From Streptomyces roseoviridis (lineage in GTDB: Bacteria > Actinomycetota > Actinomycetes > Streptomycetales > Streptomycetaceae), in the NCBI RefSeq assembly GCF_039535235.1, contig NZ_BAAAWU010000001.1:6947001-7011000 (forward strand): a stretch of DNA of 64,000 nucleotides, given 5' to 3'. The notes below the pieces were generated by a model. The model did not search any database and was not told the DNA's origin. It worked only from the letters and a program-made list of their open reading frames with translations. Positions 1 to 64,000 of the stretch are shown in pieces; position 1 is the stretch's first letter; each line of letters begins with the position of its first letter. The position numbers were made by a program, and so were the translations under genes.

Positions 1-1740
1 GCCTCCACCACCGGATCGGCCGGCCACTGGCGCCGGGTCCTGCTCCACCTGGACCCGCCGCACCTGTCCACCCCCGACGGCCACAGCCGCGACGTCTCCC
101 ACCGCAGCGTGATGCCGCTCGGCGGCGGAGCGGTCCTCGGCATCACCGAGCACACCGAAAGCGTCCCCGACGGACGGGACTTCGGCGCCCTCCTGTACGA
201 CCCGAGCGGACGCTTCGAGGTCCCCGGCCCCTACACGGTGCGCGGCACCTTCCCGGTCGGCGACCCGGCCCGCGAGGCCGACTGGCTCACCGCCTTCCTC
301 ACCGAGGCGCGGGCACGCGGCGGCGTCCCCTTCCAGCCCGAGGCCGCCGAGGAGTTCGGCCGGCTCACCGGAGCCTCCCGGGCGCTGGCCCGGCTCGTCC
401 TCGCCGGCATGCCGGGCATCGACCACTGGGAGAACAACTTCCTGCCCGCCGAGCTGCGCAAGACCCTCGAACTGAAGGTCACCGAAGCGGCGCACGCCCG
501 GGACGAACTGAGGGCCCTGGCCGTCGAGGTACGGCAGGAGATCGTGGCGGCGCTGCTGCCCGCCGACCCGGCACGGCTGTGGACCGAGGGCCCCGACGTC
601 ACCGCCGCGGCCGAGGTGTGGAACGCCCGCGTCGGCCGTCGCGTCCAGGTGCCCGACTGGCTCACCGCCGAGGCGGCCCGCGCCGCACGGGGCGGCTGGC
701 CCGCCCACCGGGCGCTGCCCGCACTCCTCGACCCGGCGGCCTCGCCGGAGCTCGGCACCGACGTCGCCTGGCGGATCGTGAACGACCGCCCCCAGCCCGC
801 GACTCCCGCCGATGCCCCCTTCACCAGCGAGGTCCTCACGGGCGCCATGAGCCTGACCGCCTGGATGGCGCACCGGCTCCCGGCCGGTGACCCGCTGCGC
901 GCGACGCTGCCCGCCGCCCTCACCGCCGTACGGCAGCGGCTGGCCGCTCCCGAACTGCTCCTCGCCGCGGGCCACTACACCAGCCTCGCGGAGTTCCGGA
1001 AGGCCGCCGGCAACCCCACGGAGACGGCACCCGACCACGAACGCTACGGGGCGGTGCTGATGGCGACCCACGACGGCCAGCCGCTGCCGGCCCTGCGGAC
1101 CTCCCTGCTGGACTCCACCGGCTCCGACCCGTACCTGGCCGCGCTGCGCGGCCCGGACCAGCATCCGACCACGGTCGAGACGGCGCTGCGCCGTGCCCAC
1201 GACCCCGCGTTCGCACGGCTCCTCGCCGACCCCGGCGCGCCCGCGGCCGGCGAGACCGGCCCGGACGGCACCTGGTGGCCGCAGGACCCCTCCCGCTCCG
1301 TACCCTCGCTCGTCACCGAGGCCGCCGCGGCGCACGGCCTGAGCGCCGACGCCGCCACGCTGTACCTGATGCTCCTGGCGCTGCCCGACCCGACGGACCG
1401 CAACACCGCCCGATGGACGGGCTGGAAGCCGGCCCGGCTGAAGGCGGCGCGGGCCGAACTCGCCGCCACCGACCTGGTGGTGCCGGCCGTACGGGCCCGC
1501 GCGGGACGCTCCCTGTTCCTGCCGGGCGCCTGGGCGGAGCAGTCGGCGCCGGTCCTGCCCGTCGAGCTGTGGAAGCTGGCGATGTACGGACCGCTCGCGG
1601 GCCACCGGCCCGCCCTGGGCACGCTCGTGCCGGTCGAACCGGTCGCCGAGCTGTACGCCCGGGCCTGGCAGCGGATCCTCGACGGCGACCTCCCGCGCTT
1701 CGAGGAACTCAAGGTGAAGCGCACCCGCCGCCGCCGCTGA
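1..1740 (+). CDS. C-terminal part of a large uncharacterised (possibly MolR/YehI-like) protein, 5' end outside window
   Basis: The frame is open from base 1, so the 579 codons seen are only the C-terminal part. A GTG at 109 is internal and not a credible start. The visible part has no membrane segments or secretion signal. It is rich in Ala, Leu and Arg, with a recognisable stretch around LAGMPGIDHWENNFLP (about residue 135), and it ends in a basic Lys/Arg tail. I do not recognise a catalytic motif. The next three genes match the MoxR/VWA/SWIM set that in enterobacteria (yehL, yehM, yehP, yehQ) sits beside the large DUF4132 protein MolR/YehI, so a MolR-like identity is a context-based guess. 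A strong hairpin follows the stop codon, so the downstream genes are probably transcribed separately. Confidence 0.5.
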   Translation, partial: ASTTGSAGHWRRVLLHLDPPHLSTPDGHSRDVSHRSVMPLGGGAVLGITEHTESVPDGRDFGALLYDPSGRFEVPGPYTVRGTFPVGDPAREADWLTAFLTEARARGGVPFQPEAAEEFGRLTGASRALARLVLAGMPGIDHWENNFLPAELRKTLELKVTEAAHARDELRALAVEVRQEIVAALLPADPARLWTEGPDVTAAAEVWNARVGRRVQVPDWLTAEAARAARGGWPAHRALPALLDPAASPELGTDVAWRIVNDRPQPATPADAPFTSEVLTGAMSLTAWMAHRLPAGDPLRATLPAALTAVRQRLAAPELLLAAGHYTSLAEFRKAAGNPTETAPDHERYGAVLMATHDGQPLPALRTSLLDSTGSDPYLAALRGPDQHPTTVETALRRAHDPAFARLLADPGAPAAGETGPDGTWWPQDPSRSVPSLVTEAAAAHGLSADAATLYLMLLALPDPTDRNTARWTGWKPARLKAARAELAATDLVVPAVRARAGRSLFLPGAWAEQSAPVLPVELWKLAMYGPLAGHRPALGTLVPVEPVAELYARAWQRILDGDLPRFEELKVKRTRRRR

Positions 1741-1800
1741 GCACCGGCCCAGGGCCGGGGGCCCGGAACTCCCGGCTCCCGGCCCCCGGGGGACGCCGCA

Positions 1801-1847
1801 CCCCCGCGGCGCCGCACCGCCGCCGGCGGTGAGCGGCGCCGCGGGGG
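1801..1847 (+). terminator. Long perfect hairpin after the first gene
   Basis: Bases 1801-1815 pair perfectly with 1833-1847 (15 bp). Inside, 1816-1821 pair with 1825-1830 around a GCC loop. No T-run follows, which is usual for Streptomyces terminators. It lies 60 nt after the stop at 1740. The rest of the 305-nt gap (1741-2045) holds no gene that I can support and presumably carries the promoter for the MoxR operon. Confidence 0.75.
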
Positions 1848-2045
1848 CCCGGCGAAGCGACCGCGCCGCACCGCCGCCTTGCCGGGCGCGGGCGCCGCGG
1901 CACGCGACCGTGCCCACCGCCCACCGCCCGGCGGGTGGCGGTCGGCGCGGCGCGCCCCACCCGAACCGCCCCGTCCACCCCCTCACGTACCCACCCCCTT
2001 CCGTCTCCGCCAGACCGCCGAGCACCGTCCCGAGAGAAGCGACGC

Positions 2046-3200
2046 ATGACCGTCACCGAACAGCCCGCCCCCGCCCGCCAGGTCCGCCCCGCCGAGGAAC
2101 GCCACGCCGCCGAACTCGCCTTCCTCGCCGCCCAGGACCCCGGCCCCCGCCCGCCCGGCTGGGCACTCACCCCGCGCGCCGTCGTCACCTTCGTCTGCGG
2201 CAGCGACGGCGTGGAACTCGCCCTGCCCAAGCGCCGCGCGGGCCTCCCCGCCAAGCTGGCGATCACCCCCAAGTTCGTCGGCGAACGGGCCCTGGTGGAG
2301 CGCTGCGTCGTGACCCTCGCGGGGGAGCGCGGCCTGCTGCTCACCGGCGAGCCCGGAACCGCCAAGTCCATGCTGTCCGAGCTGCTCGCCGCCGCCGTCT
2401 GCGGCACCAGCGCCCTCACCGTCCAGGGCACCGCCGGCACCACCGAGGACGCCTTCCGCTACGGATGGAACTACGCCCTCCTCCTGGCCCAGGGACCGAC
2501 CCCGCAGGCCCTCGTCGACTCTCCCGTGCTGTCCGCCATGCGCACCGGACGCGTGGTGCGGATCGAGGAGATCACCCGCTGCCTGCCCGAGGTCCAGGAC
2601 GCGCTGGTCTCCCTCCTGTCGGACCGCCGCCTCACCGTCCCCGAACTCACCTCCACCGAGGACGCCGTCGTCAGCGCCGCACCCGGATTCACCGTCATCG
2701 CCACCGCCAACCTCCGCGACCGGGGCGTCTCCGAGATGTCCGCCGCCCTCAAGCGCCGCTTCAACTTCGAGACCGTGGACCCGATCGCCGACGCCGACGC
2801 CGAAGCGGTGCTCATCCGCCGCCAGGCCGTCGCGGCCGTCCAGCGGGCCGGAGCGGACTTCGCCGTCGACGACGCCGTCCTGGACGCCCTCGTCACCGTC
2901 TTCCGCGACCTGCGCTCCGGCCGCTCCACCGAGGGCTGGGACGTCGAACGGCCCGGCACCGTCATGTCCACCGCCGAAGCCGTCCAGGTCGCCGCCTCCC
3001 TCGGGCTCGCCGCCGCCTACCTGCCCGGCGGCGACGTGCTCGACCTGCTCCCCGGCCACCTCCTCGGCGTGGTCCGCAAGGACGACCCGGCCGACCACGC
3101 CCGGCTCCTCGGCTACTGGGACGGCCCCGTCCGCCGCCGCGCGGAGACCGGCTCCGCCATGTGGCGCCGCCTCTGGGACCTGCGCGGGAGCCTGCGTTGA
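2046..3200 (+). CDS. MoxR-like AAA+ ATPase (YehL-type)
   Basis: A 384-residue AAA+ ATPase. Walker A is GEPGTAKS (residues 101-108), Walker B is in VVRIEEI, sensor 1 is in ATANLRDRG, and an ALKRRFNFE stretch carries the arginine-finger region. These are features of MoxR-family chaperone ATPases, which work with VWA-domain partners to remodel or insert cofactors into other proteins. The ATG at 2046 follows GAGAGAAG. A longer in-frame start at 1935 would add a Pro/Arg-rich, low-complexity extension and is not preferred. The stop codon overlaps the TTG start of the DUF5682-VWA gene (TTGA), which implies translational coupling and an ATPase-VWA pair. The protein has no membrane segment and should be cytoplasmic. 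Confidence 0.9.
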   Translation: MTVTEQPAPARQVRPAEERHAAELAFLAAQDPGPRPPGWALTPRAVVTFVCGSDGVELALPKRRAGLPAKLAITPKFVGERALVERCVVTLAGERGLLLTGEPGTAKSMLSELLAAAVCGTSALTVQGTAGTTEDAFRYGWNYALLLAQGPTPQALVDSPVLSAMRTGRVVRIEEITRCLPEVQDALVSLLSDRRLTVPELTSTEDAVVSAAPGFTVIATANLRDRGVSEMSAALKRRFNFETVDPIADADAEAVLIRRQAVAAVQRAGADFAVDDAVLDALVTVFRDLRSGRSTEGWDVERPGTVMSTAEAVQVAASLGLAAAYLPGGDVLDLLPGHLLGVVRKDDPADHARLLGYWDGPVRRRAETGSAMWRRLWDLRGSLR

Positions 3201-6200
3201 CCCACGCCGACACCCAGGTGCCCGCCGGCGACCCCCGTACCGCCGTGGACGCGCTCGCCGCGTCGAGGACCCCGTACCTGCTGGGAGTGCGCCACCACAG
3301 CCCGGCACTCGCCGCGGTGGTGCCCGCGCTGCTCGACGAGGCGGGCGCCGAGGTCGTCTGCGTGGAACTCCCCGCCGACTTCCAGCCCTGGCTGGAGCAC
3401 CTCGCCGACCCGGAGACCGTCGCCCCCGTCGCCCTGGCCGGCACCGGCGAGGGCGGCCGGCTGTCCTTCTACCCCTTCGCCGACTTCTCGCCCGAGCTCG
3501 CCGCCGTGCGGTGGGCCCGGGCCCGGGGCGCCGAGGTCGTCTGCTGCGACCTGCCGCTGGCCGACCCCGGCTGGACCCTGCCCGCCGCCCGCCCGGACGA
3601 GGACGAGCCCGCACGGCGCTCCTTCGCCGCCGCCCTCGCCGCCGCGGGCACCGGCCGGGACGGCGACGACCTGTGGGACCGTGCCGTCGAGGTGCTCGCA
3701 CCCGGCTGCACCCCCGAGGCGGTGCGCCGCGCGGCCCTCGGCGTCGGCTGGGCCCTGCGCACCGACGCCGCCGTCCCCGCCACGGACCTCGCCCGCGAGG
3801 CCCACATGCGCCGGATCCTCGCATCCGCCGCCGACGGCGGCCGCCGCGTCGCCGCCGTGATCGGCGCTTTCCACGCCCCCGCGCTCGTCCTGAACGACAC
3901 GACGCCAGGCGACGCGCCGTTGACGGCCGGAGGGGACCCGGAGCGGCCCGGGACCGGCCGGGGCCGTGGCGGGACGGCGGCGGCCGAGGCGGCCGTGACC
4001 TCCTTCGTGCCGTACTCCTTCGACCTGCTCGACTCCCGCTCCGGCTACCCGGCCGGCATCCGCGACCCGCGCTGGCAGCAGGCCGTGTTCGAGGCGGGCG
4101 GCGTCCCCGACCGGCTCCGCGCCGCGGCCTCCGTCGCCCTGACCGGGTTGTGCCGGGAGCTGCGCCGCGCGGGCCACACCGCCGGTACGGGCGAGGCCAC
4201 CGAGGCGCTGCGGCTCGCCTGCGACCTGGCCGCGCTGCGCGGACTGCCCGCCCCCGGGCGCGGCGAACTGCTGGAGGCCGTCACCACCGTCCTCGGCCAG
4301 GGCGAACCCCTCGGCCGCGGCCGGGCCCTGGCGCGCGCCCTGGAAGCCGTGTTCGTCGGTACCGCACGCGGCCGGATCACCCCGCACGCTCCGCGCTCCG
4401 GTCTCGGCCCCTGCGTGGAGGAGGAACTCGCCCGGCTGCGGCTGCCCGGCCCGGAGGATCCCGGCCCCCGCGAGGTACGCCTCGATCCGCTGCGCTCGCC
4501 CCTGGACGCCCGCAGGGAAGTGCTCCTCCAACGCCTGTCCGTCATCGGAGCGTCGTACGGCGAGCCCGTGGCCGTCGCCGCCACCGGCGACGGCACGGCG
4601 CTCGGCACCAAGTGGCGCCTGTCCTGGACGCCTTCGGTGCCCGCGCGCCTCGACCTCGCCGGGGCCCGCGGCGTCACCGCCGCCCAGGCCGCCGCCGGTA
4701 CGCTCCGCGAGACCGCGCGCCGCGAGGCCGCCGACGGAGGCCCGACCCCGCCGCAGATCCTCGCCGGGCTCTCCGCCGCCGCACGCTGCGACCTGCCCGA
4801 CCTCGTCGACGCCCGGCTCCGGGAGGCGGCCGCCGTGCTGCCCGGCACCGCGAACCTGCCCGACCTCCTGACCGCCATGGACCTGCTCGAAGGCATGCGC
4901 CGCGGCCACTACCCCGGGACGACGCCGGACGCCCGCACCACCGCCGGCGAGCTCATCGGCGAACTCCTCGAAGCCGCCGTCCGCGCGCTTCCGGGCCTCG
5001 CGGGGAGCGACGCCCCGGCGGACGCCGCGTCCCTGGTGGCACTGGCGGACCGCGCGGCGGCCCGGCAGCTCGGCCTGCGGATGGACCACGCGCTCGCCGA
5101 CCTCGCCGCCGACGCCTCCCCGCTCGTCCAGGGCGCCGCCCTCGCGGTCCGCGTGATGCTCGACCTCGACCCGGCCGCCGGGCTCGGCGAGCGCGTGGCC
5201 GGATGGATCGACGGCGCCACCGGACCCGACACCCGCCGCGCCCTCGGCAAGCGGCTCACCGGCCTGCTCACCGCCGCCGGGCCCCTGCTCCAGGCGTCCC
5301 CGGACGCCCTCGCCCCGCTGCTCGACCGCGTCGACACCCTGACGGACGAGGGCTTCCTCGACCGACTCCCGGCCCTGCGCGGCGGCTTCGACGCACTCGC
5401 CCCGGCCGCCCGCGACCGGATGCTGACCACCGTCACCGAGCGGCTCGGCGACCGGCCCGACCTCTCCCTCGACGCTCCGCCCGAGCTGGTCGCGCTGTGG
5501 GCGGCGGCCGACGCGGCCGGCCTGGCCGCCCTGAAGGCCATGGCCCCCGCCCTCACCGTCCCCGGAGCCGGAGCCGGAGCCGGAGCCGAACCCGGAGCCG
5601 AACCCGGAGCCGGAGCCGGACCCGAACCCGAAGCCGGAACCACAGCCGAATCTGAACCCGAACCCGAAGCCGGCCCCGCGCCCGCCGGTCGTACGACAGC
5701 CCCCGCGTCCCCCCAGGCCGCCGCCCCCGCCCGCAGGCTCGACCCGGCCGACCGGTGGCGCCTGCTCCTCGGCCGCCACCAGGACCGGTTGAGCCCCCGC
5801 GCCCGCCGGTACGCGCACGCGCTGGACGAGCTCTACGGCCGCGGCCGCGGCGAGGGCGCCGAGGACCTGGAGGGCGGAGCGGCCGGGCAGGGCGGCGGCC
5901 AGGAGACGTCGTTCCCCACCGCCCGCGAATGGTCCGCGGAGCTGGAGGCGCTCTTCGGCAGCGACGTCCGCGAAGAGGTCCTCGCCGACGCCGCCGACAC
6001 CGGGCGCCACGACGTCCTCACCCAGCTGGACCCGGCGACCGTCCGGCCGTCGGTGGAACTGCTCAGCTCGGTCCTGTCGCTCGCCGGCGGCATGCCCGAG
6101 GCCCGGCTCGCCCGGCTGCGGCCCCTGGTCAAGCGGCTCGTCGACGAGCTCGCCCGGGAACTGGCCACCCGCGTGCGCCCCGCGCTCTCGGGACTGGCCA

Positions 6201-6856
6201 CCCCGCGCCCGACCGGCCGCCCCGGCGGCCGCCTCGACCTCGCCCGCACCCTGCGCGCCAATCTGGTCCACACCCGCCGTACCGCCGACGGGCGGATACG
6301 GATCGTCCCCGAGCGCCCGGTGTTCAGCACCCGCTCCCGCAAGGAGGCCGACTGGCGGCTGATCCTCGTGGTCGACGTCTCCGGCTCCATGGAGGCGTCC
6401 GTCATCTGGTCGGCGCTGACCGCCGCGGTCCTGGGCGGCGTTCCGACCCTGTCCACCCATTTCCTGGCCTTCTCCACCCAGGTGGTGGACCTGACCGACC
6501 GGGTCGACGACCCGCTGTCCCTGCTCCTGGAGGTGCGCGTCGGCGGCGGCACGCACATCGCGGCGGGCCTCGCGCACGCCCGGTCGCTCGTCACCGTGCC
6601 CAGCCGCACCCTCGTCGTCGTGGTCAGCGACTTCGAGGAGGGCGCACCGCTCGCCGGTCTCCTCGGCGAGGTCCGCGCACTGGCCTCCTCGGGAGCGCAC
6701 CTGCTCGGCTGCGCGGCCCTCGACGACGGCGGGAAGCCCCGCTACTCGGTGCCGGTGGCCCGCCGGCTCGCCGCCGCGGGCATGCCCGTGGCCGCCCTCA
6801 GCCCCCTCGCCCTCGCCCGCTGGGTCGGCGACCGCCTCCGTGGAGAAGCCCGTTGA
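3197..6856 (+). CDS. DUF5682-VWA fusion protein (YehM + YehP equivalent)
   Basis: A 1219-residue protein in two parts. Residues 1 to about 790 look like DUF5682 (GVRHHSP near the N-terminus, then VPYSFDLLDSRSGYPAGIRD). Residues from about 830 to the end are a von Willebrand factor A domain with an intact MIDAS motif DVSGS (D1060, S1062, S1064) and a downstream GGGTHI threonine. An Ala/Gly/Pro/Glu repeat linker joins them. In enterobacteria the two parts are separate genes (about 760 and 380 aa), so this reads as a natural fusion. VWA proteins of this kind bind metal and client proteins and act with the MoxR ATPase encoded just upstream. The start is a TTG overlapping the previous TGA; a GTG at 3218 is the alternative. 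The cell substrate is unknown. Confidence 0.85.
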   Translation: MTHADTQVPAGDPRTAVDALAASRTPYLLGVRHHSPALAAVVPALLDEAGAEVVCVELPADFQPWLEHLADPETVAPVALAGTGEGGRLSFYPFADFSPELAAVRWARARGAEVVCCDLPLADPGWTLPAARPDEDEPARRSFAAALAAAGTGRDGDDLWDRAVEVLAPGCTPEAVRRAALGVGWALRTDAAVPATDLAREAHMRRILASAADGGRRVAAVIGAFHAPALVLNDTTPGDAPLTAGGDPERPGTGRGRGGTAAAEAAVTSFVPYSFDLLDSRSGYPAGIRDPRWQQAVFEAGGVPDRLRAAASVALTGLCRELRRAGHTAGTGEATEALRLACDLAALRGLPAPGRGELLEAVTTVLGQGEPLGRGRALARALEAVFVGTARGRITPHAPRSGLGPCVEEELARLRLPGPEDPGPREVRLDPLRSPLDARREVLLQRLSVIGASYGEPVAVAATGDGTALGTKWRLSWTPSVPARLDLAGARGVTAAQAAAGTLRETARREAADGGPTPPQILAGLSAAARCDLPDLVDARLREAAAVLPGTANLPDLLTAMDLLEGMRRGHYPGTTPDARTTAGELIGELLEAAVRALPGLAGSDAPADAASLVALADRAAARQLGLRMDHALADLAADASPLVQGAALAVRVMLDLDPAAGLGERVAGWIDGATGPDTRRALGKRLTGLLTAAGPLLQASPDALAPLLDRVDTLTDEGFLDRLPALRGGFDALAPAARDRMLTTVTERLGDRPDLSLDAPPELVALWAAADAAGLAALKAMAPALTVPGAGAGAGAEPGAEPGAGAGPEPEAGTTAESEPEPEAGPAPAGRTTAPASPQAAAPARRLDPADRWRLLLGRHQDRLSPRARRYAHALDELYGRGRGEGAEDLEGGAAGQGGGQETSFPTAREWSAELEALFGSDVREEVLADAADTGRHDVLTQLDPATVRPSVELLSSVLSLAGGMPEARLARLRPLVKRLVDELARELATRVRPALSGLATPRPTGRPGGRLDLARTLRANLVHTRRTADGRIRIVPERPVFSTRSRKEADWRLILVVDVSGSMEASVIWSALTAAVLGGVPTLSTHFLAFSTQVVDLTDRVDDPLSLLLEVRVGGGTHIAAGLAHARSLVTVPSRTLVVVVSDFEEGAPLAGLLGEVRALASSGAHLLGCAALDDGGKPRYSVPVARRLAAAGMPVAALSPLALARWVGDRLRGEAR
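5563..5675 (+). repeat. Hexanucleotide GGAGCC/GAACCC repeat inside the DUF5682-VWA gene
   Basis: Degenerate 6-nt units (GGAGCC, GAACCC, GAAGCC) run through this stretch. They encode an Ala-Gly then Glu-Pro-Ala-rich linker at about residues 789-826, exactly between the DUF5682-like and VWA parts. It is in frame, so changes in copy number would only alter linker length. Confidence 0.85.
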
Positions 6857-8781
6857 GCACCGCACTCCTGCCGCCCGTCGCCCCCGAGGTCCTCGCCGAG
6901 GCCGTCGAGCAGCTCACCGCGCGGCTCCGCAGGAAACTCGACGCGGCCGTCGCCGAGTGCGGCGAACGTGCCGTGCCGGGCCCCGACGGCACCGTCGAGG
7001 TCCGTTTCGGCGAGGACACCCTGGTCACCCTGCGGCCCGGCCCCTCCGGTACGGTCACCGCACCCGAACAGGCCGTCTGCACCTGCCTGTTGGCCCCCCG
7101 CTGTCTGCACCGGGCCGCCGTGCTCGGCGCCGCGCCCCTGGCGGACCCGGAGACGCACGCCCCCGAGGGCCCGACGGCCACCGGCACCGACGGTCCCGAC
7201 CACCCGGGCCACGACGGTCCCGACCACCCGGGCCACCCCGGCGGGGCGACGGGAAGCGCCGTACCCCCCGCTCCGGCCCCGACCGGACGGGCCGGCGCCG
7301 AGCCCGCCACCTCCGGCCCGCCCCCCGCCGCCCCCGCCGACCCCGAGCCCGCCCCCGCGCTCACTCCGGCGCAGGTACGGGCCGGTGCCGCCCTGTGGCA
7401 GGCCGCCGCCGGCGCCCTGTCGGCGGGGGTCACGGCGGGCGGTTCGGTCGTCCAGGCCGAACTCCTGCGCGCCGCCCACACCGCGCGCCTGGCCGGGCTG
7501 CCGGGTGCCGAGGCCGCCGCCCTCAGGGTCGTACGGGGGCTGCGGTCCGCCCGTGAGCGCGACCCGGGCCAGCGGCTCGGGGACCTCACCGCCGCCTTCC
7601 GCGAACTGCTCGCGGCCGCCGCCCTGCTCGCCGCCGGCAGCGCCGGGTCCGGCGCCGCGGGAGGCGGCCGCCGCGCGTACGGGCAGGGCGGCAGCCTGCG
7701 CGTGCACGGCCTGTGCCGCGAACCGGTGTTGTCCGCCACCGGATACGGGGGAGTGGCCACCCACCTCGTCGGTTCCGACGGCGTCTTCTACACCCTCTCC
7801 GACGTGCGACCGGGCGGCCTCGCCCGCGCCCAGGGGGCCGGATCGGCCTCCGTGGCCCTCGGAGGCGCCGTCCTCGACCACGCCGGTCTGGCGCGCGGTG
7901 GCCTGCTGATCGCCGGTGCAACGGTGTCCGCCGACGGGCGACTCGGCGCCGGCCGGGGCGTCCGCGCCACCCCGCTGCGCGGAGTGGACTGGTCGGAGGA
8001 GCCCGCGGCGGCCGTCTTCGCCCGCCCCGTGCACGAGGCGATGGCGGAGGCACTCGACACCGGCACGACCGGCACGACCGGCACGACCGGCACGGCGCTG
8101 CTCGGCTGCGACGTCGAGGTGCTCGGTGCGCGGGAGGACCACCTGCTGGTCCGGGTCCGGGGAGGCGGGCCGCTGGTGCGCCTCGCCGCCGCCCATCCGC
8201 ACCCCGAACTGCCCTACGCCGCCAACCTGCGCCGGATCGGCGCGTACCCCGGCCTCGCCCTGCGCGTCCTGGGCCGGCCCGACCCGGACCGGGCGGCGAC
8301 GCTCCGGCCGCTGGCGGTCGGTCCGGTGCCGGACGAGCCCCGCACCCTGCGGCTCCCGGAGGACCGGCGGGGCCGAGTCGACCTGGGGTACGAACGGCTC
8401 CAGGGGGACCACTTCCCGCGCGAGGCCCCGGACGACGTGCCCGACGACCTGGCGGCCGCGGGGCCGGACCCGCTGGCCGAGGCACCGCTGTGGCGGATCC
8501 GCCGGCTCCTGGAGAGCGGCGTCGCGGGCGGGCGGCGCGCCATCGCCGAAGCCGCTCGCGGCACCGACCGCGCCGCGTCCGCCACCCCGCTGCGCAGGGC
8601 GGGACTGGTCGCGGCCGCGGAGCTCGCCGAGGCCCTGACGGCGGAGGCCGACCGTCGCCCCCGGGACGCGTTCGGCCGGCTCGTCGACGCCTCCGCGGAC
8701 GGCTACGCCCGCGCCTGGCTCGCCTCCGCCGTCCACCTGGCGGCCGCCGAGAGGTCTCTGGTGGCCGCCACCTGGTCCTGA
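6853..8781 (+). CDS. SWIM zinc-finger protein (YehQ-type)
   Basis: A 642-residue protein with a SWIM zinc-binding motif, CxCx5CxH (C76, C78, C84, H86), near the N-terminus. SWIM domains bind nucleic acid or protein. The motif is followed by a Pro/Ala/Gly-rich disordered stretch (residues about 100-170) and a long C-terminal region with a Gly-Thr-Thr triplet repeat (9-nt units at 8062-8088). It starts at TTG 6853, overlapping the previous stop as TTGA. This is the second TTG-coupled junction in the operon and suggests production in step with the VWA partner. A SWIM protein is the standard third member beside MoxR-like ATPase and VWA genes. A weak hairpin (8869-8892) lies in the 115-nt gap before the convergent next gene. 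Confidence 0.85.
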   Translation: MSTALLPPVAPEVLAEAVEQLTARLRRKLDAAVAECGERAVPGPDGTVEVRFGEDTLVTLRPGPSGTVTAPEQAVCTCLLAPRCLHRAAVLGAAPLADPETHAPEGPTATGTDGPDHPGHDGPDHPGHPGGATGSAVPPAPAPTGRAGAEPATSGPPPAAPADPEPAPALTPAQVRAGAALWQAAAGALSAGVTAGGSVVQAELLRAAHTARLAGLPGAEAAALRVVRGLRSARERDPGQRLGDLTAAFRELLAAAALLAAGSAGSGAAGGGRRAYGQGGSLRVHGLCREPVLSATGYGGVATHLVGSDGVFYTLSDVRPGGLARAQGAGSASVALGGAVLDHAGLARGGLLIAGATVSADGRLGAGRGVRATPLRGVDWSEEPAAAVFARPVHEAMAEALDTGTTGTTGTTGTALLGCDVEVLGAREDHLLVRVRGGGPLVRLAAAHPHPELPYAANLRRIGAYPGLALRVLGRPDPDRAATLRPLAVGPVPDEPRTLRLPEDRRGRVDLGYERLQGDHFPREAPDDVPDDLAAAGPDPLAEAPLWRIRRLLESGVAGGRRAIAEAARGTDRAASATPLRRAGLVAAAELAEALTAEADRRPRDAFGRLVDASADGYARAWLASAVHLAAAERSLVAATWS

Positions 8782-8896
8782 TCCGTGCGCCCCGCCCGCC
8801 CGCCCGCGTGCCGGCCGGGGCCCGGCGCCGGAGGGGGCGGGCTCGTGCGCCGGGGCGCGGCCCGCCGCGGCTCCGGCGCCGCGGGCGGAGCCGGGA

Positions 8897-9229
8897 TCAG
8901 TGGCCGAGGGCCTTCTTCAGCTGCTGCTTGTTCATCGTGGAGCGGCCTTCGATGCCGCGCTTCTTCGCCTCCTCGTACAGCTCGTCCCTGGTGCGCTCGG
9001 ACGACCCGCCACCACCGCCACGGGACTTCTCGCCCCCGCGCTGCGAAGCGGACTTGCCCTGCGTGGAACTGCGGCTCGCCGTCTTGCTCTCACCGGAGCG
9101 GGCGCGTTCCTTGTTCACCGTGCGGGAGGCCATCTCCTTCGCGCGGCCCTCGGACATCCCGCGCTTCTCGCCGGACTCCTTGATGTGCTCGTACTGCCGC
9201 TCCCGCTTGGGGCTGGATCCTCGGGGCAT
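8897..9229 (-). CDS. Small plasmid-stabilisation-like protein with Rho-N/SAP-like C-terminus
   Basis: A 110-residue, highly charged protein. The N-terminus (GSSPKRERQYEHIKESGE, then GRAKEMASRTVNKER) matches a family widely annotated in actinomycetes as plasmid stabilisation protein, though on chromosomes its role is not established. A Gly/Ser linker leads to a C-terminal segment (ELYEEAKKRGIEGRSTMNK) resembling a Rho N-terminal or SAP-like helix-extended-loop-helix that could bind DNA. The ATG at 9229 has a perfect AGGAGG eight bases upstream. A longer ORF to 9499 runs through the leader and lacks such a site. It is transcribed alone. Confidence 0.8.
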   Translation of the reverse strand: MPRGSSPKRERQYEHIKESGEKRGMSEGRAKEMASRTVNKERARSGESKTASRSSTQGKSASQRGGEKSRGGGGGSSERTRDELYEEAKKRGIEGRSTMNKQQLKKALGH

Positions 9230-9596
9230 GACGACCTCCTGGTTCGACTGCGATGTCACGGTCATGGTGCGGCTGCCCCGTCCGCGCCGCATCTCACCTG
9301 AGACCGCCCGTGCTTCCCCGAGGGGCGATGCGGCTCCCGCCGCACGGCGGCCGGAGCGGCGTACGCAAGGGCCCGGCCGCCGCGGCGGCCCCCGGCCGGT
9401 CCCGCGCCCGCCCGTACGCCCAGCGGATGGAACCGGCGGGCCGGGTGAGTGAACGGAAGACGGGACGCCGCCGAGGACACCCGGCTGACCGGTCGCCACC
9501 CCGCCACCGGTCGGCGGGTGCCGGCGGCGATGCGGCGACCGGTCGGTGGGTGACGGCCGGTGAGCTGCTGCCGGGCGGTCAGCGGGTGTCGGGCGG
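9230..9596. other. 367-nt intergenic region
   Basis: It lies upstream of the leftward small basic-protein gene and downstream of the leftward methyltransferase. It should therefore contain the promoter of the former and the end of the latter's transcript. I see GC-rich inverted repeats (for example around 9374-9404) and repeated GGTCGG/GGGCGGTCAG words at 9490-9600, but no convincing ORF on either strand. Confidence 0.5.
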
Positions 9597-10259
9597 TCAG
9601 CCGGTGCCGGCCGGACCGGGCCGTACGGCGGTGCCGAGGATGTGGGCGGCGGTCGGCAGGGGGACGCGGGCCCGGGGGAAGGCGAAGCGGTCGATCGTGC
9701 CGAGGGTGAAACCGGCGCTGACGAGGGCCGTCCGGGTGTCGCGCCCGGTGTGGCAGCCGCCCGCCAGCCGGGGCCAGACGGTGGCGTCGAGGGCGCGCTG
9801 GACGCGTCGCATCATGGCGGATTCGGCCCGCACGTGTTCGAGGAACCGGAGCTGTCCGCCGGGCCGGATCACCCGGTGGAGTTCGGCGAGCGCCAGGCCG
9901 GGGGCGGCGACGGAGCAGAGGACCAGGCACACCACGGCCGCGTCGAACGACGCGTCGGGAAAGGGCAGGCGCTCGGCCCTGGCGGCCTCGACCTCGACCG
10001 GGACGGGAGCGCGGCGGGCCTCGTCCCGCGCCAGCCGGCGGAGGTTCGGCTCCGGCTCGACGGCGACGAGCCGGGTGACCCCGGGCGGGTAGTGCCGGAA
10101 GTTCAGCCCGTTGCCCGCGCCGACCTCGATCACCTCGCCCGCCAGGCCGTCCAGGAGCCGCCGGCGGTGCTCGCCCATGCCCGCCTTCTCCAGGGCGGGA
10201 CCCGCCCAGCCGGCGTACAGCCGGGCGAAGAGCGGATGCGGCTTGATCAGTGGTGTCAT
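9597..10259 (-). CDS. Class I SAM-dependent methyltransferase (UbiE/METTL7-like)
   Basis: A 220-residue methyltransferase. Motif I EVGAGNG (residues 45-51) binds S-adenosylmethionine. The acidic end of strand 2 is in LVAVEPEP, motif IV is in FDAAVVCLVLCSV, and RVIRPGGQLRFLEHV is the typical post-motif strand. The arrangement resembles phospholipid or small-molecule methyltransferases of the UbiE/METTL7 group. The substrate cannot be told from sequence. ATG at 10259 has GAGGAG upstream. It lies 86 nt downstream of the metallophosphoesterase gene on the same strand and could be cotranscribed with it, but no functional link is evident. Confidence 0.85.
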   Translation of the reverse strand: MTPLIKPHPLFARLYAGWAGPALEKAGMGEHRRRLLDGLAGEVIEVGAGNGLNFRHYPPGVTRLVAVEPEPNLRRLARDEARRAPVPVEVEAARAERLPFPDASFDAAVVCLVLCSVAAPGLALAELHRVIRPGGQLRFLEHVRAESAMMRRVQRALDATVWPRLAGGCHTGRDTRTALVSAGFTLGTIDRFAFPRARVPLPTAAHILGTAVRPGPAGTG

Positions 10260-10345
10260 GGCGACCGTCTCCTCGACGAGAGCCCTCCGGGGTCCATGAT
10301 GCGGGAGGGGCGCGCGCCCCGGCGCCGTCGGCGGAGCCGGCCCGC

Positions 10346-10852
10346 TCAGGTGCTCCTCGGAGGCAGCCGGTGCAGGGCGACCTCACCGAGGGCGCCGTTC
10401 GCGACGTCCACGGTCATGTACGTGCAGTGGGGCTGGCGGCGGCGGTCGGTGGGGGAGCCGGGGTTGAGCAGGCGCAGTCCGCCGGGGGCCGTGGAGTCCC
10501 AGGGGATGTGGCTGTGGCCGAACACCAGGACGTCGAGGTCTCCGAAGCGCCGGGCGCAGCGCTGCTCCCGGCCCGCCGCGGCCCCCGTCTCGTGCACCAC
10601 CCCGAAGCGCAGCCCGGCCAGTTCCGCCCGGGCGACCTCGGGGAGTCTCCGCCTCAGGGCGGGTCCGTCGTTGTTGCCGTACACGCCGATGAGGCGGCGG
10701 GCGCGCCCTTCCAGCAGGTCGAGGACGGCCTCGTCGGTCCAGTCCCCGGCGTGGAGGACGACGTCGGCCCGGTCGACGGCCGCGAGGAGCTCCTCCGGAA
10801 GGCGTCTGGCGCGGGACGGGAGATGGGTGTCCGACGTGAGCAGCAGCCGCAT
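10346..10852 (-). CDS. Metallophosphoesterase (YfcE/MJ0936 family)
   Basis: A 168-residue phosphodiesterase with all the metal-site motifs of the calcineurin-like fold: SDTH (7-10), AGDW, GNND, GHSH and the C-terminal NPGSPTDRR. Length and motif spacing match YfcE/MJ0936-type enzymes, which use a two-metal centre (often Mn) to hydrolyse phosphodiesters; physiological substrates are usually unknown. The ATG at 10852 follows AGGGTGG. No signal peptide is present, so it should be cytoplasmic. Confidence 0.9.
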   Translation of the reverse strand: MRLLLTSDTHLPSRARRLPEELLAAVDRADVVLHAGDWTDEAVLDLLEGRARRLIGVYGNNDGPALRRRLPEVARAELAGLRFGVVHETGAAAGREQRCARRFGDLDVLVFGHSHIPWDSTAPGGLRLLNPGSPTDRRRQPHCTYMTVDVANGALGEVALHRLPPRST

Positions 10853-10934
10853 GACGCCACCCTAGGACGTGGCGGGTCGGTGTGCGCGCGTCCCGGGCGT
10901 GTTCCCCCGGCGCCGCTCGCGGGAGCCACCGGTT

Positions 10935-11057
10935 GGGGCCGGGCGGGGCGAGGAGCGGGCGGCCGAAGCGGTGGGGCCGGGGCCGGGCGGGGCGAGGGGC
11001 GGGCGGCCGAAGAGGTGCGGGGACGGGGGCGGCGGTCCGGCGCGGGCGGCCGAAGCG
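10935..11057. repeat. About 44-bp imperfect tandem repeat, 2.4 copies
   Basis: GGGCGGGGCG recurs at 10941 and 10985, and GCGGGCGGCCGAAG (allowing one mismatch) at 10955, 10999 and 11042, giving a period of 44 then 43 bp. The array sits in the 266-nt gap upstream of the metallophosphoesterase start and after the end of the DUF6098-like gene. I see no ORF in it. Confidence 0.75.
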
Positions 11058-11118
11058 TGAAGGGGCGGGGTCAGCGGTCAGCGCGAGCGGCCGAGCGATC
11101 CGGGGCCGGGGGCGACGG

Positions 11119-11571
11119 TCAGGGGCGGGCCAGCGGGCCCCAGGGGCCCTTCTGCCGGGCGACCTCCTCTTCCGCCTGGGCGATGACCCGCTCGTCGACC
11201 CAGCCGACGGGCCGCACGTCCCGGACCAGCGGCTCGTTGTCGGGGCCACGGCCGACCTCCCTGCCGTGCAGCAGCCAGGGCCGGACCCGGCCGTCCCTGA
11301 CCCGGGGCAGGTGCGAGTAGTCGTACAAGCGGCGCGCCGCCCAGGTGCGCAGGGAGCGGTCGCCCCACCAGTCCTCGACGTCCAGCGGGTTCGCGGAGAG
11401 GCCGGGCAGTTCCACCCCGGTCAGCCCGTCCCGGCTCGTCGGCGTGGACAGGTCCGTCTGCGGGCCGAGGGACCACCGGATGTACAGAGGGCGCCGCGTA
11501 CCGATCAGCTCGGTCAGCTCGTCCAGTGACCGGACGGTCGTCATCGTGGCCGGGGCGTGCGTCTCGTGCAT
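11119..11571 (-). CDS. DUF6098-like protein
   Basis: A 150-residue soluble protein. It is rich in Trp and Arg (LYIRWSLGP near residue 30, VEDWWGDRSLRTWAARRLYDY in the middle, RPVGWVDERVI near the C-terminus). The pattern agrees with actinomycete proteins grouped as DUF6098, whose function is unknown. There is no signal peptide, membrane segment or metal motif. ATG at 11571 follows GTAGGGG; an internal ATG nine codons later (11544) is also possible. It is monocistronic. Confidence 0.65.
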   Translation of the reverse strand: MHETHAPATMTTVRSLDELTELIGTRRPLYIRWSLGPQTDLSTPTSRDGLTGVELPGLSANPLDVEDWWGDRSLRTWAARRLYDYSHLPRVRDGRVRPWLLHGREVGRGPDNEPLVRDVRPVGWVDERVIAQAEEEVARQKGPWGPLARP

Positions 11572-11754
11572 GCCGGGCCCCTACCCGGTCCTGCCTGCGG
11601 CAAGCCCGCGGCGACGGCACGGGGCGAGGAGGGCGCGGGCGGCGTGAGCGGCGGAGACGGGGCGGACGCGAGACCGGGGCGGCGCGACTGAACGGCGGCC
11701 GGAGGGGTAGCGGCGCGGAGTCGGTACGGCGCGACGGATGCGAGGAGTCACGGC

Positions 11755-12543
11755 ATGGTCACCGGATCGGACACGGAGCGGCTGCGGCGCGCCGCCCTCG
11801 GCGCGGTGAGCGGTCTCGTCGAGCGCACGGCAGCCCGGCGCTCCGCTCCCGCCCTTCACCCCCACGGCGTCACCGCCCCGGCGACGCTCCGGATACGGCC
11901 CCGTGAGGGCCCGGTCTGGGGCGTGCCGTGGCTCGACCGGGACGGCAGCCACCCGGTCCGGATGCGGTGGTCACGCGCTCTCGGCCTGCCCGGGAACCTG
12001 CCCGACGCCCTGGGCATCGCGCTGCGCGTCCCGGACGCGGGCGGCCCGGGGCTCCCGCTGGACCTGCTGTTCACCAGCAGCGGCAGCGGGCCGCGCTCCC
12101 GGCACCTGCCGCTGCCGCGACGCGACGCGCTCGCGGGTCCCTACTCCTCCCTCCTGTCGTACCGGGTCGGCGCCCGCACCCTCCTGCTGACGCTGTGGCC
12201 CGGTGAGGAGCGGACGGGACTTCCGGCCGGTCTCGAAGGGCTGCGCCGATCTCTCGCCGAGGGCCCGGTGGTCCTCACGCTGTGCGCGTCCGTGCCCGGC
12301 CGCCCGGCGCTGCGGCCCCTGGGCACGCTGACCACCGGGGCGCCGCAGGCCCCGGTGCCCCAGGAGACGGAGGCGTACGACCCGTACCGGCACCGCCTAC
12401 CGGATCTGCGGCCGACCGCGCGTCTGAGCCGCCTGCGTGAGGCCGCCTACGCCGCCTCGCGGGCGGGCAGGGGCGCCGCCGTCGCGTTCGGGCGGGGCGA
12501 GGCCGTGCCCGAGGAGCCCGCCGGCGGGCGGGGGAACCCCTGA
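11755..12543 (+). CDS. Uncharacterised actinomycete protein (catalase-like fold suspected)
   Basis: A 262-residue protein with ATG at 11755 preceded by GAGGAG. Conserved-looking pieces are ALHPHGV, the WSRALGLPGNLPDALGIALRV stretch at about 80-100, DLLFTSSGSGPRSRHLP and YSSLLSYRVG. Related actinomycete proteins are often labelled phosphodiesterase without evidence. The RxSRxxGxP-LPDxxGxAxR pattern reminds me of the core of heme catalase-related proteins, which also bind acyl/lipid ligands, but the heme ligand is not recognisable. The C-terminus is a Gly/Ala/Arg-rich tail. Function is left open. Confidence 0.6.
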   Translation: MVTGSDTERLRRAALGAVSGLVERTAARRSAPALHPHGVTAPATLRIRPREGPVWGVPWLDRDGSHPVRMRWSRALGLPGNLPDALGIALRVPDAGGPGLPLDLLFTSSGSGPRSRHLPLPRRDALAGPYSSLLSYRVGARTLLLTLWPGEERTGLPAGLEGLRRSLAEGPVVLTLCASVPGRPALRPLGTLTTGAPQAPVPQETEAYDPYRHRLPDLRPTARLSRLREAAYAASRAGRGAAVAFGRGEAVPEEPAGGRGNP

Positions 12544-13263
12544 GGGACCCCGCCTCGGCCCGGTGAGCGTCCGGGTCGGACCGTCCCCGTCCTGCGGTGG
12601 TCCCTGCCCGCCCCGCGGCCGACCGGGACCAGGAGAAGGCAGGAGCACCCTGGAGGGGCCCTCGCGCCGACCTGCCGGGGCCCCGCGCACTGCCCCTCCC
12701 GGAACAGGCGCCGGCCCGGCGCGTCCCTGCCCGGCGCTCCAACGGGACCCCCGTGCCCGCCCCGCGGCCGCCCGGCCGCCCGGGCTCTGCCCCCATGGCC
12801 TCATCGGAGCAGAAGATCGGAGCAGAAGCGGGGGAGTGAAGACCCAGACGCCCGACGACCCGGACGGGTCCGTCAGATCGACCTCGCGTGCGGGCCGGCC
12901 ATCTGGCCGAGGCGCTCGCGCTGTTCCGCGACTGGCGACGGCGGACGGCCGCCGGACGAGGTGACGCCCGAAGCACCCCCAGGGCCCGGGCCCCCGGGAG
13001 CACCCCCAGGGGTCCGGGCCGCCCGGGAGCGCGGCCCCGGCGCCCCTCGCGATCCCGCCGGGGTGCCGCCGCGGCGGCAGCGCAAAACCGCCTCCTGCGA
13101 CGGCTCGCGGACCGCGTTCGCCGGGCCGGATCAGGAGGGCGTCCCTCCGGTGGCGCCCCGCCGTGTCGAAGTGGAAGCGGAGCCCCCGCAAGGGCTCTGA
13201 CCTGCTGTGTTGCGAGCGTGCGCCACGCGTTCGCGGAGATCGTTCAATTCCCCTCAACTTCCG
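12544..13263. other. 720-nt intergenic region before the biosynthetic cluster
   Basis: Long open frames cross it on both strands, but their translations are Arg/Pro/Gly-rich shadows without homology signals. It contains a 19-20-nt direct repeat (AGCACCCCCAGGG followed by CCGGG or TCCGGG) at 12972 and 12999. A short stretch around 12888-12960 translates to AEALALFRDWRRR and could be a decayed gene remnant, too short to name. Confidence 0.4.
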
Positions 13264-13292
13264 TTGTGGCAACACCAGTTCGGAGGTAGAGT
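13264..13292 (+). promoter_or_regulatory. Candidate promoter of the adenylation/PCP/oxidase unit
   Basis: TTGTGG (13264-13269) and TAGAGT (13287-13292) are separated by exactly 17 nt, in a locally AT-richer stretch 58 nt before the ATG at 13350. This fits a vegetative-type -35/-10 pair. It is a sequence-based candidate only. Confidence 0.55.
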
Positions 13293-13349
13293 CCCCGTTC
13301 GTCGGGCACGGACAGGCGCTTTCAAGCATTTTTGGGGCGGTCGAAGTCG

Positions 13350-14912
13350 ATGCAGTGCGAGACCCTGGGAACCACCCCGGACCTCATCGCGGCCTTCACG
13401 GAAGCCGCTCTTCGCAACCCGGAGCGCGCGGCACTCGTCCACGAAGGGCGGATCCTCACCTACCGTCGGCTGTACGAGCTCGTGGACGGCCTCGCGGGGC
13501 GGATCGGCCGGCTCGGGCAGCGGCCCGGAACCATCGCCGTGCCCGCGACGCACACCCCGGAGACCGTCGTCGCGCTGCTCGGCGTACTGGCGGCCGGCGG
13601 GGTCTACTGCCCCGTCGATCCGGCCTTTCCGCCGTCACGGCAGCAGGACATGACGTCCGCCGCCGGCTGCCGGGCCGTCCTCGGTACCGCCACGGCCCTC
13701 GCCGCCGGACTCGGTCTGCCGGTCGTCGACTTCCCCGGCGAAGCGGCCGCACAGCCGGCTTCGACGACGGCGACCGGTGGCCCCGGGCAGCACGTGGATC
13801 CCGAAGCACCCGCGTACGTCCTCTTCACCTCGGGCTCCACGGGCCGCCCCAAGCCGGTCGTGACACCGCGCCGGGCGATCTCGGCCTCCGTGCGCTCGCT
13901 CCGCGACCTCTTCGCCCTGACCGAAGAGGACCGGGTGCTCCAGTTCGCCTCGCTCAACTGGGACACCTCGCTGGAGGAGATCCTCCCGACGCTGACCACG
14001 GGAGCCGCCCTGGTCTTCGACCGCGAGGCGCACTCCGGATCCTTCCCGCGCTTCCTGCGGATGGTGGAGCGCGAACGCGTCACCGTGCTCGACCTGCCCA
14101 CCGCCTTCTGGCACGAACTGGTGCTCCACCTCGCCGAGGAGGGCACGGCCCTTCCCGGCAGCATCCGGCTGGTGGTCATCGGCGGGGAGGCCGTCAGCCC
14201 CGCCCGGCTGGCCGACTGGAGCCGCCTCGACACGAGCCGGATCCGCCTGGTCAACACCTACGGTTGCACCGAGACCACCCTGATCACCCACGCCGTCGAC
14301 CTGCACGGACCTGGCGCCCCGGCCCCCGGCTGGGACTGGGACGGCGGCGCCAGGGCGCCGATCGGACGGGCCCTGCCCCACGTCGTGGAGGACATCGGCG
14401 ACCGGGACGAGCTGCTGATCGGCGGCCCCGCGACGGCCCTCGGCTACCTCGGGATGCCCCGTGCCACCGAGGAGGCGTACGCGGTCGTGGGCGGCGAACG
14501 CCGGTTCCGCACCGGGGACCGGGTCGGCCGGACGCCCGACGGCCTCCTCACCCACGAGGGCCGGCTCGACGACGAGCTCAAGATCCGGGGCATCCGCGTC
14601 GACCCGGGAGAGGTGGAGGCGCACCTCGCCGGCCACCCCGCGGTGAACGCGGTGGCCGTCACCGGCGCCACCACCGCCGGCCGCGCCGCCCTGGTCGCCT
14701 ATGTGGTGCCCCGGCCGGACACCCGGACGCGGGACCTCGGCACCGAACTGCGCTCCTATCTGCACGAGCGGGTGCCCGCCCACCTCGTGCCGAGCCGGAT
14801 CACTCTCGTCCCCCAGCTCCTGCTGACCACGAGCGGCAAGGTCGACAGGAAAGCCTCGCACCAGCGATACGCAACCGTGAACAGGTCAAAGGAGACCGTT
14901 GATGAGCGTTGA
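13350..14912 (+). CDS. Stand-alone NRPS-type adenylation enzyme
   Basis: A 520-residue adenylation domain with no attached condensation or carrier domain. It would activate an amino acid as its adenylate and load the separate carrier protein encoded next. Core motifs are all visible: A3 FTSGSTGRPK (159-168), A4 NWDTSLEE with the carboxylate/amine-contacting Asp at 205, A5 NTYGCTETT, A7 RTGD, A8 GRLDDELKIRGIRVDPGEVE and A10 TTSGKVDRK with the catalytic Lys. The conserved A4 Asp suggests an alpha-amino acid substrate; I cannot read the specificity code with confidence. ATG at 13350 is chosen; an in-frame TTG at 13332 would add six residues. The 3' end overlaps the carrier-protein start by 11 nt, so the two are coupled. 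Confidence 0.9.
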   Translation: MQCETLGTTPDLIAAFTEAALRNPERAALVHEGRILTYRRLYELVDGLAGRIGRLGQRPGTIAVPATHTPETVVALLGVLAAGGVYCPVDPAFPPSRQQDMTSAAGCRAVLGTATALAAGLGLPVVDFPGEAAAQPASTTATGGPGQHVDPEAPAYVLFTSGSTGRPKPVVTPRRAISASVRSLRDLFALTEEDRVLQFASLNWDTSLEEILPTLTTGAALVFDREAHSGSFPRFLRMVERERVTVLDLPTAFWHELVLHLAEEGTALPGSIRLVVIGGEAVSPARLADWSRLDTSRIRLVNTYGCTETTLITHAVDLHGPGAPAPGWDWDGGARAPIGRALPHVVEDIGDRDELLIGGPATALGYLGMPRATEEAYAVVGGERRFRTGDRVGRTPDGLLTHEGRLDDELKIRGIRVDPGEVEAHLAGHPAVNAVAVTGATTAGRAALVAYVVPRPDTRTRDLGTELRSYLHERVPAHLVPSRITLVPQLLLTTSGKVDRKASHQRYATVNRSKETVDER

Positions 14913-15198
14913 CACCACTGCCTCCGCCGCCGGCGAACCGCCGACCGGCCCAGGCGCCCCCACCGGCTCCCGCGCCGGTGCCGACACCGAGGGCGTGGTG
15001 GCGATGTTCCGGCGCGTCCTGGAGACCGAGGACGTCGCGGCGGACTCCGACTTCTTCCTCCTCGGCGGCGACTCGCTGGTCGCCACCCGGGTGCTCAGCG
15101 CCGTCGCCCGCACCCACGGCGTGGAACTGACCTTCGAGGACTTCGTCGGCGCCCCGACTCCCAGACGGCTCGCCGAGAAGATCGCGGCCGCCCGGTGA
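14902..15198 (+). CDS. Stand-alone peptidyl carrier protein
   Basis: A 98-residue carrier protein with the phosphopantetheine attachment motif LGGDSL (Ser58). The first about 28 residues are a Gly/Pro/Thr-rich tail, followed by a four-helix carrier domain (VVAMFRRVLETEDVAADSDFF before the Ser, then the helix LSAVARTHGVEL). ATG at 14902 lies inside the end of the adenylation gene, with AAAGGAG upstream. Its own stop overlaps the GTG of the flavin oxidase. The three-gene coupling argues that the loaded aminoacyl thioester is the oxidase substrate. A phosphopantetheinyl transferase is not in the window. Confidence 0.92.
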   Translation: MSVDTTASAAGEPPTGPGAPTGSRAGADTEGVVAMFRRVLETEDVAADSDFFLLGGDSLVATRVLSAVARTHGVELTFEDFVGAPTPRRLAEKIAAAR

Positions 15199-16571
15199 CG
15201 GCCCGCGACGCCTCCCCGGCCACCGGCGCCTCCCCGCGCACCGGCGGCGTCAGGAGCGCCGTGGTCGTCGGTGCCGGGTTCGCCGGACTGACGGCCGCGA
15301 CCGAACTGGCCGTCGGCGGGGTCGACGTGACCGTGCTGGAGGCCCGCGACCAGGTGGGCGGCAGGGCCCGCGGGATCCAGGTCTGTGCCGACGGCTGGGT
15401 GGACGCGGGCGCCGCCTACCTGGGGGACCGCCACACGGAGCTCCACGCGCTGCTGGCCGCCCTCGACCTCAAGACCACGCCCACCACCATGCGCGGAGCC
15501 AGCCGCTTCGCCCTCGGGGCCGAGGAGACCACCCGCGACGGCCGGTTCCCCCCGCTCAACGCCGTGGCGCTCGGCGACCTCTTCGAGCGGCTCGACGAAC
15601 TCACCGCGGCCGTGCGGCCCGACGCCCCCTGGCTCACCCCCGGTGCCGAGGAGCTGGACGCCCTCACCGCCGGGGCATGGGCCGAACGCCACCTCGCCCA
15701 TCCCGACGCCCGGCTCTTCTTCCCGCTGTTCCTGGGCGAGATGATGGCAGCCGACCCGGCCCGGGTGTCCATGCTCCACGTCGCCTTCTACCTGCGGTCG
15801 GGCGGCGGGCTGCGCTACCTCAACGCCTTCGAGGGCGGCGCCCAGCAGGACCGCGTCGACCGAGGGGCCCACCAGGTGTGCGAGCGGCTGGCCGCGCGCC
15901 TGGGGCCCCGGGTGCGGCTTCGGGAGCCGGTCCACGCCGTGCACCAGGACGACGACGGCGTCACGGTCCACAGCACGGGCGGGGCACACCGGGCCGACGT
16001 CGCCGTCATGGCCCTGCCGCCCCTCCTCGCCGACGCCGTCGACCACCGGCCCGAGCCGCCCGCCCGCCGGGCGAGCGACCGCACCGCGCGGGGCTGCGCG
16101 GTCAAGGTCCACCTGGTGTACCCGGCACCCGTCTGGCGGGAGCACGGCCTCTCGGGCTGGTCGGTGAACGCCGAAGGGCCGCTGCTGTCCACCGTCGACG
16201 ACTCGCCGGCCGGAGCGGACGTCGGCGTCCTCACCGGCTTCGTCACGGGCGCCGAGGCCCATCGCTTCGCGGAGCTCGATCCGCGCGCACAGCGCTCGGC
16301 GGCGCTCCGGCAGGCCGCCCGGCTCTTCCCGATGCTCCCCGAACCCGTCGGCTTCCACGTGACGGACTGGGTCAACGAGCCCTACAGCAAGGGCTGTTAC
16401 GCATCCCTCTTCGGCCCCGGCGACTGGATGCGGCACGGCCCCACCCTGACCGCACCGCACGGGCGCGTGCACTGGGCCGGCACGGAGACCAGCACCGAGT
16501 TCTTCGGACTCCTGGAGGGAGCCGTCCGCTCCGGCCGCCGGGCGGCGGCCGAGATCCTCGCCCGCCCCTGA
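15195..16571 (+). CDS. FAD-dependent amine oxidase (MAO-like)
   Basis: A 458-residue flavin amine oxidase. The dinucleotide-binding motif GAGFAG lies at residues 26-31, followed by the LEARDQVGGRARG stretch typical of the family. Near the C-terminus, SKGCYASLFGPG (Cys401) aligns with the Cys that forms the covalent 8-alpha-S-cysteinyl FAD bond in monoamine oxidases, and HWAGTETSTEFFGLLEGAVRSGRRAA closes the flavin site. It probably oxidises a C-N bond to an imine. Its GTG start overlaps the carrier-protein stop (GTGA), so a carrier-bound aminoacyl substrate is inferred. No signal peptide is present. A hairpin follows directly. Confidence 0.88.
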   Translation: MTARDASPATGASPRTGGVRSAVVVGAGFAGLTAATELAVGGVDVTVLEARDQVGGRARGIQVCADGWVDAGAAYLGDRHTELHALLAALDLKTTPTTMRGASRFALGAEETTRDGRFPPLNAVALGDLFERLDELTAAVRPDAPWLTPGAEELDALTAGAWAERHLAHPDARLFFPLFLGEMMAADPARVSMLHVAFYLRSGGGLRYLNAFEGGAQQDRVDRGAHQVCERLAARLGPRVRLREPVHAVHQDDDGVTVHSTGGAHRADVAVMALPPLLADAVDHRPEPPARRASDRTARGCAVKVHLVYPAPVWREHGLSGWSVNAEGPLLSTVDDSPAGADVGVLTGFVTGAEAHRFAELDPRAQRSAALRQAARLFPMLPEPVGFHVTDWVNEPYSKGCYASLFGPGDWMRHGPTLTAPHGRVHWAGTETSTEFFGLLEGAVRSGRRAAAEILARP

Positions 16572-16574
16572 CGC

Positions 16575-16601
16575 GCGGCGCGGGCCGCCGGCCGGCCCGC
16601 G
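16575..16601 (+). terminator. Hairpin after the amine oxidase gene
   Basis: GGCGCGGGCC (16575-16584) pairs perfectly with 16592-16601 around a 7-nt loop, three bases after the stop codon. It suggests that the adenylation-PCP-oxidase unit ends here and that the ligase/aminomutase genes downstream form a second transcription unit. Confidence 0.65.
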
Positions 16602-16939
16602 CCACCGGCGCCCCTCGCCGGCCGGTGCGGCCGCCGGGCGCACCCCGCCGGTCACCGCCCCGCCCCGTCGACGCCGTCGTCCGGAACACCGCCCGTCCAC
16701 CCCCCTGAGCCGCCCCCTACCGAGCACGACGCGCCACCACGCTCCACGACGCCCCAGCACGCTCCGCCCCACGCCCGCCCGGCAACCCGCGTGCCCGCCC
16801 CGGCCCGTACCGCGTGCCTCACGACCACCCCGGCAAGGCAGCCGAACCACACGTTCCGCCGAGCACAGCAAGCCTTCGACCAGTCGCCGGGCCCCGGCCC
16901 CACAGGGCCCGTCCCGGCGACCCGTAACGGGAGACCCTC
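16602..16939. other. Intergenic region inside the cluster, with a 20-bp tandem duplication
   Basis: No gene seen. A 20-nt unit ending in ACGCTCC or GCACGCTCC is repeated head to tail at 16726-16745 and 16746-16765 with two mismatches. GGGAGA at 16929-16934 serves as the ribosome-binding site of the next gene. The promoter of the second transcription unit should lie here, but I cannot assign -35 and -10 boxes. Confidence 0.5.
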
Positions 16940-18646
16940 ATGAGCGACCACACGTCCATCGCCCCTCTCGAAGCCAGACAGCGTCTGATGGCCGAGCCCA
17001 CGCTCGGAGCCGGCAACTTCCTCGACCACGCCATCGCCGTCAACCCGCACCGCGCCGTCCCGTACGCGTACACCCACCGCGTCGACCACCGGGGCGCCGT
17101 CGAACTGCGCGGCCACAGCCTGCTCGACCTCGCCGCCCTTCGCGACCGCTACGCGAAGTGGTACTGGGCCAACGGCGTCCGGCCCGGCGACCCGGTCGGC
17201 GTGGTGGTCGGCGAGGGCATGGAGCCCCTGCTGCACTTCCTCGCGCTCTCCGCGCTGGGAGCCGTCCCCGCCCTCGTCAACGACGCCATGCGGCACGAGG
17301 TGATGGTGCGCTACCTGAACCACGTCGGCGCCGTCGGCGTGGTCGCGGACGACCCCACCCGCCTCGCCGCCGCCTACCGCGAGACCCCGCACCGCCGGCC
17401 CGGCTTCATCGCCATGGCCGCCGAACTCCACGTCTTCGACGCCGGGTCGGCCGAGCTCCCCGAGGTCTATCCGTACCGGCACGCCGCCGACGACGTGGTC
17501 GCGCTCATCCACTCCTCCGGGACCACCGGCACACCGAAGTCCACCAAGCTGGCGCACCGCCAGTTCTGGGAGGGCAAGCAGCCGCGCATGGTGCGCTTCC
17601 CCGCCGAGGACTACGACCGGCTGATGTCGCTGATGCCGCACACCCACGCGGGCGGCCTCAGCTACTTCCTCACCGCCACCCTGCTCGGCCTGCCGACCGT
17701 GGTCATGTCCGACTGGCGGCGCACCGTCGTCGAGCCGGTGATGGAGGCGTTCCAGCCCACCATGGTCGCCTCCTTCCCCCGCACCTTCGTGGAACTGGCC
17801 ACCGGAGAACTCCCGGTCGAGGGCGCCGCGAAGGTGCACTCATGGTTCAACACCGGCGACAGCGCCCACTACGGACACATCCGCCGGCTCGTGCAGCTCG
17901 GCGAGCGGCCGGCAGGGCTGATCAGGCCCTGGCTGCTGCCCCGGGAGAAGGAGGAGCAGCCGGCCCTGCCCGGCTCGCAGTTCGTCGACGGCCTCGGCTC
18001 CTCCGAGATGGGCATGGCCCTGTTCGGGCAGATGACCACACCGGAGACCGAGCGCGACGACCGCTGCGTCGGCAAGCCCCTCGACGTGGTCGAGAAGGCC
18101 GCCGTGCTCGACGAGAACGGCGAGGAGGTCCCCGACGGCACGGTCGGGATGCTCGGGGTGATCACGCCCTCGCGGACCCCCGGTTACTGGAACGACGACC
18201 GGCTCACCCGCACGTTCGAACTGAACGGCTACTGGCTCACCGGCGACGTGGCCCGCCGCGACGCCGAGGGCAGGTTCTACCACCTCGACCGGACGGTGGA
18301 CGTCATCGACACCGCGGACGGGCCGGCGTACAGCCTCCCCATCGAAGAGGTCCTCCTCGCCGACTGCGCCGCGCTGGTGCAGGACTGCTCGGTGGTCGGC
18401 GTCCCCGCCGGCCCGGGGCGCGGACAGCTGCCGCTCGCCGTCGTCCGCCTGCAGGCCGAGGCCGCCGGGAGCACGGCGGAGGAGGTGCGCGAGGCCGCCA
18501 ACAAGGCCCTCGCCGCCGCCGGTCTGACCCCGCTGGCCGCGGTGAGCATCGCGCGCACGCCGGAGGACTTCCCGCTCGGCCCCACCGGCAAGGTCCTCAA
18601 GCGAGAGCTCCGGACCCGCTTCGCCACGGCCCTGACCGGCCGGTAG
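16940..18646 (+). CDS. AMP-forming acyl/aminoacyl ligase (ANL superfamily)
   Basis: A 568-residue adenylate-forming enzyme with the P-loop HSSGTTGTPKSTKL (191-204), a GSSEMGMALFG motif at the A5 position, WLTGDVARRD (A7), FYHLDRTVDVID (A8) and the C-terminal PTGKVLKREL with the catalytic Lys. It resembles acyl-CoA synthetases and free-standing acyl-AMP ligases more than amino-acid-specific NRPS domains. Substrate unknown. No carrier domain is attached, so it may feed CoA, the separate carrier protein or an amine acceptor. It is the first gene of the second unit; 12 nt separate it from the aminomutase gene. Confidence 0.85.
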   Translation: MSDHTSIAPLEARQRLMAEPTLGAGNFLDHAIAVNPHRAVPYAYTHRVDHRGAVELRGHSLLDLAALRDRYAKWYWANGVRPGDPVGVVVGEGMEPLLHFLALSALGAVPALVNDAMRHEVMVRYLNHVGAVGVVADDPTRLAAAYRETPHRRPGFIAMAAELHVFDAGSAELPEVYPYRHAADDVVALIHSSGTTGTPKSTKLAHRQFWEGKQPRMVRFPAEDYDRLMSLMPHTHAGGLSYFLTATLLGLPTVVMSDWRRTVVEPVMEAFQPTMVASFPRTFVELATGELPVEGAAKVHSWFNTGDSAHYGHIRRLVQLGERPAGLIRPWLLPREKEEQPALPGSQFVDGLGSSEMGMALFGQMTTPETERDDRCVGKPLDVVEKAAVLDENGEEVPDGTVGMLGVITPSRTPGYWNDDRLTRTFELNGYWLTGDVARRDAEGRFYHLDRTVDVIDTADGPAYSLPIEEVLLADCAALVQDCSVVGVPAGPGRGQLPLAVVRLQAEAAGSTAEEVREAANKALAAAGLTPLAAVSIARTPEDFPLGPTGKVLKRELRTRFATALTGR

Positions 18647-18658
18647 GCGGGACCTCGG

Positions 18659-20092
18659 ATGATCCGGCAGCCGTACCAGTACGCGCGGAGCCCGCTGACC
18701 GAGCCGGACTGGCGCCGGCTGCCGGGCTGGCGCCGTGTCACGGAGCGCGAATGGCGCGACGCCCAGTGGCAGCGCGCCCACTGCGTGAAGAACCCCCGCC
18801 AGCTCAAGGCCGTCACCGGCGGCCTGCTCACCGACCGCTTCTTCACCGACCTCGCCGCCGACCAGGCGCAGTTCGCCACCATGGCGATGCTGCTCACCCC
18901 GCAGATGCTCAACACCATGGCGCCCCGGGCCGCCCTCGAACCCGAGGCGTTCACCGAGGCGTTCCTCGCCGACCCGGTCCGTCGGTACATGCTGCCGGTG
19001 CGCTCGGACCGGCACCCGACGTGGCCGAGCCACCCCAAGGCGGGACGGGACTCGCTGCACGAAGCCGACATGTGGGTGGTGGAGGGCCTCACCCACCGCT
19101 ATCCGAACAAGGTCCTGGCCGAACTGGTCGCCACCTGCCCGCAGTACTGCGGGCACTGCACCAGGATGGACCTGGTCGGCACCTCCACCCCCCAGATCAC
19201 CAAGGCCCGGCTCGCGCTCCGCCCCCGCGACCGGCAGGAGCAGATGCTGGACTACCTCAAGCGCACCCCGGCCGTGCGCGACGTGGTGGTGTCCGGCGGA
19301 GACGTCGCCAACGTGCCCTGGCCGCAGCTGGAGGCCTTCCTCATGCGGCTCCTCGACCTGGGGTCGGTACGGGACATCCGCCTGGCCAGCAAGGCCGTCG
19401 TCGGCCTGCCCCAGCACTGGCTGCGGCCCGAGGTGACCGAGGGGGTGGGGCGGGTCGCCGCCGTCGCCGCGCGGCGCGCGGTCAACCTGGCGGTGCACAC
19501 CCACGCCAACCACGCGCAGTCCGTCACCCCGCTGGTCGCCGAGGCCACCCGCGCCCTCCTCGACGCGGGCGTCCGGGACGTCCGCAACCAGGGGGTGCTG
19601 ATGCGCGGCGTCAACGCCACCCCCGAGGACCTGCTGGACCTGTGCTTCGCCCTCCAGGGCGAGGCGGGCATCCTCCCGTACTACTTCTACCTCTGCGACG
19701 TCGTCCCGCACGCCGAGCACTGGCGGACCCCCCTCCACCAGGCCCAGCGGCTCCAGGAGGCGATCATGGGCTACCTCCCCGGCTACGCCACCCCGCGGAT
19801 CGTGTGCGACGTACCGCACGTCGGCAAGCGCTGGGTGCACCAGGCCGTCGCGTACGACCGCGAACGCGGCATCTCGTACTGGACGAAGAACTACCGCACC
19901 GAGCTCGAGGTCCGGCAGTCGCCCGACGCGGACCTCACCGCTGCGCTGGCCCGCCGCCACCCGTACTACGACCCGCTGGACACCCTTCCGGAGTCCGGCC
20001 GCCGCTGGTGGGCGGAGCGAGCCCCCGCCCAGGACGGACCGGCCGGCGTCCCGCACCCCCGCCCCGCCGCACCCCCCGAGGACACCGCGTGA
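18659..20092 (+). CDS. KamA-family radical SAM aminomutase
   Basis: A 477-residue radical SAM enzyme of the lysine 2,3-aminomutase family. The iron-sulfur motif is CPQYCGHC (C160, C164, C167; CX3CX2C). VVVSGGDV matches the family GGDP-type SAM contact. Lys390 in VPHVGKRWVHQ sits where the PLP-binding lysine of lysine 2,3-aminomutase lies, although the usual Gly-rich PGGGGK context is changed. The family moves an alpha-amino group to the beta carbon, so a beta-amino acid building block is the likely product. Which amino acid is used cannot be told. The altered lysine context suggests a substrate other than lysine. The stop overlaps the GTG of the ATP-grasp gene. Confidence 0.88.
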   Translation: MIRQPYQYARSPLTEPDWRRLPGWRRVTEREWRDAQWQRAHCVKNPRQLKAVTGGLLTDRFFTDLAADQAQFATMAMLLTPQMLNTMAPRAALEPEAFTEAFLADPVRRYMLPVRSDRHPTWPSHPKAGRDSLHEADMWVVEGLTHRYPNKVLAELVATCPQYCGHCTRMDLVGTSTPQITKARLALRPRDRQEQMLDYLKRTPAVRDVVVSGGDVANVPWPQLEAFLMRLLDLGSVRDIRLASKAVVGLPQHWLRPEVTEGVGRVAAVAARRAVNLAVHTHANHAQSVTPLVAEATRALLDAGVRDVRNQGVLMRGVNATPEDLLDLCFALQGEAGILPYYFYLCDVVPHAEHWRTPLHQAQRLQEAIMGYLPGYATPRIVCDVPHVGKRWVHQAVAYDRERGISYWTKNYRTELEVRQSPDADLTAALARRHPYYDPLDTLPESGRRWWAERAPAQDGPAGVPHPRPAAPPEDTA

Positions 20093-21153
20093 ACCCCTCC
20101 CAAGCGCCCGCCACCGGCCCGCTGCGCCGGATGTGCTGGATCTTCCCCGACCGGGAGTCGACCCGGATGGCCGGGACATGGCACGCCATGTTCTGGGACC
20201 TGTACGCCGAGGTCGCCGAGGACCTGGGCCTGAGCTGGACCCGGCATTCCCCCGACGCCGTGACGGTGGACTGCACGGACCCCCAACGCCCCCGCGTCTA
20301 CGTCGACGACGAACCGGTCACGCCCCGCGACACCCTCTTCATCACCGCGCTCTACTCGCTGCCCTACCAGCAGATGGACGTCTTCAACCAGTACGCCCTC
20401 TGCACGGTGCTGCAACAAGCCGGGTTCTACCTGCCGTTCCCGCCCGAGACCTCCCTCATCGGCAACGACAAGCTGGCCACCCTGCTCCACCTCGGCGGCT
20501 CCCCGATCCCCCCGATCCCGACCGTCCGCATCGGCACGGGACGCGACGTGAGCAGGCACCTGTACGAGGTGGCCCTCGCGAACATGACGTATCCGGCGAT
20601 CGTCAAACCGGCCGGCTGGTGCGGCGGAGGCGGCATCAACCTCGCCCGGAGCGCGGGCGACATCCGGGGCCTGGCCAGCCTCGCCCAGGGCGGCGACACC
20701 ACCCTCGTGATCCAGCCCTACCTCGGCGACGACACCGTCGACCACCGGGTGTACGTCATCGACGGCGCCGCCCACACGGTCCTGAGGCGGACCCCGGAAC
20801 CCGGCTCCGCGGTCTCCAACGCCAGCCACGGCGGCACGCTCGAGTTCACCCCCGTCCCGGAGGAACTCGAGAAGGCCACCGCCTACTTCGCCCAGCGGCT
20901 GCGCCTCCCCTTCTTCTGCGTCGACTTCCTCCACGACGGCCGGCGGTTCTGGTTCTCCGAGCTGGAGCCCGACGGCGTCATCCCCCGCGTCCCCACGGAC
21001 CCGGACCGCACGATCCAACGGGACGTCGTGCGGGCCCGGTTCACCGCCTACCGGGACGCCCACGCGCGGCACCTCGCCGCCGCCGGGACCTCCGGCGGAG
21101 CCGACGCCGACGACCTGGCGCCCCTGTCCACCTCACCGACGGAAACGAGCTGA
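20089..21153 (+). CDS. ATP-grasp ligase (RimK/glutathione-synthetase-like)
   Basis: A 354-residue protein with ATP-grasp features: TYPAIVKPAGWCGGGGIN is the lysine plus glycine-rich loop, TLVIQPYLGDDTVDHRVYVI carries the adenine-contacting and acidic residues, and FFCVDFLHDG...WFSELEPDGVIP gives the metal-binding Asp/Glu and the late loop. ATP-grasp ligases form amide bonds via acyl phosphates. In a cluster without a condensation domain, this enzyme is a prime candidate for peptide-bond formation. The GTG at 20089 overlaps the aminomutase TGA. The preferred acyl and amine partners are unknown. Confidence 0.82.
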   Translation: MNPSQAPATGPLRRMCWIFPDRESTRMAGTWHAMFWDLYAEVAEDLGLSWTRHSPDAVTVDCTDPQRPRVYVDDEPVTPRDTLFITALYSLPYQQMDVFNQYALCTVLQQAGFYLPFPPETSLIGNDKLATLLHLGGSPIPPIPTVRIGTGRDVSRHLYEVALANMTYPAIVKPAGWCGGGGINLARSAGDIRGLASLAQGGDTTLVIQPYLGDDTVDHRVYVIDGAAHTVLRRTPEPGSAVSNASHGGTLEFTPVPEELEKATAYFAQRLRLPFFCVDFLHDGRRFWFSELEPDGVIPRVPTDPDRTIQRDVVRARFTAYRDAHARHLAAAGTSGGADADDLAPLSTSPTETS

Positions 21154-21158
21154 CCACC

Positions 21159-22376
21159 ATGTTCTCGCTCACCCCCGAGGCGGCCGAGCCGCGGCTCGCG
21201 GTCGCCCGCGGAACACTGGAACGCCTGCGGCAGGTGCCGGAGCTGGCCCTCCGCTACCGCGACTGCCCGGACCCCGGCACCCTCGACGGCATCGCCGCGC
21301 TCCCGCCGCTGCTCAAGGACGACCTCAACCTGGCCCTCGCACACCTGCGGCCGCGCGCCGAGCACGGCGCCACCTGGCTCTTCCAGAGCGGCGGCAGCAC
21401 CGGCGCCCCCAAACTCGGCCACGCCCCCACCGGCTTCTACATGTCCGGCGTCCACGCCCACTGGCAGCCGCTCGACCGCGACGACGTCTTCGTCAACGCC
21501 TGGGGCGCCGGCCGCATGTGGGGCGCCCACTTCCTGGCGGCCGCCCTGGCCGACCTGTCCGGCTGCCAGGTCATCGCGGTCGGCTCCGTCGCCCAGGACG
21601 AGTACGCCGAGTGGCTGGCCTTCTTCAAGACGCGCGAGGTGACGGCGATCGGCGGCACACCGAGCGTGCTGCGCCTCTGGTTCGCCCACGCCCGCGCCGC
21701 CGGCCTGGAACTGCCGCACCTGCGCAAGGTGCTCTGGCTCGGCGAGGCATGGCAGCCGCAGCTGGAGGAGGACATGGCCGCCGTCGCGCCGGCGGCACGG
21801 CGCTGGGGCATGTTCGGCAGCACCGAGACCTGGGTGGTCGGCACCAACACGCCCGACTGCCCCGCGGACCTCTTCCACACCCTGCCCGACCAGCTGGTCC
21901 ACGTGGGCGAGGACCAGCTCCTGGACTTCACCACCCTCAACCCCGAGATGCTCAACCCGGTGCTGCGCTACCGCACCGGCGACGCGGGACGGCTGGAGCC
22001 CTGCCCCTGCGGCCGGCCCGGACGCGCCATGCGGGTGCTCGGCCGCCGCGACAGCGTGGTCCAGGTCCGGGGCCTCGGCCTGCACGTCGACGAGGTCATC
22101 ACCCGCGTCGAACGGGAGCCGGGCGTCTCGCGCGCCCAGGTGGTGATCACCGAAGCCGGCGGACGCGCCGCCGGCGTGGACGTGCTGCTGCTCACCGCCC
22201 CCGGCGCGGACGTCGACGCCGAGCGGCTGCGCAAGGAGATCCTGTCCGGGACCTTCACCCTCAGCACGGCCTTCCAACACGATCCGGAGAACTTCCGCGT
22301 GCGCCCCGTCACGGAGCTGATCAGCAACGACCGGACCGGGAAGACCGCCCACCTCGTGGTGCGGGAGGGACGGTGA
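21159..22376 (+). CDS. PaaK-like AMP-forming ligase (first copy)
   Basis: A 405-residue member of the phenylacetate-CoA ligase/coenzyme F390 synthetase branch of the ANL superfamily. Visible are the P-loop FQSGGSTGAPK, FGSTETW at the A5 position, YRTGDAG (A7), a CPCGRPG cysteine pair just before the GRRDSVVQVRGLGLH hinge (A8), and the C-terminal NDRTGKTAH lysine. Free-standing members activate aryl or acyl carboxylates and can form CoA thioesters or amides. ATG at 21159 lies six bases after the previous stop. The 3' end overlaps the MFS start (GTGA), so it belongs to the same operon. Confidence 0.85.
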   Translation: MFSLTPEAAEPRLAVARGTLERLRQVPELALRYRDCPDPGTLDGIAALPPLLKDDLNLALAHLRPRAEHGATWLFQSGGSTGAPKLGHAPTGFYMSGVHAHWQPLDRDDVFVNAWGAGRMWGAHFLAAALADLSGCQVIAVGSVAQDEYAEWLAFFKTREVTAIGGTPSVLRLWFAHARAAGLELPHLRKVLWLGEAWQPQLEEDMAAVAPAARRWGMFGSTETWVVGTNTPDCPADLFHTLPDQLVHVGEDQLLDFTTLNPEMLNPVLRYRTGDAGRLEPCPCGRPGRAMRVLGRRDSVVQVRGLGLHVDEVITRVEREPGVSRAQVVITEAGGRAAGVDVLLLTAPGADVDAERLRKEILSGTFTLSTAFQHDPENFRVRPVTELISNDRTGKTAHLVVREGR

Positions 22377-23674
22377 GGTCCTGGCGGCCGGTGTCCCTCG
22401 GCCCCGAGTTCAACCGCTTCTGGATCGGCCAGTCGGTCAGCACCGTCGGCGACCGCATCACCGTCTTCGTCGTGCCGACCCTGATGATCTTCGTCCTGGA
22501 CGCCTCCGCCTTCCAGGTCGGCATCGTGGCCATGGCCCAGTACCTGGGCATCCCGCTGCTCGGCCCGCTCGCCGGCATGCTGGTCGACCGGTGGGACAAC
22601 CGCCGCACCCTGCTCGTCTGCGACGGCGCCCGGCTGGCGGCGGTCGCGGTCATCCCCCTGGCGTACTGGCAGGGCTGGCTGTCGACCCCGCTGCTGTTCG
22701 CCTGCGTGGCCGTGATCAGCGGCGCCACCATCTTCTTCACCGTCGGCTACCTGGTCGCCGTGCCCGCCGTCGTACCCAAGGAGCACCTGGTACGCGCCTA
22801 CTCCCGGCTGGAAGGCAGCCGCTCGGTCTCCGAGGTCTCCGGCCCCTCCCTGGCGGCCGGCCTCTACGGCGCGCTCGGCGTGGCCGCGCTGATCGTCGAC
22901 GCCGCCAGCTACCTCGTCTCCGCCCTGTGCCTGCGGTCCATGCGGCCCTGGGGCGAGCGGACCGTCGTCGAGGGATCGGTCTGGCAGCGGCTGACGTCCG
23001 GCTTCCGGCTGAACTGGGCCGACCCGGTGCTGCGCCGCGTGGTGGTGGCGGCCGTGACGCTCAACTGCGGCGGACCCGTCTTCGTCACCGTGCTCCCCAT
23101 CCTCGCCTACCAGGGACTCGGCGTCTCGGTCGGAGTCTTCGGCGCCGCCATGTCCGTGGCGGCGGTGGGCGCCCTGGTCGGCGCGGCCGTCGCGCCGAAG
23201 GCCGGCGAACGGCTCGGGACCGGCCGGATGCTGGCCTGGTCGCTGCTGCTGCACTGCCTGGTGGGCCTCGGCGTGCTGGCGGCACCCGCCCTCCCGGCCG
23301 GCGCGGTGATCGCCGTGACCATGGGCTGCTACGGCTTCTTCATGTCCTGCATCAACGTGTGCAGCGCCCCCATCCGGCAGTCCCGGATGTCCGCGCACCA
23401 CCAGGGCGTGATGCACGCGGCCTTCCGGACCGCCACCTGGGGCGTGATCCCGCTGGCCGCCCTGGCCGGCGGCCTCGCGGTCAGCCTCCTGACCGGTCCG
23501 CTCGGCATCCTGGACGCGGCCCGCGTCACCATGGCCGGCGGCACGCTCCTCGCCGCCTGCTCCTTCCTGCCGGCGCTGCGGATCCAGCGCCTGATGGACG
23601 CGGCCGAGCGGCCGAAGCCACCGGAGGCGGACGGCGGAACCGCCGCACCGGCCCTCGCCGAGGGCACCTCGTGA
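22373..23674 (+). CDS. MFS transporter
   Basis: A 433-residue, very hydrophobic protein with about 12 predicted membrane helices. An N-terminal FNRFWIGQSVSTVGDRIT stretch and DRWDNRRTLLVCD (the loop 2-3 motif) are characteristic of the MFS enterobactin-exporter-like (MFS_3) group. In this operon it most likely exports the cluster product and may give self-protection. The GTG start at 22373 overlaps the upstream stop, and the stop overlaps the SDR start. A hydrophilic tail of about 30 residues ends the protein. Confidence 0.9.
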   Translation: MRSWRPVSLGPEFNRFWIGQSVSTVGDRITVFVVPTLMIFVLDASAFQVGIVAMAQYLGIPLLGPLAGMLVDRWDNRRTLLVCDGARLAAVAVIPLAYWQGWLSTPLLFACVAVISGATIFFTVGYLVAVPAVVPKEHLVRAYSRLEGSRSVSEVSGPSLAAGLYGALGVAALIVDAASYLVSALCLRSMRPWGERTVVEGSVWQRLTSGFRLNWADPVLRRVVVAAVTLNCGGPVFVTVLPILAYQGLGVSVGVFGAAMSVAAVGALVGAAVAPKAGERLGTGRMLAWSLLLHCLVGLGVLAAPALPAGAVIAVTMGCYGFFMSCINVCSAPIRQSRMSAHHQGVMHAAFRTATWGVIPLAALAGGLAVSLLTGPLGILDAARVTMAGGTLLAACSFLPALRIQRLMDAAERPKPPEADGGTAAPALAEGTS

Positions 23675-24600
23675 CCGCGGCCGGCGGGACGCCCGCCGCG
23701 GAAGGGGCAGGACGCGAGACACCGAGGGTGGTCCTGGTGACCGGGACCTCCTCCGGCATCGGTCTCGCCACGGCTGTCGCCGCCGCCAGGGCCGGCTTCG
23801 CCACGGTCGCCACCCTGCGCGATCCCGCCCGGGCCGGAGCCCTGCGGGAGGCGGCGGACCGGGCCGACGTCGCGCTGGACGTCCGCGGGCTCGACGTCAC
23901 CGACCCGGACTCCGTCGCCCACTGCGTCGACGCCGTACAGCAGACGTACGGGCGGCTCGACGCCGTGGTCAACAACGCCGGCGTCTCCAACTTCGACCCC
24001 ACCCTGGAGATGTCCACCACCGAGGCCCTGCGGGCCAACCTGGAGGTGAACTTCTTCGGCGTGGTCGAGGTGAGCCGGGCCGCGATGCCCCTGCTCCGCG
24101 CCTCCCGCGGCCGCCTCCTCACCATCGGCAGCGTCCACGGGATCGTCGGCCAGCCCTTCAACGAGGCATACTGCGCCGCGAAGTTCGCCGTCGAGGGGTT
24201 CATGGAGAGCCTGGCCCCGGTCGCGGAGGCGCACGGCGTGAAGGTGTCCGTGGTGGTCCCCGGCTTCGTCCGGGGCACCCGGTTCGGGATCTTCCCCGAC
24301 ATCAACCGCAAGACCATCGAGGCCGCCTCCGGCCCCTATGCCGGCACCTTCGCCGACTACATCCACTGGGTCACCCACCAGGGGTGGGAGGGCGCCGGGC
24401 AGGACGCGGCCGACGTGGCGGACGTCGTGATACGGACCCTGCTCGCCGAGCGGCCGGCCTTCCGCGTCCCCACCGACGCCTGGGCCGCCGCCTACCTGGA
24501 GAACAAGCTGACCGACCGCGACGGGTCCGTCGTGCGGGAACTCGCCCGCACCTGGATCGGACGCGGGCCGGAACCCGACGACACAGAGCAGGAGAGGTAG
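23671..24600 (+). CDS. Short-chain dehydrogenase/reductase
   Basis: A 309-residue classical SDR. The cofactor motif TGTSSGIG lies at 24-31, NNAG at 101-104, and the catalytic Ser154, Tyr167 and Lys171 are in the SVHG...YCAAK arrangement. It should interconvert a carbonyl and an alcohol with NAD(P)H, or reduce an imine; in this cluster it could act on the product of the flavin amine oxidase, which is an inference. The GTG start overlaps the MFS stop and the TAG stop shares its last base with the next GTG start. Confidence 0.9.
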   Translation: MTAAGGTPAAEGAGRETPRVVLVTGTSSGIGLATAVAAARAGFATVATLRDPARAGALREAADRADVALDVRGLDVTDPDSVAHCVDAVQQTYGRLDAVVNNAGVSNFDPTLEMSTTEALRANLEVNFFGVVEVSRAAMPLLRASRGRLLTIGSVHGIVGQPFNEAYCAAKFAVEGFMESLAPVAEAHGVKVSVVVPGFVRGTRFGIFPDINRKTIEAASGPYAGTFADYIHWVTHQGWEGAGQDAADVADVVIRTLLAERPAFRVPTDAWAAAYLENKLTDRDGSVVRELARTWIGRGPEPDDTEQER

Positions 24601-25856
24601 TGCCCGCCAAATCCCTTCAGGAACTGGTCGACTTCGTCCGCACCCACTCGCCCTTCTACGCGGAGGCGTACCGCGACGTGCCGCGCACGGTCGCGCACCT
24701 CTCCCAGCTCCCCGTCATCGACCACGCGGAGTTCTGGGCGGCGAACACCTGGCCCGACAACCGGGTGCTGACCGGCCCCCTGACCGACGCCGGCGTCTAC
24801 AAGACCGGGGGCACCACCGGCGTCCCCAAGCTGTCGGTCTGGTCGCGGTCGGAGCACGCCGACTCGGTCACCGCGTTCGGCGCCGGCATCGTGCAGGCCG
24901 GACTGAAGCCCGGACACCGGGTCGCCAACCTCTTCTGGGCCGGCGAACTGTACGGCGGGATGCTGTACATCGAGCACGCCCTGCACGCGGCGCCGGTGGA
25001 GAACGTCCGCCTGCCGGTCGGGGCCGGTGCCCCCAACGAGTTCGTCGCCGACCTGATCGGCGACTTCGGTGTGAACGTCCTGGCCGGTGTCCCGATGAAG
25101 CTGGCCGCCGTCGCCGAGTGCCTCGTCCGCCGCGGCCGGACCGCCGACTCGGTGGAACTGCTGCTCTTCGGCGGCGACCTGCTCTTCACCGATCTGCGGC
25201 CGATCCTGCTGCGGGCCTTCCCCAAGGCGGCCATCGCCTCGGTCGGTTACGCCTCCATCGACGCGGGGCTCGTCGGGCAGCCCGTACCCGGCGAGGACGT
25301 ACGGGTGCACGAGGCGTTCCCGCACCGCACCGTCGTGGAACTCGTCGACGAGGCCACCGGCGAGCAGATCACCACACCGGGAGTGCCGGGACGGGTCCTC
25401 GTCACCAATCTGTTCCGCACCCTCATGCCGGTCATCCGGTTCCCGACGGGCGACCGCGGCGAGTGGGCCGACCCGGAGTGCCGGCGGTTCCGTCTGCTCG
25501 GCCGCTCCATGGAGGGCGGACGCGTCGGCACGGTCTCGATGCCGATCGAGGACGTCCGCGCCGTCCTCGTGGAGGCGGACCCGGACCGGTACATCGCCGG
25601 CATGCAGATGGTCCAGCGCCGCTGGGACGGACGCGACGGACTGATCCTGCGCCTCGGATACGTCGAGGAGCCCCCGCCCGGCCTGAGCGCCCGGCTCGTC
25701 GAGGCGGTCTACGCGGCCCGGCCCCTCTTCCCGGCGGAGGTCGCGGACGGCGCCATCCACGAGCTCGGCATCGAGTGGGTGCCGCGCTCCGAACTGGTCG
25801 TCAACCCCCGCACCGGCAAGCTCCAGCAGGTCGTGGACGAGCGACCGGCCACCTGA
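24600..25856 (+). CDS. PaaK-like AMP-forming ligase (second copy)
   Basis: A 418-residue PaaK/F390-synthetase-like adenylating enzyme, clearly diverged from the first copy. Its P-loop is YKTGGTTGVPK, GYASIDAGLVG is at the A5 position, RFPTGDRG at A7, and the catalytic Lys is in NPRTGKLQQ. It starts MPAKSLQELVDFVRTHSPFYAEAY, typical of the group. With two PaaK-like enzymes, one acyl-AMP ligase, one adenylation domain and one ATP-grasp protein, the cluster can activate up to five carboxylates. It is the last gene of the operon; the GTG start is fused to the SDR TAG and a hairpin follows within 11 nt. Confidence 0.85.
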   Translation: MPAKSLQELVDFVRTHSPFYAEAYRDVPRTVAHLSQLPVIDHAEFWAANTWPDNRVLTGPLTDAGVYKTGGTTGVPKLSVWSRSEHADSVTAFGAGIVQAGLKPGHRVANLFWAGELYGGMLYIEHALHAAPVENVRLPVGAGAPNEFVADLIGDFGVNVLAGVPMKLAAVAECLVRRGRTADSVELLLFGGDLLFTDLRPILLRAFPKAAIASVGYASIDAGLVGQPVPGEDVRVHEAFPHRTVVELVDEATGEQITTPGVPGRVLVTNLFRTLMPVIRFPTGDRGEWADPECRRFRLLGRSMEGGRVGTVSMPIEDVRAVLVEADPDRYIAGMQMVQRRWDGRDGLILRLGYVEEPPPGLSARLVEAVYAARPLFPAEVADGAIHELGIEWVPRSELVVNPRTGKLQQVVDERPAT

Positions 25857-25866
25857 CCGGGGCGCC

Positions 25867-25909
25867 GCCCGGCGCGTGCCCGCCCGAGGGGACCGGGCAG
25901 GCGCCGGGC
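25867..25909 (+). terminator. Terminator at the end of the biosynthetic operon
   Basis: GCCCGGCGC (25867-25875) pairs with 25901-25909, and TGCCCG (25877-25882) pairs with 25894-25899, forming a long two-part stem just after the stop at 25856. It marks the right boundary of the cluster. Confidence 0.75.
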
Positions 25910-25921
25910 GACCGGCCCCGC

Positions 25922-25983
25922 GGTCTCCCGCCCCGCGGCCCCCGGTCTCCCGGCCCCCCGGTCTCCCGGCCCCTGGTCTCCCG
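25922..25983. repeat. GGTCTCCCG direct repeats
   Basis: GGTCTCCCG occurs at 25922, 25944, 25960 and 25975, set in C-rich spacers, between the convergent ends of the cluster and the thioesterase gene. It is probably a replication-slippage product; no coding potential is seen. Confidence 0.7.
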
Positions 25984-26049
25984 GCTCGCGGGTCCTTCCG
26001 CCCCGCGGCCCGCCGTCAGCCGTTCCCCGGTCGTCTCCCGGCCCCGCCG

Positions 26050-26493
26050 TCAGTCGCTGCGCGGCCGCGCTCCGCCGGCGAGCATCACGCTCTGCCCGCG
26101 GAACTCCGCGACCACCGTTCCGTCCGTCCGGCGGACCGTCACGTCGTAGATCCCGCTGCGTCCCGACCGCGTCCGCTCCACGGCCTCGGCGAGCAGCTCG
26201 TCGTCCACCGCGGCCGGCAGCAGAAAGGTGACCTGCGCCGACTGCGCCACGGTGACCGGCCCGTAGCCGTTGCAGGCGTACGCGAACGCGGCATCGGCGA
26301 AGAGGAACAGGAACCCTCCGTGGGCCATGCCATGGCCGTTCACCATGTCCTCGCCCACCCGCATGCGCATCACCGCCCGCCCCGGCGCGACCTCCTCCAG
26401 GGCGATGCCCAGCGACCGGCAGGTGCGGTCCCGCTCGTACAGCTCCGCGATCCCGTCCGGGGCGCCCTCCGGCACCCCCGTCCCCACACCCAC
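26050..26493 (-). CDS. Hot-dog thioesterase, PaaI-like
   Basis: A 147-residue single-domain hot-dog protein. The catalytic-region signature GHGMAHGGFLFLFADAAFAYACN matches PaaI-type acyl-CoA thioesterases (HGG turn, then an Asp on the central helix). Members hydrolyse aryl- or acyl-CoA and often rescue stalled CoA thioesters. The GTG at 26493 is favoured because GGGAGGGGC precedes it; neighbouring in-frame GTGs are possible. It is transcribed towards the biosynthetic cluster but on the opposite strand and beyond a terminator, so membership in that pathway (which contains PaaK-like enzymes) is only a possibility. Confidence 0.85.
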   Translation of the reverse strand: MGVGTGVPEGAPDGIAELYERDRTCRSLGIALEEVAPGRAVMRMRVGEDMVNGHGMAHGGFLFLFADAAFAYACNGYGPVTVAQSAQVTFLLPAAVDDELLAEAVERTRSGRSGIYDVTVRRTDGTVVAEFRGQSVMLAGGARPRSD

Positions 26494-26732
26494 GCCTCGC
26501 CCCTCCCTGATGACCGGACCGGCCGGGCCCGGGCGCTCCGCGTCCGCATTAGACCGACGAACGCCGAGGACTGTCAACGACGGGCGTGACTGGCCCCCCG
26601 TGACCAGCCCCCCGTGATCTGGGGCGGAGATCCGATTCGCGGTCTTCTCGTCCCATGAGGGGTGGATGGGCGAAACGTGGGCAAGTGCGGGCGGGAGGGA
26701 GAAATGGATGCTTCGATCGACCAGGAGGAGCC

Positions 26733-27476
26733 TTGAGTGACTTCCGAGAATCGAGCCGTGGCCAGGACAGCAGCACGGCGGCGGTAGCGCAGACGGCCCA
26801 GGACAAGGCGGGCGAGGGTGCCGCCCTGGTCGGCGGGAAGGCCGCCGAGGTGGGTGGCACGGCCAAGGAACAGGCGGCCAACGTCGTCGGCGAGGCCACC
26901 GCCCAAGCCCGGAGCCTCGTCGACGACCTGCGGGGCCAGCTCCAGGGGCAGGCGCAGACCCAGACCGGGCGTCTGGCGGAGAACGTGCGCCGGCTCGCGC
27001 AGGAGCTGCGGGAGATGAGCGAGGGCGGCAAGCCCGACTCCACCGTGGCGGGCGTGGCCCGTCAGCTGGCCGACGGAGGCGAACAGGCCGCCGCGCGCAT
27101 CGAGCAGCGCGGCCCGGACGGGCTGGTGGGCGACCTGCAGGACTTCGCCCGCCGCCGCCCGGGAGCCTTCCTGGCGGGCGCCGCCGTGGCCGGGTTCCTG
27201 GTGGGCCGGGCCGGCAAGGGAGTGAGTGCCGCCTCCTCCGCCGACAGCGGCAGCGGCGGCAGCAGCGGCGCGGGCAGCGGCTCCGCCGCGGGGGAGCGCA
27301 CCGCCGTAGGCGTCGCCCCACCCGCCCGCTCCGGCATGCCCGTCGGCTACAAGGACCCGGCCGACACCTACGGCCAGTCGCAGCCCCCGCACGTGGTGCC
27401 GAATCCGCCGTCCTACCCGCCGTCGGGCGGTGGGCAGCCGTACGGCGGCTCGCCGCGCCCGGCAGAGGGGATGTGA
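26733..27476 (+). CDS. Single-span membrane stress protein (YtxH/YqjD-like)
   Basis: A 247-residue protein. The first about 140 residues are Ala/Gln/Glu-rich amphipathic helix (AQDKAGEGAALVGGKAAEVG and similar heptad-like text) resembling LEA or apolipoprotein-like repeats. One membrane segment follows (GAFLAGAAVAGFLVGRA, about 150-166), then a Gly/Ser/Pro-rich tail. TTG at 26733 is taken as the start because AGGAGG lies four bases upstream; no ATG or GTG fits as well. It is first in a three-gene operon with a Holin-X-family protein and a DUF3618 protein, comparable to enterobacterial yqjD-yqjE sets linked to envelope stress. Exact function unknown. Confidence 0.75.
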   Translation: MSDFRESSRGQDSSTAAVAQTAQDKAGEGAALVGGKAAEVGGTAKEQAANVVGEATAQARSLVDDLRGQLQGQAQTQTGRLAENVRRLAQELREMSEGGKPDSTVAGVARQLADGGEQAAARIEQRGPDGLVGDLQDFARRRPGAFLAGAAVAGFLVGRAGKGVSAASSADSGSGGSSGAGSGSAAGERTAVGVAPPARSGMPVGYKDPADTYGQSQPPHVVPNPPSYPPSGGGQPYGGSPRPAEGM

Positions 27477-27479
27477 CCC

Positions 27480-27917
27480 GTGGCCACCGCATACCAGGAG
27501 CGGCCGACCCGTCACGCACCGCCGCCGCCGGCGGCGGCTGCGGAGCCGTCGATCGGTGATCTGGTCGCTGAGATCGGCCAGGACCTGTCCGGACTGGTCC
27601 GCACCGAGATCGAACTGGCGAAGGCCGAGCTGAAACAGGAGTCGGCGAAGGCCGGCAAGGCGGCCGGAATGCTGGGCGGTGCGGGCTACGCCGGTCACAT
27701 GGTGATGCTGTTCGGCAGCCTCACGGCCGTGTTCGCCCTGGCCCACGTCCTCGACATCGCGTGGGCCGCACTGATCGTCACCGCCCTGTGGGCCGCCGTC
27801 GGCGCGGCGCTCTACGTCAGCGGACGTGCCGGCTGGCGCAACGTCCATCTCAAGCCCGAAAAGGCCGTGGAATCGCTGAAGGAGGATGCACGATGGGCCC
27901 GACACCCGACGAGCTGA
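27480..27917 (+). CDS. Actinobacterial Holin-X family membrane protein (YqjE-like)
   Basis: A 145-residue protein with a soluble N-terminal helix (GDLVAEIGQDLSGLVRTEIELAKAELKQE) and two membrane segments (AGHMVMLFGSLTAVFALAHVL, then AALIVTALWAAVGAALYV). This is the layout of the phage-holin-like superfamily found in chromosomes of many actinomycetes. Despite the name it is not evidence of a prophage: no other phage genes are near. The GTG start lies three bases after the previous stop, and the 3' end overlaps the DUF3618 gene by 25 nt. Confidence 0.85.
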   Translation: MATAYQERPTRHAPPPPAAAAEPSIGDLVAEIGQDLSGLVRTEIELAKAELKQESAKAGKAAGMLGGAGYAGHMVMLFGSLTAVFALAHVLDIAWAALIVTALWAAVGAALYVSGRAGWRNVHLKPEKAVESLKEDARWARHPTS

Positions 27918-28564
27918 GGACCGACGCGGAGTACCGGCGCGCGCACCTGGCGCACAACGTCGACGCTCTGGCCGAGAGGATGGCCCCGCGCAGGGTGGCA
28001 CGGCGCAAGGTCGATTCGGTGCGCCACCGGGTCAGTGGAGTGAAGGAGCGTGTCATGGGTACGGCGCAGGGCACGGCCCACGGAGCGTCCGAAAGCCTGA
28101 GTCAGGCCACGGACAGCATGACGGCGACCGCCAAGGAGGTCGGCACCACCGTGAGCGAGACCGTCCAGCAGGCGCCGTCGCAGGTGAAGCGACAGACCCA
28201 GGGCAGCCCGCTGGGCGCCGGACTGATCGCCTTCGGCGCCGGCATGCTGGCCGCCGCTCTCCTCCCGACCACGGAGGCGGAGGAACGCGCGGGACAGAAG
28301 CTGCGCGAGCACTCCGGTGAGCTGCTGGAACCCGTCAAGCAGACAGTCACCGAAGCGGCCCAGGAGGTCAGGGAAGAGCTGCGGGAGCCGGCCGCCCAGG
28401 CCGTGGAATCGGTCAAGGGCACCGCCCAGGAAGCGGCGGAGACGACCAGGGACCACGCGCGGAGCGCCGGCCAGGAGACCGCCCAGGGCCTGCGCCAGGT
28501 CGGCCAGGACGCCGCCGACGAAGTGCGCCGCACCCCCGGCACCCCCGGGCCTGCGGCACCCTGA
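27893..28564 (+). CDS. DUF3618 family membrane-associated protein
   Basis: A 223-residue protein. The N-terminal TPDELRTDAEYRRAHLAHNVDALAERMAPRRV block is the DUF3618 signature. A central hydrophobic segment (PLGAGLIAFGAGMLAAALLP) may span or dip into the membrane. The C-terminal half is a long Ala/Glu/Gln-rich amphipathic helix with repeating EAAQEVREELREP-like units. GGAGG lies at 27881-27885, seven bases before the ATG at 27893. Last gene of the operon; a very strong terminator follows. Confidence 0.85.
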   Translation: MGPTPDELRTDAEYRRAHLAHNVDALAERMAPRRVARRKVDSVRHRVSGVKERVMGTAQGTAHGASESLSQATDSMTATAKEVGTTVSETVQQAPSQVKRQTQGSPLGAGLIAFGAGMLAAALLPTTEAEERAGQKLREHSGELLEPVKQTVTEAAQEVREELREPAAQAVESVKGTAQEAAETTRDHARSAGQETAQGLRQVGQDAADEVRRTPGTPGPAAP

Positions 28565-28594
28565 CCCCCTCGGTCCAGGCACCTTCGCCGTCAC

Positions 28595-28623
28595 ACGGGC
28601 GGGCCCTTCGAGGGCCCGCCCGT
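28595..28623 (+). terminator. Strong intrinsic terminator
   Basis: A perfect 13-bp stem (28595-28607 with 28611-28623) and TCG loop, followed by TTT, 30 nt after the DUF3618 stop. It is the clearest terminator in the window. The remaining 296 nt up to the ramR start contain no gene and should carry the ramR promoter. Confidence 0.92.
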
Positions 28624-28919
28624 TTCCGCGTCCGCGGGACCTCCGGTCCGACGGGCCGGTGTCCCGCCGCGTACGCCGGTGACACGAAGTGAGCCGGGCT
28701 GGGGCGGTATCTGGACAATCCCCGTGCGGCCCGCCCGGCACCGCACGTCGGCGGCCTGCGTTCCCGTGGCGGGCACGGACCGGATCCGGCCGGGACGCTT
28801 CGCAGTGCGCCCCCCGTGCGCCCGGTAACCCGTTCCTCCCGGAGCGTCAAGGGCAGAGGGGTGGGGGTGACTGATCGCGTCGCGCACCCCGGGCACGGCG
28901 CAGGACCGAAGGGCTGGGA

Positions 28920-29531
28920 ATGATACGAGTGACGGTGGTCTACGAGGCACAGCTCCTGCGCACCGCGCTCGAGGAACTGCTGCGGTCCAGCGGCATCCAT
29001 GTGGTCGCCTCGCTGCCCCGGTGGTCGCAGGCACCGGCCGCCGAACAGCCGGAGGCGGACGTGTACGTCGCCGACGCCGAGTGTCTGCCGCCCTCCCTCG
29101 TACCCGCGACCGCCTGCTTACCCTCGTCCGGTGCCGGCACGGCGGGCCGCTCGGCGCTCCTGGCCCTCGTCCCGGGGCAGCGCCCGGGGGTGCTGAGACG
29201 GGCCCACGCGGCAGGAGCGGCCGGCTTTGTCGACAAGGACAGCCCCAAGGGCCGGCTGGTGGAGGCCGTGCACCGGGTGGCCAGAGGAGAACGCTTCATC
29301 GACGAGACGCTGGCGCTCGGATTCCTCCAGGCCGCGGAGATGCCCCTGACCCGGCGCGAGCTGAGCGTCCTGTCGCTGGCCGCCAACGGGGCGCCGGTCT
29401 CCGAGATCGCCGCGACGCTGTTCCTGTCCAAGGGAACGGTCCGCAACTACATGGCGAGCGTCATCCGCAAGGTCGGCGCCCGCAACCGCGTGGACGCCAT
29501 CCGGATCGCCCAGGGCGCCGGGTGGACCTGA
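28920..29531 (+). CDS. ramR: RamR-like atypical response regulator of the SapB cluster
   Basis: A 203-residue NarL/LuxR-family regulator. The receiver part keeps Asp52 (ADVYVADAEC) and Lys106 (FVDKDSPK), but the N-terminal acidic pair that binds Mg2+ is reduced to one Glu (VVYEAQLL), so normal phosphorylation is doubtful. The C-terminal LuxR helix-turn-helix is clear (LTRRELSVLSLAANGAPVSE, then SKGTVRNYMASVIRKV). No sensor kinase lies nearby. It is convergent with the ram operon, which its relatives activate. Codon 67 (29118-29120) is TTA, the rare Streptomyces leucine codon read by the bldA tRNA, so its translation is probably restricted to the developmental phase. Confidence 0.88.
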   Translation: MIRVTVVYEAQLLRTALEELLRSSGIHVVASLPRWSQAPAAEQPEADVYVADAECLPPSLVPATACLPSSGAGTAGRSALLALVPGQRPGVLRRAHAAGAAGFVDKDSPKGRLVEAVHRVARGERFIDETLALGFLQAAEMPLTRRELSVLSLAANGAPVSEIAATLFLSKGTVRNYMASVIRKVGARNRVDAIRIAQGAGWT

Positions 29532-29558
29532 CCCGCCGCCGCGTGAGTTCACCGCGGC

Positions 29559-31439
29559 TCACCGCTCGGTCCCGCCCCAGTGCCCCATGAGGTCGCGGTA
29601 GAGAGCCGAACGCTCCAGCAGCTCCGCGTGCGTGCCGCACTCGGCACGGGCGCCGTCGAGGACGAGGACGCGGTCGGCCCGGAGCGCGGACGACAGCCGG
29701 TGGGCGACGACGACCAGGGTCCCGGGCCGGGCCCGCAAGGCGTGCTCGGCCGTGGCCTCCGCGACGGGATCCAGGTGGCAGGTCGCCTCGTCCAGCAACA
29801 ACAGCGGAGCGGACGCCAGATGGGCCCGTGCCAGGGCGATCAGCTGGCGTTCGCCCAGGGACAGCGTCTCGGGCGTCAGCGTGCCGTCGAGACCGCCGAC
29901 CCGGTCGACGAGCGGCCCCAGGGCCAGCGCGTCCACCGCGCCGTCGACGTCGGACCGGCCGGCGCCGGGCCGCAGATAGCGCAGGTTGTCCCGCAGGGTT
30001 CCCGTGAAGACGTACGCCTCCTGCGGGAGCAGCACGCGCAGGGACGCGAGCTCCTGCGGCCGGCAGCCGCCGATCGCGCGGCCGAAGAGCCGTACCTCCC
30101 CCCGCTCGGGCGTCAGCAGACCCGCCATCGCGTGCAGGAGGGTCGACTTGCCGATGCCGCTCGGACCGACGACCGCGAGGTGTTCCCCCCGTTCGACGGT
30201 CAGTTCCAGATCGTCCAGTACGGCGCGGGCCCCGGGTCCGTACGCGGCCCGCACACGGTGCAGCTCCAGCGCCGCGCTCGCCCGGCCCGTACGGCGGGGA
30301 CCGGTCGTGGGGGCGGCCGGGGGAGGGGCCGCGGGAGGCGCGGCGGGCAACGGCCGGGTGAGCCGGTCCAGGATGACGAACAACCGCGCGCCCGCCGCGC
30401 CCAGCACGGCCACCAGCGTGTGCAGGGCCGGGAGCAGCGCCTGGAGGACGTAGGTGAGCGCGCCCACCATGGCGCCCGCCGTGACGCCCTGGCGCAGCAG
30501 CCACGGGGCCGCGGCGAGCAGCAGGAACACCGGAAGCTGCCCGGCCGTCGCGACCGAGAGCGTGCGGACGGCCGCCCAGCGGGCCAGGGCACGCTGGGCG
30601 GCCGCGGCCTCCTCGACGGCACGGCGGTTCTCGGCGGCGGTCGCCTCCTGGGCGCCGCAGGCGACGACGTCGCGCAGGGCGGTACGGGTCGTCCCGGCGC
30701 GCCGGCCGACGGCCTCGTCGGCGTCGAGGTAGCGGTGCTGGGCCCGTGCCATGGGCCGTAGCGACGCCGTGAACAGGGCGAGGCCCAGCACCAGGGGAGG
30801 GAGCACGACGAGCAGGAACTGCGGCGCGAGCGACAGCAGGCCGGCGAGGGCTCCCACGGCGACGAAGACGAAGGAGCGGGCCGCGAGCACGAGTCCGGCG
30901 AAGCTGTCCCGGGCGATCTCGGTCTGGCTCGTCAGCCGGGACACCGCGGTGGCGTCCGCGCCACGGCCCGCGGCGGTGGCCGAGTGCAGGGCCCGTACGA
31001 CCGACCCCCGTACGAGGTCGTCACGCAAGGTCTCCGTGAGGTGGGGGAGTTGAGCGAAGACGCCCCGGACGACGGGAGCGCCGAGGAGGATGGCCACGGC
31101 GGCCCCTGCCAGCCAGAGCAGTCCGGTGGCGGGAGAGCCCTTCAGGAAGCCGTCGTCGAGGGAGCGGGCCACGCAGTAGCCGCCGAGGAACGTCTTCGCG
31201 GATTCGGCGGCCGACCACGCCGCCAGTCTCACGAGGACACCCTTGCGGCGGAGCAGGAGGGACCGGATCGGCGCCGTGGCGCGCCGGGCCGTGGCCGCCT
31301 CCCCGACGGCCGTCTCTCCGCCGACCGCCTCCCCGTCGGCCGTCTCCCCGTCGGCCGTTGCCGAATCCGACGCCGGAGCGACTGCCGAGGACGGCCCGGC
31401 CGGATCCTTGGCCCGCCCCGTGCGCGGCGCCGCGGTCAT
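29559..31439 (-). CDS. ramB: SapB ABC exporter subunit RamB
   Basis: A 626-residue fused permease-ATPase half transporter: an Ala/Glu/Thr-rich tail of about 55 residues, a six-helix membrane domain (about 60-350), a Pro-rich linker, then an ATPase with Walker A GPSGIGKST, Q-loop LLPQEAYVF, signature LSLGERQL, Walker B LLLLDEATCHLD and H-loop VAHRLS. It pairs with RamA to export the mature SapB-like peptide. It is the last gene of the ram operon; its ATG overlaps the RamA stop (ATGA), indicating coupled synthesis of the heterodimer. Confidence 0.9.
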   Translation of the reverse strand: MTAAPRTGRAKDPAGPSSAVAPASDSATADGETADGEAVGGETAVGEAATARRATAPIRSLLLRRKGVLVRLAAWSAAESAKTFLGGYCVARSLDDGFLKGSPATGLLWLAGAAVAILLGAPVVRGVFAQLPHLTETLRDDLVRGSVVRALHSATAAGRGADATAVSRLTSQTEIARDSFAGLVLAARSFVFVAVGALAGLLSLAPQFLLVVLPPLVLGLALFTASLRPMARAQHRYLDADEAVGRRAGTTRTALRDVVACGAQEATAAENRRAVEEAAAAQRALARWAAVRTLSVATAGQLPVFLLLAAAPWLLRQGVTAGAMVGALTYVLQALLPALHTLVAVLGAAGARLFVILDRLTRPLPAAPPAAPPPAAPTTGPRRTGRASAALELHRVRAAYGPGARAVLDDLELTVERGEHLAVVGPSGIGKSTLLHAMAGLLTPERGEVRLFGRAIGGCRPQELASLRVLLPQEAYVFTGTLRDNLRYLRPGAGRSDVDGAVDALALGPLVDRVGGLDGTLTPETLSLGERQLIALARAHLASAPLLLLDEATCHLDPVAEATAEHALRARPGTLVVVAHRLSSALRADRVLVLDGARAECGTHAELLERSALYRDLMGHWGGTER

Positions 31440-33493
31440 GTGCGCACCTCCGCTCCCGTCGGCGGCGCCGACGTCTTCCCCTCGGCTGCCCCCGCTTCCC
31501 CCTCAGGTGCCAAGGCGACCGCTTCGGGCTTCACCGCTGCCCCTTCCGCCGTCACCGCTTCCGACTCGCCTACGGCAGAGCCACATTCCGCCGTCGCCGC
31601 TTCCGACCCTCGTACGACGGCGCGGACTTCCACCGTCACCGCTTCCGGCTCCCGTACGCCGGCGCCGACTTCCGCCGTCGCCGCTTCCCCTTCCGCTTCG
31701 GAGGTCGCAGCGTCGGCTTCCGCTGCCACCGCTTCCGCCTCGGGCGCCACGGCGTCCCCCTCGCCCGCAGGCGTCGACGCCTCCGCCGTGAACACCGCGC
31801 GGTACTCCGGGTCCTCCCACAACAGCCGGTGAGGTCCGGTCCTCCGCACGCGGCCCGCCTCCATCCAGACCACCCGGTCCGCCCGGGCGGCGGTGGACAC
31901 CCGGTGGGCGACGATCAGTCTGGTGCACGGTCGTGGTGACGCGGCGAGGGCCCGTTCCACCTGCCGTTCGGTGGCCGTGTCGAGGCTGGACGTCGCGTCG
32001 TCGAGGATCATCAGACGCCCGTCGCTGACGAACGCCCGTGCCAGGCCGAGGCGTTGGGCCTCTCCGCCGGACAGCGGGGCCTCGTCCACCGGGGTCTCGT
32101 AGCCCCGGGGCAACAGCCGGACGAAGGCGTCGGCGCAGACGGCCCTCGCGGCCTCTTCGACCCTCTCCGGCGTGGCGGGGCCCTGCGCGGGCCCGGTCCC
32201 GGCGGCCAGCGCCGCGCCGATCGTGACGGTGGCGCCGCCGTCGAAGACGGGACGTGCGAAGGCGTACGCGGTGGCTCCGCGCAGCTCCGCGGCGGTCAGG
32301 TCGGCCAGGTCGACGCCGTCCAGCAGGACGCGTCCGGCATCGGGATCGGTCAGCCTGCCCGCGACGGCCGCCAGAGTGGACTTGCCCGCACCCGAGCGGC
32401 CCACGACGGCCACCGTCGACCCGCCGTCGACGGCGAGCGTCACGTCCTCGATCAGGGGGACGCCCCCGCGCACCACCCGCACCCCCCGCAGCTCCAGATC
32501 GCCGGGCCCGTCGGCCGGCAGGACGGCGCAGCCGTGGGCCATCGGCTCCAGACGGGCGAGTTCGGCGGTGCGGCGGCACGCGCCGCGGGCCCGGACCAGG
32601 GTGCCGAGGGGCGCCGCGACGCCTCCGATCCCGGCGGCGAGCGCCGCGTACCGGGACGCGGCGAGCAGTTCGCCCACGCTGACGTCGCCGGCGGCGAGAC
32701 CGGCCCCCGCCACTGCGACGACGGCCGTGGTGAGCAGCGGGAGCAGGACTCCGCTCCGGGCCACGGCACGGCCGTGGACGAGCCACATGCGCGAGCCGTG
32801 CAGGGCCAGTTCCGGCAGCGGGGCGAGGATGCGTTCCTCCTCGCGGCGGGCCGTGTGGGCGGCGGCGATGGTCCGGGCGCCGCCCAGCGCTTCGGCCAGC
32901 CGGGCGGCCATGGCGCCCTGCGCCTGCTGGTACCGGCCGACCGAGTCGGAGGACTGGCTGGCGAACGCGCGCAGGAGCAACAGGAGCAGCGGCAGACCGG
33001 CGGCGAAGACCACCGCGGTCCACGGGTGGATGAGCGCCAGGGCGACGAGCGCTCCGGCCGGCACGAGGACGGAGGACACCAGGGTCGCGAGGGCCGCCGG
33101 GGCGGTGCCGCTGTCGGTGGCGTTGACGCACAGCCGGGCGGCGACGTCGCCGCCGGAGTGGGGCGCCGCCCGGTGGGGGGCGGTGCCGAGCAGGCCGGTC
33201 AGTGCGCGCAGTCGGATCCAGGCGGTGGCGCGGGCGTTGGCGAGCTGTGTCAGGAGCACGGCGCCGGTCTCCGCGAGGATCTCCGCGGCGAGCAGTGCGG
33301 CGGTCCACGCGAGCCACGTCTCCGCGCCGGGCCCGTGGCGCAGCAGCAGGTCCAGGGTTCTGCCGGCGAACGCGGGGACGGCGAGCGAGCAGGCGGCGCC
33401 GGCGACGGAGCAGAGCAGCAGGGCCGCGGTGAAGCCCGCGGTGTGCCGTACGGCGCCGATGAGCAGCCGGTCGGAACCGGTCGGCGAGGCCAT
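31436..33493 (-). CDS. ramA: SapB ABC exporter subunit RamA with acidic repeat tail
   Basis: A 685-residue fused permease-ATPase half transporter. Six membrane helices lie in the first about 300 residues; the ATPase has Walker A GRSGAGKST, signature LSGGEAQRL, Walker B LMILDDATSSLD and H-loop VAHRVS. ATG at 33493 follows GAGGGG; the upstream open frame to 33616 is leader. The last about 115 residues are an unusual Ala/Glu/Val-rich repeat (units such as [13 protein letters not shown] and SEAVTAEGAAV), absent from ordinary ABC exporters. It acts with RamB to export the lanthipeptide. A stable hairpin separates it from ramS. Confidence 0.9.
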   Translation of the reverse strand: MASPTGSDRLLIGAVRHTAGFTAALLLCSVAGAACSLAVPAFAGRTLDLLLRHGPGAETWLAWTAALLAAEILAETGAVLLTQLANARATAWIRLRALTGLLGTAPHRAAPHSGGDVAARLCVNATDSGTAPAALATLVSSVLVPAGALVALALIHPWTAVVFAAGLPLLLLLLRAFASQSSDSVGRYQQAQGAMAARLAEALGGARTIAAAHTARREEERILAPLPELALHGSRMWLVHGRAVARSGVLLPLLTTAVVAVAGAGLAAGDVSVGELLAASRYAALAAGIGGVAAPLGTLVRARGACRRTAELARLEPMAHGCAVLPADGPGDLELRGVRVVRGGVPLIEDVTLAVDGGSTVAVVGRSGAGKSTLAAVAGRLTDPDAGRVLLDGVDLADLTAAELRGATAYAFARPVFDGGATVTIGAALAAGTGPAQGPATPERVEEAARAVCADAFVRLLPRGYETPVDEAPLSGGEAQRLGLARAFVSDGRLMILDDATSSLDTATERQVERALAASPRPCTRLIVAHRVSTAARADRVVWMEAGRVRRTGPHRLLWEDPEYRAVFTAEASTPAGEGDAVAPEAEAVAAEADAATSEAEGEAATAEVGAGVREPEAVTVEVRAVVRGSEAATAECGSAVGESEAVTAEGAAVKPEAVALAPEGEAGAAEGKTSAPPTGAEVRT

Positions 33494-33586
33494 CCGATCC
33501 CCTCTCTCTTCTCTTCTCGTACGGGGAGCTTCCCCGCTCGACGGAAGCCCCCGGCGAGGCCGCCGACGAGGTCCGCCCCGACGGCC

Positions 33587-33617
33587 GGTGCCCCGGGAGC
33601 AGAGCTCCAGGGGCACC
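33587..33617 (-). terminator. ramS-ramA intergenic hairpin (attenuator or partial terminator)
   Basis: GGTGCCCC (33587-33594) pairs with 33610-33617, and GGAGC (33596-33600) pairs with 33604-33608, leaving a 3-nt loop. It lies in the 172-nt gap between ramS and ramA. Such a hairpin would leave more ramC-ramS message than transporter message; this is an inference from position. Confidence 0.65.
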
Positions 33618-33665
33618 GTGACCCCGCACCGGCGTTCAGGGGGCCGGGCGGGAAGCCGCGTCGGG

Positions 33666-33794
33666 TCAGTTACAGGTCGTCACGCTGAGGCTGCTGTCGC
33701 CGCAGAGCAGGAGGCTGGCGCGGCTGCCGCTCTCGACGTCGCCGATGGCCTCGTCCTTGGGGGTCTCCAGCGACTGAAGGTCGAACAGGTTCAT
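33666..33794 (-). CDS. ramS: SapB-type lanthipeptide precursor RamS (42 aa)
   Basis: A 42-codon gene, read directly from the minus strand. The leader starts MNLFDLQSLETPKDE, containing the LF-LQ motif needed by class III synthetases. The core of 21 residues starts SGSRASLLLC and ends SVTTCN. Two Ser-Ser-x-x-Cys-like segments can each give a ring: Ser plus Cys within SLLLC, and Ser/Thr plus the terminal-region Cys. Against the S. coelicolor RamS sequence as I remember it, only a few positions differ (for example Leu9 for Met, Val for Ile near the C-terminus). AAGGAAA precedes the ATG. The mature product should be a surfactant peptide aiding aerial growth. It lies 45 nt downstream of ramC. Confidence 0.96.
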   Translation of the reverse strand: MNLFDLQSLETPKDEAIGDVESGSRASLLLCGDSSLSVTTCN

Positions 33795-33839
33795 GATCGT
33801 TTCCTTTCGTATGGGGACGGTGGTGCGTGGACGACCCCG

Positions 33840-36584
33840 TCATGGGGCCGGTTCGTGGGGCCGCGGAAGCGGCGGGAGGAACGGCAGGTGCGCCGGGCGG
33901 TCGTCCAGCGCCGCCGCGAGGGCCAGCAGGACGCCGGCACTGCCGGTGGAGAGGTCCATGGAGAGGCGCATCATCTGCTCTCCGGGGAAGGCGAGGTGGC
34001 CTCGGTAGGTCATGGCGTGCCAGGTGAGGCATCCGACCTGGCGGCGCACGTCCTGCCGCGTCGTACCGGGTCCGCCGGCGTTCGTGCGGGAGAGGTGGAG
34101 CACCATCCCGGCGACGCCGCGGAAGAGGCCCGGCTGGGCGTAGAAGGTGGCCTGCGCCGCCCGTACGATGTCGCGGCGGGCCCGGTCCAGGTCGTCGTCG
34201 CGCCGGTGGAGCAGATAGTCGTCGATCACCGTGCCGATGCCGACGCTGCCCGCGCCGAGGTAGGGCATCGTGCGCCAGCCCTCGTCGACCTGCAGGGTTC
34301 CCGACGCCCCGCGGACGCAGCGGGAGAGGTCGTCGTGGAGCGCCTCGGCGGCGAGGTCGAGCAGCGCGGTGTCCCGAGTGCGTTCGTAGAGCCGTACGAA
34401 CAGCAGGGCCCGTCCGGCACCGCCGTGCAACAGCCCCGTGCGCACCGTCCCCGGCGCCGCCCCCGCCGCCGTCGTCCGGGGGGACGTCCGCGGCGGGCGG
34501 GCCGTCAGCTCGGCGCATCGCAGGGCCGCCGCGTGCAGGCCGCTCTCACCGGTGGCGGTCGCCAGGGCGTCCAGGGCGAGGCCGATGCCGGCCGTCCCTC
34601 CGTGCAGGTCGGGGGCGAGGGCCTCGTGGTCCTGTTCGAGGACGAGCGAGGCCAGTTCGAGCGCGGCATCCGTGTGCCCGAGCCGGTCGAGGGTCCACGC
34701 GACGCCGGTGAGCCCGTCGTAGAAGCCGAGCGGCGTACCGGAGTCGGGTCGCTTGGCGTACCGCAGCAGTCTCTCCTCGGCCTCCGGACATCGGGGGCCC
34801 CCGCTCTCGCGCAGGGCGTGGAGCACTCCGGCGGTGCCGTACCCCACGGACATGCCCCCGCCGGCGGTGGCGAACTGGGCGATGTCGCCGGGAAAGAACC
34901 GGTCCTCCCGATCGGGCGTCGCCGACGCGAGGACGGCGCGCACCAGGGAGTCACGGGCGGCAGGCCAGTCCCCGGGCTCCACGGGCAGGAACCGGGGGCC
35001 GTCCGGGCGCCGGTCGGGCACTCGGGCGCCGTCGCCGGGCCGGACCCGGGAGCTGTCTGGGCGCCGGTCGGGCACTCGGGCGCCGTCGCCGGGCCGGACC
35101 CGGGAGCCGTCCGGGCGCCGGTCGGGCGCCTGCGCGCCGCCGCCGGGCGGGTTCCCGGACGGCTCGCGGGTGATCTCCCGCACCGCCTCGTCCAGGAACC
35201 CGGGGGGCACCGGGAACCGCGCCGCGGCGGCCTCCGCCAGGTGCGCGGCCTTGCCCCGGTCCACGGCCAGCAGACTCGTGAGGGGGATGAACAGGGCGAT
35301 CCGGAGGCACGCGAGGGCGTACCGGTCCACGTCGAAGCCCCGCCGGTCGGCCGGTGCCACGAACGCCGGGTTGGCGACGGTCTGACGGCCGCCCTCGGCA
35401 GCGGGCTTGGCCGCTTCGAAGTCCAGCAGCACCACCGACGACTCGTCCTCGGACACCATGATGTTGAACAGGTGCAGGTCGTTGAAGACGACTCCCCGTG
35501 CGTGGACCTCGGCCACGGCCCGCTCGACGAGCCCGTGGATCCGCAGCGCCCACTCCGTGTACGCGGCGAGCCTCTCCGCCGGCGGATCGGCCTCCATCAG
35601 CGGATGCCGCCGGGCGAAGAAGGTGTTGAGCGGCTTGCCCTCCACGAACTCCAGCGCGAGGAAGTGGTGGTCACCGACCGTGAAGCTGTCGAGGACCTCC
35701 GGCGTGCAGGCGAGCCCGGAGAGCTTCTCCAGCGCTTCGCGCTCGCGGCGCAGCCGGGTGACGGCGTCCGCCCCGTCCGCGGCGAGGCCGGCGTACGGAC
35801 GCGCCTCCTTCAGGACGACCCGTCGGCCCGTCGACCGGTGCCGGGCCTCGTACACGCCGCCGCCGTTGGAGAAGTGCAGCGCCTTCTCGATCTCGTAGGG
35901 CATGTCCTCCACCGTCACCGCGGCCCGCGCCGCGAGGTGCGGGAGCAGGAAGGCGGGCGGGGTCACCCAGTCGGGCACGTGGAAGACGGGACCGCGCCGA
36001 TCGGGTACGAGCGTGCCGGATCCGTCCTCCAGGGCCGGCCGCAACTCCCCGTGCTCGTCGTAGCAGTGGCGGCGGGTGAAGCTTCCGTACCGCAGGTGCA
36101 CGGGGCCCCGGCCCCACCGCAGGTCGCTCAGGATGTACGGACCGGCCTCGCCGTCCAGCAGTGCGGCCAGGTCGGTGGCCACGCGCTCGCACGCGTGGTC
36201 GTCGGCCGGGTAGACGGTGATGAACTTGCCGCTGGCCGAGCGGTCCGCGTACTTGGCGTTGCGCTGGTGGAGCAGATAGCGGCTGGGGACGAACTTGAAG
36301 GCGACGTCCCGCTCCAGGCAGTACTCCCGGACCGTGGCGAGGACCGCCTCCGCGTTGCCGAGACCGGCCGAGACGTGGATCTTCCAGCCCTGCGAAGGGA
36401 GCGGGCGGTCCAGCGGACGCAGAGCGAGCCAGTCGCCCGTCCGGTGCGAGGTCCAGCCCTCGGGTACGGGGAGGGTGGCGGCCCGGTAGAGGGAGCCGGT
36501 CTCGGCCTCGCCGAAGACGAGGCGGTGCGGCGCGTCGTAGAAGTGACGGTCGGCGTCGCAGAACACCGCGTACCCCTTGTTCAC
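33840..36584 (-). CDS. ramC: Class III lanthionine synthetase RamC
   Basis: A 914-residue trifunctional enzyme: an N-terminal lyase-like part (about 1-200), a kinase domain (about 230-470) with the catalytic loop VVFNDLHLFNIM (Asp369) and LLDFEAA, and a C-terminal cyclase domain (about 560-914) with LLHGGAGRA and double-barrel repeats. The Cys-Cys-His zinc triad of other LanC cyclases is not apparent, as expected for class III. It phosphorylates and dehydrates Ser/Thr of the RamS precursor and forms the thioether rings. The GTG start follows GAGGGAG. A 54-bp tandem repeat sits in the kinase-cyclase linker. It heads the ramCSAB operon. Confidence 0.95.
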   Translation of the reverse strand: MNKGYAVFCDADRHFYDAPHRLVFGEAETGSLYRAATLPVPEGWTSHRTGDWLALRPLDRPLPSQGWKIHVSAGLGNAEAVLATVREYCLERDVAFKFVPSRYLLHQRNAKYADRSASGKFITVYPADDHACERVATDLAALLDGEAGPYILSDLRWGRGPVHLRYGSFTRRHCYDEHGELRPALEDGSGTLVPDRRGPVFHVPDWVTPPAFLLPHLAARAAVTVEDMPYEIEKALHFSNGGGVYEARHRSTGRRVVLKEARPYAGLAADGADAVTRLRREREALEKLSGLACTPEVLDSFTVGDHHFLALEFVEGKPLNTFFARRHPLMEADPPAERLAAYTEWALRIHGLVERAVAEVHARGVVFNDLHLFNIMVSEDESSVVLLDFEAAKPAAEGGRQTVANPAFVAPADRRGFDVDRYALACLRIALFIPLTSLLAVDRGKAAHLAEAAAARFPVPPGFLDEAVREITREPSGNPPGGGAQAPDRRPDGSRVRPGDGARVPDRRPDSSRVRPGDGARVPDRRPDGPRFLPVEPGDWPAARDSLVRAVLASATPDREDRFFPGDIAQFATAGGGMSVGYGTAGVLHALRESGGPRCPEAEERLLRYAKRPDSGTPLGFYDGLTGVAWTLDRLGHTDAALELASLVLEQDHEALAPDLHGGTAGIGLALDALATATGESGLHAAALRCAELTARPPRTSPRTTAAGAAPGTVRTGLLHGGAGRALLFVRLYERTRDTALLDLAAEALHDDLSRCVRGASGTLQVDEGWRTMPYLGAGSVGIGTVIDDYLLHRRDDDLDRARRDIVRAAQATFYAQPGLFRGVAGMVLHLSRTNAGGPGTTRQDVRRQVGCLTWHAMTYRGHLAFPGEQMMRLSMDLSTGSAGVLLALAAALDDRPAHLPFLPPLPRPHEPAP
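35005..35130 (-). repeat. 54-bp in-frame tandem repeat in ramC
   Basis: The unit beginning GGGCGCCGGTCGGG occurs at 35005, 35059 and 35113 (exact 54-bp period, two full copies and a partial third). It encodes 18-residue units (DRRPDGSRVRPGDGARVP) at about residues 485-527, a flexible charged linker between kinase and cyclase. Confidence 0.95.
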
Positions 36585-36615
36585 TGCGCACTCCCTCGGT
36601 CGGTGACGGACACGA

Positions 36616-36675
36616 CGCTGTCATGTCCCCCACCGGCCCCGACAGTCGCCGCTGTCACCTTCCGCATGTGCGGAA
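36616..36675 (-). promoter_or_regulatory. Candidate regulatory region of the ram operon
   Basis: TTCCGCA-TG-TGCGGAA (36660-36675) is a perfect 7-bp-arm inverted repeat lying 76-91 nt upstream of the ramC GTG. CGCTGTCA is present as direct copies at 36616-36623 and 36650-36657, 34 bp apart, about three helical turns. Either could be the binding site of RamR or another developmental regulator; I cannot assign them further. Confidence 0.55.
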
Positions 36676-36727
36676 CGCACGGGTAACAAGGGTCCCGCGC
36701 ACGCCCCTCCCGCGCGGGCACGGGGTC

Positions 36728-37726
36728 TCAGGACAGCAGGTCCAGCAGCGCGGCGCCGGTGTCCGTGAGCCGGAGGCGGACCTCGCGCCCGTGGCGGGTA
36801 CGGCGCAGCAGGCCCGCACGGGCGAGCTGACCGCAGTGGTACGTGGCCGTGCTCACCGTGACGTGGGCCTGCCGGGCCGTCTCCGAGACGGACGGCCCGC
36901 GGCGGGCGGCCCGGAGGATCGCGGCCCGGACCGGACCGAGCACCGTCTCCAGCGGATCGGAGACCCTCCGCGGCTGCGTGTCCGCGCCCTCGGTGAGCTG
37001 CCCCAGCCCGGGAAGGGGGTAGCCGATCCAGATCAGGTCCGGGTCCTCGGCGCTGTAGGCGCAGGCGGAGAACCCCGAGGCGAGCGGCGCCAGGACCAGG
37101 CGGCGGCCGCGGTCCGAGAGATGCGAGGGGCAGGCGTGGGGGAGTTCCAGGAGGCCGTCGGCGTAACGGACCGACGCGCCCAGGGTGTTGAGCAGCGGGG
37201 CGAGACCGCCCGTCACGGAGGCGACCCCGACGCGTTCCGCCTCGCGCAGGAGCAGCCCGTCCGCCCGTCGCCACAAGGGGCAGAAGGCGGACCACACCGA
37301 GTGCGCGAGCCGCCGGTAGGCGTCGAGGAAGCGGCGGGGCCGGTCGGCGATCCGCCGCCAGTGTTCCGGGACGGCGTCGCCGAACCGGCGGGCGATCTCC
37401 TGTTGCAGCACCTCGGCGTCGAGGGCGTCCAGCTCCTCCTCGACGCCCCTCGGGTGCGGACCGGGCGCGGCGTCGCGCACGCCCCGTGTCAGGGAGAGGC
37501 TGTCGGGCAGCCACGGGACGCCCGAGGTGAACACGGCCCGCAGCTCGGCCCCGTCATCGGGCCGCGCCGACTGGCGGACGATCCGGTTCCATGACTGCGG
37601 CATGCCCTGAGGACGGTCGCCGAAGGCACCGGCGAGAACGGAGAACAGCGTCGTCCCCGGATGCCGGCTGACCGACAGATGCACATGCTCGAGACGTCCG
37701 ATCGGAACGCTCGCCGTCCTCGACAT
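36728..37726 (-). CDS. ArsR-like winged-helix transcriptional regulator (DUF5937-type N-terminus)
   Basis: A 332-residue protein. The C-terminal about 80 residues form a winged helix (LGPVRAAILRAARRGPSVSETA, then HVTVSTATYHCGQLARAGLLRRTRHGREV), typical of ArsR/SmtB-type regulators. The preceding 250 residues look like the DUF5937 region of long actinomycete ArsR-family proteins. No metal-binding Cys pair is evident, so it is probably not a metal sensor. ATG at 37726 with GGGGGG upstream is preferred over the longer frame. It is upstream of ramC on the same strand, but a 143-nt gap separates them, and control of ram is not implied. Confidence 0.8.
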   Translation of the reverse strand: MSRTASVPIGRLEHVHLSVSRHPGTTLFSVLAGAFGDRPQGMPQSWNRIVRQSARPDDGAELRAVFTSGVPWLPDSLSLTRGVRDAAPGPHPRGVEEELDALDAEVLQQEIARRFGDAVPEHWRRIADRPRRFLDAYRRLAHSVWSAFCPLWRRADGLLLREAERVGVASVTGGLAPLLNTLGASVRYADGLLELPHACPSHLSDRGRRLVLAPLASGFSACAYSAEDPDLIWIGYPLPGLGQLTEGADTQPRRVSDPLETVLGPVRAAILRAARRGPSVSETARQAHVTVSTATYHCGQLARAGLLRRTRHGREVRLRLTDTGAALLDLLS

Positions 37727-37795
37727 ACAGCCCCCCGCCGCACCGCCGTACCCGCTTCGAGGTCGCGATCGTATCCGTGTGCGGGAGGAGGCGGC

Positions 37796-37845
37796 GCACG
37801 GCAGGGGGCTTCGACACGCCGCCGAAGCCCCCCGTCGTGCCGTGC
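37796..37845 (-). terminator. Terminator of the small secreted-protein gene
   Basis: GGGGGCTTCG (37804-37813) pairs with 37823-37832 and GCACGGCA (37796-37803) pairs with 37838-37845, with a 5-nt bulge. It lies 18 nt past the stop of the leftward 121-aa protein. Confidence 0.8.
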
Positions 37846-37862
37846 GGTCAGGGCGGCTCAGG

Positions 37863-38228
37863 TCACGGGCTGCCCGTCCACGCCACGTACAGGTCGTAGG
37901 TGATCTCGCCCGCGCTCCTGCACTCGTAGACGAACCAGTACTTGTTGCGGACCCCGTTCTGGCCCGCGTTGTTGCACTGGTACCACGCGATGTCGCGGGT
38001 GTAGCCGTGGAAGGTGCGGTGGTACACCAGGTTGTACGCGGCGGCCGAGGCCCCGTTCGTCGCGGAGCCCGTGGCGCTGGTGGAGCCCGCGGCGCCGGTG
38101 GCGGCGCCGACGGCCGTGGGCGGGGCCGACGTCTGCGCCGCCGCCGTGCCGGCGAGCCCGGCGATCGACAGCAGACCCGCCGCCAGGGCACCCGCGGCCC
38201 GGACCGAATTCCTTCGTGACAAGGTCAC
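37863..38228 (-). CDS. Small secreted protein of unknown function
   Basis: A 121-residue protein with a signal peptide: basic start (SRRNSVR), hydrophobic core (AAGALAAGLLSIAGLAG) and a likely cleavage after TAAA. The mature part starts with a Ser/Thr/Gly/Ala linker, followed by a compact about 55-residue domain rich in Tyr, Trp and Asn (YHRTFHGYTRDIAWYQCNN, then NKYWFVYECRSAGEITYDLYV) with exactly two cysteines that could form one disulfide. I do not recognise the family. The start is GTG 38228, with TTG 38222 as an alternative that gives better spacing to AAAGG. It is monocistronic, with its own terminator. Confidence 0.7.
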   Translation of the reverse strand: MTLSRRNSVRAAGALAAGLLSIAGLAGTAAAQTSAPPTAVGAATGAAGSTSATGSATNGASAAAYNLVYHRTFHGYTRDIAWYQCNNAGQNGVRNKYWFVYECRSAGEITYDLYVAWTGSP

Positions 38229-38662
38229 ATACCTTTCTTCTGCCCGGATGCCCCCGCATCCGGATCCGACGACGGCCGGTGCCGGGCCTTCTCGACGAGG
38301 CCCCCGCACGACGACGCATGCGACGCCGCACCGGCTCCCCGGCCCGGAGCACCGGCCGGTACGACCACTCTGTCCGGGCGGGCCGGCCCGTCCCAGCCTT
38401 TCGAAATCCCTCGAAACGACAGGCCGCGCGGGGTGTGCGCCCACCGGGCGACCGAGCACCGGGGCGTTTGTCACCGCATCGCCCGCAGGGGCGTCGCGTC
38501 CCCCTTGGGCGACCGCGGCACGGCGAAAGCCGCCATGACCCGGGCGGCGAGGTGCGACCACCTGGCCCGTTCGGGTGACCGGACGGTGTGCCGCTCAAGG
38601 GCGGCTGCCGACCGAGGGGCAGGCTCGGGGGCCGTGGTACACGAGCCCCGGACGGATGCCTG
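38229..38662. other. 434-nt divergent intergenic region
   Basis: It separates the leftward secreted-protein gene from rightward ltrA and should hold both promoters. TCGAAA occurs as a 10-bp-spaced direct repeat at 38401 and 38411 in a less GC-rich patch. I see no credible ORF. Confidence 0.5.
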
Positions 38663-39856
38663 ATGAGTGCCTTGGACGCGGCAGCCCCGCGCGCGCGGGA
38701 GGGCCGGCACGCGGCCTGGCTGGAGCTGTTCTTCGACCTCGTGTTCGTGGCCTTCGCGGCGCAGCTCTCGCACGGGCTGCACGGCGACCCCGGGCTGCCG
38801 GAGTTCGCCGTCTTCCTCGGGCTGTACTTCCCGCCGTGGTGGATGTGGTGCAACCTGATGGTCTCGGCGAACCTCTTCGAGGACGACAGCGCCCGCCGCC
38901 GTTTCCTGATGCTCTTCGCGATGCTGTGCCTGGCCGCGATGGCCGCCGCGGTGCCCGAGGCCGACAGCACCCGTGGAGCGGTGTACGCCCTCGGGTACGC
39001 GGGCACGCGACTGGTCCTGCTCGGGCTCTGGTGGCCCGCGACCCGCTTCCCCGAGCCGCATCGGGTCCCGCGCTGGCGGCCTTTGAGCTACTGCCTGGCG
39101 TCCGGGCTGCTGTGGGCCGCGTCGGCGGCCGTCCCGTCCCCCTGGCAGTACGTCGTCTGGGCCGTGCTGATCGCCGCCGAGATGGCGCTGCTGCTCACCG
39201 CTCGCGGTCGCGGCGTTCCCGGCCGGCTGAACGCCGGGCACCTCGTGGAGCGGATCGGGCTGTTCGTCATCATCGTGTTCGGCGAGTCGGTGCTGTCCCT
39301 GATCACCTCGACGGACCACGTGTGGACGGCCGACGCCGGAGTCGTGGCGGTGCTGGGGTTCGTCCTGCTGGCCGCGCTCTGGTGGTCGTACTTCGACTTC
39401 GGCTCGACCGCGGCCGAGCAGGTGCTCGGCCGTGCCGAAGGGGTGCGGGCCTACCTGATGGCCCGGGACATCGGTGGCTTCCTGCACTACTTCGTCACCG
39501 CCGGCATCCTGTGCATGGCCGCCGGACTGGCCACCGCCGTCGAGGAGTCGGGCCACGCCCACCTGGCCGGGGGCCCCGCATGGGCCCTGGCCGGAGGTCT
39601 GGCCCTGTACCACGCCGCCCACGCGGCCATCGCGCTGCGCTTCGGCAGGAGCCCGGTCGCCGTGGCGGTCTGGGCGGTGCCGGGCATCGGCGTACCGGTG
39701 GCGGTGGCCCTCGCCCACCAGGTCCTCGCGCCCTGGCTGGTGGTCCTGCTGCTCGCGGCCGAGGCCATCGCTCACCTGCTGTACGCCCGCACCAAGGCAG
39801 CCCGCCTGCGGCCTCCGGCCGCCTCGTCGACGGACGATCCGAGGGCGGCGAGCTAA
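38663..39856 (+). CDS. Low-temperature-requirement A (LtrA) family membrane protein
   Basis: A 397-residue protein with about ten hydrophobic helices. It opens with WLELFFDLVFVAFAAQLSH, the conserved LtrA start, and contains ERIGLFVIIVFGESVLSLI, the most conserved family motif. LtrA was named from a Listeria cold-growth mutant; its molecular role is not known. ATG at 38663 places the family motif at the expected distance; the open frame begins 25 codons earlier. Its gene is single and convergent with the cellulase gene. Confidence 0.9.
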   Translation: MSALDAAAPRAREGRHAAWLELFFDLVFVAFAAQLSHGLHGDPGLPEFAVFLGLYFPPWWMWCNLMVSANLFEDDSARRRFLMLFAMLCLAAMAAAVPEADSTRGAVYALGYAGTRLVLLGLWWPATRFPEPHRVPRWRPLSYCLASGLLWAASAAVPSPWQYVVWAVLIAAEMALLLTARGRGVPGRLNAGHLVERIGLFVIIVFGESVLSLITSTDHVWTADAGVVAVLGFVLLAALWWSYFDFGSTAAEQVLGRAEGVRAYLMARDIGGFLHYFVTAGILCMAAGLATAVEESGHAHLAGGPAWALAGGLALYHAAHAAIALRFGRSPVAVAVWAVPGIGVPVAVALAHQVLAPWLVVLLLAAEAIAHLLYARTKAARLRPPAASSTDDPRAAS

Positions 39857-40023
39857 GGGGTGCCGGAGCCTCCGGTCGCCGCGGAGAAGACCGTGACGAC
39901 CGCCTCCGGAGACGGCGGCGGCCCGGTCCTGGAACACTCGGGGCCGTCCCGGGAGGCGGCCGCACCGCCCAGAACCCCGTCGAGGAGGGGGCTGGACGCG
40001 GCATGGGGCGGGGGAGTGCGAGG

Positions 40024-40989
40024 TCAGTAGCCGTAGATCATCTTGTAGGCGACCTCGGGGAGGAACTGTCCCGCCGAAGACCCGGCCCCGACGCCGCAGT
40101 TGCCGTCGGACTCACCCGGTGCCTTGATCCACAGGAGCATCTCGGCGCCGCCGCCCAGCTGGGTGGGGGTGCCGATGCGGCGGCCGGCGGCGTTGCACCA
40201 CTCGCCGTTGGAGCCGTTGCCGTTCCGGCTGGTGTCGACGACGAACGGCTTGGTGTAGCCGTAGCGGGCGGCCAGCTCGCTGTTGACGGCGTTGCCGTAC
40301 GCGGTGTTCTGGGCGGTGGTGTAGTAGTTGGAGACGTTGAGGGAGAAGCCGTGGGCCTGTCGCAGGCCCGCTTCGTGGAGGCGCTGGGCCATCGCCGCCG
40401 CGCCGATCCAGCCGGGGTTGCCCGCGTCGAGGTAGACCCACGTGTGGGGCGCCTGGCGGTTGAACTCGGCGAGGGCGCCGCTGATCATGCCCTGGCGCTC
40501 GCGGATCTGGGTCTGGTTCAGGCACCCGTAATCCGCGAGGGCGTCGGGCTCGAGGATGACCACGGCCGGGCGGCCCGCGATACCGCCGGCGAACTGCGCT
40601 ATCCAGGTCGCGTAGGCGGACGGCGAGGCCGCGCCGCCTCCGGAGTGCCCGCCGCAGGAGTCGCGGAGGTAGATGTTGTAGGCGACCAGGACCGGCAGCT
40701 TGTCCGAGCGGTCCGCCGCTCCCGCGTAGGCGCCGGTGGCGGTGCCGATGGTGCCGCTCCAGGCGCCGAACCAGCGCGCCGTCGGGGTGTTGGCGATGGA
40801 CGCGTTGATCGCGGGCGCCCGGCCGTCACCGGGATGGGCGGCGACCCACTGCTTGGCGCCGGAGTTCGGGTCCACGTAGAACCCGCTCGTCATGGTGGTC
40901 GGGTCGGCCGCGTGGGCGGACGGCGCGGCGGTGAGCGCCAGCGGCAGCGCGAGGAAGGCTGCGGCGAGGGCGCGGATGCGGCGGCGCAT
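40024..40989 (-). CDS. Secreted GH6 cellulase (endoglucanase/cellobiohydrolase)
   Basis: A 321-residue glycoside hydrolase family 6 enzyme. The signal peptide is residues 1-27 (RRRIR, hydrophobic core, cut after AHA). The GH6 residues are visible: Asp110 in LRDSCGG and the proton donor Asp149 in ILEPDALA, then WVYLDAGNPGWIG and WCNAAGR. It hydrolyses beta-1,4-glucan with inversion. No carbohydrate-binding module is attached, which leaves a compact catalytic domain. ATG at 40989 with CGAGGT upstream. A perfect CebR-type palindrome lies 40-53 nt before the start, so induction by cello-oligosaccharides is likely. Confidence 0.95.
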   Translation of the reverse strand: MRRRIRALAAAFLALPLALTAAPSAHAADPTTMTSGFYVDPNSGAKQWVAAHPGDGRAPAINASIANTPTARWFGAWSGTIGTATGAYAGAADRSDKLPVLVAYNIYLRDSCGGHSGGGAASPSAYATWIAQFAGGIAGRPAVVILEPDALADYGCLNQTQIRERQGMISGALAEFNRQAPHTWVYLDAGNPGWIGAAAMAQRLHEAGLRQAHGFSLNVSNYYTTAQNTAYGNAVNSELAARYGYTKPFVVDTSRNGNGSNGEWCNAAGRRIGTPTQLGGGAEMLLWIKAPGESDGNCGVGAGSSAGQFLPEVAYKMIYGY

Positions 40990-41028
40990 GGCTGTACCTC
41001 GGTTTCTCGGAGGGGTCCACGGAGGCGC

Positions 41029-41121
41029 TGGGAGCGCTCCCATCGGAAGGCGCTCCCAGCGGGCACTCTCTGGTTCTCGGGCGATGGCCGGTATCGTGTG
41101 ACCCGCCTGTCGCCCTGTCAA
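41029..41121 (-). promoter_or_regulatory. Cellulase promoter with CebR-type operator
   Basis: TGGGAGCGCTCCCA (41029-41042) is the perfect 14-bp palindrome known as the CebR box in Streptomyces cellulolytic genes. An imperfect second copy spans 41045-41058 and a half site TGGGAGC lies at 41124-41130. The promoter reads TTGACA (41116-41121), 17 nt, CACGAT (41093-41098) on the minus strand. The operator lies downstream of the start point, as expected for repression. Confidence 0.85.
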
Positions 41122-41245
41122 GTGCTCCCACACGGGCGCACTTCAGGTGGGGACCTCCGCGAGCGGCGCGGTCGGTCGGCGCCGCCTCGGCGTCACCGAC
41201 GACGTCGCCGCCCTCGGTGGTGGAGGCTCCCTGTGCCGCGGCGGG

Positions 41246-42706
<1,461 letters not shown>

Positions 42707-42785
42707 TCACGGAAGGATGAAAGCGCGGCGGAATGGAATCCGCGTGAACGGCGCACGCGTCCCTGGATGGAGGACGCTCGGATTC

Positions 42786-42902
42786 AGTGTGAAAACCTGG
42801 CGGAGGCATGTCAATGCTTTCGAAAGGCTTTCGGAAATCCGTCCCTTTCAAGGGATTCGGGAAGTGGCTTTGTGTCCGTGCGGGGGAATCGAAAGATTTT
42901 CG
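42786..42902 (-). promoter_or_regulatory. xlnA promoter and BxlR-type operators
   Basis: On the minus strand, TTGACA (42809-42814) and CACACT (42786-42791) are separated by 17 nt. Directly upstream of the -35 lie CTTTCGAAAG (42817-42826) and the overlapping CGAAAGGCTTTCG (42821-42833), and further up CGAAAGATTTTCG (42890-42902). CGAAA-N3-TTTCG also precedes the bxlE-type gene (47857-47869). Inverted CGAA...TTCG elements are what BxlR-type regulators of Streptomyces xylanolytic genes are reported to bind. Confidence 0.75.
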
Positions 42903-42969
42903 CAGCCGAGTGGGCCGTCGATGGGAACGGCGGTCCCTCCGGGGAGAGGCACCGCCATCGACAGGTAGG

Positions 42970-44430
42970 TCATTCCGGCCGGCTCGGGTACGTGATGTCG
43001 AACCTCGTGAAGTGGGCTTGACCGGTCGACGGGCGGCCGTTGGAGGTGGCGTAGAGCCCGAGCTGGACGCTGGTGAACAGCGGGGCGAGGAAGGCGGCGT
43101 CGACGGTCGTGAGGTCCTGCCAGGCACCGTCGGGCGTCGCGTGGGCGAAGGTGTGGCTGAAGCCGCGGACGCGCACGCCCAGGCGCACCGGGCCCGCGGG
43201 GACGGGACAGCCGGCCAGCACTTCGTTCCCGCGGCGGAGGCTGAGCCCTTCCGCGGTGCGGAGGAAGAGCAGATGGGCGTCGTCGTCTCGGACCACGGCG
43301 AGGCCGGCCTCTTCGTCCGGTGCGGCGGGGGTGAAGTGCAGTTCGGTGGAGACGTCGCAGTCGGGCTGTTCCTGGGGGCGGACCAGCAGGGAGGGGACGG
43401 TGCGCTCGCCGAGGCGTTCGGGACGGAGCCGGAGACGGAGCCCGTCGCCGGTGGCCCAGAACGCCGCGCGGGGAGTGCGCAGGGTGCTCCAGTCGGCCGA
43501 GAGGGTGGCGAAGTCGTCGTGGAGGGGCCGGCGAGGGCCGGTGTGGACGACGGGGGAGAAGACCGGCCAGCCGTCGTCCCAGGAGACCCGGCTGAGGAAG
43601 GTCTCGCGGCCGAGGGCCGAACCCGGGCGGACGCCCAGGAGGACGGCCCGCCAGTCGCCGTACGGGGTCTGGACGAGGTCGGCGTGACCGGTGCAGGTGA
43701 CAGGGCCCGTGGCGGGCGGGAGCAGCGGGTTGCCGGGGGCGCCCTCGTAGGGGCCGGTCACGCGGTCGGCTCGGGCTGCCACGACGCTGTGGTCGACGTC
43801 GGTGCCGCCCTCCGCGGTGAGGAGGAGATAGCTGCCGTCGATCTTGTACAGGTGCGGGGCCTCCGCCCATCGGGCGCCGGGGTGGCTTCCCGACCACAGG
43901 ACGTGCTCGGGTCCCGTGAGCCGTCGTTCGCGGGGAAGGTATTCGCGCATCCAGATCTCGGTGTGGCCGGCGGCCTCGTCCCGTACGCGGGTGGCGGTGA
44001 ACCAGGCCCGGCCGTCACCGCCGTCGACCTCGTCGTCGAAGAACAGCGACGGGTCGAAGCCCTCGCCCTCCAGCCAGTGCGGTTCCGACCACGGCCCCGC
44101 CGGGTCGGTGGCCGTGACGACGAAATGGCCGGGGCCGTCCATCAGCGTGCAGACGAGATGGAAGACCCCGTCATGGTGGCGGATCGTCGGCGCGAACAGG
44201 CCCCGTGAGGGCGCGCACCCGTCGAGGTCGAGCTGGGACGGCCGGTCGAGCGCGGAGCCGAGGCGCCGCCAGTTCACCAGGTCGCGGCTGTGGAACACGG
44301 GAAGGCCCGGGAACCATTCGAAGCTGGACGTGACCAGGTAGTAGTCCGCCCCCACCCGGCAGACGGACGGGTCGGGCCGGAAGCCCGGCAGCACGGGATC
44401 ACCGAACGAAGCGCCGCTGCGGGCCGTCAT
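42970..44430 (-). CDS. GH43 beta-xylosidase/alpha-L-arabinofuranosidase
   Basis: A 486-residue family 43 glycosidase. The first about 300 residues form the five-bladed propeller, with the general-base Asp20 in GFRPDPSV, a FDPSLFFDDE segment and the proton donor Glu in WAEAPHLYK. The C-terminal half is a beta-sandwich of the type found in GH43 subfamilies acting on xylo-oligosaccharides. No signal peptide is present, so it acts in the cytoplasm on imported oligosaccharides. ATG at 44430 overlaps the GH3 stop (ATGA), so the two enzymes are translated together. Confidence 0.92.
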   Translation of the reverse strand: MTARSGASFGDPVLPGFRPDPSVCRVGADYYLVTSSFEWFPGLPVFHSRDLVNWRRLGSALDRPSQLDLDGCAPSRGLFAPTIRHHDGVFHLVCTLMDGPGHFVVTATDPAGPWSEPHWLEGEGFDPSLFFDDEVDGGDGRAWFTATRVRDEAAGHTEIWMREYLPRERRLTGPEHVLWSGSHPGARWAEAPHLYKIDGSYLLLTAEGGTDVDHSVVAARADRVTGPYEGAPGNPLLPPATGPVTCTGHADLVQTPYGDWRAVLLGVRPGSALGRETFLSRVSWDDGWPVFSPVVHTGPRRPLHDDFATLSADWSTLRTPRAAFWATGDGLRLRLRPERLGERTVPSLLVRPQEQPDCDVSTELHFTPAAPDEEAGLAVVRDDDAHLLFLRTAEGLSLRRGNEVLAGCPVPAGPVRLGVRVRGFSHTFAHATPDGAWQDLTTVDAAFLAPLFTSVQLGLYATSNGRPSTGQAHFTRFDITYPSRPE

Positions 44431-46646
44431 GACACGGGAACGATCTCGACCGGCACGGACAGCACCCGGTCGGTCCCCGGGTGGCGTACGGGGCCGTGCA
44501 GGGTGAAGGACCCCTGGAGCGGAAGGTCGCCGCTGGACCGTCCGACGGCCACGCGGATCTCCCCGGGCTCCACTCTTCTGCGCAGGTCGATCCCGGTGAA
44601 GGAGGTCCGGTCGGCGTGGACGGAGAAGGTGACCCGGGCGGCCGTCCCCGGCTCCAGCTCGACCCTGCCGAATCCGGCGAGCCACCGCTGCGGCCGGACG
44701 ACGGACGCCACCGGGTCCGAGAGGTACAGCTGGACCACCTCGGTCCCGGTCACCTCGCCGACGTTGCGGACGGTGGCCGAGACGGCGACCGTCCCGTCCG
44801 TCGCCGCGACGGGGTCCACCGAGAGCTCCGAGTAGTCGAAGCTGGTCCAGCTCAGCCCGTGTCCGAAGGGGAACAGCGGGGTCGGGTCCACCGAGCTCCA
44901 GTCGGTGTGTCCGCCGAGCCGGGGGCGCAGATAGGTGCCGGGCTGGCCGCCGGTGTGGCGGGGGACGGAGACGGGCAGCCGCCCGGACGGTTCCGCGGCC
45001 CCGCTGATGATCCGGGCGAGCGCCGTCCCGCCCTCCTCGCCGGGGAAGAAGGTCTGCACCACCGCCGACGCCCGTTCGGCCAGCGCACCGAGCGCATAGG
45101 GCCGCCCCGAGACGAGGACGAGGACGGTGGGCACCCCGGAGTCCAGGACGGCGGCGGCGAGCGCGGCCTGGTCACCGGGCAGGTCGAGGGTCTCGGCGTC
45201 GCAGCCCTCTCCGGAGGTGCCCCGGCCGAACATGCCGGCCCGGTCCCCGAGCACCAGCACGTTCACGTCCGGGTCGTCCGGTGTGACCGTGAACCCGGCA
45301 GCGGTGAGCGCCTCTCCCAGCGTCGGGATGTCCAGCCCGAGGTCACCGGGCAGCGCGACGTGGTTGGGGAAGGAGTAGCAGCCGAGGAAGACCTGGGGGT
45401 CGTCGGCGTACGGCCCGCTGATCGCGACCCGGCACGGCCGCAGCGGCAGGGTGCCGTCGTTGGCGAGCAGCACGGTGGACCGCTCGGCCAGGAGCCGGGC
45501 GAGGGCCCGGTTCTCCGGCGGGTCCAGGGGGACGGGCTCGGGTCTGACCGGTTCCCAGTCGGGGTCGAGCAGACCGAGCTCGGCCTTCTGCAGCAGGACC
45601 CGTTCCGCGGCCCGGTCGACGACCTCCTCGGCCAGGGCTCCCGACCGCACGAGCGCGGTCAGCGGCTCCCCGTAGCAGCGGGCCGTGGGCAGCTCGACGT
45701 CGATCCCGGCGGTGAGCGCGAGCGCGCCGGCCGCGCCACGCGATCCGGCGACCCCGTGCCGCGTCTGCAGGAAGGAGACGGCGTAGTAGTCGGCGACCAC
45801 CACACCGCCGAACCCGAGTTCACCTCTGAGCAGGTCGGTCAGAACCGTTGCGTCGGCGGCGACCGGGACGCCGTCCACGTCGGTGTAACTGTTCATCACC
45901 GACCGGGCCCCTCCCTCCCGCAGCGCCCGTACGAAGGGTTCGACCAGCACGTCGGCGAACTCGCGCGGCCCCGAGGCCACCGGGGCCATGTTCCGGCCGC
46001 CGCGCGAGGCCGAGTACCCGGCGAAGTGCTTGAGCGTGGCCACGATCCCGGCGCCTTCCAACCCCTGCACATAGGCGGTGCCGATCGCTCCGACGAGATA
46101 CGGGTCCTCGCCGATGCACTCCTCGGTCCTGCCCCACCGGTAGTCGCGGACCACGTCGAGGACCGGAGCCAGCCCCTGGTGGACGCCGACCCGCCGCATC
46201 CCGGCGCCGATGGCGGCGGCCATCTGCCGCACCAGCCCGGGATCGAAGGACGCGCCCCAGGCGAGCGGCCCGGGGAAGACCGTCGCCCCGAAAGTCATGA
46301 ACCCGGTCAGGCACTCCTCGTGGGCGACCGCCGGGATGCCGAACCGGCCGGACGCGGTCACCTGACGCTGGAGCGAGGCCAGCCGCTCCATCCCCGCCTC
46401 CGCGGTGATCGGCGCGGTGCCGTACACGCGGGTGAGCTGGCCGAGCCCGTGGGCGACGACGTCGTCGAATCCGGGCGAGGGCTCGCCGGAATCGTCCTCC
46501 ATCGGCGCGACAGGCGCTCCCGGATCCGAGGGAAGGGCCCAGAAGCCGGTCAGTTGCCCCGCCTTCTCCTCCACCGTCATCCGTTCCAGCAGATCGGCCA
46601 CTCTCTCGGACGCGGGGAGGAGGGGGTCACGCCAGGGCTCGGTCAA
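44427..46646 (-). CDS. bxlA: GH3 beta-xylosidase (BxlA-type)
   Basis: A 739-residue family 3 glycosidase: a TIM-barrel domain with nucleophile Asp286 in VVVADYYAV and the KHF...GGRN substrate-binding motif, a second alpha/beta domain and a C-terminal fibronectin-III-like domain. No signal peptide is present, so it should release xylose from imported xylo-oligosaccharides in the cytoplasm. The start is TTG 46646, with AGGAG nine bases before. It lies 9 nt after the LacI-type regulator and overlaps the GH43 gene. The name follows the bxl locus of S. thermoviolaceus/S. lividans by context and family; beta-glucosidase activity cannot be excluded. Confidence 0.88.
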   Translation of the reverse strand: MTEPWRDPLLPASERVADLLERMTVEEKAGQLTGFWALPSDPGAPVAPMEDDSGEPSPGFDDVVAHGLGQLTRVYGTAPITAEAGMERLASLQRQVTASGRFGIPAVAHEECLTGFMTFGATVFPGPLAWGASFDPGLVRQMAAAIGAGMRRVGVHQGLAPVLDVVRDYRWGRTEECIGEDPYLVGAIGTAYVQGLEGAGIVATLKHFAGYSASRGGRNMAPVASGPREFADVLVEPFVRALREGGARSVMNSYTDVDGVPVAADATVLTDLLRGELGFGGVVVADYYAVSFLQTRHGVAGSRGAAGALALTAGIDVELPTARCYGEPLTALVRSGALAEEVVDRAAERVLLQKAELGLLDPDWEPVRPEPVPLDPPENRALARLLAERSTVLLANDGTLPLRPCRVAISGPYADDPQVFLGCYSFPNHVALPGDLGLDIPTLGEALTAAGFTVTPDDPDVNVLVLGDRAGMFGRGTSGEGCDAETLDLPGDQAALAAAVLDSGVPTVLVLVSGRPYALGALAERASAVVQTFFPGEEGGTALARIISGAAEPSGRLPVSVPRHTGGQPGTYLRPRLGGHTDWSSVDPTPLFPFGHGLSWTSFDYSELSVDPVAATDGTVAVSATVRNVGEVTGTEVVQLYLSDPVASVVRPQRWLAGFGRVELEPGTAARVTFSVHADRTSFTGIDLRRRVEPGEIRVAVGRSSGDLPLQGSFTLHGPVRHPGTDRVLSVPVEIVPVS

Positions 46647-46655
46647 GGGGTTCTC

Positions 46656-47669
46656 CTAGTGACGGGGCGGGGCGGTGGAGAGCCGGACCTTGAGCTCGGT
46701 CGAGAGCTCCATCCGGGGGCTGACCAGGGGCTGGTCCTCCAGAAGCTGGAACAGGGTGCGGGCGGCGAGCCGGCCCATCTCCTCCAGCGGCTGGCGGACC
46801 GTCGTCAGGGGAGGTGACAGCCATTCACCCATCGGCAGGTCGTCGAAGCCGACCACGCTGAGGTCCTGCGGGATGCGCAGGCCGACCTGACGAGCGGCCT
46901 CGTAGACGCCCATCGCCTGCTGGTCGCTACTGGCGAAGACGGCGGTCGGCGGCTCGGGGAGGGCGAGCAGTTCCTGGGCGCGCCGGAACCCGCCCTCGTG
47001 CTGGAAGTCGCCGAACCGGACCAGGTCGCGGTCGAATTCGATCCCGGCCCGCTCCAGCGCGGCCCGGTACCCGTCGATGCGGGCCTGGCTGCAGAGCATC
47101 TCCTTGCGCCCGCCGATCACGGCGATCCGGCGGTGTCCGAGCTCCAGCAGGTGTTCGGTGGCGGCGAGGCCGCCCGCCCAGTTGGTCGCGCCGATGCTCG
47201 GAACTCCGTTGCCCGGCAGGTCGATCGGGTCGATGACGACGAGTGCCACCCCGGCCCGTTCGACCTGGTCGCGCTGGGCCTGGGTGACCGAGGCGGTGAC
47301 GAGGATGACGCCGTCGCTGTGGTGCAGGACGGGCAGCGCGGCCCAGCTCGACGGCGTGGCCTCGCCCGGCGGGACGAGCGACACGACGGTGCCGACGCTC
47401 CGCTGGGCGCACTCGGCCTCGACGCCGCGCAGGATCTCCACCGCCCACGCGCTGTCCAGGCCGCCGATGATCAGGTCGACGAGGCCCGACCTGCGGGCCC
47501 GGCCCTGCCGGCCGGGGGACAGGTAGTTGTGGGACCGCAGCAGGGTCTCGATCCGTTCGCGTGTCGCGGGTGCGACGTCGGAGCGGCCGTTGATCACCTT
47601 GGACACGGTGGCCTGCGAGACCCCTGCCTCCGCGGCGATGACGGCCAGGGTCGGACGCTGCTCGCTCAA
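46656..47669 (-). CDS. bxlR: LacI-family xylan-utilisation repressor (BxlR-type)
   Basis: A 337-residue LacI/GalR regulator. The helix-turn-helix LAVIAAEAGVSQATVSKVINGR (residues 8-29) and hinge helix are followed by a periplasmic-binding-like sensor domain (ASSDQQAMGVYEAA, VVGFDDLPMGEWLSPPLTTV). It should repress the importer operon and the xylanase genes until a xylo-oligosaccharide binds. It is the first gene of a leftward operon with GH3 and GH43 and is divergent from the importer. The start is TTG 47669 with GGAGAG upstream. Its own promoter overlaps a near-perfect palindrome, which suggests autoregulation. Confidence 0.88.
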   Translation of the reverse strand: MSEQRPTLAVIAAEAGVSQATVSKVINGRSDVAPATRERIETLLRSHNYLSPGRQGRARRSGLVDLIIGGLDSAWAVEILRGVEAECAQRSVGTVVSLVPPGEATPSSWAALPVLHHSDGVILVTASVTQAQRDQVERAGVALVVIDPIDLPGNGVPSIGATNWAGGLAATEHLLELGHRRIAVIGGRKEMLCSQARIDGYRAALERAGIEFDRDLVRFGDFQHEGGFRRAQELLALPEPPTAVFASSDQQAMGVYEAARQVGLRIPQDLSVVGFDDLPMGEWLSPPLTTVRQPLEEMGRLAARTLFQLLEDQPLVSPRMELSTELKVRLSTAPPRH

Positions 47670-47714
47670 CTTCTCTCCTCTGCCCGGACGGCGTGGTCCG
47701 GTGACAGGTACCGC

Positions 47715-47757
47715 AAACTTTTCGAAGAGTTTCCGGTCGTCCCGATCGGCTTGTCAA
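47715..47757 (-). promoter_or_regulatory. bxlR promoter with overlapping palindrome
   Basis: On the minus strand TTGACA (47752-47757), 18 nt, GAAACT (47728-47733). The palindrome AAACTTTTCGAAGAGTTT (47715-47732, centred on TTCGAA, one mismatched pair) covers the -10 and start region. The central CG is typical of LacI-family operators. Confidence 0.65.
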
Positions 47758-47800
47758 CCCCCAACAGGGCTGCGCTTTTTAGTTGGTTCGGTGAGAAGTC

Positions 47801-47869
47801 TTGACCGGGCAGCCCCGCGTTCCTAGTTTGTGGCAGCGCAGAAATCGAGAGAGTTGCGAAATGTTTTCG
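47801..47869 (+). promoter_or_regulatory. Importer-operon promoter with downstream operator
   Basis: TTGACC (47801-47806), 17 nt, TAGTTT (47824-47829), then CGAAATGTTTTCG (47857-47869), a perfect CGAAA-N3-TTTCG element just past the expected start point. The same 13-bp pattern lies before xlnA. The layout predicts repression by blocking transcription start or clearance. Confidence 0.75.
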
Positions 47870-47903
47870 AGAACGCACCGGCATCCCCCACCTCGGAGGT
47901 CCC

Positions 47904-49196
47904 ATGGCCAGCACCCTCCCGAGCCGACGGCGCTTCCTGGCGCTCTCGGCCCTGACCGCACTGTCCGTCCCGCTGGCCGCGGCCTGCGGCGCTGACGACT
48001 CCGACGGCGATCCGGCGGCCGACGGCAAGGTGACCTTCGCGTGGTGGAACATCGCCACCACCGAACCGGGCAAGTCCCTCTTCCCGCAGATCGCCTCGGC
48101 GTTCATGGCCGCCCACCCGAACATCGGGATCGAGACGACCTCGCTGGAGAACGAGGCGTTCAAGTCCAAACTGACCGCCACCACCGCGTCCGGCCAGCTC
48201 CCCGACGTCTTCCAGACCTGGGGCGGCGGCGTGCTGCGGCAGCAGGTCGACGCGGGTCTCGTCGAGGACCTCACCGACGCGTTGGGCTGGTCGTCCGAGC
48301 TGACCCCGGTGTCCTTGCAGCCGTATCAGGTCGAGGGCCGGACCTACGCGGTTCCCTACGACATCGGCATGGTCGGCTTCTGGTACAACAAGAAGCTCTT
48401 CGCCCGGGCCGGGATCACGGCGCCGCCGGCCACCTGGGCCGCGTTCCTCGACGTCGTCAGGAAGCTCAAGGCGGCGGGCGTCACGCCGATCGCCCTCGCG
48501 GGCAAGGAGAAATGGCCCGGCCACTACTACTGGGCCTACCTCGCGATGCGCGTCGCCGGCCTCCCCGCCCTGCAACGAGCCGCGACCACCAAGGACTTCA
48601 CCGGTCCCGGCTTCGTCCGGGCCGGTACCCACCTCAAGGAGCTGGTCGACCTCCAGCCGTTCCAGACGGCCTTCCTCGGCGCCGGCTACGGCAGCCCCGG
48701 CGGCCAGGCCGCCACCATGGGCAACGGCAAGGCCGCCATGGAGCTGATGGGGCAGTGGGCACCGTCGGTGCAGCAGGACGCGGGCGCCGGCCTCGGAGCG
48801 GACCTGGGCTTCTTCCCCTTCCCGACGGTCGACGGCGGAGTGGGCCGGGCCACCGAAGTGTTCGGCGGCGGCGGCGGTTTCGCACTGCGCAAGGGCGCCC
48901 CGAAGGAGGCGCTGGACTTCCTGAGGTTCTTCGTCCTGGACAACCAGTCCAAGCTGCTGGCCTCGAACGGGTACCTGCCGGTGGTCAAGGGAGCGGAACG
49001 CCGGCTCACCGACGCCAACAAGAAGGTGGTGGCCGACAGCCTGGTCAAGGCGACGGGCTTCCAGCTCTTCCTCGACCAGGCGTACCCGCCGGCGGTCGGC
49101 CAGGAGGTCAACGACAGCGTCGCCGACCTCATCGCGGGAAAGAAGACGCCCGAGCAGGTCACCCGGTCGATCACCGAGGCTGCGAAGGGTGCCTAG
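47904..49196 (+). CDS. bxlE: Xylo-oligosaccharide-binding lipoprotein (BxlE-type)
   Basis: A 430-residue family-1 extracellular solute-binding protein. The Tat-like SRRRFLALS start leads to a lipobox PLAAAC with the acylated Cys28, so the protein is anchored outside the membrane. The mature part has the usual carbohydrate-binding layout (TFAWWNIATTEPGKSL; LPDVFQTWGGG; VPYDIGMVGFWYNKKLF). It captures xylobiose or xylo-oligosaccharides for the two permeases encoded next. Ligand is inferred from the xylan context. GGAGG precedes the ATG at 47904. No ATPase gene is in the operon; such importers usually share MsiK. Confidence 0.88.
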   Translation: MASTLPSRRRFLALSALTALSVPLAAACGADDSDGDPAADGKVTFAWWNIATTEPGKSLFPQIASAFMAAHPNIGIETTSLENEAFKSKLTATTASGQLPDVFQTWGGGVLRQQVDAGLVEDLTDALGWSSELTPVSLQPYQVEGRTYAVPYDIGMVGFWYNKKLFARAGITAPPATWAAFLDVVRKLKAAGVTPIALAGKEKWPGHYYWAYLAMRVAGLPALQRAATTKDFTGPGFVRAGTHLKELVDLQPFQTAFLGAGYGSPGGQAATMGNGKAAMELMGQWAPSVQQDAGAGLGADLGFFPFPTVDGGVGRATEVFGGGGGFALRKGAPKEALDFLRFFVLDNQSKLLASNGYLPVVKGAERRLTDANKKVVADSLVKATGFQLFLDQAYPPAVGQEVNDSVADLIAGKKTPEQVTRSITEAAKGA

Positions 49197-50205
49197 CTCC
49201 GTGGCCACCCCGACCCAGGACCCGACCGAGGACCCGACCGAGGAGCGGACGGAGCACACCGTACCGGTGCGCCGCTCGCCCGCCCCGGCCCGGTCGCTCC
49301 CGCGCGGGCTCGGAAGCTGGGCGTCGGTCGCCTGGTTCCTCGCCCCGGCGCTGGTCCTCTTCCTCGTCTTCGTCCTCGCCCCGATCGCCGTGGCCGTCCA
49401 CACCAGCTTCTACAAATGGGGCGGGATCGGCCCCCTCGGCGACTTCGTCGGCCTCGAGAACTACGCCAGGCTGTTCGCCGATCAGGTCTTCCTCGGCGAC
49501 ATGGGGCGCGGGCTGTACCTGATCGTCCTTTCGGTCACGGTGCAGCTGCCGTTCGCGCTGTTCACCGCGGTCCTGCTCAACCAGAAGCTGCGCGGCCGGG
49601 CCGTCTACCGGATGCTGTTCTTCGCGCCGTACATCCTGTCCGAGGTGGTCACGGCGGTCCTCTTCACGATGATCTTCCTGCCCGGCGCCGGCATGGCCGA
49701 CCACCTCGCCGCCGCCCTCGGCCTGGAGGGCCTCCAGGGCAAGTGGCTCGCCGACCCGTCGACGGTCATGCCGACCCTCTTCGTGGTCATGACCTGGAAG
49801 TACTTCGGCTTCCACATGATGCTCTTCCTCGCCGGGCTGCAGAGCATCCCGCGCGAGGTCCTCGACGCCGCCTCCATCGACGGCGCCGGCGCCTGGCAGC
49901 GCTTCCGGCACGTGACGCTGCCGCTGCTCGGACCGACGGTCCGGATCAGCGTCTTCCTCTCGATCATCGGGGCCATCCAGCTCTTCGACCTCGTCTGGGT
50001 CATGACCGCGGGCGGGCCCAACCACTCCTCCGAGACGATGGCGATCTCGATGTTCCAGTTCGGGTTCAAGCGCTACCAGGTCGGCTACGCCAGTGCGATC
50101 AGCGTGGTGCTGTTCATGATCAGCCTGGTCTTCTCCCTCTTCTACCAGCGTTACGTGCTGCGCCGTGACCTGAACGGGGCCGTCACCACGGGAGGTGCCC
50201 GATGA
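49189..50205 (+). CDS. bxlF: Sugar ABC transporter permease (BxlF-type)
   Basis: A 338-residue MalF-like permease with six membrane helices and the EAA-loop DAASIDGAGAWQRFRHVTLPLL that contacts the ATPase. A charged about 40-residue N-terminal tail is rich in Thr/Asp/Glu. The GTG at 49189 overlaps the end of the binding-protein gene; a GTG at 49201 just after that stop is equally possible and would shorten the protein by four residues. The stop overlaps the next permease start (ATGA). Confidence 0.9.
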   Translation: MPSSVATPTQDPTEDPTEERTEHTVPVRRSPAPARSLPRGLGSWASVAWFLAPALVLFLVFVLAPIAVAVHTSFYKWGGIGPLGDFVGLENYARLFADQVFLGDMGRGLYLIVLSVTVQLPFALFTAVLLNQKLRGRAVYRMLFFAPYILSEVVTAVLFTMIFLPGAGMADHLAAALGLEGLQGKWLADPSTVMPTLFVVMTWKYFGFHMMLFLAGLQSIPREVLDAASIDGAGAWQRFRHVTLPLLGPTVRISVFLSIIGAIQLFDLVWVMTAGGPNHSSETMAISMFQFGFKRYQVGYASAISVVLFMISLVFSLFYQRYVLRRDLNGAVTTGGAR

Positions 50206-51032
50206 ACGCCCGCAAGGCGGCACGCGGCCTGTCGCTGCACGCCGTGATCTGGCTGATCGGCGCGTTCGTCGCCGTACCGCTGATCTACGCGGTGATCTCC
50301 GGGTTCAAGAGCACCGGCGAGCTGACGACCAATCCGTTCGGGCTTCCGCGGCACTGGAAGACCGCCAACTACACCGGCATCCTCGGCGAGGAGATGTTCT
50401 GGCGGCAGATCGCCAACAGCGCGGGCATCGCGATCGGCACGGCCTTCTGCACGGTGGCCGCCTCCGCCATGGCGGCGTACGTACTGGCCCGCTACGCCTT
50501 CCGGGGCAGGGAGCTGTTCTACACGCTGTTCACCATCGGGCTGATGTTCCCGTTCGCGGTGGCCGTCCTGCCGCTGTTCCTGCTGCTGCGCACCTTCGGC
50601 CTGCTCGACAACCCGCTCGGAGTGATCCTCCCGCAGGCCGCTTTCGGGCTCCCCATGACGATCATCATTCTGCGCGGCTTCTTCCGGACCGTCCCGGCGG
50701 AGGTCGAGGAGGCCGCCGTCATGGACGGCTGCGGCAAGTTCCGCTTCTTCTGGAAGATCCTGCTGCCGATGGCCCGCCCGGCGCTCGGCACGGTCTCGGT
50801 GCTCGCGATCGTCGCGAGCTGGAACAACTTCTTCCTGCCGCTGCTGGTGTTCAACGACCCGACATGGCAGACGATCCCGGTCGGCGTCCAGCAGTTCCAG
50901 GGCCAGTACTCGACCGACTACGCGCTCGTCCTCGCCTACATCGTGCTCGCCATGGTCCCCGCCCTCGCCTTCTACGCGGTCGCCGAACGGCAGCTGATCG
51001 GCGGCCTCACCGCGGGCGCCACCAAGGGCTGA
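50202..51032 (+). CDS. bxlG: Sugar ABC transporter permease (BxlG-type)
   Basis: A 276-residue MalG-like permease with six membrane helices; its EAA loop is EAAVMDGCGKFRFFWKILLPMARPA. It forms the heterodimeric channel with the preceding permease. The ATG overlaps the previous stop. The operon continues ten bases later with GH30, so import and extracellular hydrolysis are co-expressed. Confidence 0.9.
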   Translation: MNARKAARGLSLHAVIWLIGAFVAVPLIYAVISGFKSTGELTTNPFGLPRHWKTANYTGILGEEMFWRQIANSAGIAIGTAFCTVAASAMAAYVLARYAFRGRELFYTLFTIGLMFPFAVAVLPLFLLLRTFGLLDNPLGVILPQAAFGLPMTIIILRGFFRTVPAEVEEAAVMDGCGKFRFFWKILLPMARPALGTVSVLAIVASWNNFFLPLLVFNDPTWQTIPVGVQQFQGQYSTDYALVLAYIVLAMVPALAFYAVAERQLIGGLTAGATKG

Positions 51033-51072
51033 CCCGTTCCGCGTGACCTCCACCCCCGAGGAGACGTACGTC

Positions 51073-52506
51073 GTGAAACGCCTGACCGCACTGGCCGTCG
51101 TCCTTGTGTCAGCACTCACCCCGCAGGCCGCGGCCATCCCCGCGCCACCCGCGGCCGAACCCGCGCGAACCGCCGCCGCACGGCCGGTCGCCGCCCCCGC
51201 GCGACCCGCCGTCGACTTCCGCACCGACCTCCAGCCCATCGACGGATTCGGCTTCTCGATGGCCTTCCAGCGGGCCGACCTGCTGCACGGCGCGCGCGGC
51301 CTCAGCCCGGCCAAGCGGCGGGAGGTGCTCGACCTGCTGCTCAGCAAGGACAAGGGGGCGGGCCTCTCGATCCTGCGCCTGGGCATCGGATCGTCGACCG
51401 ACAGGGTCTACGACCACATGCCGACGATCCTGCCGGCCGACCCCGGCGGGCCGGACGCCACACCGGCGTACGTCTGGGACGGCTGGGACGGCGGCCAGGT
51501 CTGGCTCGCCAAAGAGGCCAAGGCATACGGCGTGAAACGCTTCTTCGCCGACGCCTGGAGCGCCCCGGCCTTCATGAAGACCAACGGAAGCGAGAACGAC
51601 GGCGGCGAGCTCCTCCCCGAATGGCGACAGGCGTACGCGAACTACCTCGTCCAGTACGCGAAGTTCTACCGCCAGGAAGGCATCGCGATCACCGACCTGG
51701 GGTTCACCAACGAACCCGACTGGACGGCGACGTACGCCTCCATGCGGTTCAGCCCCCGGCAGGCCGTCGACTTCCTCAAGGTGCTCGGGCCGACCGTCCG
51801 CGCGTCCGGACTGAAGACCGGGATCGTCTGCTGCGACGCCGCGGGCTGGGACCGGCAGGTCGCCTACACCGAGGCCGTCGAGGCGGACCCCGGGGCCGAC
51901 GCGGCCGTGCGGACCATCACCGGACACCGCTACAGCGGTCCCACCGATCTCCCGCAGCCGACCGACAAGCGCGTGTGGATGTCGGAATGGTCGCCGGACG
52001 GCTCCACCTGGAACGAGCACTGGGACGACGGCAGCGGCTACGACGGTCTCGCCGTCGCGGCCGACATCCACCACACGCTCACCACGGGCAACGCCAGCGC
52101 CTACGTCTACTGGACCGGCGCGTCCCTCGGCGCGACCAGGGGGCTCATCCAGCTCGCCGACCCCGGTGACGACTACCGGGTGTCGAAGCGCTACTGGGCG
52201 CTGGCCGCCTTCAGCCGGTTCATCCGCCCCGGCGCCGTCCGCGTGCCGGCCACGCACCCCGACCCGGCCCTGCGGGTCACGGCCTTCCGCAACACCGACG
52301 GCAGCCGCGTGATCGAGGTCCTCAACACCGCGACCACCGAACGGTCCGCCGCGTTCTCGCTCCGCGGCGGGCACGACCGGCACCCCGACGGCTACGTCAC
52401 CGACGAGACCCGCTCGATCGCCCCGGCCGACATCGTCTCCACGCACGGCACGACCCTCACGGCGAAGCTCGCCCCGCGCGCGCTCACCACGATCGTCCTC
52501 GACTGA
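51073..52506 (+). CDS. Secreted GH30 glycoside hydrolase
   Basis: A 477-residue secreted enzyme. The signal peptide (MKRLTALAVVLVSALTPQAAA) is followed by a Pro/Ala-rich stretch. The GH30 (beta/alpha)8 barrel has the acid/base Glu214 in FTNEPDW and nucleophile Glu305 in VWMSEWSPDG; a C-terminal beta domain ends the protein. In this locus the likely substrate is xylan or glucuronoxylan, but GH30 also includes beta-1,6-galactanases and others, so specificity is open. GTG at 51073, with GAGGAG upstream, gives a proper signal peptide; the frame's earlier GTG at 51043 does not. Confidence 0.88.
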   Translation: MKRLTALAVVLVSALTPQAAAIPAPPAAEPARTAAARPVAAPARPAVDFRTDLQPIDGFGFSMAFQRADLLHGARGLSPAKRREVLDLLLSKDKGAGLSILRLGIGSSTDRVYDHMPTILPADPGGPDATPAYVWDGWDGGQVWLAKEAKAYGVKRFFADAWSAPAFMKTNGSENDGGELLPEWRQAYANYLVQYAKFYRQEGIAITDLGFTNEPDWTATYASMRFSPRQAVDFLKVLGPTVRASGLKTGIVCCDAAGWDRQVAYTEAVEADPGADAAVRTITGHRYSGPTDLPQPTDKRVWMSEWSPDGSTWNEHWDDGSGYDGLAVAADIHHTLTTGNASAYVYWTGASLGATRGLIQLADPGDDYRVSKRYWALAAFSRFIRPGAVRVPATHPDPALRVTAFRNTDGSRVIEVLNTATTERSAAFSLRGGHDRHPDGYVTDETRSIAPADIVSTHGTTLTAKLAPRALTTIVLD

Positions 52507-52532
52507 AACGCCCACCCCACGAGGAGTCAGTC

Positions 52533-53651
52533 ATGCCCAGGACCCGCATTCCCAACGCCTCCCGCATTCCGACCGCCTCCCGCTTTCCGACCGCGTCGCG
52601 GATTCCCGCCGCGTCGCGCATCCTCACCGCCCTGGCCGCCGCCGCCTGCCTCACGGCCGGCCTCGCCGCCGCACCGGCGCCCGCGGCCGCGGAGCCCCGC
52701 CCCCGCACGCTCGGCGAACTGGCCAAGAAGCACCACAAGTACTTCGGCTCCGCCACCGACAACCCCGAATTCACCGACGCGGCCTATCTGAAGCTCCTCG
52801 GCAGCGAATTCGGGCAGACCACCCCCGGCAACGCCATGAAGTGGTACGCCACCGAACCCGAGCGCGGCGTCTTCGACTTCACCGCCGCCGACGAGGTCGT
52901 CGCCTTCGCCAAGGCCCACCGCCAGAAGGTCCGCGGCCACACCCTCGTCTGGCACAGCCAGCTCCCCGCCTGGCTCACCGAGCGCACCTGGACCGCCGAC
53001 GAGCTGCGCGCCGTCCTCAAGCACCACATCCAGACCGTGGTCCGGCACTACAAGGGCAAGGTCATCCACTGGGACGTCGTCAACGAGGCCCTCAACGAGG
53101 ACGGCACCTACCGAGAGACGCTCTTTTACAAGACACTCGGCCCCGGCTACATCGCCGACGCCCTGCGCTGGGCCCACGAGGCCGACCGGCACGCCAAGCT
53201 GTACCTCAACGACTACAACGTCGACGGGATCGGCCCCAAGAGCGACGCCTACCACGCCCTGATCAAGCAGCTGAAGGCGGACGGCGTCCCGGTGGAGGGC
53301 TTCGGCATCCAGGGCCATCTGGCGCTCCAGTACGGCTTCCCCGCCGACGTCCGGCAGAACATCCAGCGCTTCGCGGACCTCGGGGTCGAGGTGGCGATCA
53401 CCGAACTCGACATTCGGATGAACCTCCCCGCGACCCAGGAGAAGCTCGCCACCCAGGCCACCTGGTACGCGGACTACGTCAGGGCCTGCCTGGCGGTCGA
53501 GAAGTGCGTCGGCATCACCCTCTGGGACTACACGGACAAGTACTCGTGGATCCCCTCCGTCTTCCCCGGCGAGGGCGCGGCGCTGCCGTACGACGAGGAC
53601 CTGCGGCCCAAGCCCGCCTACCACGCGATCAAGGCGGTGCTGGGCGGATGA
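52533..53651 (+). CDS. Secreted GH10 endo-xylanase with repetitive signal-peptide region
   Basis: A 372-residue family 10 xylanase without a binding module. The catalytic residues are Glu185 (DVVNEAL) and Glu291 (ITELDIR); WHSQLPAW and the aglycone-side motifs are intact. The N-terminus is odd: about 30 residues of a six-residue repeat (RIPNAS, RIPTAS, RFPTAS, RIPAAS) precede the hydrophobic core ILTALAAAACLTAGLAA, giving a very long basic n-region; cleavage should follow PAAA. It complements XlnA, probably acting on shorter or more decorated xylan. ATG at 52533 follows GAGGAG. Confidence 0.92.
   Translation: MPRTRIPNASRIPTASRFPTASRIPAASRILTALAAAACLTAGLAAAPAPAAAEPRPRTLGELAKKHHKYFGSATDNPEFTDAAYLKLLGSEFGQTTPGNAMKWYATEPERGVFDFTAADEVVAFAKAHRQKVRGHTLVWHSQLPAWLTERTWTADELRAVLKHHIQTVVRHYKGKVIHWDVVNEALNEDGTYRETLFYKTLGPGYIADALRWAHEADRHAKLYLNDYNVDGIGPKSDAYHALIKQLKADGVPVEGFGIQGHLALQYGFPADVRQNIQRFADLGVEVAITELDIRMNLPATQEKLATQATWYADYVRACLAVEKCVGITLWDYTDKYSWIPSVFPGEGAALPYDEDLRPKPAYHAIKAVLGG
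52545..52634 (+). repeat. 18-bp tandem repeat encoding the signal-peptide n-region
   Basis: Five 18-nt units from 52545 (CGCATTCCNACNGCCTCC-like) encode RIPNAS, RIPTAS, RFPTAS, RIPAAS and RILTAL. The last unit merges with the hydrophobic core of the signal peptide. Confidence 0.9.
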
Positions 53652-54694
53652 TCAGGACGGCGATCGTCGGTACGGGCGGGATAGCGGGCGTCTGCCACGT
53701 CCCCGCCGTCCGGGCCCAGGCGCACCGGGCCGTGCTCGTGGCGGCCGTCGACGTGGACGCCGCGCGCGCCGAGGCGTTCGCGGCCGAACACGGCATTCCC
53801 GCCGTCTACACCGACCTGCGCACGATGCTCGCGGAGCAGCGGCCGGACGTCGTGCACCTGTGCACACCGCCGTTCCTGCACGCCGACCAGGCGGTGGCCT
53901 GCCTGGAGTCGGAGGCGTGGGTGTGGTGCGAGAAGCCGGTGGCGCTGTCGCTGGCCGAGCTCGACCGGATCCGTGCCGCCGAGGGGCCCGCCGTTGCGGG
54001 CGCGGTCTTCCAGCACAGGTACGGCACGGGGGTCCGGTACCTGCGCGAGAGGATCGCGGCCGGGACGCTGGGCCGTCCCCTGGTCGCGCAGTGCGTCACG
54101 GCGTGGTACCGCGACGACGCCTACTACGGCGTGCCGTGGCGCGGCACGTGGGAGAACGAGGGCGGCGGCCCGACGCTGGGCCACGGCATCCACCAGATGG
54201 ACCTGATGCTCGCGGTGCTCGGCGCATGGGCCGAGGTACGCGCGATGGCCGGCCGCCTGGAGCGCGCCGTCCAGACCGAGGACGTGTCCGCGGCCCTGGT
54301 CCGGTTCGAGAACGGAGCCATCGCCACGGTCGTCAACAGCGTCCTGTCCCCGCGCGAGGAGAGCTACCTGCGGTTCGACCTCACCGATGCCACCGTCGAG
54401 CTGCGTCACCTGTACGGCTACTCCAACGCGGACTGGACGTTCACCACCAGGTCGGCCGGCGTGACGTGGGACCCCCCGGACGATCTGCCCAGCTCGCACA
54501 CCGCCCAGCTCGCGGCGTTCCTGGACGACTACGAAGCGGGGATCCGGCCCGACCTCGGCAGATCCACCATGGAACTGGTGACCGCCCTGTACAAGGCCGC
54601 GATCACCGGACTGCCGGTCCGGCGCGGAGAGATCGACCCGGCCGACCCGTTCTACGGCTCGCTCCACGGAGGGCGCCCGGAGGTCTTCCGATGA
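53648..54694 (+). CDS. Gfo/Idh/MocA-family oxidoreductase
   Basis: A 348-residue NAD(P)-dependent oxidoreductase. The Rossmann motif GTGGIAG (8-14) and the CEKPVA motif (about 97-102) with its catalytic Lys are present, followed by the family's alpha/beta C-terminal domain (ENEGGGPTLGHGIHQMDLML). These enzymes oxidise or reduce sugars and their derivatives. The ATG overlaps the GH10 stop (ATGA) and the stop overlaps the next start, so it is a fixed part of the xylan operon; a role on an unusual xylan-side-chain sugar is inferred. Confidence 0.9.
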   Translation: MIRTAIVGTGGIAGVCHVPAVRAQAHRAVLVAAVDVDAARAEAFAAEHGIPAVYTDLRTMLAEQRPDVVHLCTPPFLHADQAVACLESEAWVWCEKPVALSLAELDRIRAAEGPAVAGAVFQHRYGTGVRYLRERIAAGTLGRPLVAQCVTAWYRDDAYYGVPWRGTWENEGGGPTLGHGIHQMDLMLAVLGAWAEVRAMAGRLERAVQTEDVSAALVRFENGAIATVVNSVLSPREESYLRFDLTDATVELRHLYGYSNADWTFTTRSAGVTWDPPDDLPSSHTAQLAAFLDDYEAGIRPDLGRSTMELVTALYKAAITGLPVRRGEIDPADPFYGSLHGGRPEVFR

Positions 54695-55551
54695 CCTTCG
54701 AACTCCTCGAGGACGAGGACTCGCTGATCGTCCGCACGCGCGGCGTCGACCTCTTCCGGTACGTACACCGGCCGGTCATGGACCCCTTCGAGGCGCCGAA
54801 ACCGTACCTCCATCCGGTGCGCACCCTCGCCGGCGACGTGGTCACCGGATACCGGCCGCACGACCACCGCTGGCACAAGGGCCTCCAGATGACGGCGTCG
54901 TGGCTCTCGGGGCAGAACTTCTGGGGCGGCGGCACCTATCTGCGCGGCCGGGGCTACGTGGACCTGCCGAACCTCGGCACGATGCGCAGCCTCTCCGTAT
55001 CCGCCGGCACGGGCCGGGGCCGGGCCGCCATCACCCAGGACCTGGCCTGGTACACGATGGCGGGGGAGCACTGGATCGACGAGCGTCGCACGCTGACCGC
55101 CCACGACGTCGAGGCCGACTCCTGGACCCTGGACGTCACCACCGCGCTGACCAACGTCCACGACACCGATCTGGTCTTCGGCAGCCCCGGCACCCAGGGC
55201 AGGGAACTCGCCGGGTACTCCGGTCTGTTCTGGCGCGGTCCGCGCGACTTCACCGGCGGCGACGTGATCGGTCCCGCGATGGGCGAGAAGGGCGACTGGC
55301 TGGCCTTCATCGGCGCGCACGACGAGGTCGACCGCTCTTCCACACTGCTGTTCCTGGACGATCCGGACGCACCCTGCCACTGGTTCGTCCGCACCGAGCC
55401 CATCCCCGCCGTCAACCCGTCCCTGGCCTTCGACGAGGAGCTGCCGCTGGCCCCGGGCGAGACCCTGTCGCGCCGGTACCGGATCGTCGTCGCCGACGGG
55501 GCGTGGACCTCCGGGCGCCTGGCCCGCCATGTCGCGGACCACCCGTGGTGA
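54691..55551 (+). CDS. DUF6807 (PmoA-like) protein
   Basis: A 286-residue cytoplasmic protein matching the DUF6807/PmoA-like family: RPHDHRWHKGLQM near residue 55, FWGGGTYLRGRGYVDL, then GYSGLFWRGPRDF and PCHWFVRTEPIP. The family is often found next to Gfo/Idh oxidoreductases in sugar-catabolic operons and has a galactose-mutarotase-like fold; its reaction is not established. It is coupled at both ends (ATGA with the oxidoreductase, GTGA with the cupin gene). Confidence 0.85.
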   Translation: MTFELLEDEDSLIVRTRGVDLFRYVHRPVMDPFEAPKPYLHPVRTLAGDVVTGYRPHDHRWHKGLQMTASWLSGQNFWGGGTYLRGRGYVDLPNLGTMRSLSVSAGTGRGRAAITQDLAWYTMAGEHWIDERRTLTAHDVEADSWTLDVTTALTNVHDTDLVFGSPGTQGRELAGYSGLFWRGPRDFTGGDVIGPAMGEKGDWLAFIGAHDEVDRSSTLLFLDDPDAPCHWFVRTEPIPAVNPSLAFDEELPLAPGETLSRRYRIVVADGAWTSGRLARHVADHPW

Positions 55552-56255
55552 CCCCGCTCCCCGGCGGCGTGGGGATCTCCGGGCTGACCGTGTACGACTG
55601 GGAGGCCGCCGACGGCCTGTGCGGCGGCACGCCCCACATGCACCTCGTCTGCTCCGAGGCGTACGTCGTCACCGGCGGAACGGGCAGCGTCCAGACCCTC
55701 ACCGCCTCCGGTTTCGCCGACACCCCGCTGCGGCCCGGCGACGTCGTCTGGTTCACCCCCGGCACGATCCACCGCCTCGTCAACGACGGCGGCCTGCGGC
55801 TCGTGGTGCTCATGCAGAACGGCGGCCTCCCCGAGGCCGGTGACGCCGTCTTCACCTTCCCCGCTCCCGTGCTGGCCGATCCCCACGCCTATCAGGCCGC
55901 GGCCACCCTGACCGGAGACCGGGCCTCGGCAGCGCGCCGCCGCCGCGATCTGGCCCTCGACGGCTTCCTGGACCTGCGCGACGGCGGGCTGCGGCAATTC
56001 CACAGCGCGGCCCACCGCCTGAAGAGCGGGCTCCTGGACGACTGGCGGACCCGCTGGCGTGCCGGCCCGCTGGCCGCGGCCGAAGAGACCGGCCGTCTGC
56101 TGGACCGGCTGAAGGCCGGAGACCTGTCCCACCTCGGCCACGGCGCAGTGTCGCGCCTGGAGCGTCCGCGGCACCCCGTCTTCGGCATGTGCGGCCTGCT
56201 CGACCCCTATCCCGTACCCGACCCCCACCTCCGTCCCCCGAAGGAGCTCCTGTGA
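55548..56255 (+). CDS. Cupin-domain protein
   Basis: A 235-residue protein whose first about 100 residues form a cupin barrel: [22 protein letters not shown] (metal-ligand His, His and Glu) and [19 protein letters not shown] (fourth His). The remaining helical part is unassigned. Cupins in sugar operons are often isomerases or epimerases. It is coupled to the DUF6807 gene by GTGA overlap and its end overlaps the GH62 start. GTG 55545 is an alternative start. Confidence 0.82.
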
Positions 56256-57721
56256 CGCGGTTTCGTCATCCACCCCTGGCCCTGAGTCTCGTCCTCGCGG
56301 TCCTGTCGTCCTTACTGCTCGGGGCCGCCCTCGTCGGTGCCCCGCCCGCCGCCGCGGCGACCGTGGACCCCCAGACCTCCTATGTGCTGGTCAACCGCAC
56401 CAGCGGCAAGGCCCTGGACGTCTACAACCTGGCCACCTCCGACGGCGCCCGCATCACCCAGTGGACCAGGAACGACCAGAACCAGCAGCTGTGGCAGTTC
56501 GTCGACGCCGGCGGCGGCTACTACCGCATCACGTCCCGGCACTCCGGAAAGGTGCTGAACGTCCAGAACGGGTCCACCGCCAACGGCGGGCCGGTCGTCC
56601 AGTGGACCGACCTGAACGCCACCCACCAGCAGTGGCGGCTGGCCGACAGTCCCGGCGGCTACGTGAGGCTGATCGCCCGCCACAGCGGCAAGGCCCTCGA
56701 AGTCCAGGGCGGCTCCACCGCCGACGGCGCGAACATCGTCCAGTACGACGACTGGGGCGGCGGCAACCAGCAGTGGCAGCTCGTCCCGGTCGGCACCGGC
56801 GGCCCTGGCGCGTGCGACCTTCCGTCGACGTACCGCTGGACCTCGACGGGCGTGCTGGCGCAGCCCAGGCCGGGGTGGGTCTCGCTCAAGGACTTCACCG
56901 TCGTCCCCTTCAACGGCAAGCAGCTCGTGTACGCGACCACGCACGACACCGGGACGAGCTGGGGTTCGATGAACTTCACCCCCTTCACCAACTGGTCGGA
57001 GATGGCCTCGGCCGGTCAGAACGCGATGCCGCATTCCGCGGTCGCGCCCACGCTCTTCTACTTCGCTCCGAAGAACGTCTGGGTGCTCGCGTACCAGTGG
57101 GGCGGAACCGCCTTCTCCTACCGGACGTCGAGCGACCCCACCAACCCGAACGGCTGGTCGGCGCCGAAGGAGCTCTTCAACGGAACGATCACCGGCTCCT
57201 CGACGGGCCCCATCGACCAGACGCTCATCGCCGACGGGACGAACATGTACCTGTTCTTCGCCGGTGACAACGGCAAGATCTACCGGGCGAGCATGCCGAT
57301 CGGGAACTTCCCCGGCACGTTCGGCACGAGCTCCACGGTGGTCATGAGCGACACGACGAACAACCTGTTCGAAGCCCCGCAGGTGTACAAGCTCAAGGAC
57401 CGGAACCGCTACCTCATGATCGTCGAGGCGATCGGCTCGCAGGGCCGCTACTTCCGCTCGTTCACGGCCACCGCTCTGAACGGCTCGTGGACGCCCCAGG
57501 CCGCGACCGAGACCAACCCCTTCGCGGGCAAGGCCAACAGCGGCGCCACCTGGACCGACGACATCAGCCACGGCGAACTGCTCCGCACCGGCCCCGACCA
57601 GACCATGACCGTCGATCCCTGCAACCTGCAGTTCCTCTACCAAGGACGCAGCCCCAGCTCCGACGGCGTCGACTACGGCCTCCTGCCCTACCGGCCGGGA
57701 CTGCTGACCCTGCGGCGCTGA
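56252..57721 (+). CDS. Secreted CBM13-GH62 alpha-L-arabinofuranosidase
   Basis: A 489-residue enzyme. Signal peptide 1-36 ends AAAA. Residues about 40-181 form a CBM13 with three QxW-type repeats (QQLWQF, HQQWRL, NQQWQL). Residues about 187-489 are GH62: the general base Asp214 lies in [22 protein letters not shown], with the [10 protein letters not shown] Asp and [10 protein letters not shown]-like [10 protein letters not shown] further on. GH62 enzymes remove arabinose side chains from arabinoxylan, opening the backbone to the two GH10 xylanases. GTG at 56252 follows AAGGAG and overlaps the cupin stop. It is the last gene before a strong terminator. Confidence 0.94.
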
Positions 57722-57757
57722 CGGCGTGACACGGATCCGGCTCCGATGTCGAGCCGG

Positions 57758-57790
57758 CGTGCGGGCTCGGCGGACGGCCGAGCCCGCACG
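57758..57790 (+). terminator. Terminator of the xylan importer/hydrolase operon
   Basis: A perfect 14-bp stem (57758-57771 with 57777-57790) and 5-nt loop, 37 nt after the GH62 stop. It closes the long rightward operon that begins at 47904. Confidence 0.88.
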
Positions 57791-57854
57791 GCCGCGCCCG
57801 AGCGGCTGCCGAAACGCGAGGAGACCGGTGACGGCGCCCTCGGCGGCCGGACGC

Positions 57855-58150
57855 CCCCGCGGCAGGGACCGCTTTCCGAGCCGTGGCGCGATCCGCGTCG
57901 TCGGCACGTTCCGCGAGTGGTGGGCGATGCAGGGGAGGGCCGCGAAGCGGGTCGGCGGGGCCTGGACCGCGGCCGTGCTCGACGCGGACACGGACGCGGA
58001 GACGCCCTGGATCGCGACCCAGGGCGTTCCCGGACCCGACCTGCACGCCGTCGTGGCCGAGCAGCACGGGCCGTTGCCCGAGCACTCGGTGCGGGCCTTG
58101 GGCAACCGGCTCGCGCTCGCCCTGCAAGGCATCCACGAGGCACCGCGCCC
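57855..58150 (+). pseudogene. Decayed fragment of a Ser/Thr protein kinase
   Basis: The frame through 57726-58208 contains an about 85-codon stretch (AAKRVGGAWTAAVLDADTDA, then TPWIATQGVPGPDLHAVVAEQHGPLPEHSVRALGNRLALALQGIHEA) that closely matches the middle of Streptomyces PknB-like kinases, between the lysine-bearing lobe and the catalytic loop. The glycine loop and ATP-binding lysine are absent upstream, and just where HRDLKPSN should follow GIHEA the frame turns into Arg/Pro/Ser-rich text with no catalytic loop. A different product is unlikely; it is a relic lacking both ends. Confidence 0.75.
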
Positions 58151-59111
58151 GCGGAGCTCGCCGACAGCAAGCAGCCGCCGGGCTGCTCCAGAAGCACCCC
58201 CTCCCTGACGTTCCGGGCGAGCGAGGAGGAGGGAAGACGGAAGCCGTCCTCCGGGCCCCTCCTCCGCGCCGACACACCCCTCTGGGAAGCCCGGCGCTGG
58301 GTGGGAGAACTGACCGCCGCGGGCACCTGACGAGTTCGTCGACGAGCCGTTTCCGTCGCTGCGGCTGAAGACGCGACGGGTGCGCTGACCTGGGCTCATC
58401 GCGTCAGGTCCGAGCCTCGATCGAGGAGCGCTCGGTCATGACCCGGCTTTCGGCGTGCCACCGGGAGGGGCGGTGTCGCGACGCCTCCAGCGCTGTGCCC
58501 CCGGGTGGGAAGGGCTTCAGGCCGCCGCCGGCGCAAGACGGTCGCGCGGGCTGTCGGTGGCGCCCCGGCCGAGGGCTCAGGCCGCGGCAGTCCGGGACGG
58601 TGAGTGGGCGAGAGGCTCCGCGCGGCGGTAGCGGGGAGCGTGTCGACGGCGTTGCGGGGTCATGAAATCCAGCCACGGGTTTCGGCCACCGCAGGTCAGC
58701 TGACGGGGACACGAAGGACAGCAAAAGGCCAGGTCGTCGGGGCCGTGTGCGGGACCGCCCAGGTTCGGGGCCGGGAGGGGGCAGGGGTTGACCGGGGGTG
58801 GGGGCACTGCCACGCTCCGGGACATGTCCGCGAACGAACTTCTCGTACCGCGGCTCCACACCCCCGGCCCCTGTGACGCGCCGGGCGCGTGTCCGGGCCG
58901 CTGTCAGGCCTGAGCACGGCCTGATCCGGGCGCTCGTCCCGGCTACCGGGGCCACGGCCGACAGGCCGCGCCGTACCCGAGGCGGCGTCGCGACGCATCC
59001 GCCGCACGGGGCGACCTCCGCACCCCCTTCCTGCACCACCCGTCCGCCCGCGCACCGCGGCGGGCCGCTCACCCGTAGCACTGTCCCCCTTCGCCCTCCC
59101 AGGGAGCTCCC
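58151..59111. other. About 960-nt region without a supportable gene
   Basis: It follows the kinase relic and precedes the TauD-like gene. Long frames exist on both strands, but their translations are compositionally biased and have no recognisable motif. It may include more decayed kinase sequence. AGGGAG at 59100-59105 is the ribosome-binding site of the next gene, and its promoter should lie in the last few hundred bases. Confidence 0.5.
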
Positions 59112-60047
59112 ATGACCACCGCTACCACCACCCTGCCCACGATCACCAAGATCGGCGGCCGCATCGGCGCCGAAATCGGCGGCGTCCGCCTCGGCGGCGA
59201 CCTCCCCGAGGAGACCGTCGCCGAGGTCCGGGCCGCGCTGCTCGCCCACAAGGTCATCTTCTTCCGCGGCCAGGACCACCTCGACGAGGCCGCGCACGAG
59301 GCCTTCGCCCAGCTGCTCGGCACGCCCGTCGCGCACCCCACCGTCCCCTCCGTCGACGGGCGTTACGCCCTCGGCATCGACTCCCACCACGGTGCCCGTG
59401 CCAACCAGTGGCACACCGACGTCACCTTCGTCCCCGCCTACCCCGCCTTCTCCATCCTCCGCGCCGTCACCGTCCCCCCGTACGGCGGCAACACCCTCTG
59501 GGCCAACACGGCCACCGCCTACGCCGGTCTCCCCGAGCCCCTGCGCGCCCTCGCCGACAGCCTGCGCGCGCTTCACTCCAACGAGTACGACTACGCCGCC
59601 GTCCGTCCCGACGCGCTGCCCGAAGCGCTGGCGCAGTACCGCGAGGTGTTCACCTCCACCTCGTTCCTCACCGAGCACCCGGTGGTCCGGGTGCACCCCG
59701 AGACCGGGGAACGCTCCCTGCTGCTCGGCAACTTCGTGCAGCGCATCGCCGGGCTCACCGGCCGCGACTCGCGCGCCCTGCTGGACCTCTTCCAGGCGCA
59801 CATCGAGCGCCCCGAGAACACCGTGCGCTGGCAGTGGCGGGCCGGTGACGTCGCGATCTGGGACAACCGCGCCACCCAGCACTACGGCGTGGACGACTCC
59901 GACGAGCACGAGCGCACCCTGCGCCGCGTCACGGTCGACGGGGACGTCCCGGTCGGGCCCGACGGGGCGCCGTCCCGACTGATCAGCCCCGAGACCGTGC
60001 CGGCCCCTGCCTTCGGCATCGCCTCCGGAGCCTCGACCGCCGCCTGA
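59112..60047 (+). CDS. TauD-family Fe(II)/2-oxoglutarate dioxygenase
   Basis: A 311-residue dioxygenase. The iron ligands are His101 and Asp103 (WHTDVTF) and His257 ([11 protein letters not shown]); the 2-oxoglutarate-binding Arg lies in [11 protein letters not shown]. The sequence is of the taurine dioxygenase/alkylsulfatase (AtsK-like) type, which oxidises the carbon next to the sulfonate or sulfate ester and so releases sulfite or sulfate for growth. The downstream flavin reductase, importer and monooxygenase support an organosulfur role. It is the first gene of the locus. Confidence 0.92.
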
Positions 60048-60068
60048 CCGTCCCCCCAAGGAGCCCCC

Positions 60069-60626
60069 GTGCCCAGCCTGCTCGCCATCACCGGCAGCCC
60101 CTCCGCCCACTCCCGAACCGCCGTCGTCTCCGACCACGTGCTGCGCCGCCTGGCGCACTCCGGTTTCGAGACCGCGCACCTCTCCGTACGCGACCTGCCC
60201 GCCGCCGACCTGCTCGCCGCCCGCCGCGACGAGCCGGCCGTCCGCCGGGCGCTCGAAGCCGTCGCCGAGGCCGACGGCCTGGTCATCGCGACCCCCGTCT
60301 ACAAGGCCTCGTACACCGGCCTGCTCAAGGTCTTCCTCGACCTGCTCCCGCAGGACGGGCTCGCCGGGAAGACGATCCTTCCCCTGGCCACCGGCGGCAG
60401 CCTCGCCCACGTCCTGACCATCGACTACGCCCTGCGCCCCGTGCTCGCCGCGCTCGGCGCCCGGCACGTCACGGCGGGCCGGTTCGTCCTGGACTCCTCC
60501 GTCGAGCGCGGCGACGGCCCCGACCGGCTGCGCCCGGAGACGGAACTGAACCTCTACCAGGCCGTCGACGAGTTCGCCGCCGCGCTGCGCTCCGCCCCCG
60601 CCGCAGCGCTCACCGCCACCCCGTAA
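60069..60626 (+). CDS. ssuE: NADPH-dependent FMN reductase (SsuE-type)
   Basis: A 185-residue flavodoxin-fold reductase: the ITGSPSAHSRTAVV phosphate-binding loop, TPVYKASYTGLLKVFLDLL and LATGGSLAHVLTIDYALRPVL are the SsuE signature segments. It supplies reduced FMN to a two-component monooxygenase, plausibly the flavin enzyme encoded at the end of this locus. The start is GTG 60069 with AAGGAG upstream; 21 nt separate it from the dioxygenase gene. Confidence 0.92.
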   Translation: MPSLLAITGSPSAHSRTAVVSDHVLRRLAHSGFETAHLSVRDLPAADLLAARRDEPAVRRALEAVAEADGLVIATPVYKASYTGLLKVFLDLLPQDGLAGKTILPLATGGSLAHVLTIDYALRPVLAALGARHVTAGRFVLDSSVERGDGPDRLRPETELNLYQAVDEFAAALRSAPAAALTATP

Positions 60627-60649
60627 CCCCGTACCGACAAGGAACCGTC

Positions 60650-61687
60650 ATGGCCGCAGCCTTCACCTCGACCCCCACCTCACGTCGCCAGTTCCTCACC
60701 CTGCTCGGCATCTCGGCGGCCGCGGTGAGCTGCGGCACAGCCACCACCGGCGGCGGACCGGGCTCCGGCTCGCAGATCAAGACCCTGAAGTACCAGGGAG
60801 CGGTCGGCGCGGTCACGCTTCCGGAACTCGCCGCGGACCTCGGGTACTTCGGTGACGTCCGCCTCGAATGGGTCGGCAACACCACCAGCGGTCCGCAGGA
60901 CATCCAGTCCGCCGCCACCGGTCAGACGCACTTCGGCAGTGCCTTCAACGGCGCGGTCATCAAGCTCGCCGCGGGCAACGCGCCCATCAAGGCCGTCATC
61001 TCGTCCTACGGCTCCGACCGGCAGTCCTACGCCGGCTACTACGTCCTGGAGGACAGCCCGATCCGCTCGGCCCGCGACCTGATCGGCAAGAAGGTCGGGA
61101 TGAACACCCTGGGCGCGCACTACCAGGCGCTGCTGGATCTCTACCTGAGCCGCAACGGCCTCTCCAAGGCCGACGCGGAGCAGGTCGAGCCCCTGGTGGT
61201 GCCGCCGGTCAACACCGAGCAGGCGCTCCGCCAGAAGCAGATCGAGGTCGGCGTGCTCACCGGAATCCTGCGCGACAAGGCCGTCGCCGGCGGCGGCATC
61301 CGCCCGCTGTTCACGGACGTCGAGCTCCTCGGGCCGTTCAGCGCGGGCACGTACATCATGACCGAGCGCTTCATCAAGCAGAATCCGGACACCGTACGGA
61401 CCTTCACGACCGGCGTGGCCAAGGCCATCGAGTGGTCCCGCACCACCCCGCGCGACAAGGTCGTCGCGCGGATGACGCAGATCGTCGAGAAGCGCGGCCG
61501 CAACGAGGACACCGCCGCCCTGCGGTACTGGCGCTCCTACGGGATCGCCGAGCCGGGGGGCCGGATACCCGACAAGGCGTTCCAGCTCTGGCTCGACTGG
61601 CTCGGTGAGCGGGGCGAGATCGAGAAGGGGCGCCTCAAGCCGTCCGACCTCTACACCAACGAGTTCAACGGTTTCGGAAGGGGCTGA
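60650..61687 (+). CDS. ssuA: Sulfonate ABC transporter binding lipoprotein (SsuA-type)
   Basis: A 345-residue SsuA/NMT1-like binding protein. Tat-type SRRQFLTLL start, lipobox AAVSC with acylated Cys28, then a two-lobe fold (LKYQGAVGAVTLPELAADLGYF; STFNG-like GSAFNGAVIKLAAGNAPIKAV; VGMNTLGAHYQALLDLYL). It should capture sulfonates or related organosulfur compounds outside the membrane. The ATPase gene begins 5 nt later. Confidence 0.9.
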   Translation: MAAAFTSTPTSRRQFLTLLGISAAAVSCGTATTGGGPGSGSQIKTLKYQGAVGAVTLPELAADLGYFGDVRLEWVGNTTSGPQDIQSAATGQTHFGSAFNGAVIKLAAGNAPIKAVISSYGSDRQSYAGYYVLEDSPIRSARDLIGKKVGMNTLGAHYQALLDLYLSRNGLSKADAEQVEPLVVPPVNTEQALRQKQIEVGVLTGILRDKAVAGGGIRPLFTDVELLGPFSAGTYIMTERFIKQNPDTVRTFTTGVAKAIEWSRTTPRDKVVARMTQIVEKRGRNEDTAALRYWRSYGIAEPGGRIPDKAFQLWLDWLGERGEIEKGRLKPSDLYTNEFNGFGRG

Positions 61688-61692
61688 CCGTC

Positions 61693-62517
61693 ATGGCGAA
61701 GATCGTGTTCGAGGCGGTGACGAAGACCTTCCCGGCGAAGGGAAGGAGGAGCAAGGAGGAGTTCACCGCACTCGACGGCATCGACCTGGAGATCCCCGCC
61801 GGCGAGTTCGTGGTCGTGGTGGGCCCCAGCGGCTGCGGAAAGTCCACTCTTCTGGACCTCCTCGGCGGCCTGTCCCGGCCCACGTCCGGCCGGATCCTGC
61901 TCGACGGCGAACCGGTCACCGGGCCCGGCCTCGACCGGGGCATCGTCTTCCAGCAGTACGCGCTGCTGCCCTGGCGGACGGCGCTCGGCAACGTCGAATT
62001 CGGCCTGGAGGCGACCGGTGTACCGAGACGTCAACGAAGCGACCGAGCGCGGGAGTTCCTCGCACTGGTCGGCCTCGCCGGATTCGAGGACCGGCACCCG
62101 CACGAGCTCTCCGGCGGCATGCGCCAGCGCGTCGCGATCGCCCGCTCCCTGGCGTACGACCCGGACGTCCTGCTGATGGACGAGCCGTTCGCCGCGCTCG
62201 ACGCCCAGACCAGGGAGTCCCTCCAGGACGAGCTGCGCCGCATCTGGCAGCGCACGGGCAAGACGGTCGTCTTCATCACGCACGGCATCGAGGAGGCGGT
62301 CTACCTCGGCCAGAAGGTGGCCGTCATGACCTCCCGCCCCGGGCGCGTGAAGGAGGTCGTCCCCATCTCTTTCGGGGAGGCCCGCACCGCCGGACTCCAG
62401 GGCGAGGACCTGCGGTCCAGCCCGGAGTTCGCCCGCTACCGCCACGAGATCTGGACCCTGCTCCACGACGAGGTGGCGCGCGCTCAGCAACTGGAGAAGG
62501 AGGAGGCCGCCGTATGA
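61693..62517 (+). CDS. ssuB: Sulfonate ABC transporter ATPase (SsuB-type)
   Basis: A 274-residue ABC ATPase with Walker A GPSGCGKS (44-51), Q-loop VFQQYALLPWRT, signature LSGGMRQRVAIARSL, Walker B DVLLMDEPFAALD and H-loop FITHGIEEAVYL. The QQYALLPW segment and length match the SsuB/TauB branch. The 3' end overlaps the permease start (ATGA). Confidence 0.93.
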   Translation: MAKIVFEAVTKTFPAKGRRSKEEFTALDGIDLEIPAGEFVVVVGPSGCGKSTLLDLLGGLSRPTSGRILLDGEPVTGPGLDRGIVFQQYALLPWRTALGNVEFGLEATGVPRRQRSDRAREFLALVGLAGFEDRHPHELSGGMRQRVAIARSLAYDPDVLLMDEPFAALDAQTRESLQDELRRIWQRTGKTVVFITHGIEEAVYLGQKVAVMTSRPGRVKEVVPISFGEARTAGLQGEDLRSSPEFARYRHEIWTLLHDEVARAQQLEKEEAAV

Positions 62518-63544
62518 CCACCGACACCACCAGCGTCGCGAGCACCCCCGGCGCAGACGTCCTGGGCCGGCCCGAGGAGGACGCTCGCACTCCCGCCGCG
62601 CCCGCGGTCCCGGCCGCCGGCCGGGGTGCCGCCGCCCCGACGGTGGGCGACCCGACGGCCGGCGACCCGGGCACGACCTCACCCGCGGCCCCGGCTCCTC
62701 TCGCGGCCTCGGTTCCTCTCGCGGCCCCGGTTGCTCCCACGGCCCCGGCTCTTTCCTCGGCCCCGGTGGCGCGGCGGCTCGTCAGGGCACTGGCGCGGGG
62801 GCTGAAGGCCGTCGGACTGCGCTCGGCCGCCCTGCTCGCCCTGCTCGCTGTGTGGGATGTCGCACCCCGCTCGGCCTCGTCGACGCCACCTTCCTGCCGC
62901 CCGTCAGCGCGGTCGGCGGGCCTGGTGGAGCTGCTGGCAACGGCAGCTCGCCACACGGCTCGGCCAGCCTGACCCGATCCTTCGGCGCATTCGGATCGCC
63001 GTCGCCGTCGCCGTCCCCGCACCGCCTACACAGGATACGAGGCTAGTACGCGGACAGGAGATAGAGGACGCGCTAATCGAGTGTTACGTTAAAACCGCCG
63101 CGACATAGAGCACTGCTGAAGAGTCATGTTTGTAGATAGGAAGTAGAGATATAGGGGTGAATAGTTTATAAATAGTGAGGATAGACATGAGTGTGGAAGT
63201 TAATGAGTGTAAAGATAGAACGAGATAGAAGAAACAGATGCAGTGGGCGCTCGATGAACCTGTCGACCCCGAGGCTCTTCCAGAAGGTGATCCTCCCGGC
63301 CTCGGTGCCGGCCGTCTTCACCGGCATCCGGCTCGCCGGGGCCGTGTCCATCCTCGTCCTCGTCGCCGCCGAGATGATCGGCGCCAAGGCGGGCCTCGGC
63401 TACCTGATCAACGCCTCGCAGTTCAACTTCGCGATCCCGCAGATGTACGCGGGCATCATCACGATCTCCGCCGTCGGGGTGGCCTTCAACCAGTTGCTGG
63501 TCACGGTCGAGCGCCGTCTCAGCCTCTGGCGGGTCCCCGCCTGA
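62514..63544 (+). pseudogene. ssuC: Broken sulfonate ABC permease gene (ssuC)
   Basis: ATG at 62514 starts a normal frame: an Ala/Pro-rich tail, then the first membrane segment (SAALLALLAVWDVAPR). After about 62864 the homology jumps frames: LGLVDATFLPPVSAVGG continues in another frame, then AWW and LAT pieces in the third, then SLTRSFGAF and AVAVAVP. From about 63020 to 63245 similarity is lost in AT-rich sequence. From about 63255 it resumes (STPRLFQKVILPASVPAVFTGIRLAGAVSILVLVAAEMIGAK) and ends normally at 63544. About 100 central residues, including most of the channel, are missing. Either the gene is dead or the sequence is wrong here. Flanking ssu genes are intact. Confidence 0.85.
63021..63245. 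other. AT-rich, nearly C-free block inside ssuC
   Basis: This stretch is foreign to everything else in the window. In the 120 nt from 63121 to 63240 I count 4 C, 38 G and 78 A/T (35% GC, with an extreme G over C skew), while the surroundings exceed 70% GC. It carries no recognisable ORF, insertion-sequence end or target duplication. It replaces rather than interrupts the expected coding segment. Low-quality consensus is a serious possibility. Confidence 0.85.
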
Positions 63545-63550
63545 GCCGCC

Positions 63551-63610
63551 CGCCGCACCGCGCCGCATCAAACGCCGCATCGCCGCATCGCGTCGCACCG
63601 CGTCGCACCG
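63551..63610. repeat. Decamer CGCCGCAYCG tandem array
   Basis: About six 10-nt units (CGCCGCACCG, CGCCGCATCA, CGCCGCATCG, CGTCGCACCG twice) run head to tail, with one out-of-register copy, in the 167-nt gap between ssuC and the monooxygenase gene. A second short repeat (CCACCGTCCCG twice) lies at 63667-63688. Confidence 0.8.
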
Positions 63611-63711
63611 CACCGCGCCCGCCGGACAGCCACGCCCCGGGCGCACGCCCGGACTCGCCCCGGCAGCCACCGTCCCGCCACCGTCCCGCCACCGAGACCC
63701 CAGGACCGGAC

Positions 63712-64000
63712 ATGACCGCATCCCGCACCCTCCACCTCAACGCGTTCCTCATGAACGCCGGACACCACGACGCCGCCTGGCGCCACCCCGACAGCAGCCC
63801 CGAACGCATCACCGACGTGCGGTACTTCCAGGAGCTGGCCCGCACCGCCGAGCGCGGAAAGCTCGACTCGATCTTCTTCGCCGACGGGGTCGCGCTGTGG
63901 GGCAAGGCCCGCCACAACGCCCTCGGCGGCTTCGAGCCGCTCACCCTGCTCTCCGCGATCGCCACCGTCACCGAGCACATCGGACTGATCGCCACCGTCT
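63712..64000 (+). CDS. LLM-class flavin monooxygenase (NtaA/SnaA/DszA-like), 3' end outside window
   Basis: The first 96 codons are visible. The opening LHLNAFLMNAGHHDAAWRHPDS and the RYFQELARTAERGKLDSIFFADG stretch are typical of the nitrilotriacetate/dibenzothiophene-sulfone monooxygenase group of luciferase-like FMNH2-dependent enzymes, followed by FEPLTLLSAIATVTEHIGLIAT. It would use FMNH2 from the SsuE-type reductase to break down an organosulfur substrate. ATG at 63712 follows GGACCGGAC, a weak ribosome-binding site. Confidence 0.9.
   Translation, partial: MTASRTLHLNAFLMNAGHHDAAWRHPDSSPERITDVRYFQELARTAERGKLDSIFFADGVALWGKARHNALGGFEPLTLLSAIATVTEHIGLIATV

What the first reader, a model, noticed from the sequence alone, without database searches (positions are those of the whole stretch)
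13350..25856. Condensation-domain-free biosynthetic cluster built from five carboxylate-activating enzymes
Ten genes in two coupled units encode a free adenylation domain, a free carrier protein, an MAO-like oxidase, an acyl-AMP ligase, a KamA-type aminomutase, an ATP-grasp ligase, two PaaK-like ligases, an SDR and an exporter. There is no condensation, thioesterase, ketosynthase or cyclase domain. Motifs needed for catalysis are visible in all five activating enzymes. Amide bonds would therefore have to be made by ATP-grasp and/or ANL-type ligases. I do not recognise a characterised pathway with this set; the likely product is a small, exported, beta-amino-acid-containing amide. This is the best candidate for an undescribed system here.
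Basis: partly seen in the sequence, partly recalled or inferred. Interest (0 to 1): 0.9.

Follow-up and report, generated by a model that had tools for sequence, protein, structure and literature searches.

The report
Nitrite-using beta-lysine gene cluster
Eleven actinomycete genes that probably turn lysine into beta-lysine, oxidise it on a carrier protein, add a nitrogen atom taken from nitrite and export the product; the product itself is unknown.

Summary
The ten genes are real and lie exactly where reported. An eleventh belongs with them: a PaaI-type thioesterase on the other strand (26050-26487), so 'no thioesterase' is wrong. The set is strongly conserved. A scan with gene 4 gave 62 actinomycete loci: carrier protein and amine oxidase in 62, A domain and gene 4 in 61, KamA in 52, and the complete ATP-grasp/PaaK/MFS/SDR block in 46.

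The main correction concerns gene 4. It is not a plain acyl-AMP ligase: it falls inside the ANL clade of nitrite-using N-N bond-forming enzymes (AvaA6, Tri17). In 14 of 62 loci the cluster carries nitrite-supply genes: nitrosuccinate lyase with a flavoprotein in 4, NasC-type nitrate reductase in 5, NarK-type transporter in 7. KamA looks like a lysine 2,3-aminomutase, and the A-domain code points to beta-lysine.

Best reading: beta-lysine is made, loaded on the carrier, oxidised at an amine and released; gene 4 adds nitrogen from nitrite; RimK-like and PaaK-like ligases add amides. My literature searches found no description or product. Order of steps and structure are inference. I rate it a new variant of a known kind, on an unusual aliphatic substrate.

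The parts
13350..14912 (+). Gene 1: free NRPS adenylation domain, 520 aa; substrate code DTEDVGTLIK, predicted L-beta-lysine
   Evidence: AMP-binding 216 bits and AMP-binding_C; code by alignment, shared as DTE[DN][VI]GT[LMQ][IV]K by the 62 cluster A domains examined
14902..15198 (+). Gene 2: free carrier protein, 98 aa, with the GGDS motif
   Evidence: PF00550 56.7 bits; sequence printed; in 62 of 62 loci
15195..16571 (+). Gene 3: flavin primary-amine oxidase, 458 aa; invariant K304, C401-Y402
   Evidence: Amino_oxidase 222 bits; profile nearest to MAO and putrescine oxidase structures; invariant in 26 orthologues; in 62 of 62 loci
16572..16939 (+). Intergenic gap between the two gene runs; possible site of a second promoter (inferred from position)
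   Evidence: sequence; no promoter test made
16940..18646 (+). Gene 4: ANL enzyme of the CreM/AvaA6/Tri17 (nitrite-using) clade, 568 aa
   Evidence: NF058622 367.6 bits (cut-off 975) against 157.9 for the best generic ligase model; PDB 9xb8, 8ztz and Tri17 8tf7/9bq0 top hits; tree
18659..20092 (+). Gene 5: KamA-type radical-SAM lysine 2,3-aminomutase, 477 aa
   Evidence: TIGR03820/TIGR00238 below cut-off; alignment to 2a5h keeps CxxxCxxC, D347, D384; orthologues in lysine-fermentation loci
20089..21153 (+). Gene 6: RimK/LysX-like ATP-grasp ligase, 354 aa
   Evidence: RimK and GSH-S_ATP Pfam; AlphaFold model pLDDT 85.6; Foldseek nearest RimK, ArgX, LysX at 13-18% identity
21159..22376 (+). Gene 7: PaaK-like AMP ligase, 405 aa
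   Evidence: AMP-binding; model pLDDT 84.4; Foldseek nearest putative acyl-CoA ligase BT_0428, then AjiA1, NatL2, PaaK1
22373..23674 (+). Gene 8: MFS exporter, 433 aa
   Evidence: MFS_1/MFS_3; EntS among NCBIfam hits, below cut-off
23671..24600 (+). Gene 9: SDR oxidoreductase, 309 aa
   Evidence: adh_short 156 bits
24600..25856 (+). Gene 10: second PaaK-like AMP ligase, 418 aa
   Evidence: PaaK-type NCBIfam hits below cut-off; PaaK, AjiA1 and 6siw PDB hits
26050..26487 (-).
   Evidence: TIGR02286 143.6 bits over cut-off 118.9; 4HBT; orthologue in 48 of 62 related loci

Best explanation
A specialised-metabolite cluster that builds an N-N (N-nitroso, diazo or derived) compound on a beta-lysine scaffold without any condensation domain.

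Inferred steps, each with my own estimate: KamA makes L-beta-lysine from L-lysine (0.9). The free A domain loads it on the free carrier protein (0.85). The MAO-type flavoenzyme oxidises an amine of beta-lysyl-S-PCP to an imine that can close to a five-membered ring (0.65). The PaaI-type thioesterase releases or edits the thioester (0.6). The ANL enzyme adenylates nitrite with ATP and transfers the nitroso group to the amine or enamine nitrogen (0.8). A RimK-like ATP-grasp ligase and two PaaK-like ligases then add amide-linked groups (0.6), and the MFS protein exports the product.

In this genome nitrite would come from an unlinked nitrate reductase. Some relatives carry a supply inside the cluster.
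For: Gene 4 scores 367.6 bits to the AvaA6 diazotase model and 157.9 to the next, generic model. Its best structures include Tri17 (8tf7/9bq0; identified as Tri17 in PMC11705231, passage). In a tree it nests inside the AvaA6/Tri17/9xb8 set, 100/99. Nitrite-supply genes sit in 14 of 62 clusters: nitrosuccinate lyase family (580-612 bits in the three of four loci scanned) next to a flavoprotein directly after gene 4 in L090, L099, L100, L102; NasC-type with a NirB-like reductase in L057, L066, L068, L109, L111; NarK-type in 7. Random placement would give about 0.09 lyases and 0.13 NasC. Tri17 also accepts pyrrolidines and piperidines, so a cyclic aliphatic substrate is within the family's reach. 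KamA: D347/D384 and CxxxCxxC kept; orthologues sit beside lysine 5,6-aminomutase. 9 of 9 assemblies whose locus lacks KamA have a 66-75% orthologue elsewhere, 6 of 8 fetched stretches with lysine 5,6-aminomutase genes. A-domain code DTEDVGTLIK; the A domain beside KamA orthologue L013 reads DTEDVGTMVK. Gene 3 is closest to primary-amine oxidases.
Against: The window's cluster has no nitrite-supply gene, and in 48 of 62 loci none was recognised (flank genes without a partner in another locus were not typed). The own genome has no nitrosuccinate lyase (best 47.9 bits), only an unlinked NasC-type reductase (807 bits, cut-off 1100). The supply genes in relatives are themselves below their curated cut-offs (lyase 580-612 of 650; NasC 743 of 1100; NirB 303 of 578; NarK 280 of 312), and the flavoprotein called CreE-like matched no NCBIfam model in three loci. 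Gene 4 is far below the AvaA6 cut-off (367 of 975) and on a long branch (1.51) that the tree program flags as possibly misplaced. 9xb8 is known to me only by title. The beta-lysine code is recalled, and no paper in the library prints it; the A domain near KamA in L034 reads DVEEVGVVSK, so a KamA neighbour does not always mean that code. KamA is below the equivalog cut-off (157 of 525).
Confidence: 0.7

Rival explanations
1. Transient diazotisation: gene 4 diazotises an intermediate only so that nitrogen is lost as N2 (as in avenalumic and p-coumaric acid biosynthesis), and the final product has no N-N bond but a deaminated or rearranged beta-lysine unit.
For: The closest NCBIfam model is AvaA6, whose pathway is diazotisation-dependent deamination (PMC10777205, passages). 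A mycothiol-type DinB/MDMPI protein occurs in 13 loci, 12 of them without the ligase block, which would fit a reactive intermediate.
Against: No denitrifying partner of the AvaA7 kind was noticed in the cluster, though no dedicated search for one was made. The SDR, a possible reductant, is absent from the 14 loci without the ligase block.
Confidence: 0.18
2. One reading: gene 4 is a carboxylate-activating acyl-AMP ligase, and the cluster makes an exported beta-lysine amide with no N-N chemistry.
For: The ANL superfamily is mostly carboxylate-activating (recalled); gene 4 is on a long branch. The window cluster itself has no nitrite genes.
Against: Large score gap between the diazotase model and generic acyl ligases, nesting inside N-N enzymes, and nitrite-supply genes beside gene 4 or in the cluster in several separate arrangements.
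Confidence: 0.1
3. A streptothricin-like or viomycin-like beta-lysine peptide in which a stand-alone A domain or ligase makes the amide bond of beta-lysine itself.
For: Beta-lysine-type A-domain code. A stand-alone A domain that forms amide bonds is known in streptothricin (title of Maruyama 2012 seen in a reference list).
Against: No streptolidine, gulosamine or capreomycidine genes in the cluster. It does not explain the oxidase, gene 4 or the nitrite genes.
Confidence: 0.05

Closest known systems
ANL-type nitrite-dependent N-N enzymes and their clusters (cremeomycin CreM, avenalumic acid AvaA6, p-coumaric acid CmaA6, spinamycin SpiA7, triacsin Tri17)
   Same: Same ANL clade as AvaA6 and Tri17; in some relatives a nitrosuccinate lyase and a flavoprotein directly beside the enzyme, as in those clusters (PMC11705231 passages).
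   Different: Substrate supply is beta-lysine on a carrier protein with an amine oxidase, not an aromatic amine or a hydrazone; nitrate reductase in some clusters; separate, long-branched clade.
Streptothricin and viomycin/capreomycin beta-lysine pathways
   Same: Lysine 2,3-aminomutase plus a beta-lysine A domain and carrier protein (pathways recalled).
   Different: No streptolidine, capreomycidine or condensation genes; amine oxidase, N-N enzyme and PaaK ligases instead.
Negamycin pathway (Kitasatospora purpeofusca)
   Same: Beta-lysine, nitrite-derived N-N bond, ATP-grasp (PMC12154649, passages).
   Different: Its N-N bond is made by a NegJ/KinJ heme enzyme. K. purpeofusca NRRL B-1817 carries our cluster too (L063), with the only close KamA orthologue; its two other KamA-like proteins are 32-33% identical and on another contig. 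The negamycin locus itself was not identified here.
Azaserine pathway (azs)
   Same: NRPS-type assembly of an N-N compound with stepwise oxidation (title and start of abstract only, PMC10445470, listing).
   Different: N-N bond from hydrazinoacetic acid (same listing), not from an ANL enzyme with nitrite; no KamA known to me.
PaaK-like ligases NatL2, AjiA1, BagE/FevW
   Same: Fold or family relatives of genes 7 and 10.
   Different: About 20% identity in the fold matches; substrates here unknown. That such ligases form amide or ester bonds directly is recalled.

Membership tests
ANL-type nitrite-dependent N-N bond-forming enzymes | Sequence falls inside the clade of CreM/AvaA6/Tri17 relatives | tested here: met
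   tree (nested, 100/99; long branch 1.51, flagged by the program; CreM itself not in the tree)
ANL-type nitrite-dependent N-N bond-forming enzymes | Adenylation motifs (P-loop SSGTTGTPK, SEMG glutamate, TGD, C-terminal GK lysine) intact and invariant | tested here: met
   Invariant columns S192-K200, E356, T434-D436, G550-K551 in 8 orthologues
ANL-type nitrite-dependent N-N bond-forming enzymes | Nitrite source encoded in the cluster | tested here: inconclusive
   Recognised in 14 of 62 relatives, absent from the window's cluster; own genome has an unlinked NasC type only
ANL-type nitrite-dependent N-N bond-forming enzymes | ATP- and nitrite-dependent N-N bond formation | not testable with these tools
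   needs assay
3-aminoavenalumate diazotase (AvaA6 equivalog) | NF058622 score at or above 975 bits | tested here: not met
   367.6 bits
Lysine 2,3-aminomutase | CxxxCxxC cluster motif and the two aspartates aligned to D293/D330 of 2a5h (their role in holding the lysine amine is recalled) | tested here: met
   CPQYCGHC, D347, D384
Lysine 2,3-aminomutase | PLP lysine (K337 of 2a5h, recalled) | tested here: inconclusive
   K390 lies at that place, but the printed alignment ends one residue short
Lysine 2,3-aminomutase | TIGR03820 equivalog cut-off | tested here: not met
   157.3 of 525.4 bits
Lysine 2,3-aminomutase | Close orthologues in a lysine pathway | tested here: met
   Lysine 5,6-aminomutase family in 17 of 28 fetched KamA loci (family identified from L025) and in 6 of 8 further stretches
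Beta-lysine-activating A domain | Binding-pocket code DTEDVGTMVK (recalled from viomycin VioO) | tested here: met
   DTEDVGTLIK, 8 of 10 identical, the other two conservative; the code could not be found in the paper library
PaaI hotdog thioesterase | TIGR02286 over cut-off | tested here: met
   143.6 against 118.9 bits
Streptothricin/viomycin clusters | Streptolidine or capreomycidine synthesis genes | tested here: not met
   None among the 11 genes or the 7 other flanking proteins scanned
Negamycin cluster | NegJ/KinJ-type heme enzyme | tested here: not met
   All 11 genes belong to other families; no KinJ profile was searched

The most novel reading that the evidence does not exclude
A previously undescribed class of nitrogen-nitrogen natural products in which an ANL-type, ATP- and nitrite-dependent enzyme nitrosates or diazotises an aliphatic, beta-lysine-derived imine/enamine made on a carrier protein, giving an N-nitroso, diazo or cyclic N-N (pyrazole- or pyridazine-like) unit. 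This unit is then used as a module: amide-tailored by RimK/PaaK ligases here, joined to a polyketide synthase in the S. humidus/S. rishiriensis type, or exported as such in the S. netropsis type.
Probability: 0.45. Interest if true: 0.85.

Novelty: new variant of a known kind. Interest (0 to 1): 0.66.

Why it matters
The natural substrates of the ANL-type N-N enzymes that I read about are aromatic amines and a hydrazone. A widespread cluster that feeds one with carrier-bound, oxidised beta-lysine would open an aliphatic branch of this chemistry. It would also link nitrate/nitrite metabolism directly to antibiotic-type biosynthesis: some relatives carry a nitrate reductase and transporter in the cluster. 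The core recurs in 62 loci with three kinds of surroundings, so one solved product would explain many silent clusters.

Tried and rejected
Rejected: negamycin locus (different N-N enzyme; K. purpeofusca has our cluster with its own KamA); streptothricin/viomycin (partner genes absent); simple phenylacetate-type CoA pathway (PaaK- and PaaI-type genes are present, but the thioesterase also occurs in 12 loci with the core and KamA and no PaaK); fatty-acid activation by gene 4; chance neighbourhood.

Led nowhere: naming the product from the polyketide-carrying relatives (a reducing PKS module typed in G166; a lone KS and a FadD-like ligase in S. rishiriensis, the KS also in S. kobensis; pabB-like, weak chorismate-mutase-like and GNAT genes in G166; no compound recognised); the A-domain code in print (0 papers); papers on this gene set. 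Gene 3's site of oxidation (C3 or C6 amine) could not be decided. A code read by eye (note) had one position wrong and is replaced by the aligned code.

Dropped or limited: L112 (Pseudomonas putida, 25%) left out; L108 is a 3.2 kb fragment and L071's gene 1 is cut by the contig end, both kept in n = 62. The split KamA of G124 was not fetched (28 of 29 read); G459 (L087) was not fetched. The tree used 23 of the 25 loci and 18 of the gene 4 orthologues. The 62 loci are a lower bound: two peptide patterns. The chance estimate takes gene frequencies from nine cluster-carrying genomes and is rough.
Full report
WHAT IS THERE. Most neighbours overlap or nearly touch; one gap of 368 bp separates genes 1-3 from 4-10. 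None of the eleven genes has a TTA codon.

CORRECTION 1: A THIOESTERASE. Next to gene 10, on the minus strand (26050-26487), is a PaaI hotdog thioesterase: TIGR02286, 143.6 bits, cut-off 118.9. Its orthologue is in 48 of 62 related loci, including 12 that have the core and KamA but no PaaK-type gene, so it belongs to the cluster.

CORRECTION 2: GENE 4. Its best curated model is the nitrite-dependent diazotase AvaA6 (NF058622, 367.6 bits, cut-off 975); the next model, a generic acyl-CoA ligase, scores 157.9. Its closest solved structures are 9xb8, 8ztz and Tri17 (8tf7, 9bq0), colinear over nearly the full length. The review PMC11705231 (passages read) places CreM in the ANL superfamily, gives AvaA6 and Tri17 as CreM homologues and SpiA7 and CmaA6 as AvaA6 homologues, describes nitrite as the nitrogen source, and says that 8TF7/9BQ0 are Tri17. 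In a 47-row tree (18 gene 4 orthologues, 23 of the 25 loci, three structures, three A domains as outgroup) gene 4 and its orthologues form one clade nested among these enzymes: with the 9xb8 group 100/99, and these together with the AvaA6/Tri17 group 100/100. The branch is long (1.51), and the program warns that such long branches may be joined falsely. CreM itself was not in the tree, and 9xb8 is known only by title.

CONSERVATION. A scan of one genome per species with an alignment of gene 4 gave 63 loci; 62 are actinomycete orthologues at 69-94% identity, from 61 assemblies by title, and the 63rd (P. putida, 25%) was dropped. Of these 62: carrier protein 62, oxidase 62, A domain 61, gene 4 61, KamA 52, thioesterase 48, SDR 48, MFS 47, ATP-grasp 46, PaaK-a 46, PaaK-b 33. 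46 hold all of ATP-grasp, PaaK-a, MFS and SDR; 14 (one a fragment) hold none of ATP-grasp, PaaK-a and SDR. Two close relatives, G377 and G350, carry all eleven genes at 81-95% identity. None of the eight other window genes tested from the two flanks matches beside these clusters, so I set the limits at 13350-26487. Gene 3 is specific to the cluster: 5 of 392 genomes of the genus, own included, have an orthologue at 66% or more, and the next hit is at 41%. All five lie in this cluster. The genus is Streptomyces, inferred because G350 has the contig length of S. litmocidini L051.

NITRITE SUPPLY. In four loci (S. adustus L090, S. netropsis L099, S. gelaticus L100, Nocardioides speluncae L102) gene 4 is followed directly by a 640-670 aa flavoprotein and a nitrosuccinate lyase family member, in three different arrangements. 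The lyase scores 580-612 bits in the three scanned (cut-off 650). The flavoprotein has PF13454 in the one scanned with Pfam (L090) and no NCBIfam match in the three scanned; I call it CreE-like by position. In five others (L057, L066, L068, L109, L111) the cluster carries a NasC-type nitrate reductase (743 bits in the one scanned, cut-off 1100) and a NirB-like reductase (303 of 578), and in seven a NarK-type nitrate/nitrite transporter (280 of 312 in the one scanned). Together 14 of 62 loci have at least one. With the frequency of these genes in nine genomes, random placement in the 1.28 Mb held would give 0.09 lyases and 0.13 NasC (observed 4 and 5). Counting only separate arrangements (3 and 2), the chances are about 1e-4 and 8e-3 (rough). 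The window's genome has no nitrosuccinate lyase (best 47.9 bits) but has an unlinked NasC-type gene (807 bits, below the cut-off). Clusters without their own nitrite genes are also common for the AvaA6 family: 72 of 134 in PMC10777205 (passage).

BETA-LYSINE. KamA aligns to Clostridium lysine 2,3-aminomutase 2a5h with the CxxxCxxC motif and both aspartates D293 and D330 (here D347, D384) kept; their role in holding the lysine amine is recalled. It scores below the TIGR03820 cut-off. Of 29 relatives' orthologues at 63% identity or more among 150 genomes, 28 were fetched. In 17 of the 28 the locus holds a member of the protein family identified as lysine 5,6-aminomutase in L025. Nine of the ten loci without KamA could be checked (the tenth is a 3.2 kb fragment): 9 of 9 assemblies have an orthologue of 66-75% elsewhere, in 6 of the 8 fetched stretches beside lysine 5,6-aminomutase genes. 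In S. kobensis KamA lies about 12 kb from gene 4. The A-domain code of the window is DTEDVGTLIK; the 62 cluster A domains examined (from the loci, the window, L041 and L045) read DTE[DN][VI]GT[LMQ][IV]K. The A domain beside another KamA orthologue, L013, reads DTEDVGTMVK, the beta-lysine code I recall for VioO; the one near KamA in L034, beside a capreomycidine synthase, reads DVEEVGVVSK (the code was not found in print).

OTHER ENZYMES. Gene 3 is closest to MAO, cyclohexylamine and putrescine oxidases (best entries 332-261 bits), far from L-amino acid oxidases (104 or less). K304 and C401-Y402 are invariant in 26 orthologues and match by eye the MAO-B lysine and flavin cysteine-tyrosine, while the second cage tyrosine is a leucine, L439 (numbering of MAO-B recalled). 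The ATP-grasp model (pLDDT 85.6) is closest to RimK, ArgX and LysX, which join amino acids to carboxylates (function recalled). The gene 7 model (84.4) is closest to a putative acyl-CoA ligase (BT_0428) and then to AjiA1, NatL2 and PaaK1.

HOW IT PROBABLY WORKS. Lysine becomes beta-lysine, is loaded on the carrier and oxidised at one amine. Either amine, once oxidised, can close to a five-membered imine (chemistry from structure, not tested). The thioesterase releases it, and gene 4 transfers a nitroso group from nitrite; Tri17, its relative, accepts pyrrolidines and piperidines. In types with the ligase block the product is then amidated and exported. In polyketide types (for example S. humidus L092, S. 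rishiriensis L095) the same core stands beside an acyl carrier protein and a reducing PKS. In S. netropsis, Streptomyces NRRL S-340 and Peterkaempfera griseoplana the core stands nearly alone with an exporter. The order of steps, the nitrogen that is nitrosated and the final structure are inference.

NOVELTY. No paper found was seen to describe this gene set; I read listings, and passages of seven papers (of PMC13061610 also outline and abstract). Subscription papers and cluster databases were not searchable. The kind (ANL/nitrite N-N biosynthesis; stand-alone ligases for amides) is known, and the combination and substrate are new to me.

Noticed in passing
L092, L094, L095, L104, L105, L045: Polyketide variant: the same core plus an acyl carrier protein and a large PKS (KS-AT-DH-ER-KR-ACP in L045 by Pfam); a lone KS and a FadD-like ligase follow in S. 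rishiriensis, and four of the six have a pabB-like family member. Product not recognised.
   Followed up: partly
L099, L101, L103: Minimal variant: KamA, gene 4, MFS, A, PCP, oxidase, thioesterase and a DinB/mycothiol-type protein; S. netropsis adds nitrosuccinate lyase and a CreE-like gene. A good test system.
   Followed up: partly
L059 and L088 (Nonomuraea aurantiaca): Two different copies of the cluster in one assembly.
   Followed up: no
L102 (Nocardioides speluncae): Two ATP-grasp and two MFS genes of this family side by side upstream of the core, as if two ligase blocks had met.
   Followed up: no
L038 (G035, Streptomyces): A KamA orthologue beside a histamine N-monooxygenase-like flavoprotein (below cut-off); possibly another beta-lysine pathway with N-hydroxylation.
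   Followed up: no
L013 (G018, Streptomyces) 7214-10482: A-PCP protein with code DTEDVGTMVK beside a KamA orthologue (75%) outside our cluster; another probable beta-lysine cluster.
   Followed up: partly
L025, L160-L165: Lysine-fermentation-type genes (KamA, lysine 5,6-aminomutase, KAL) occur together in several actinomycete families.
   Followed up: partly
window 32167-32239: tRNA-Gly (ccc), the only tRNA that ARAGORN finds in the window.
   Followed up: no
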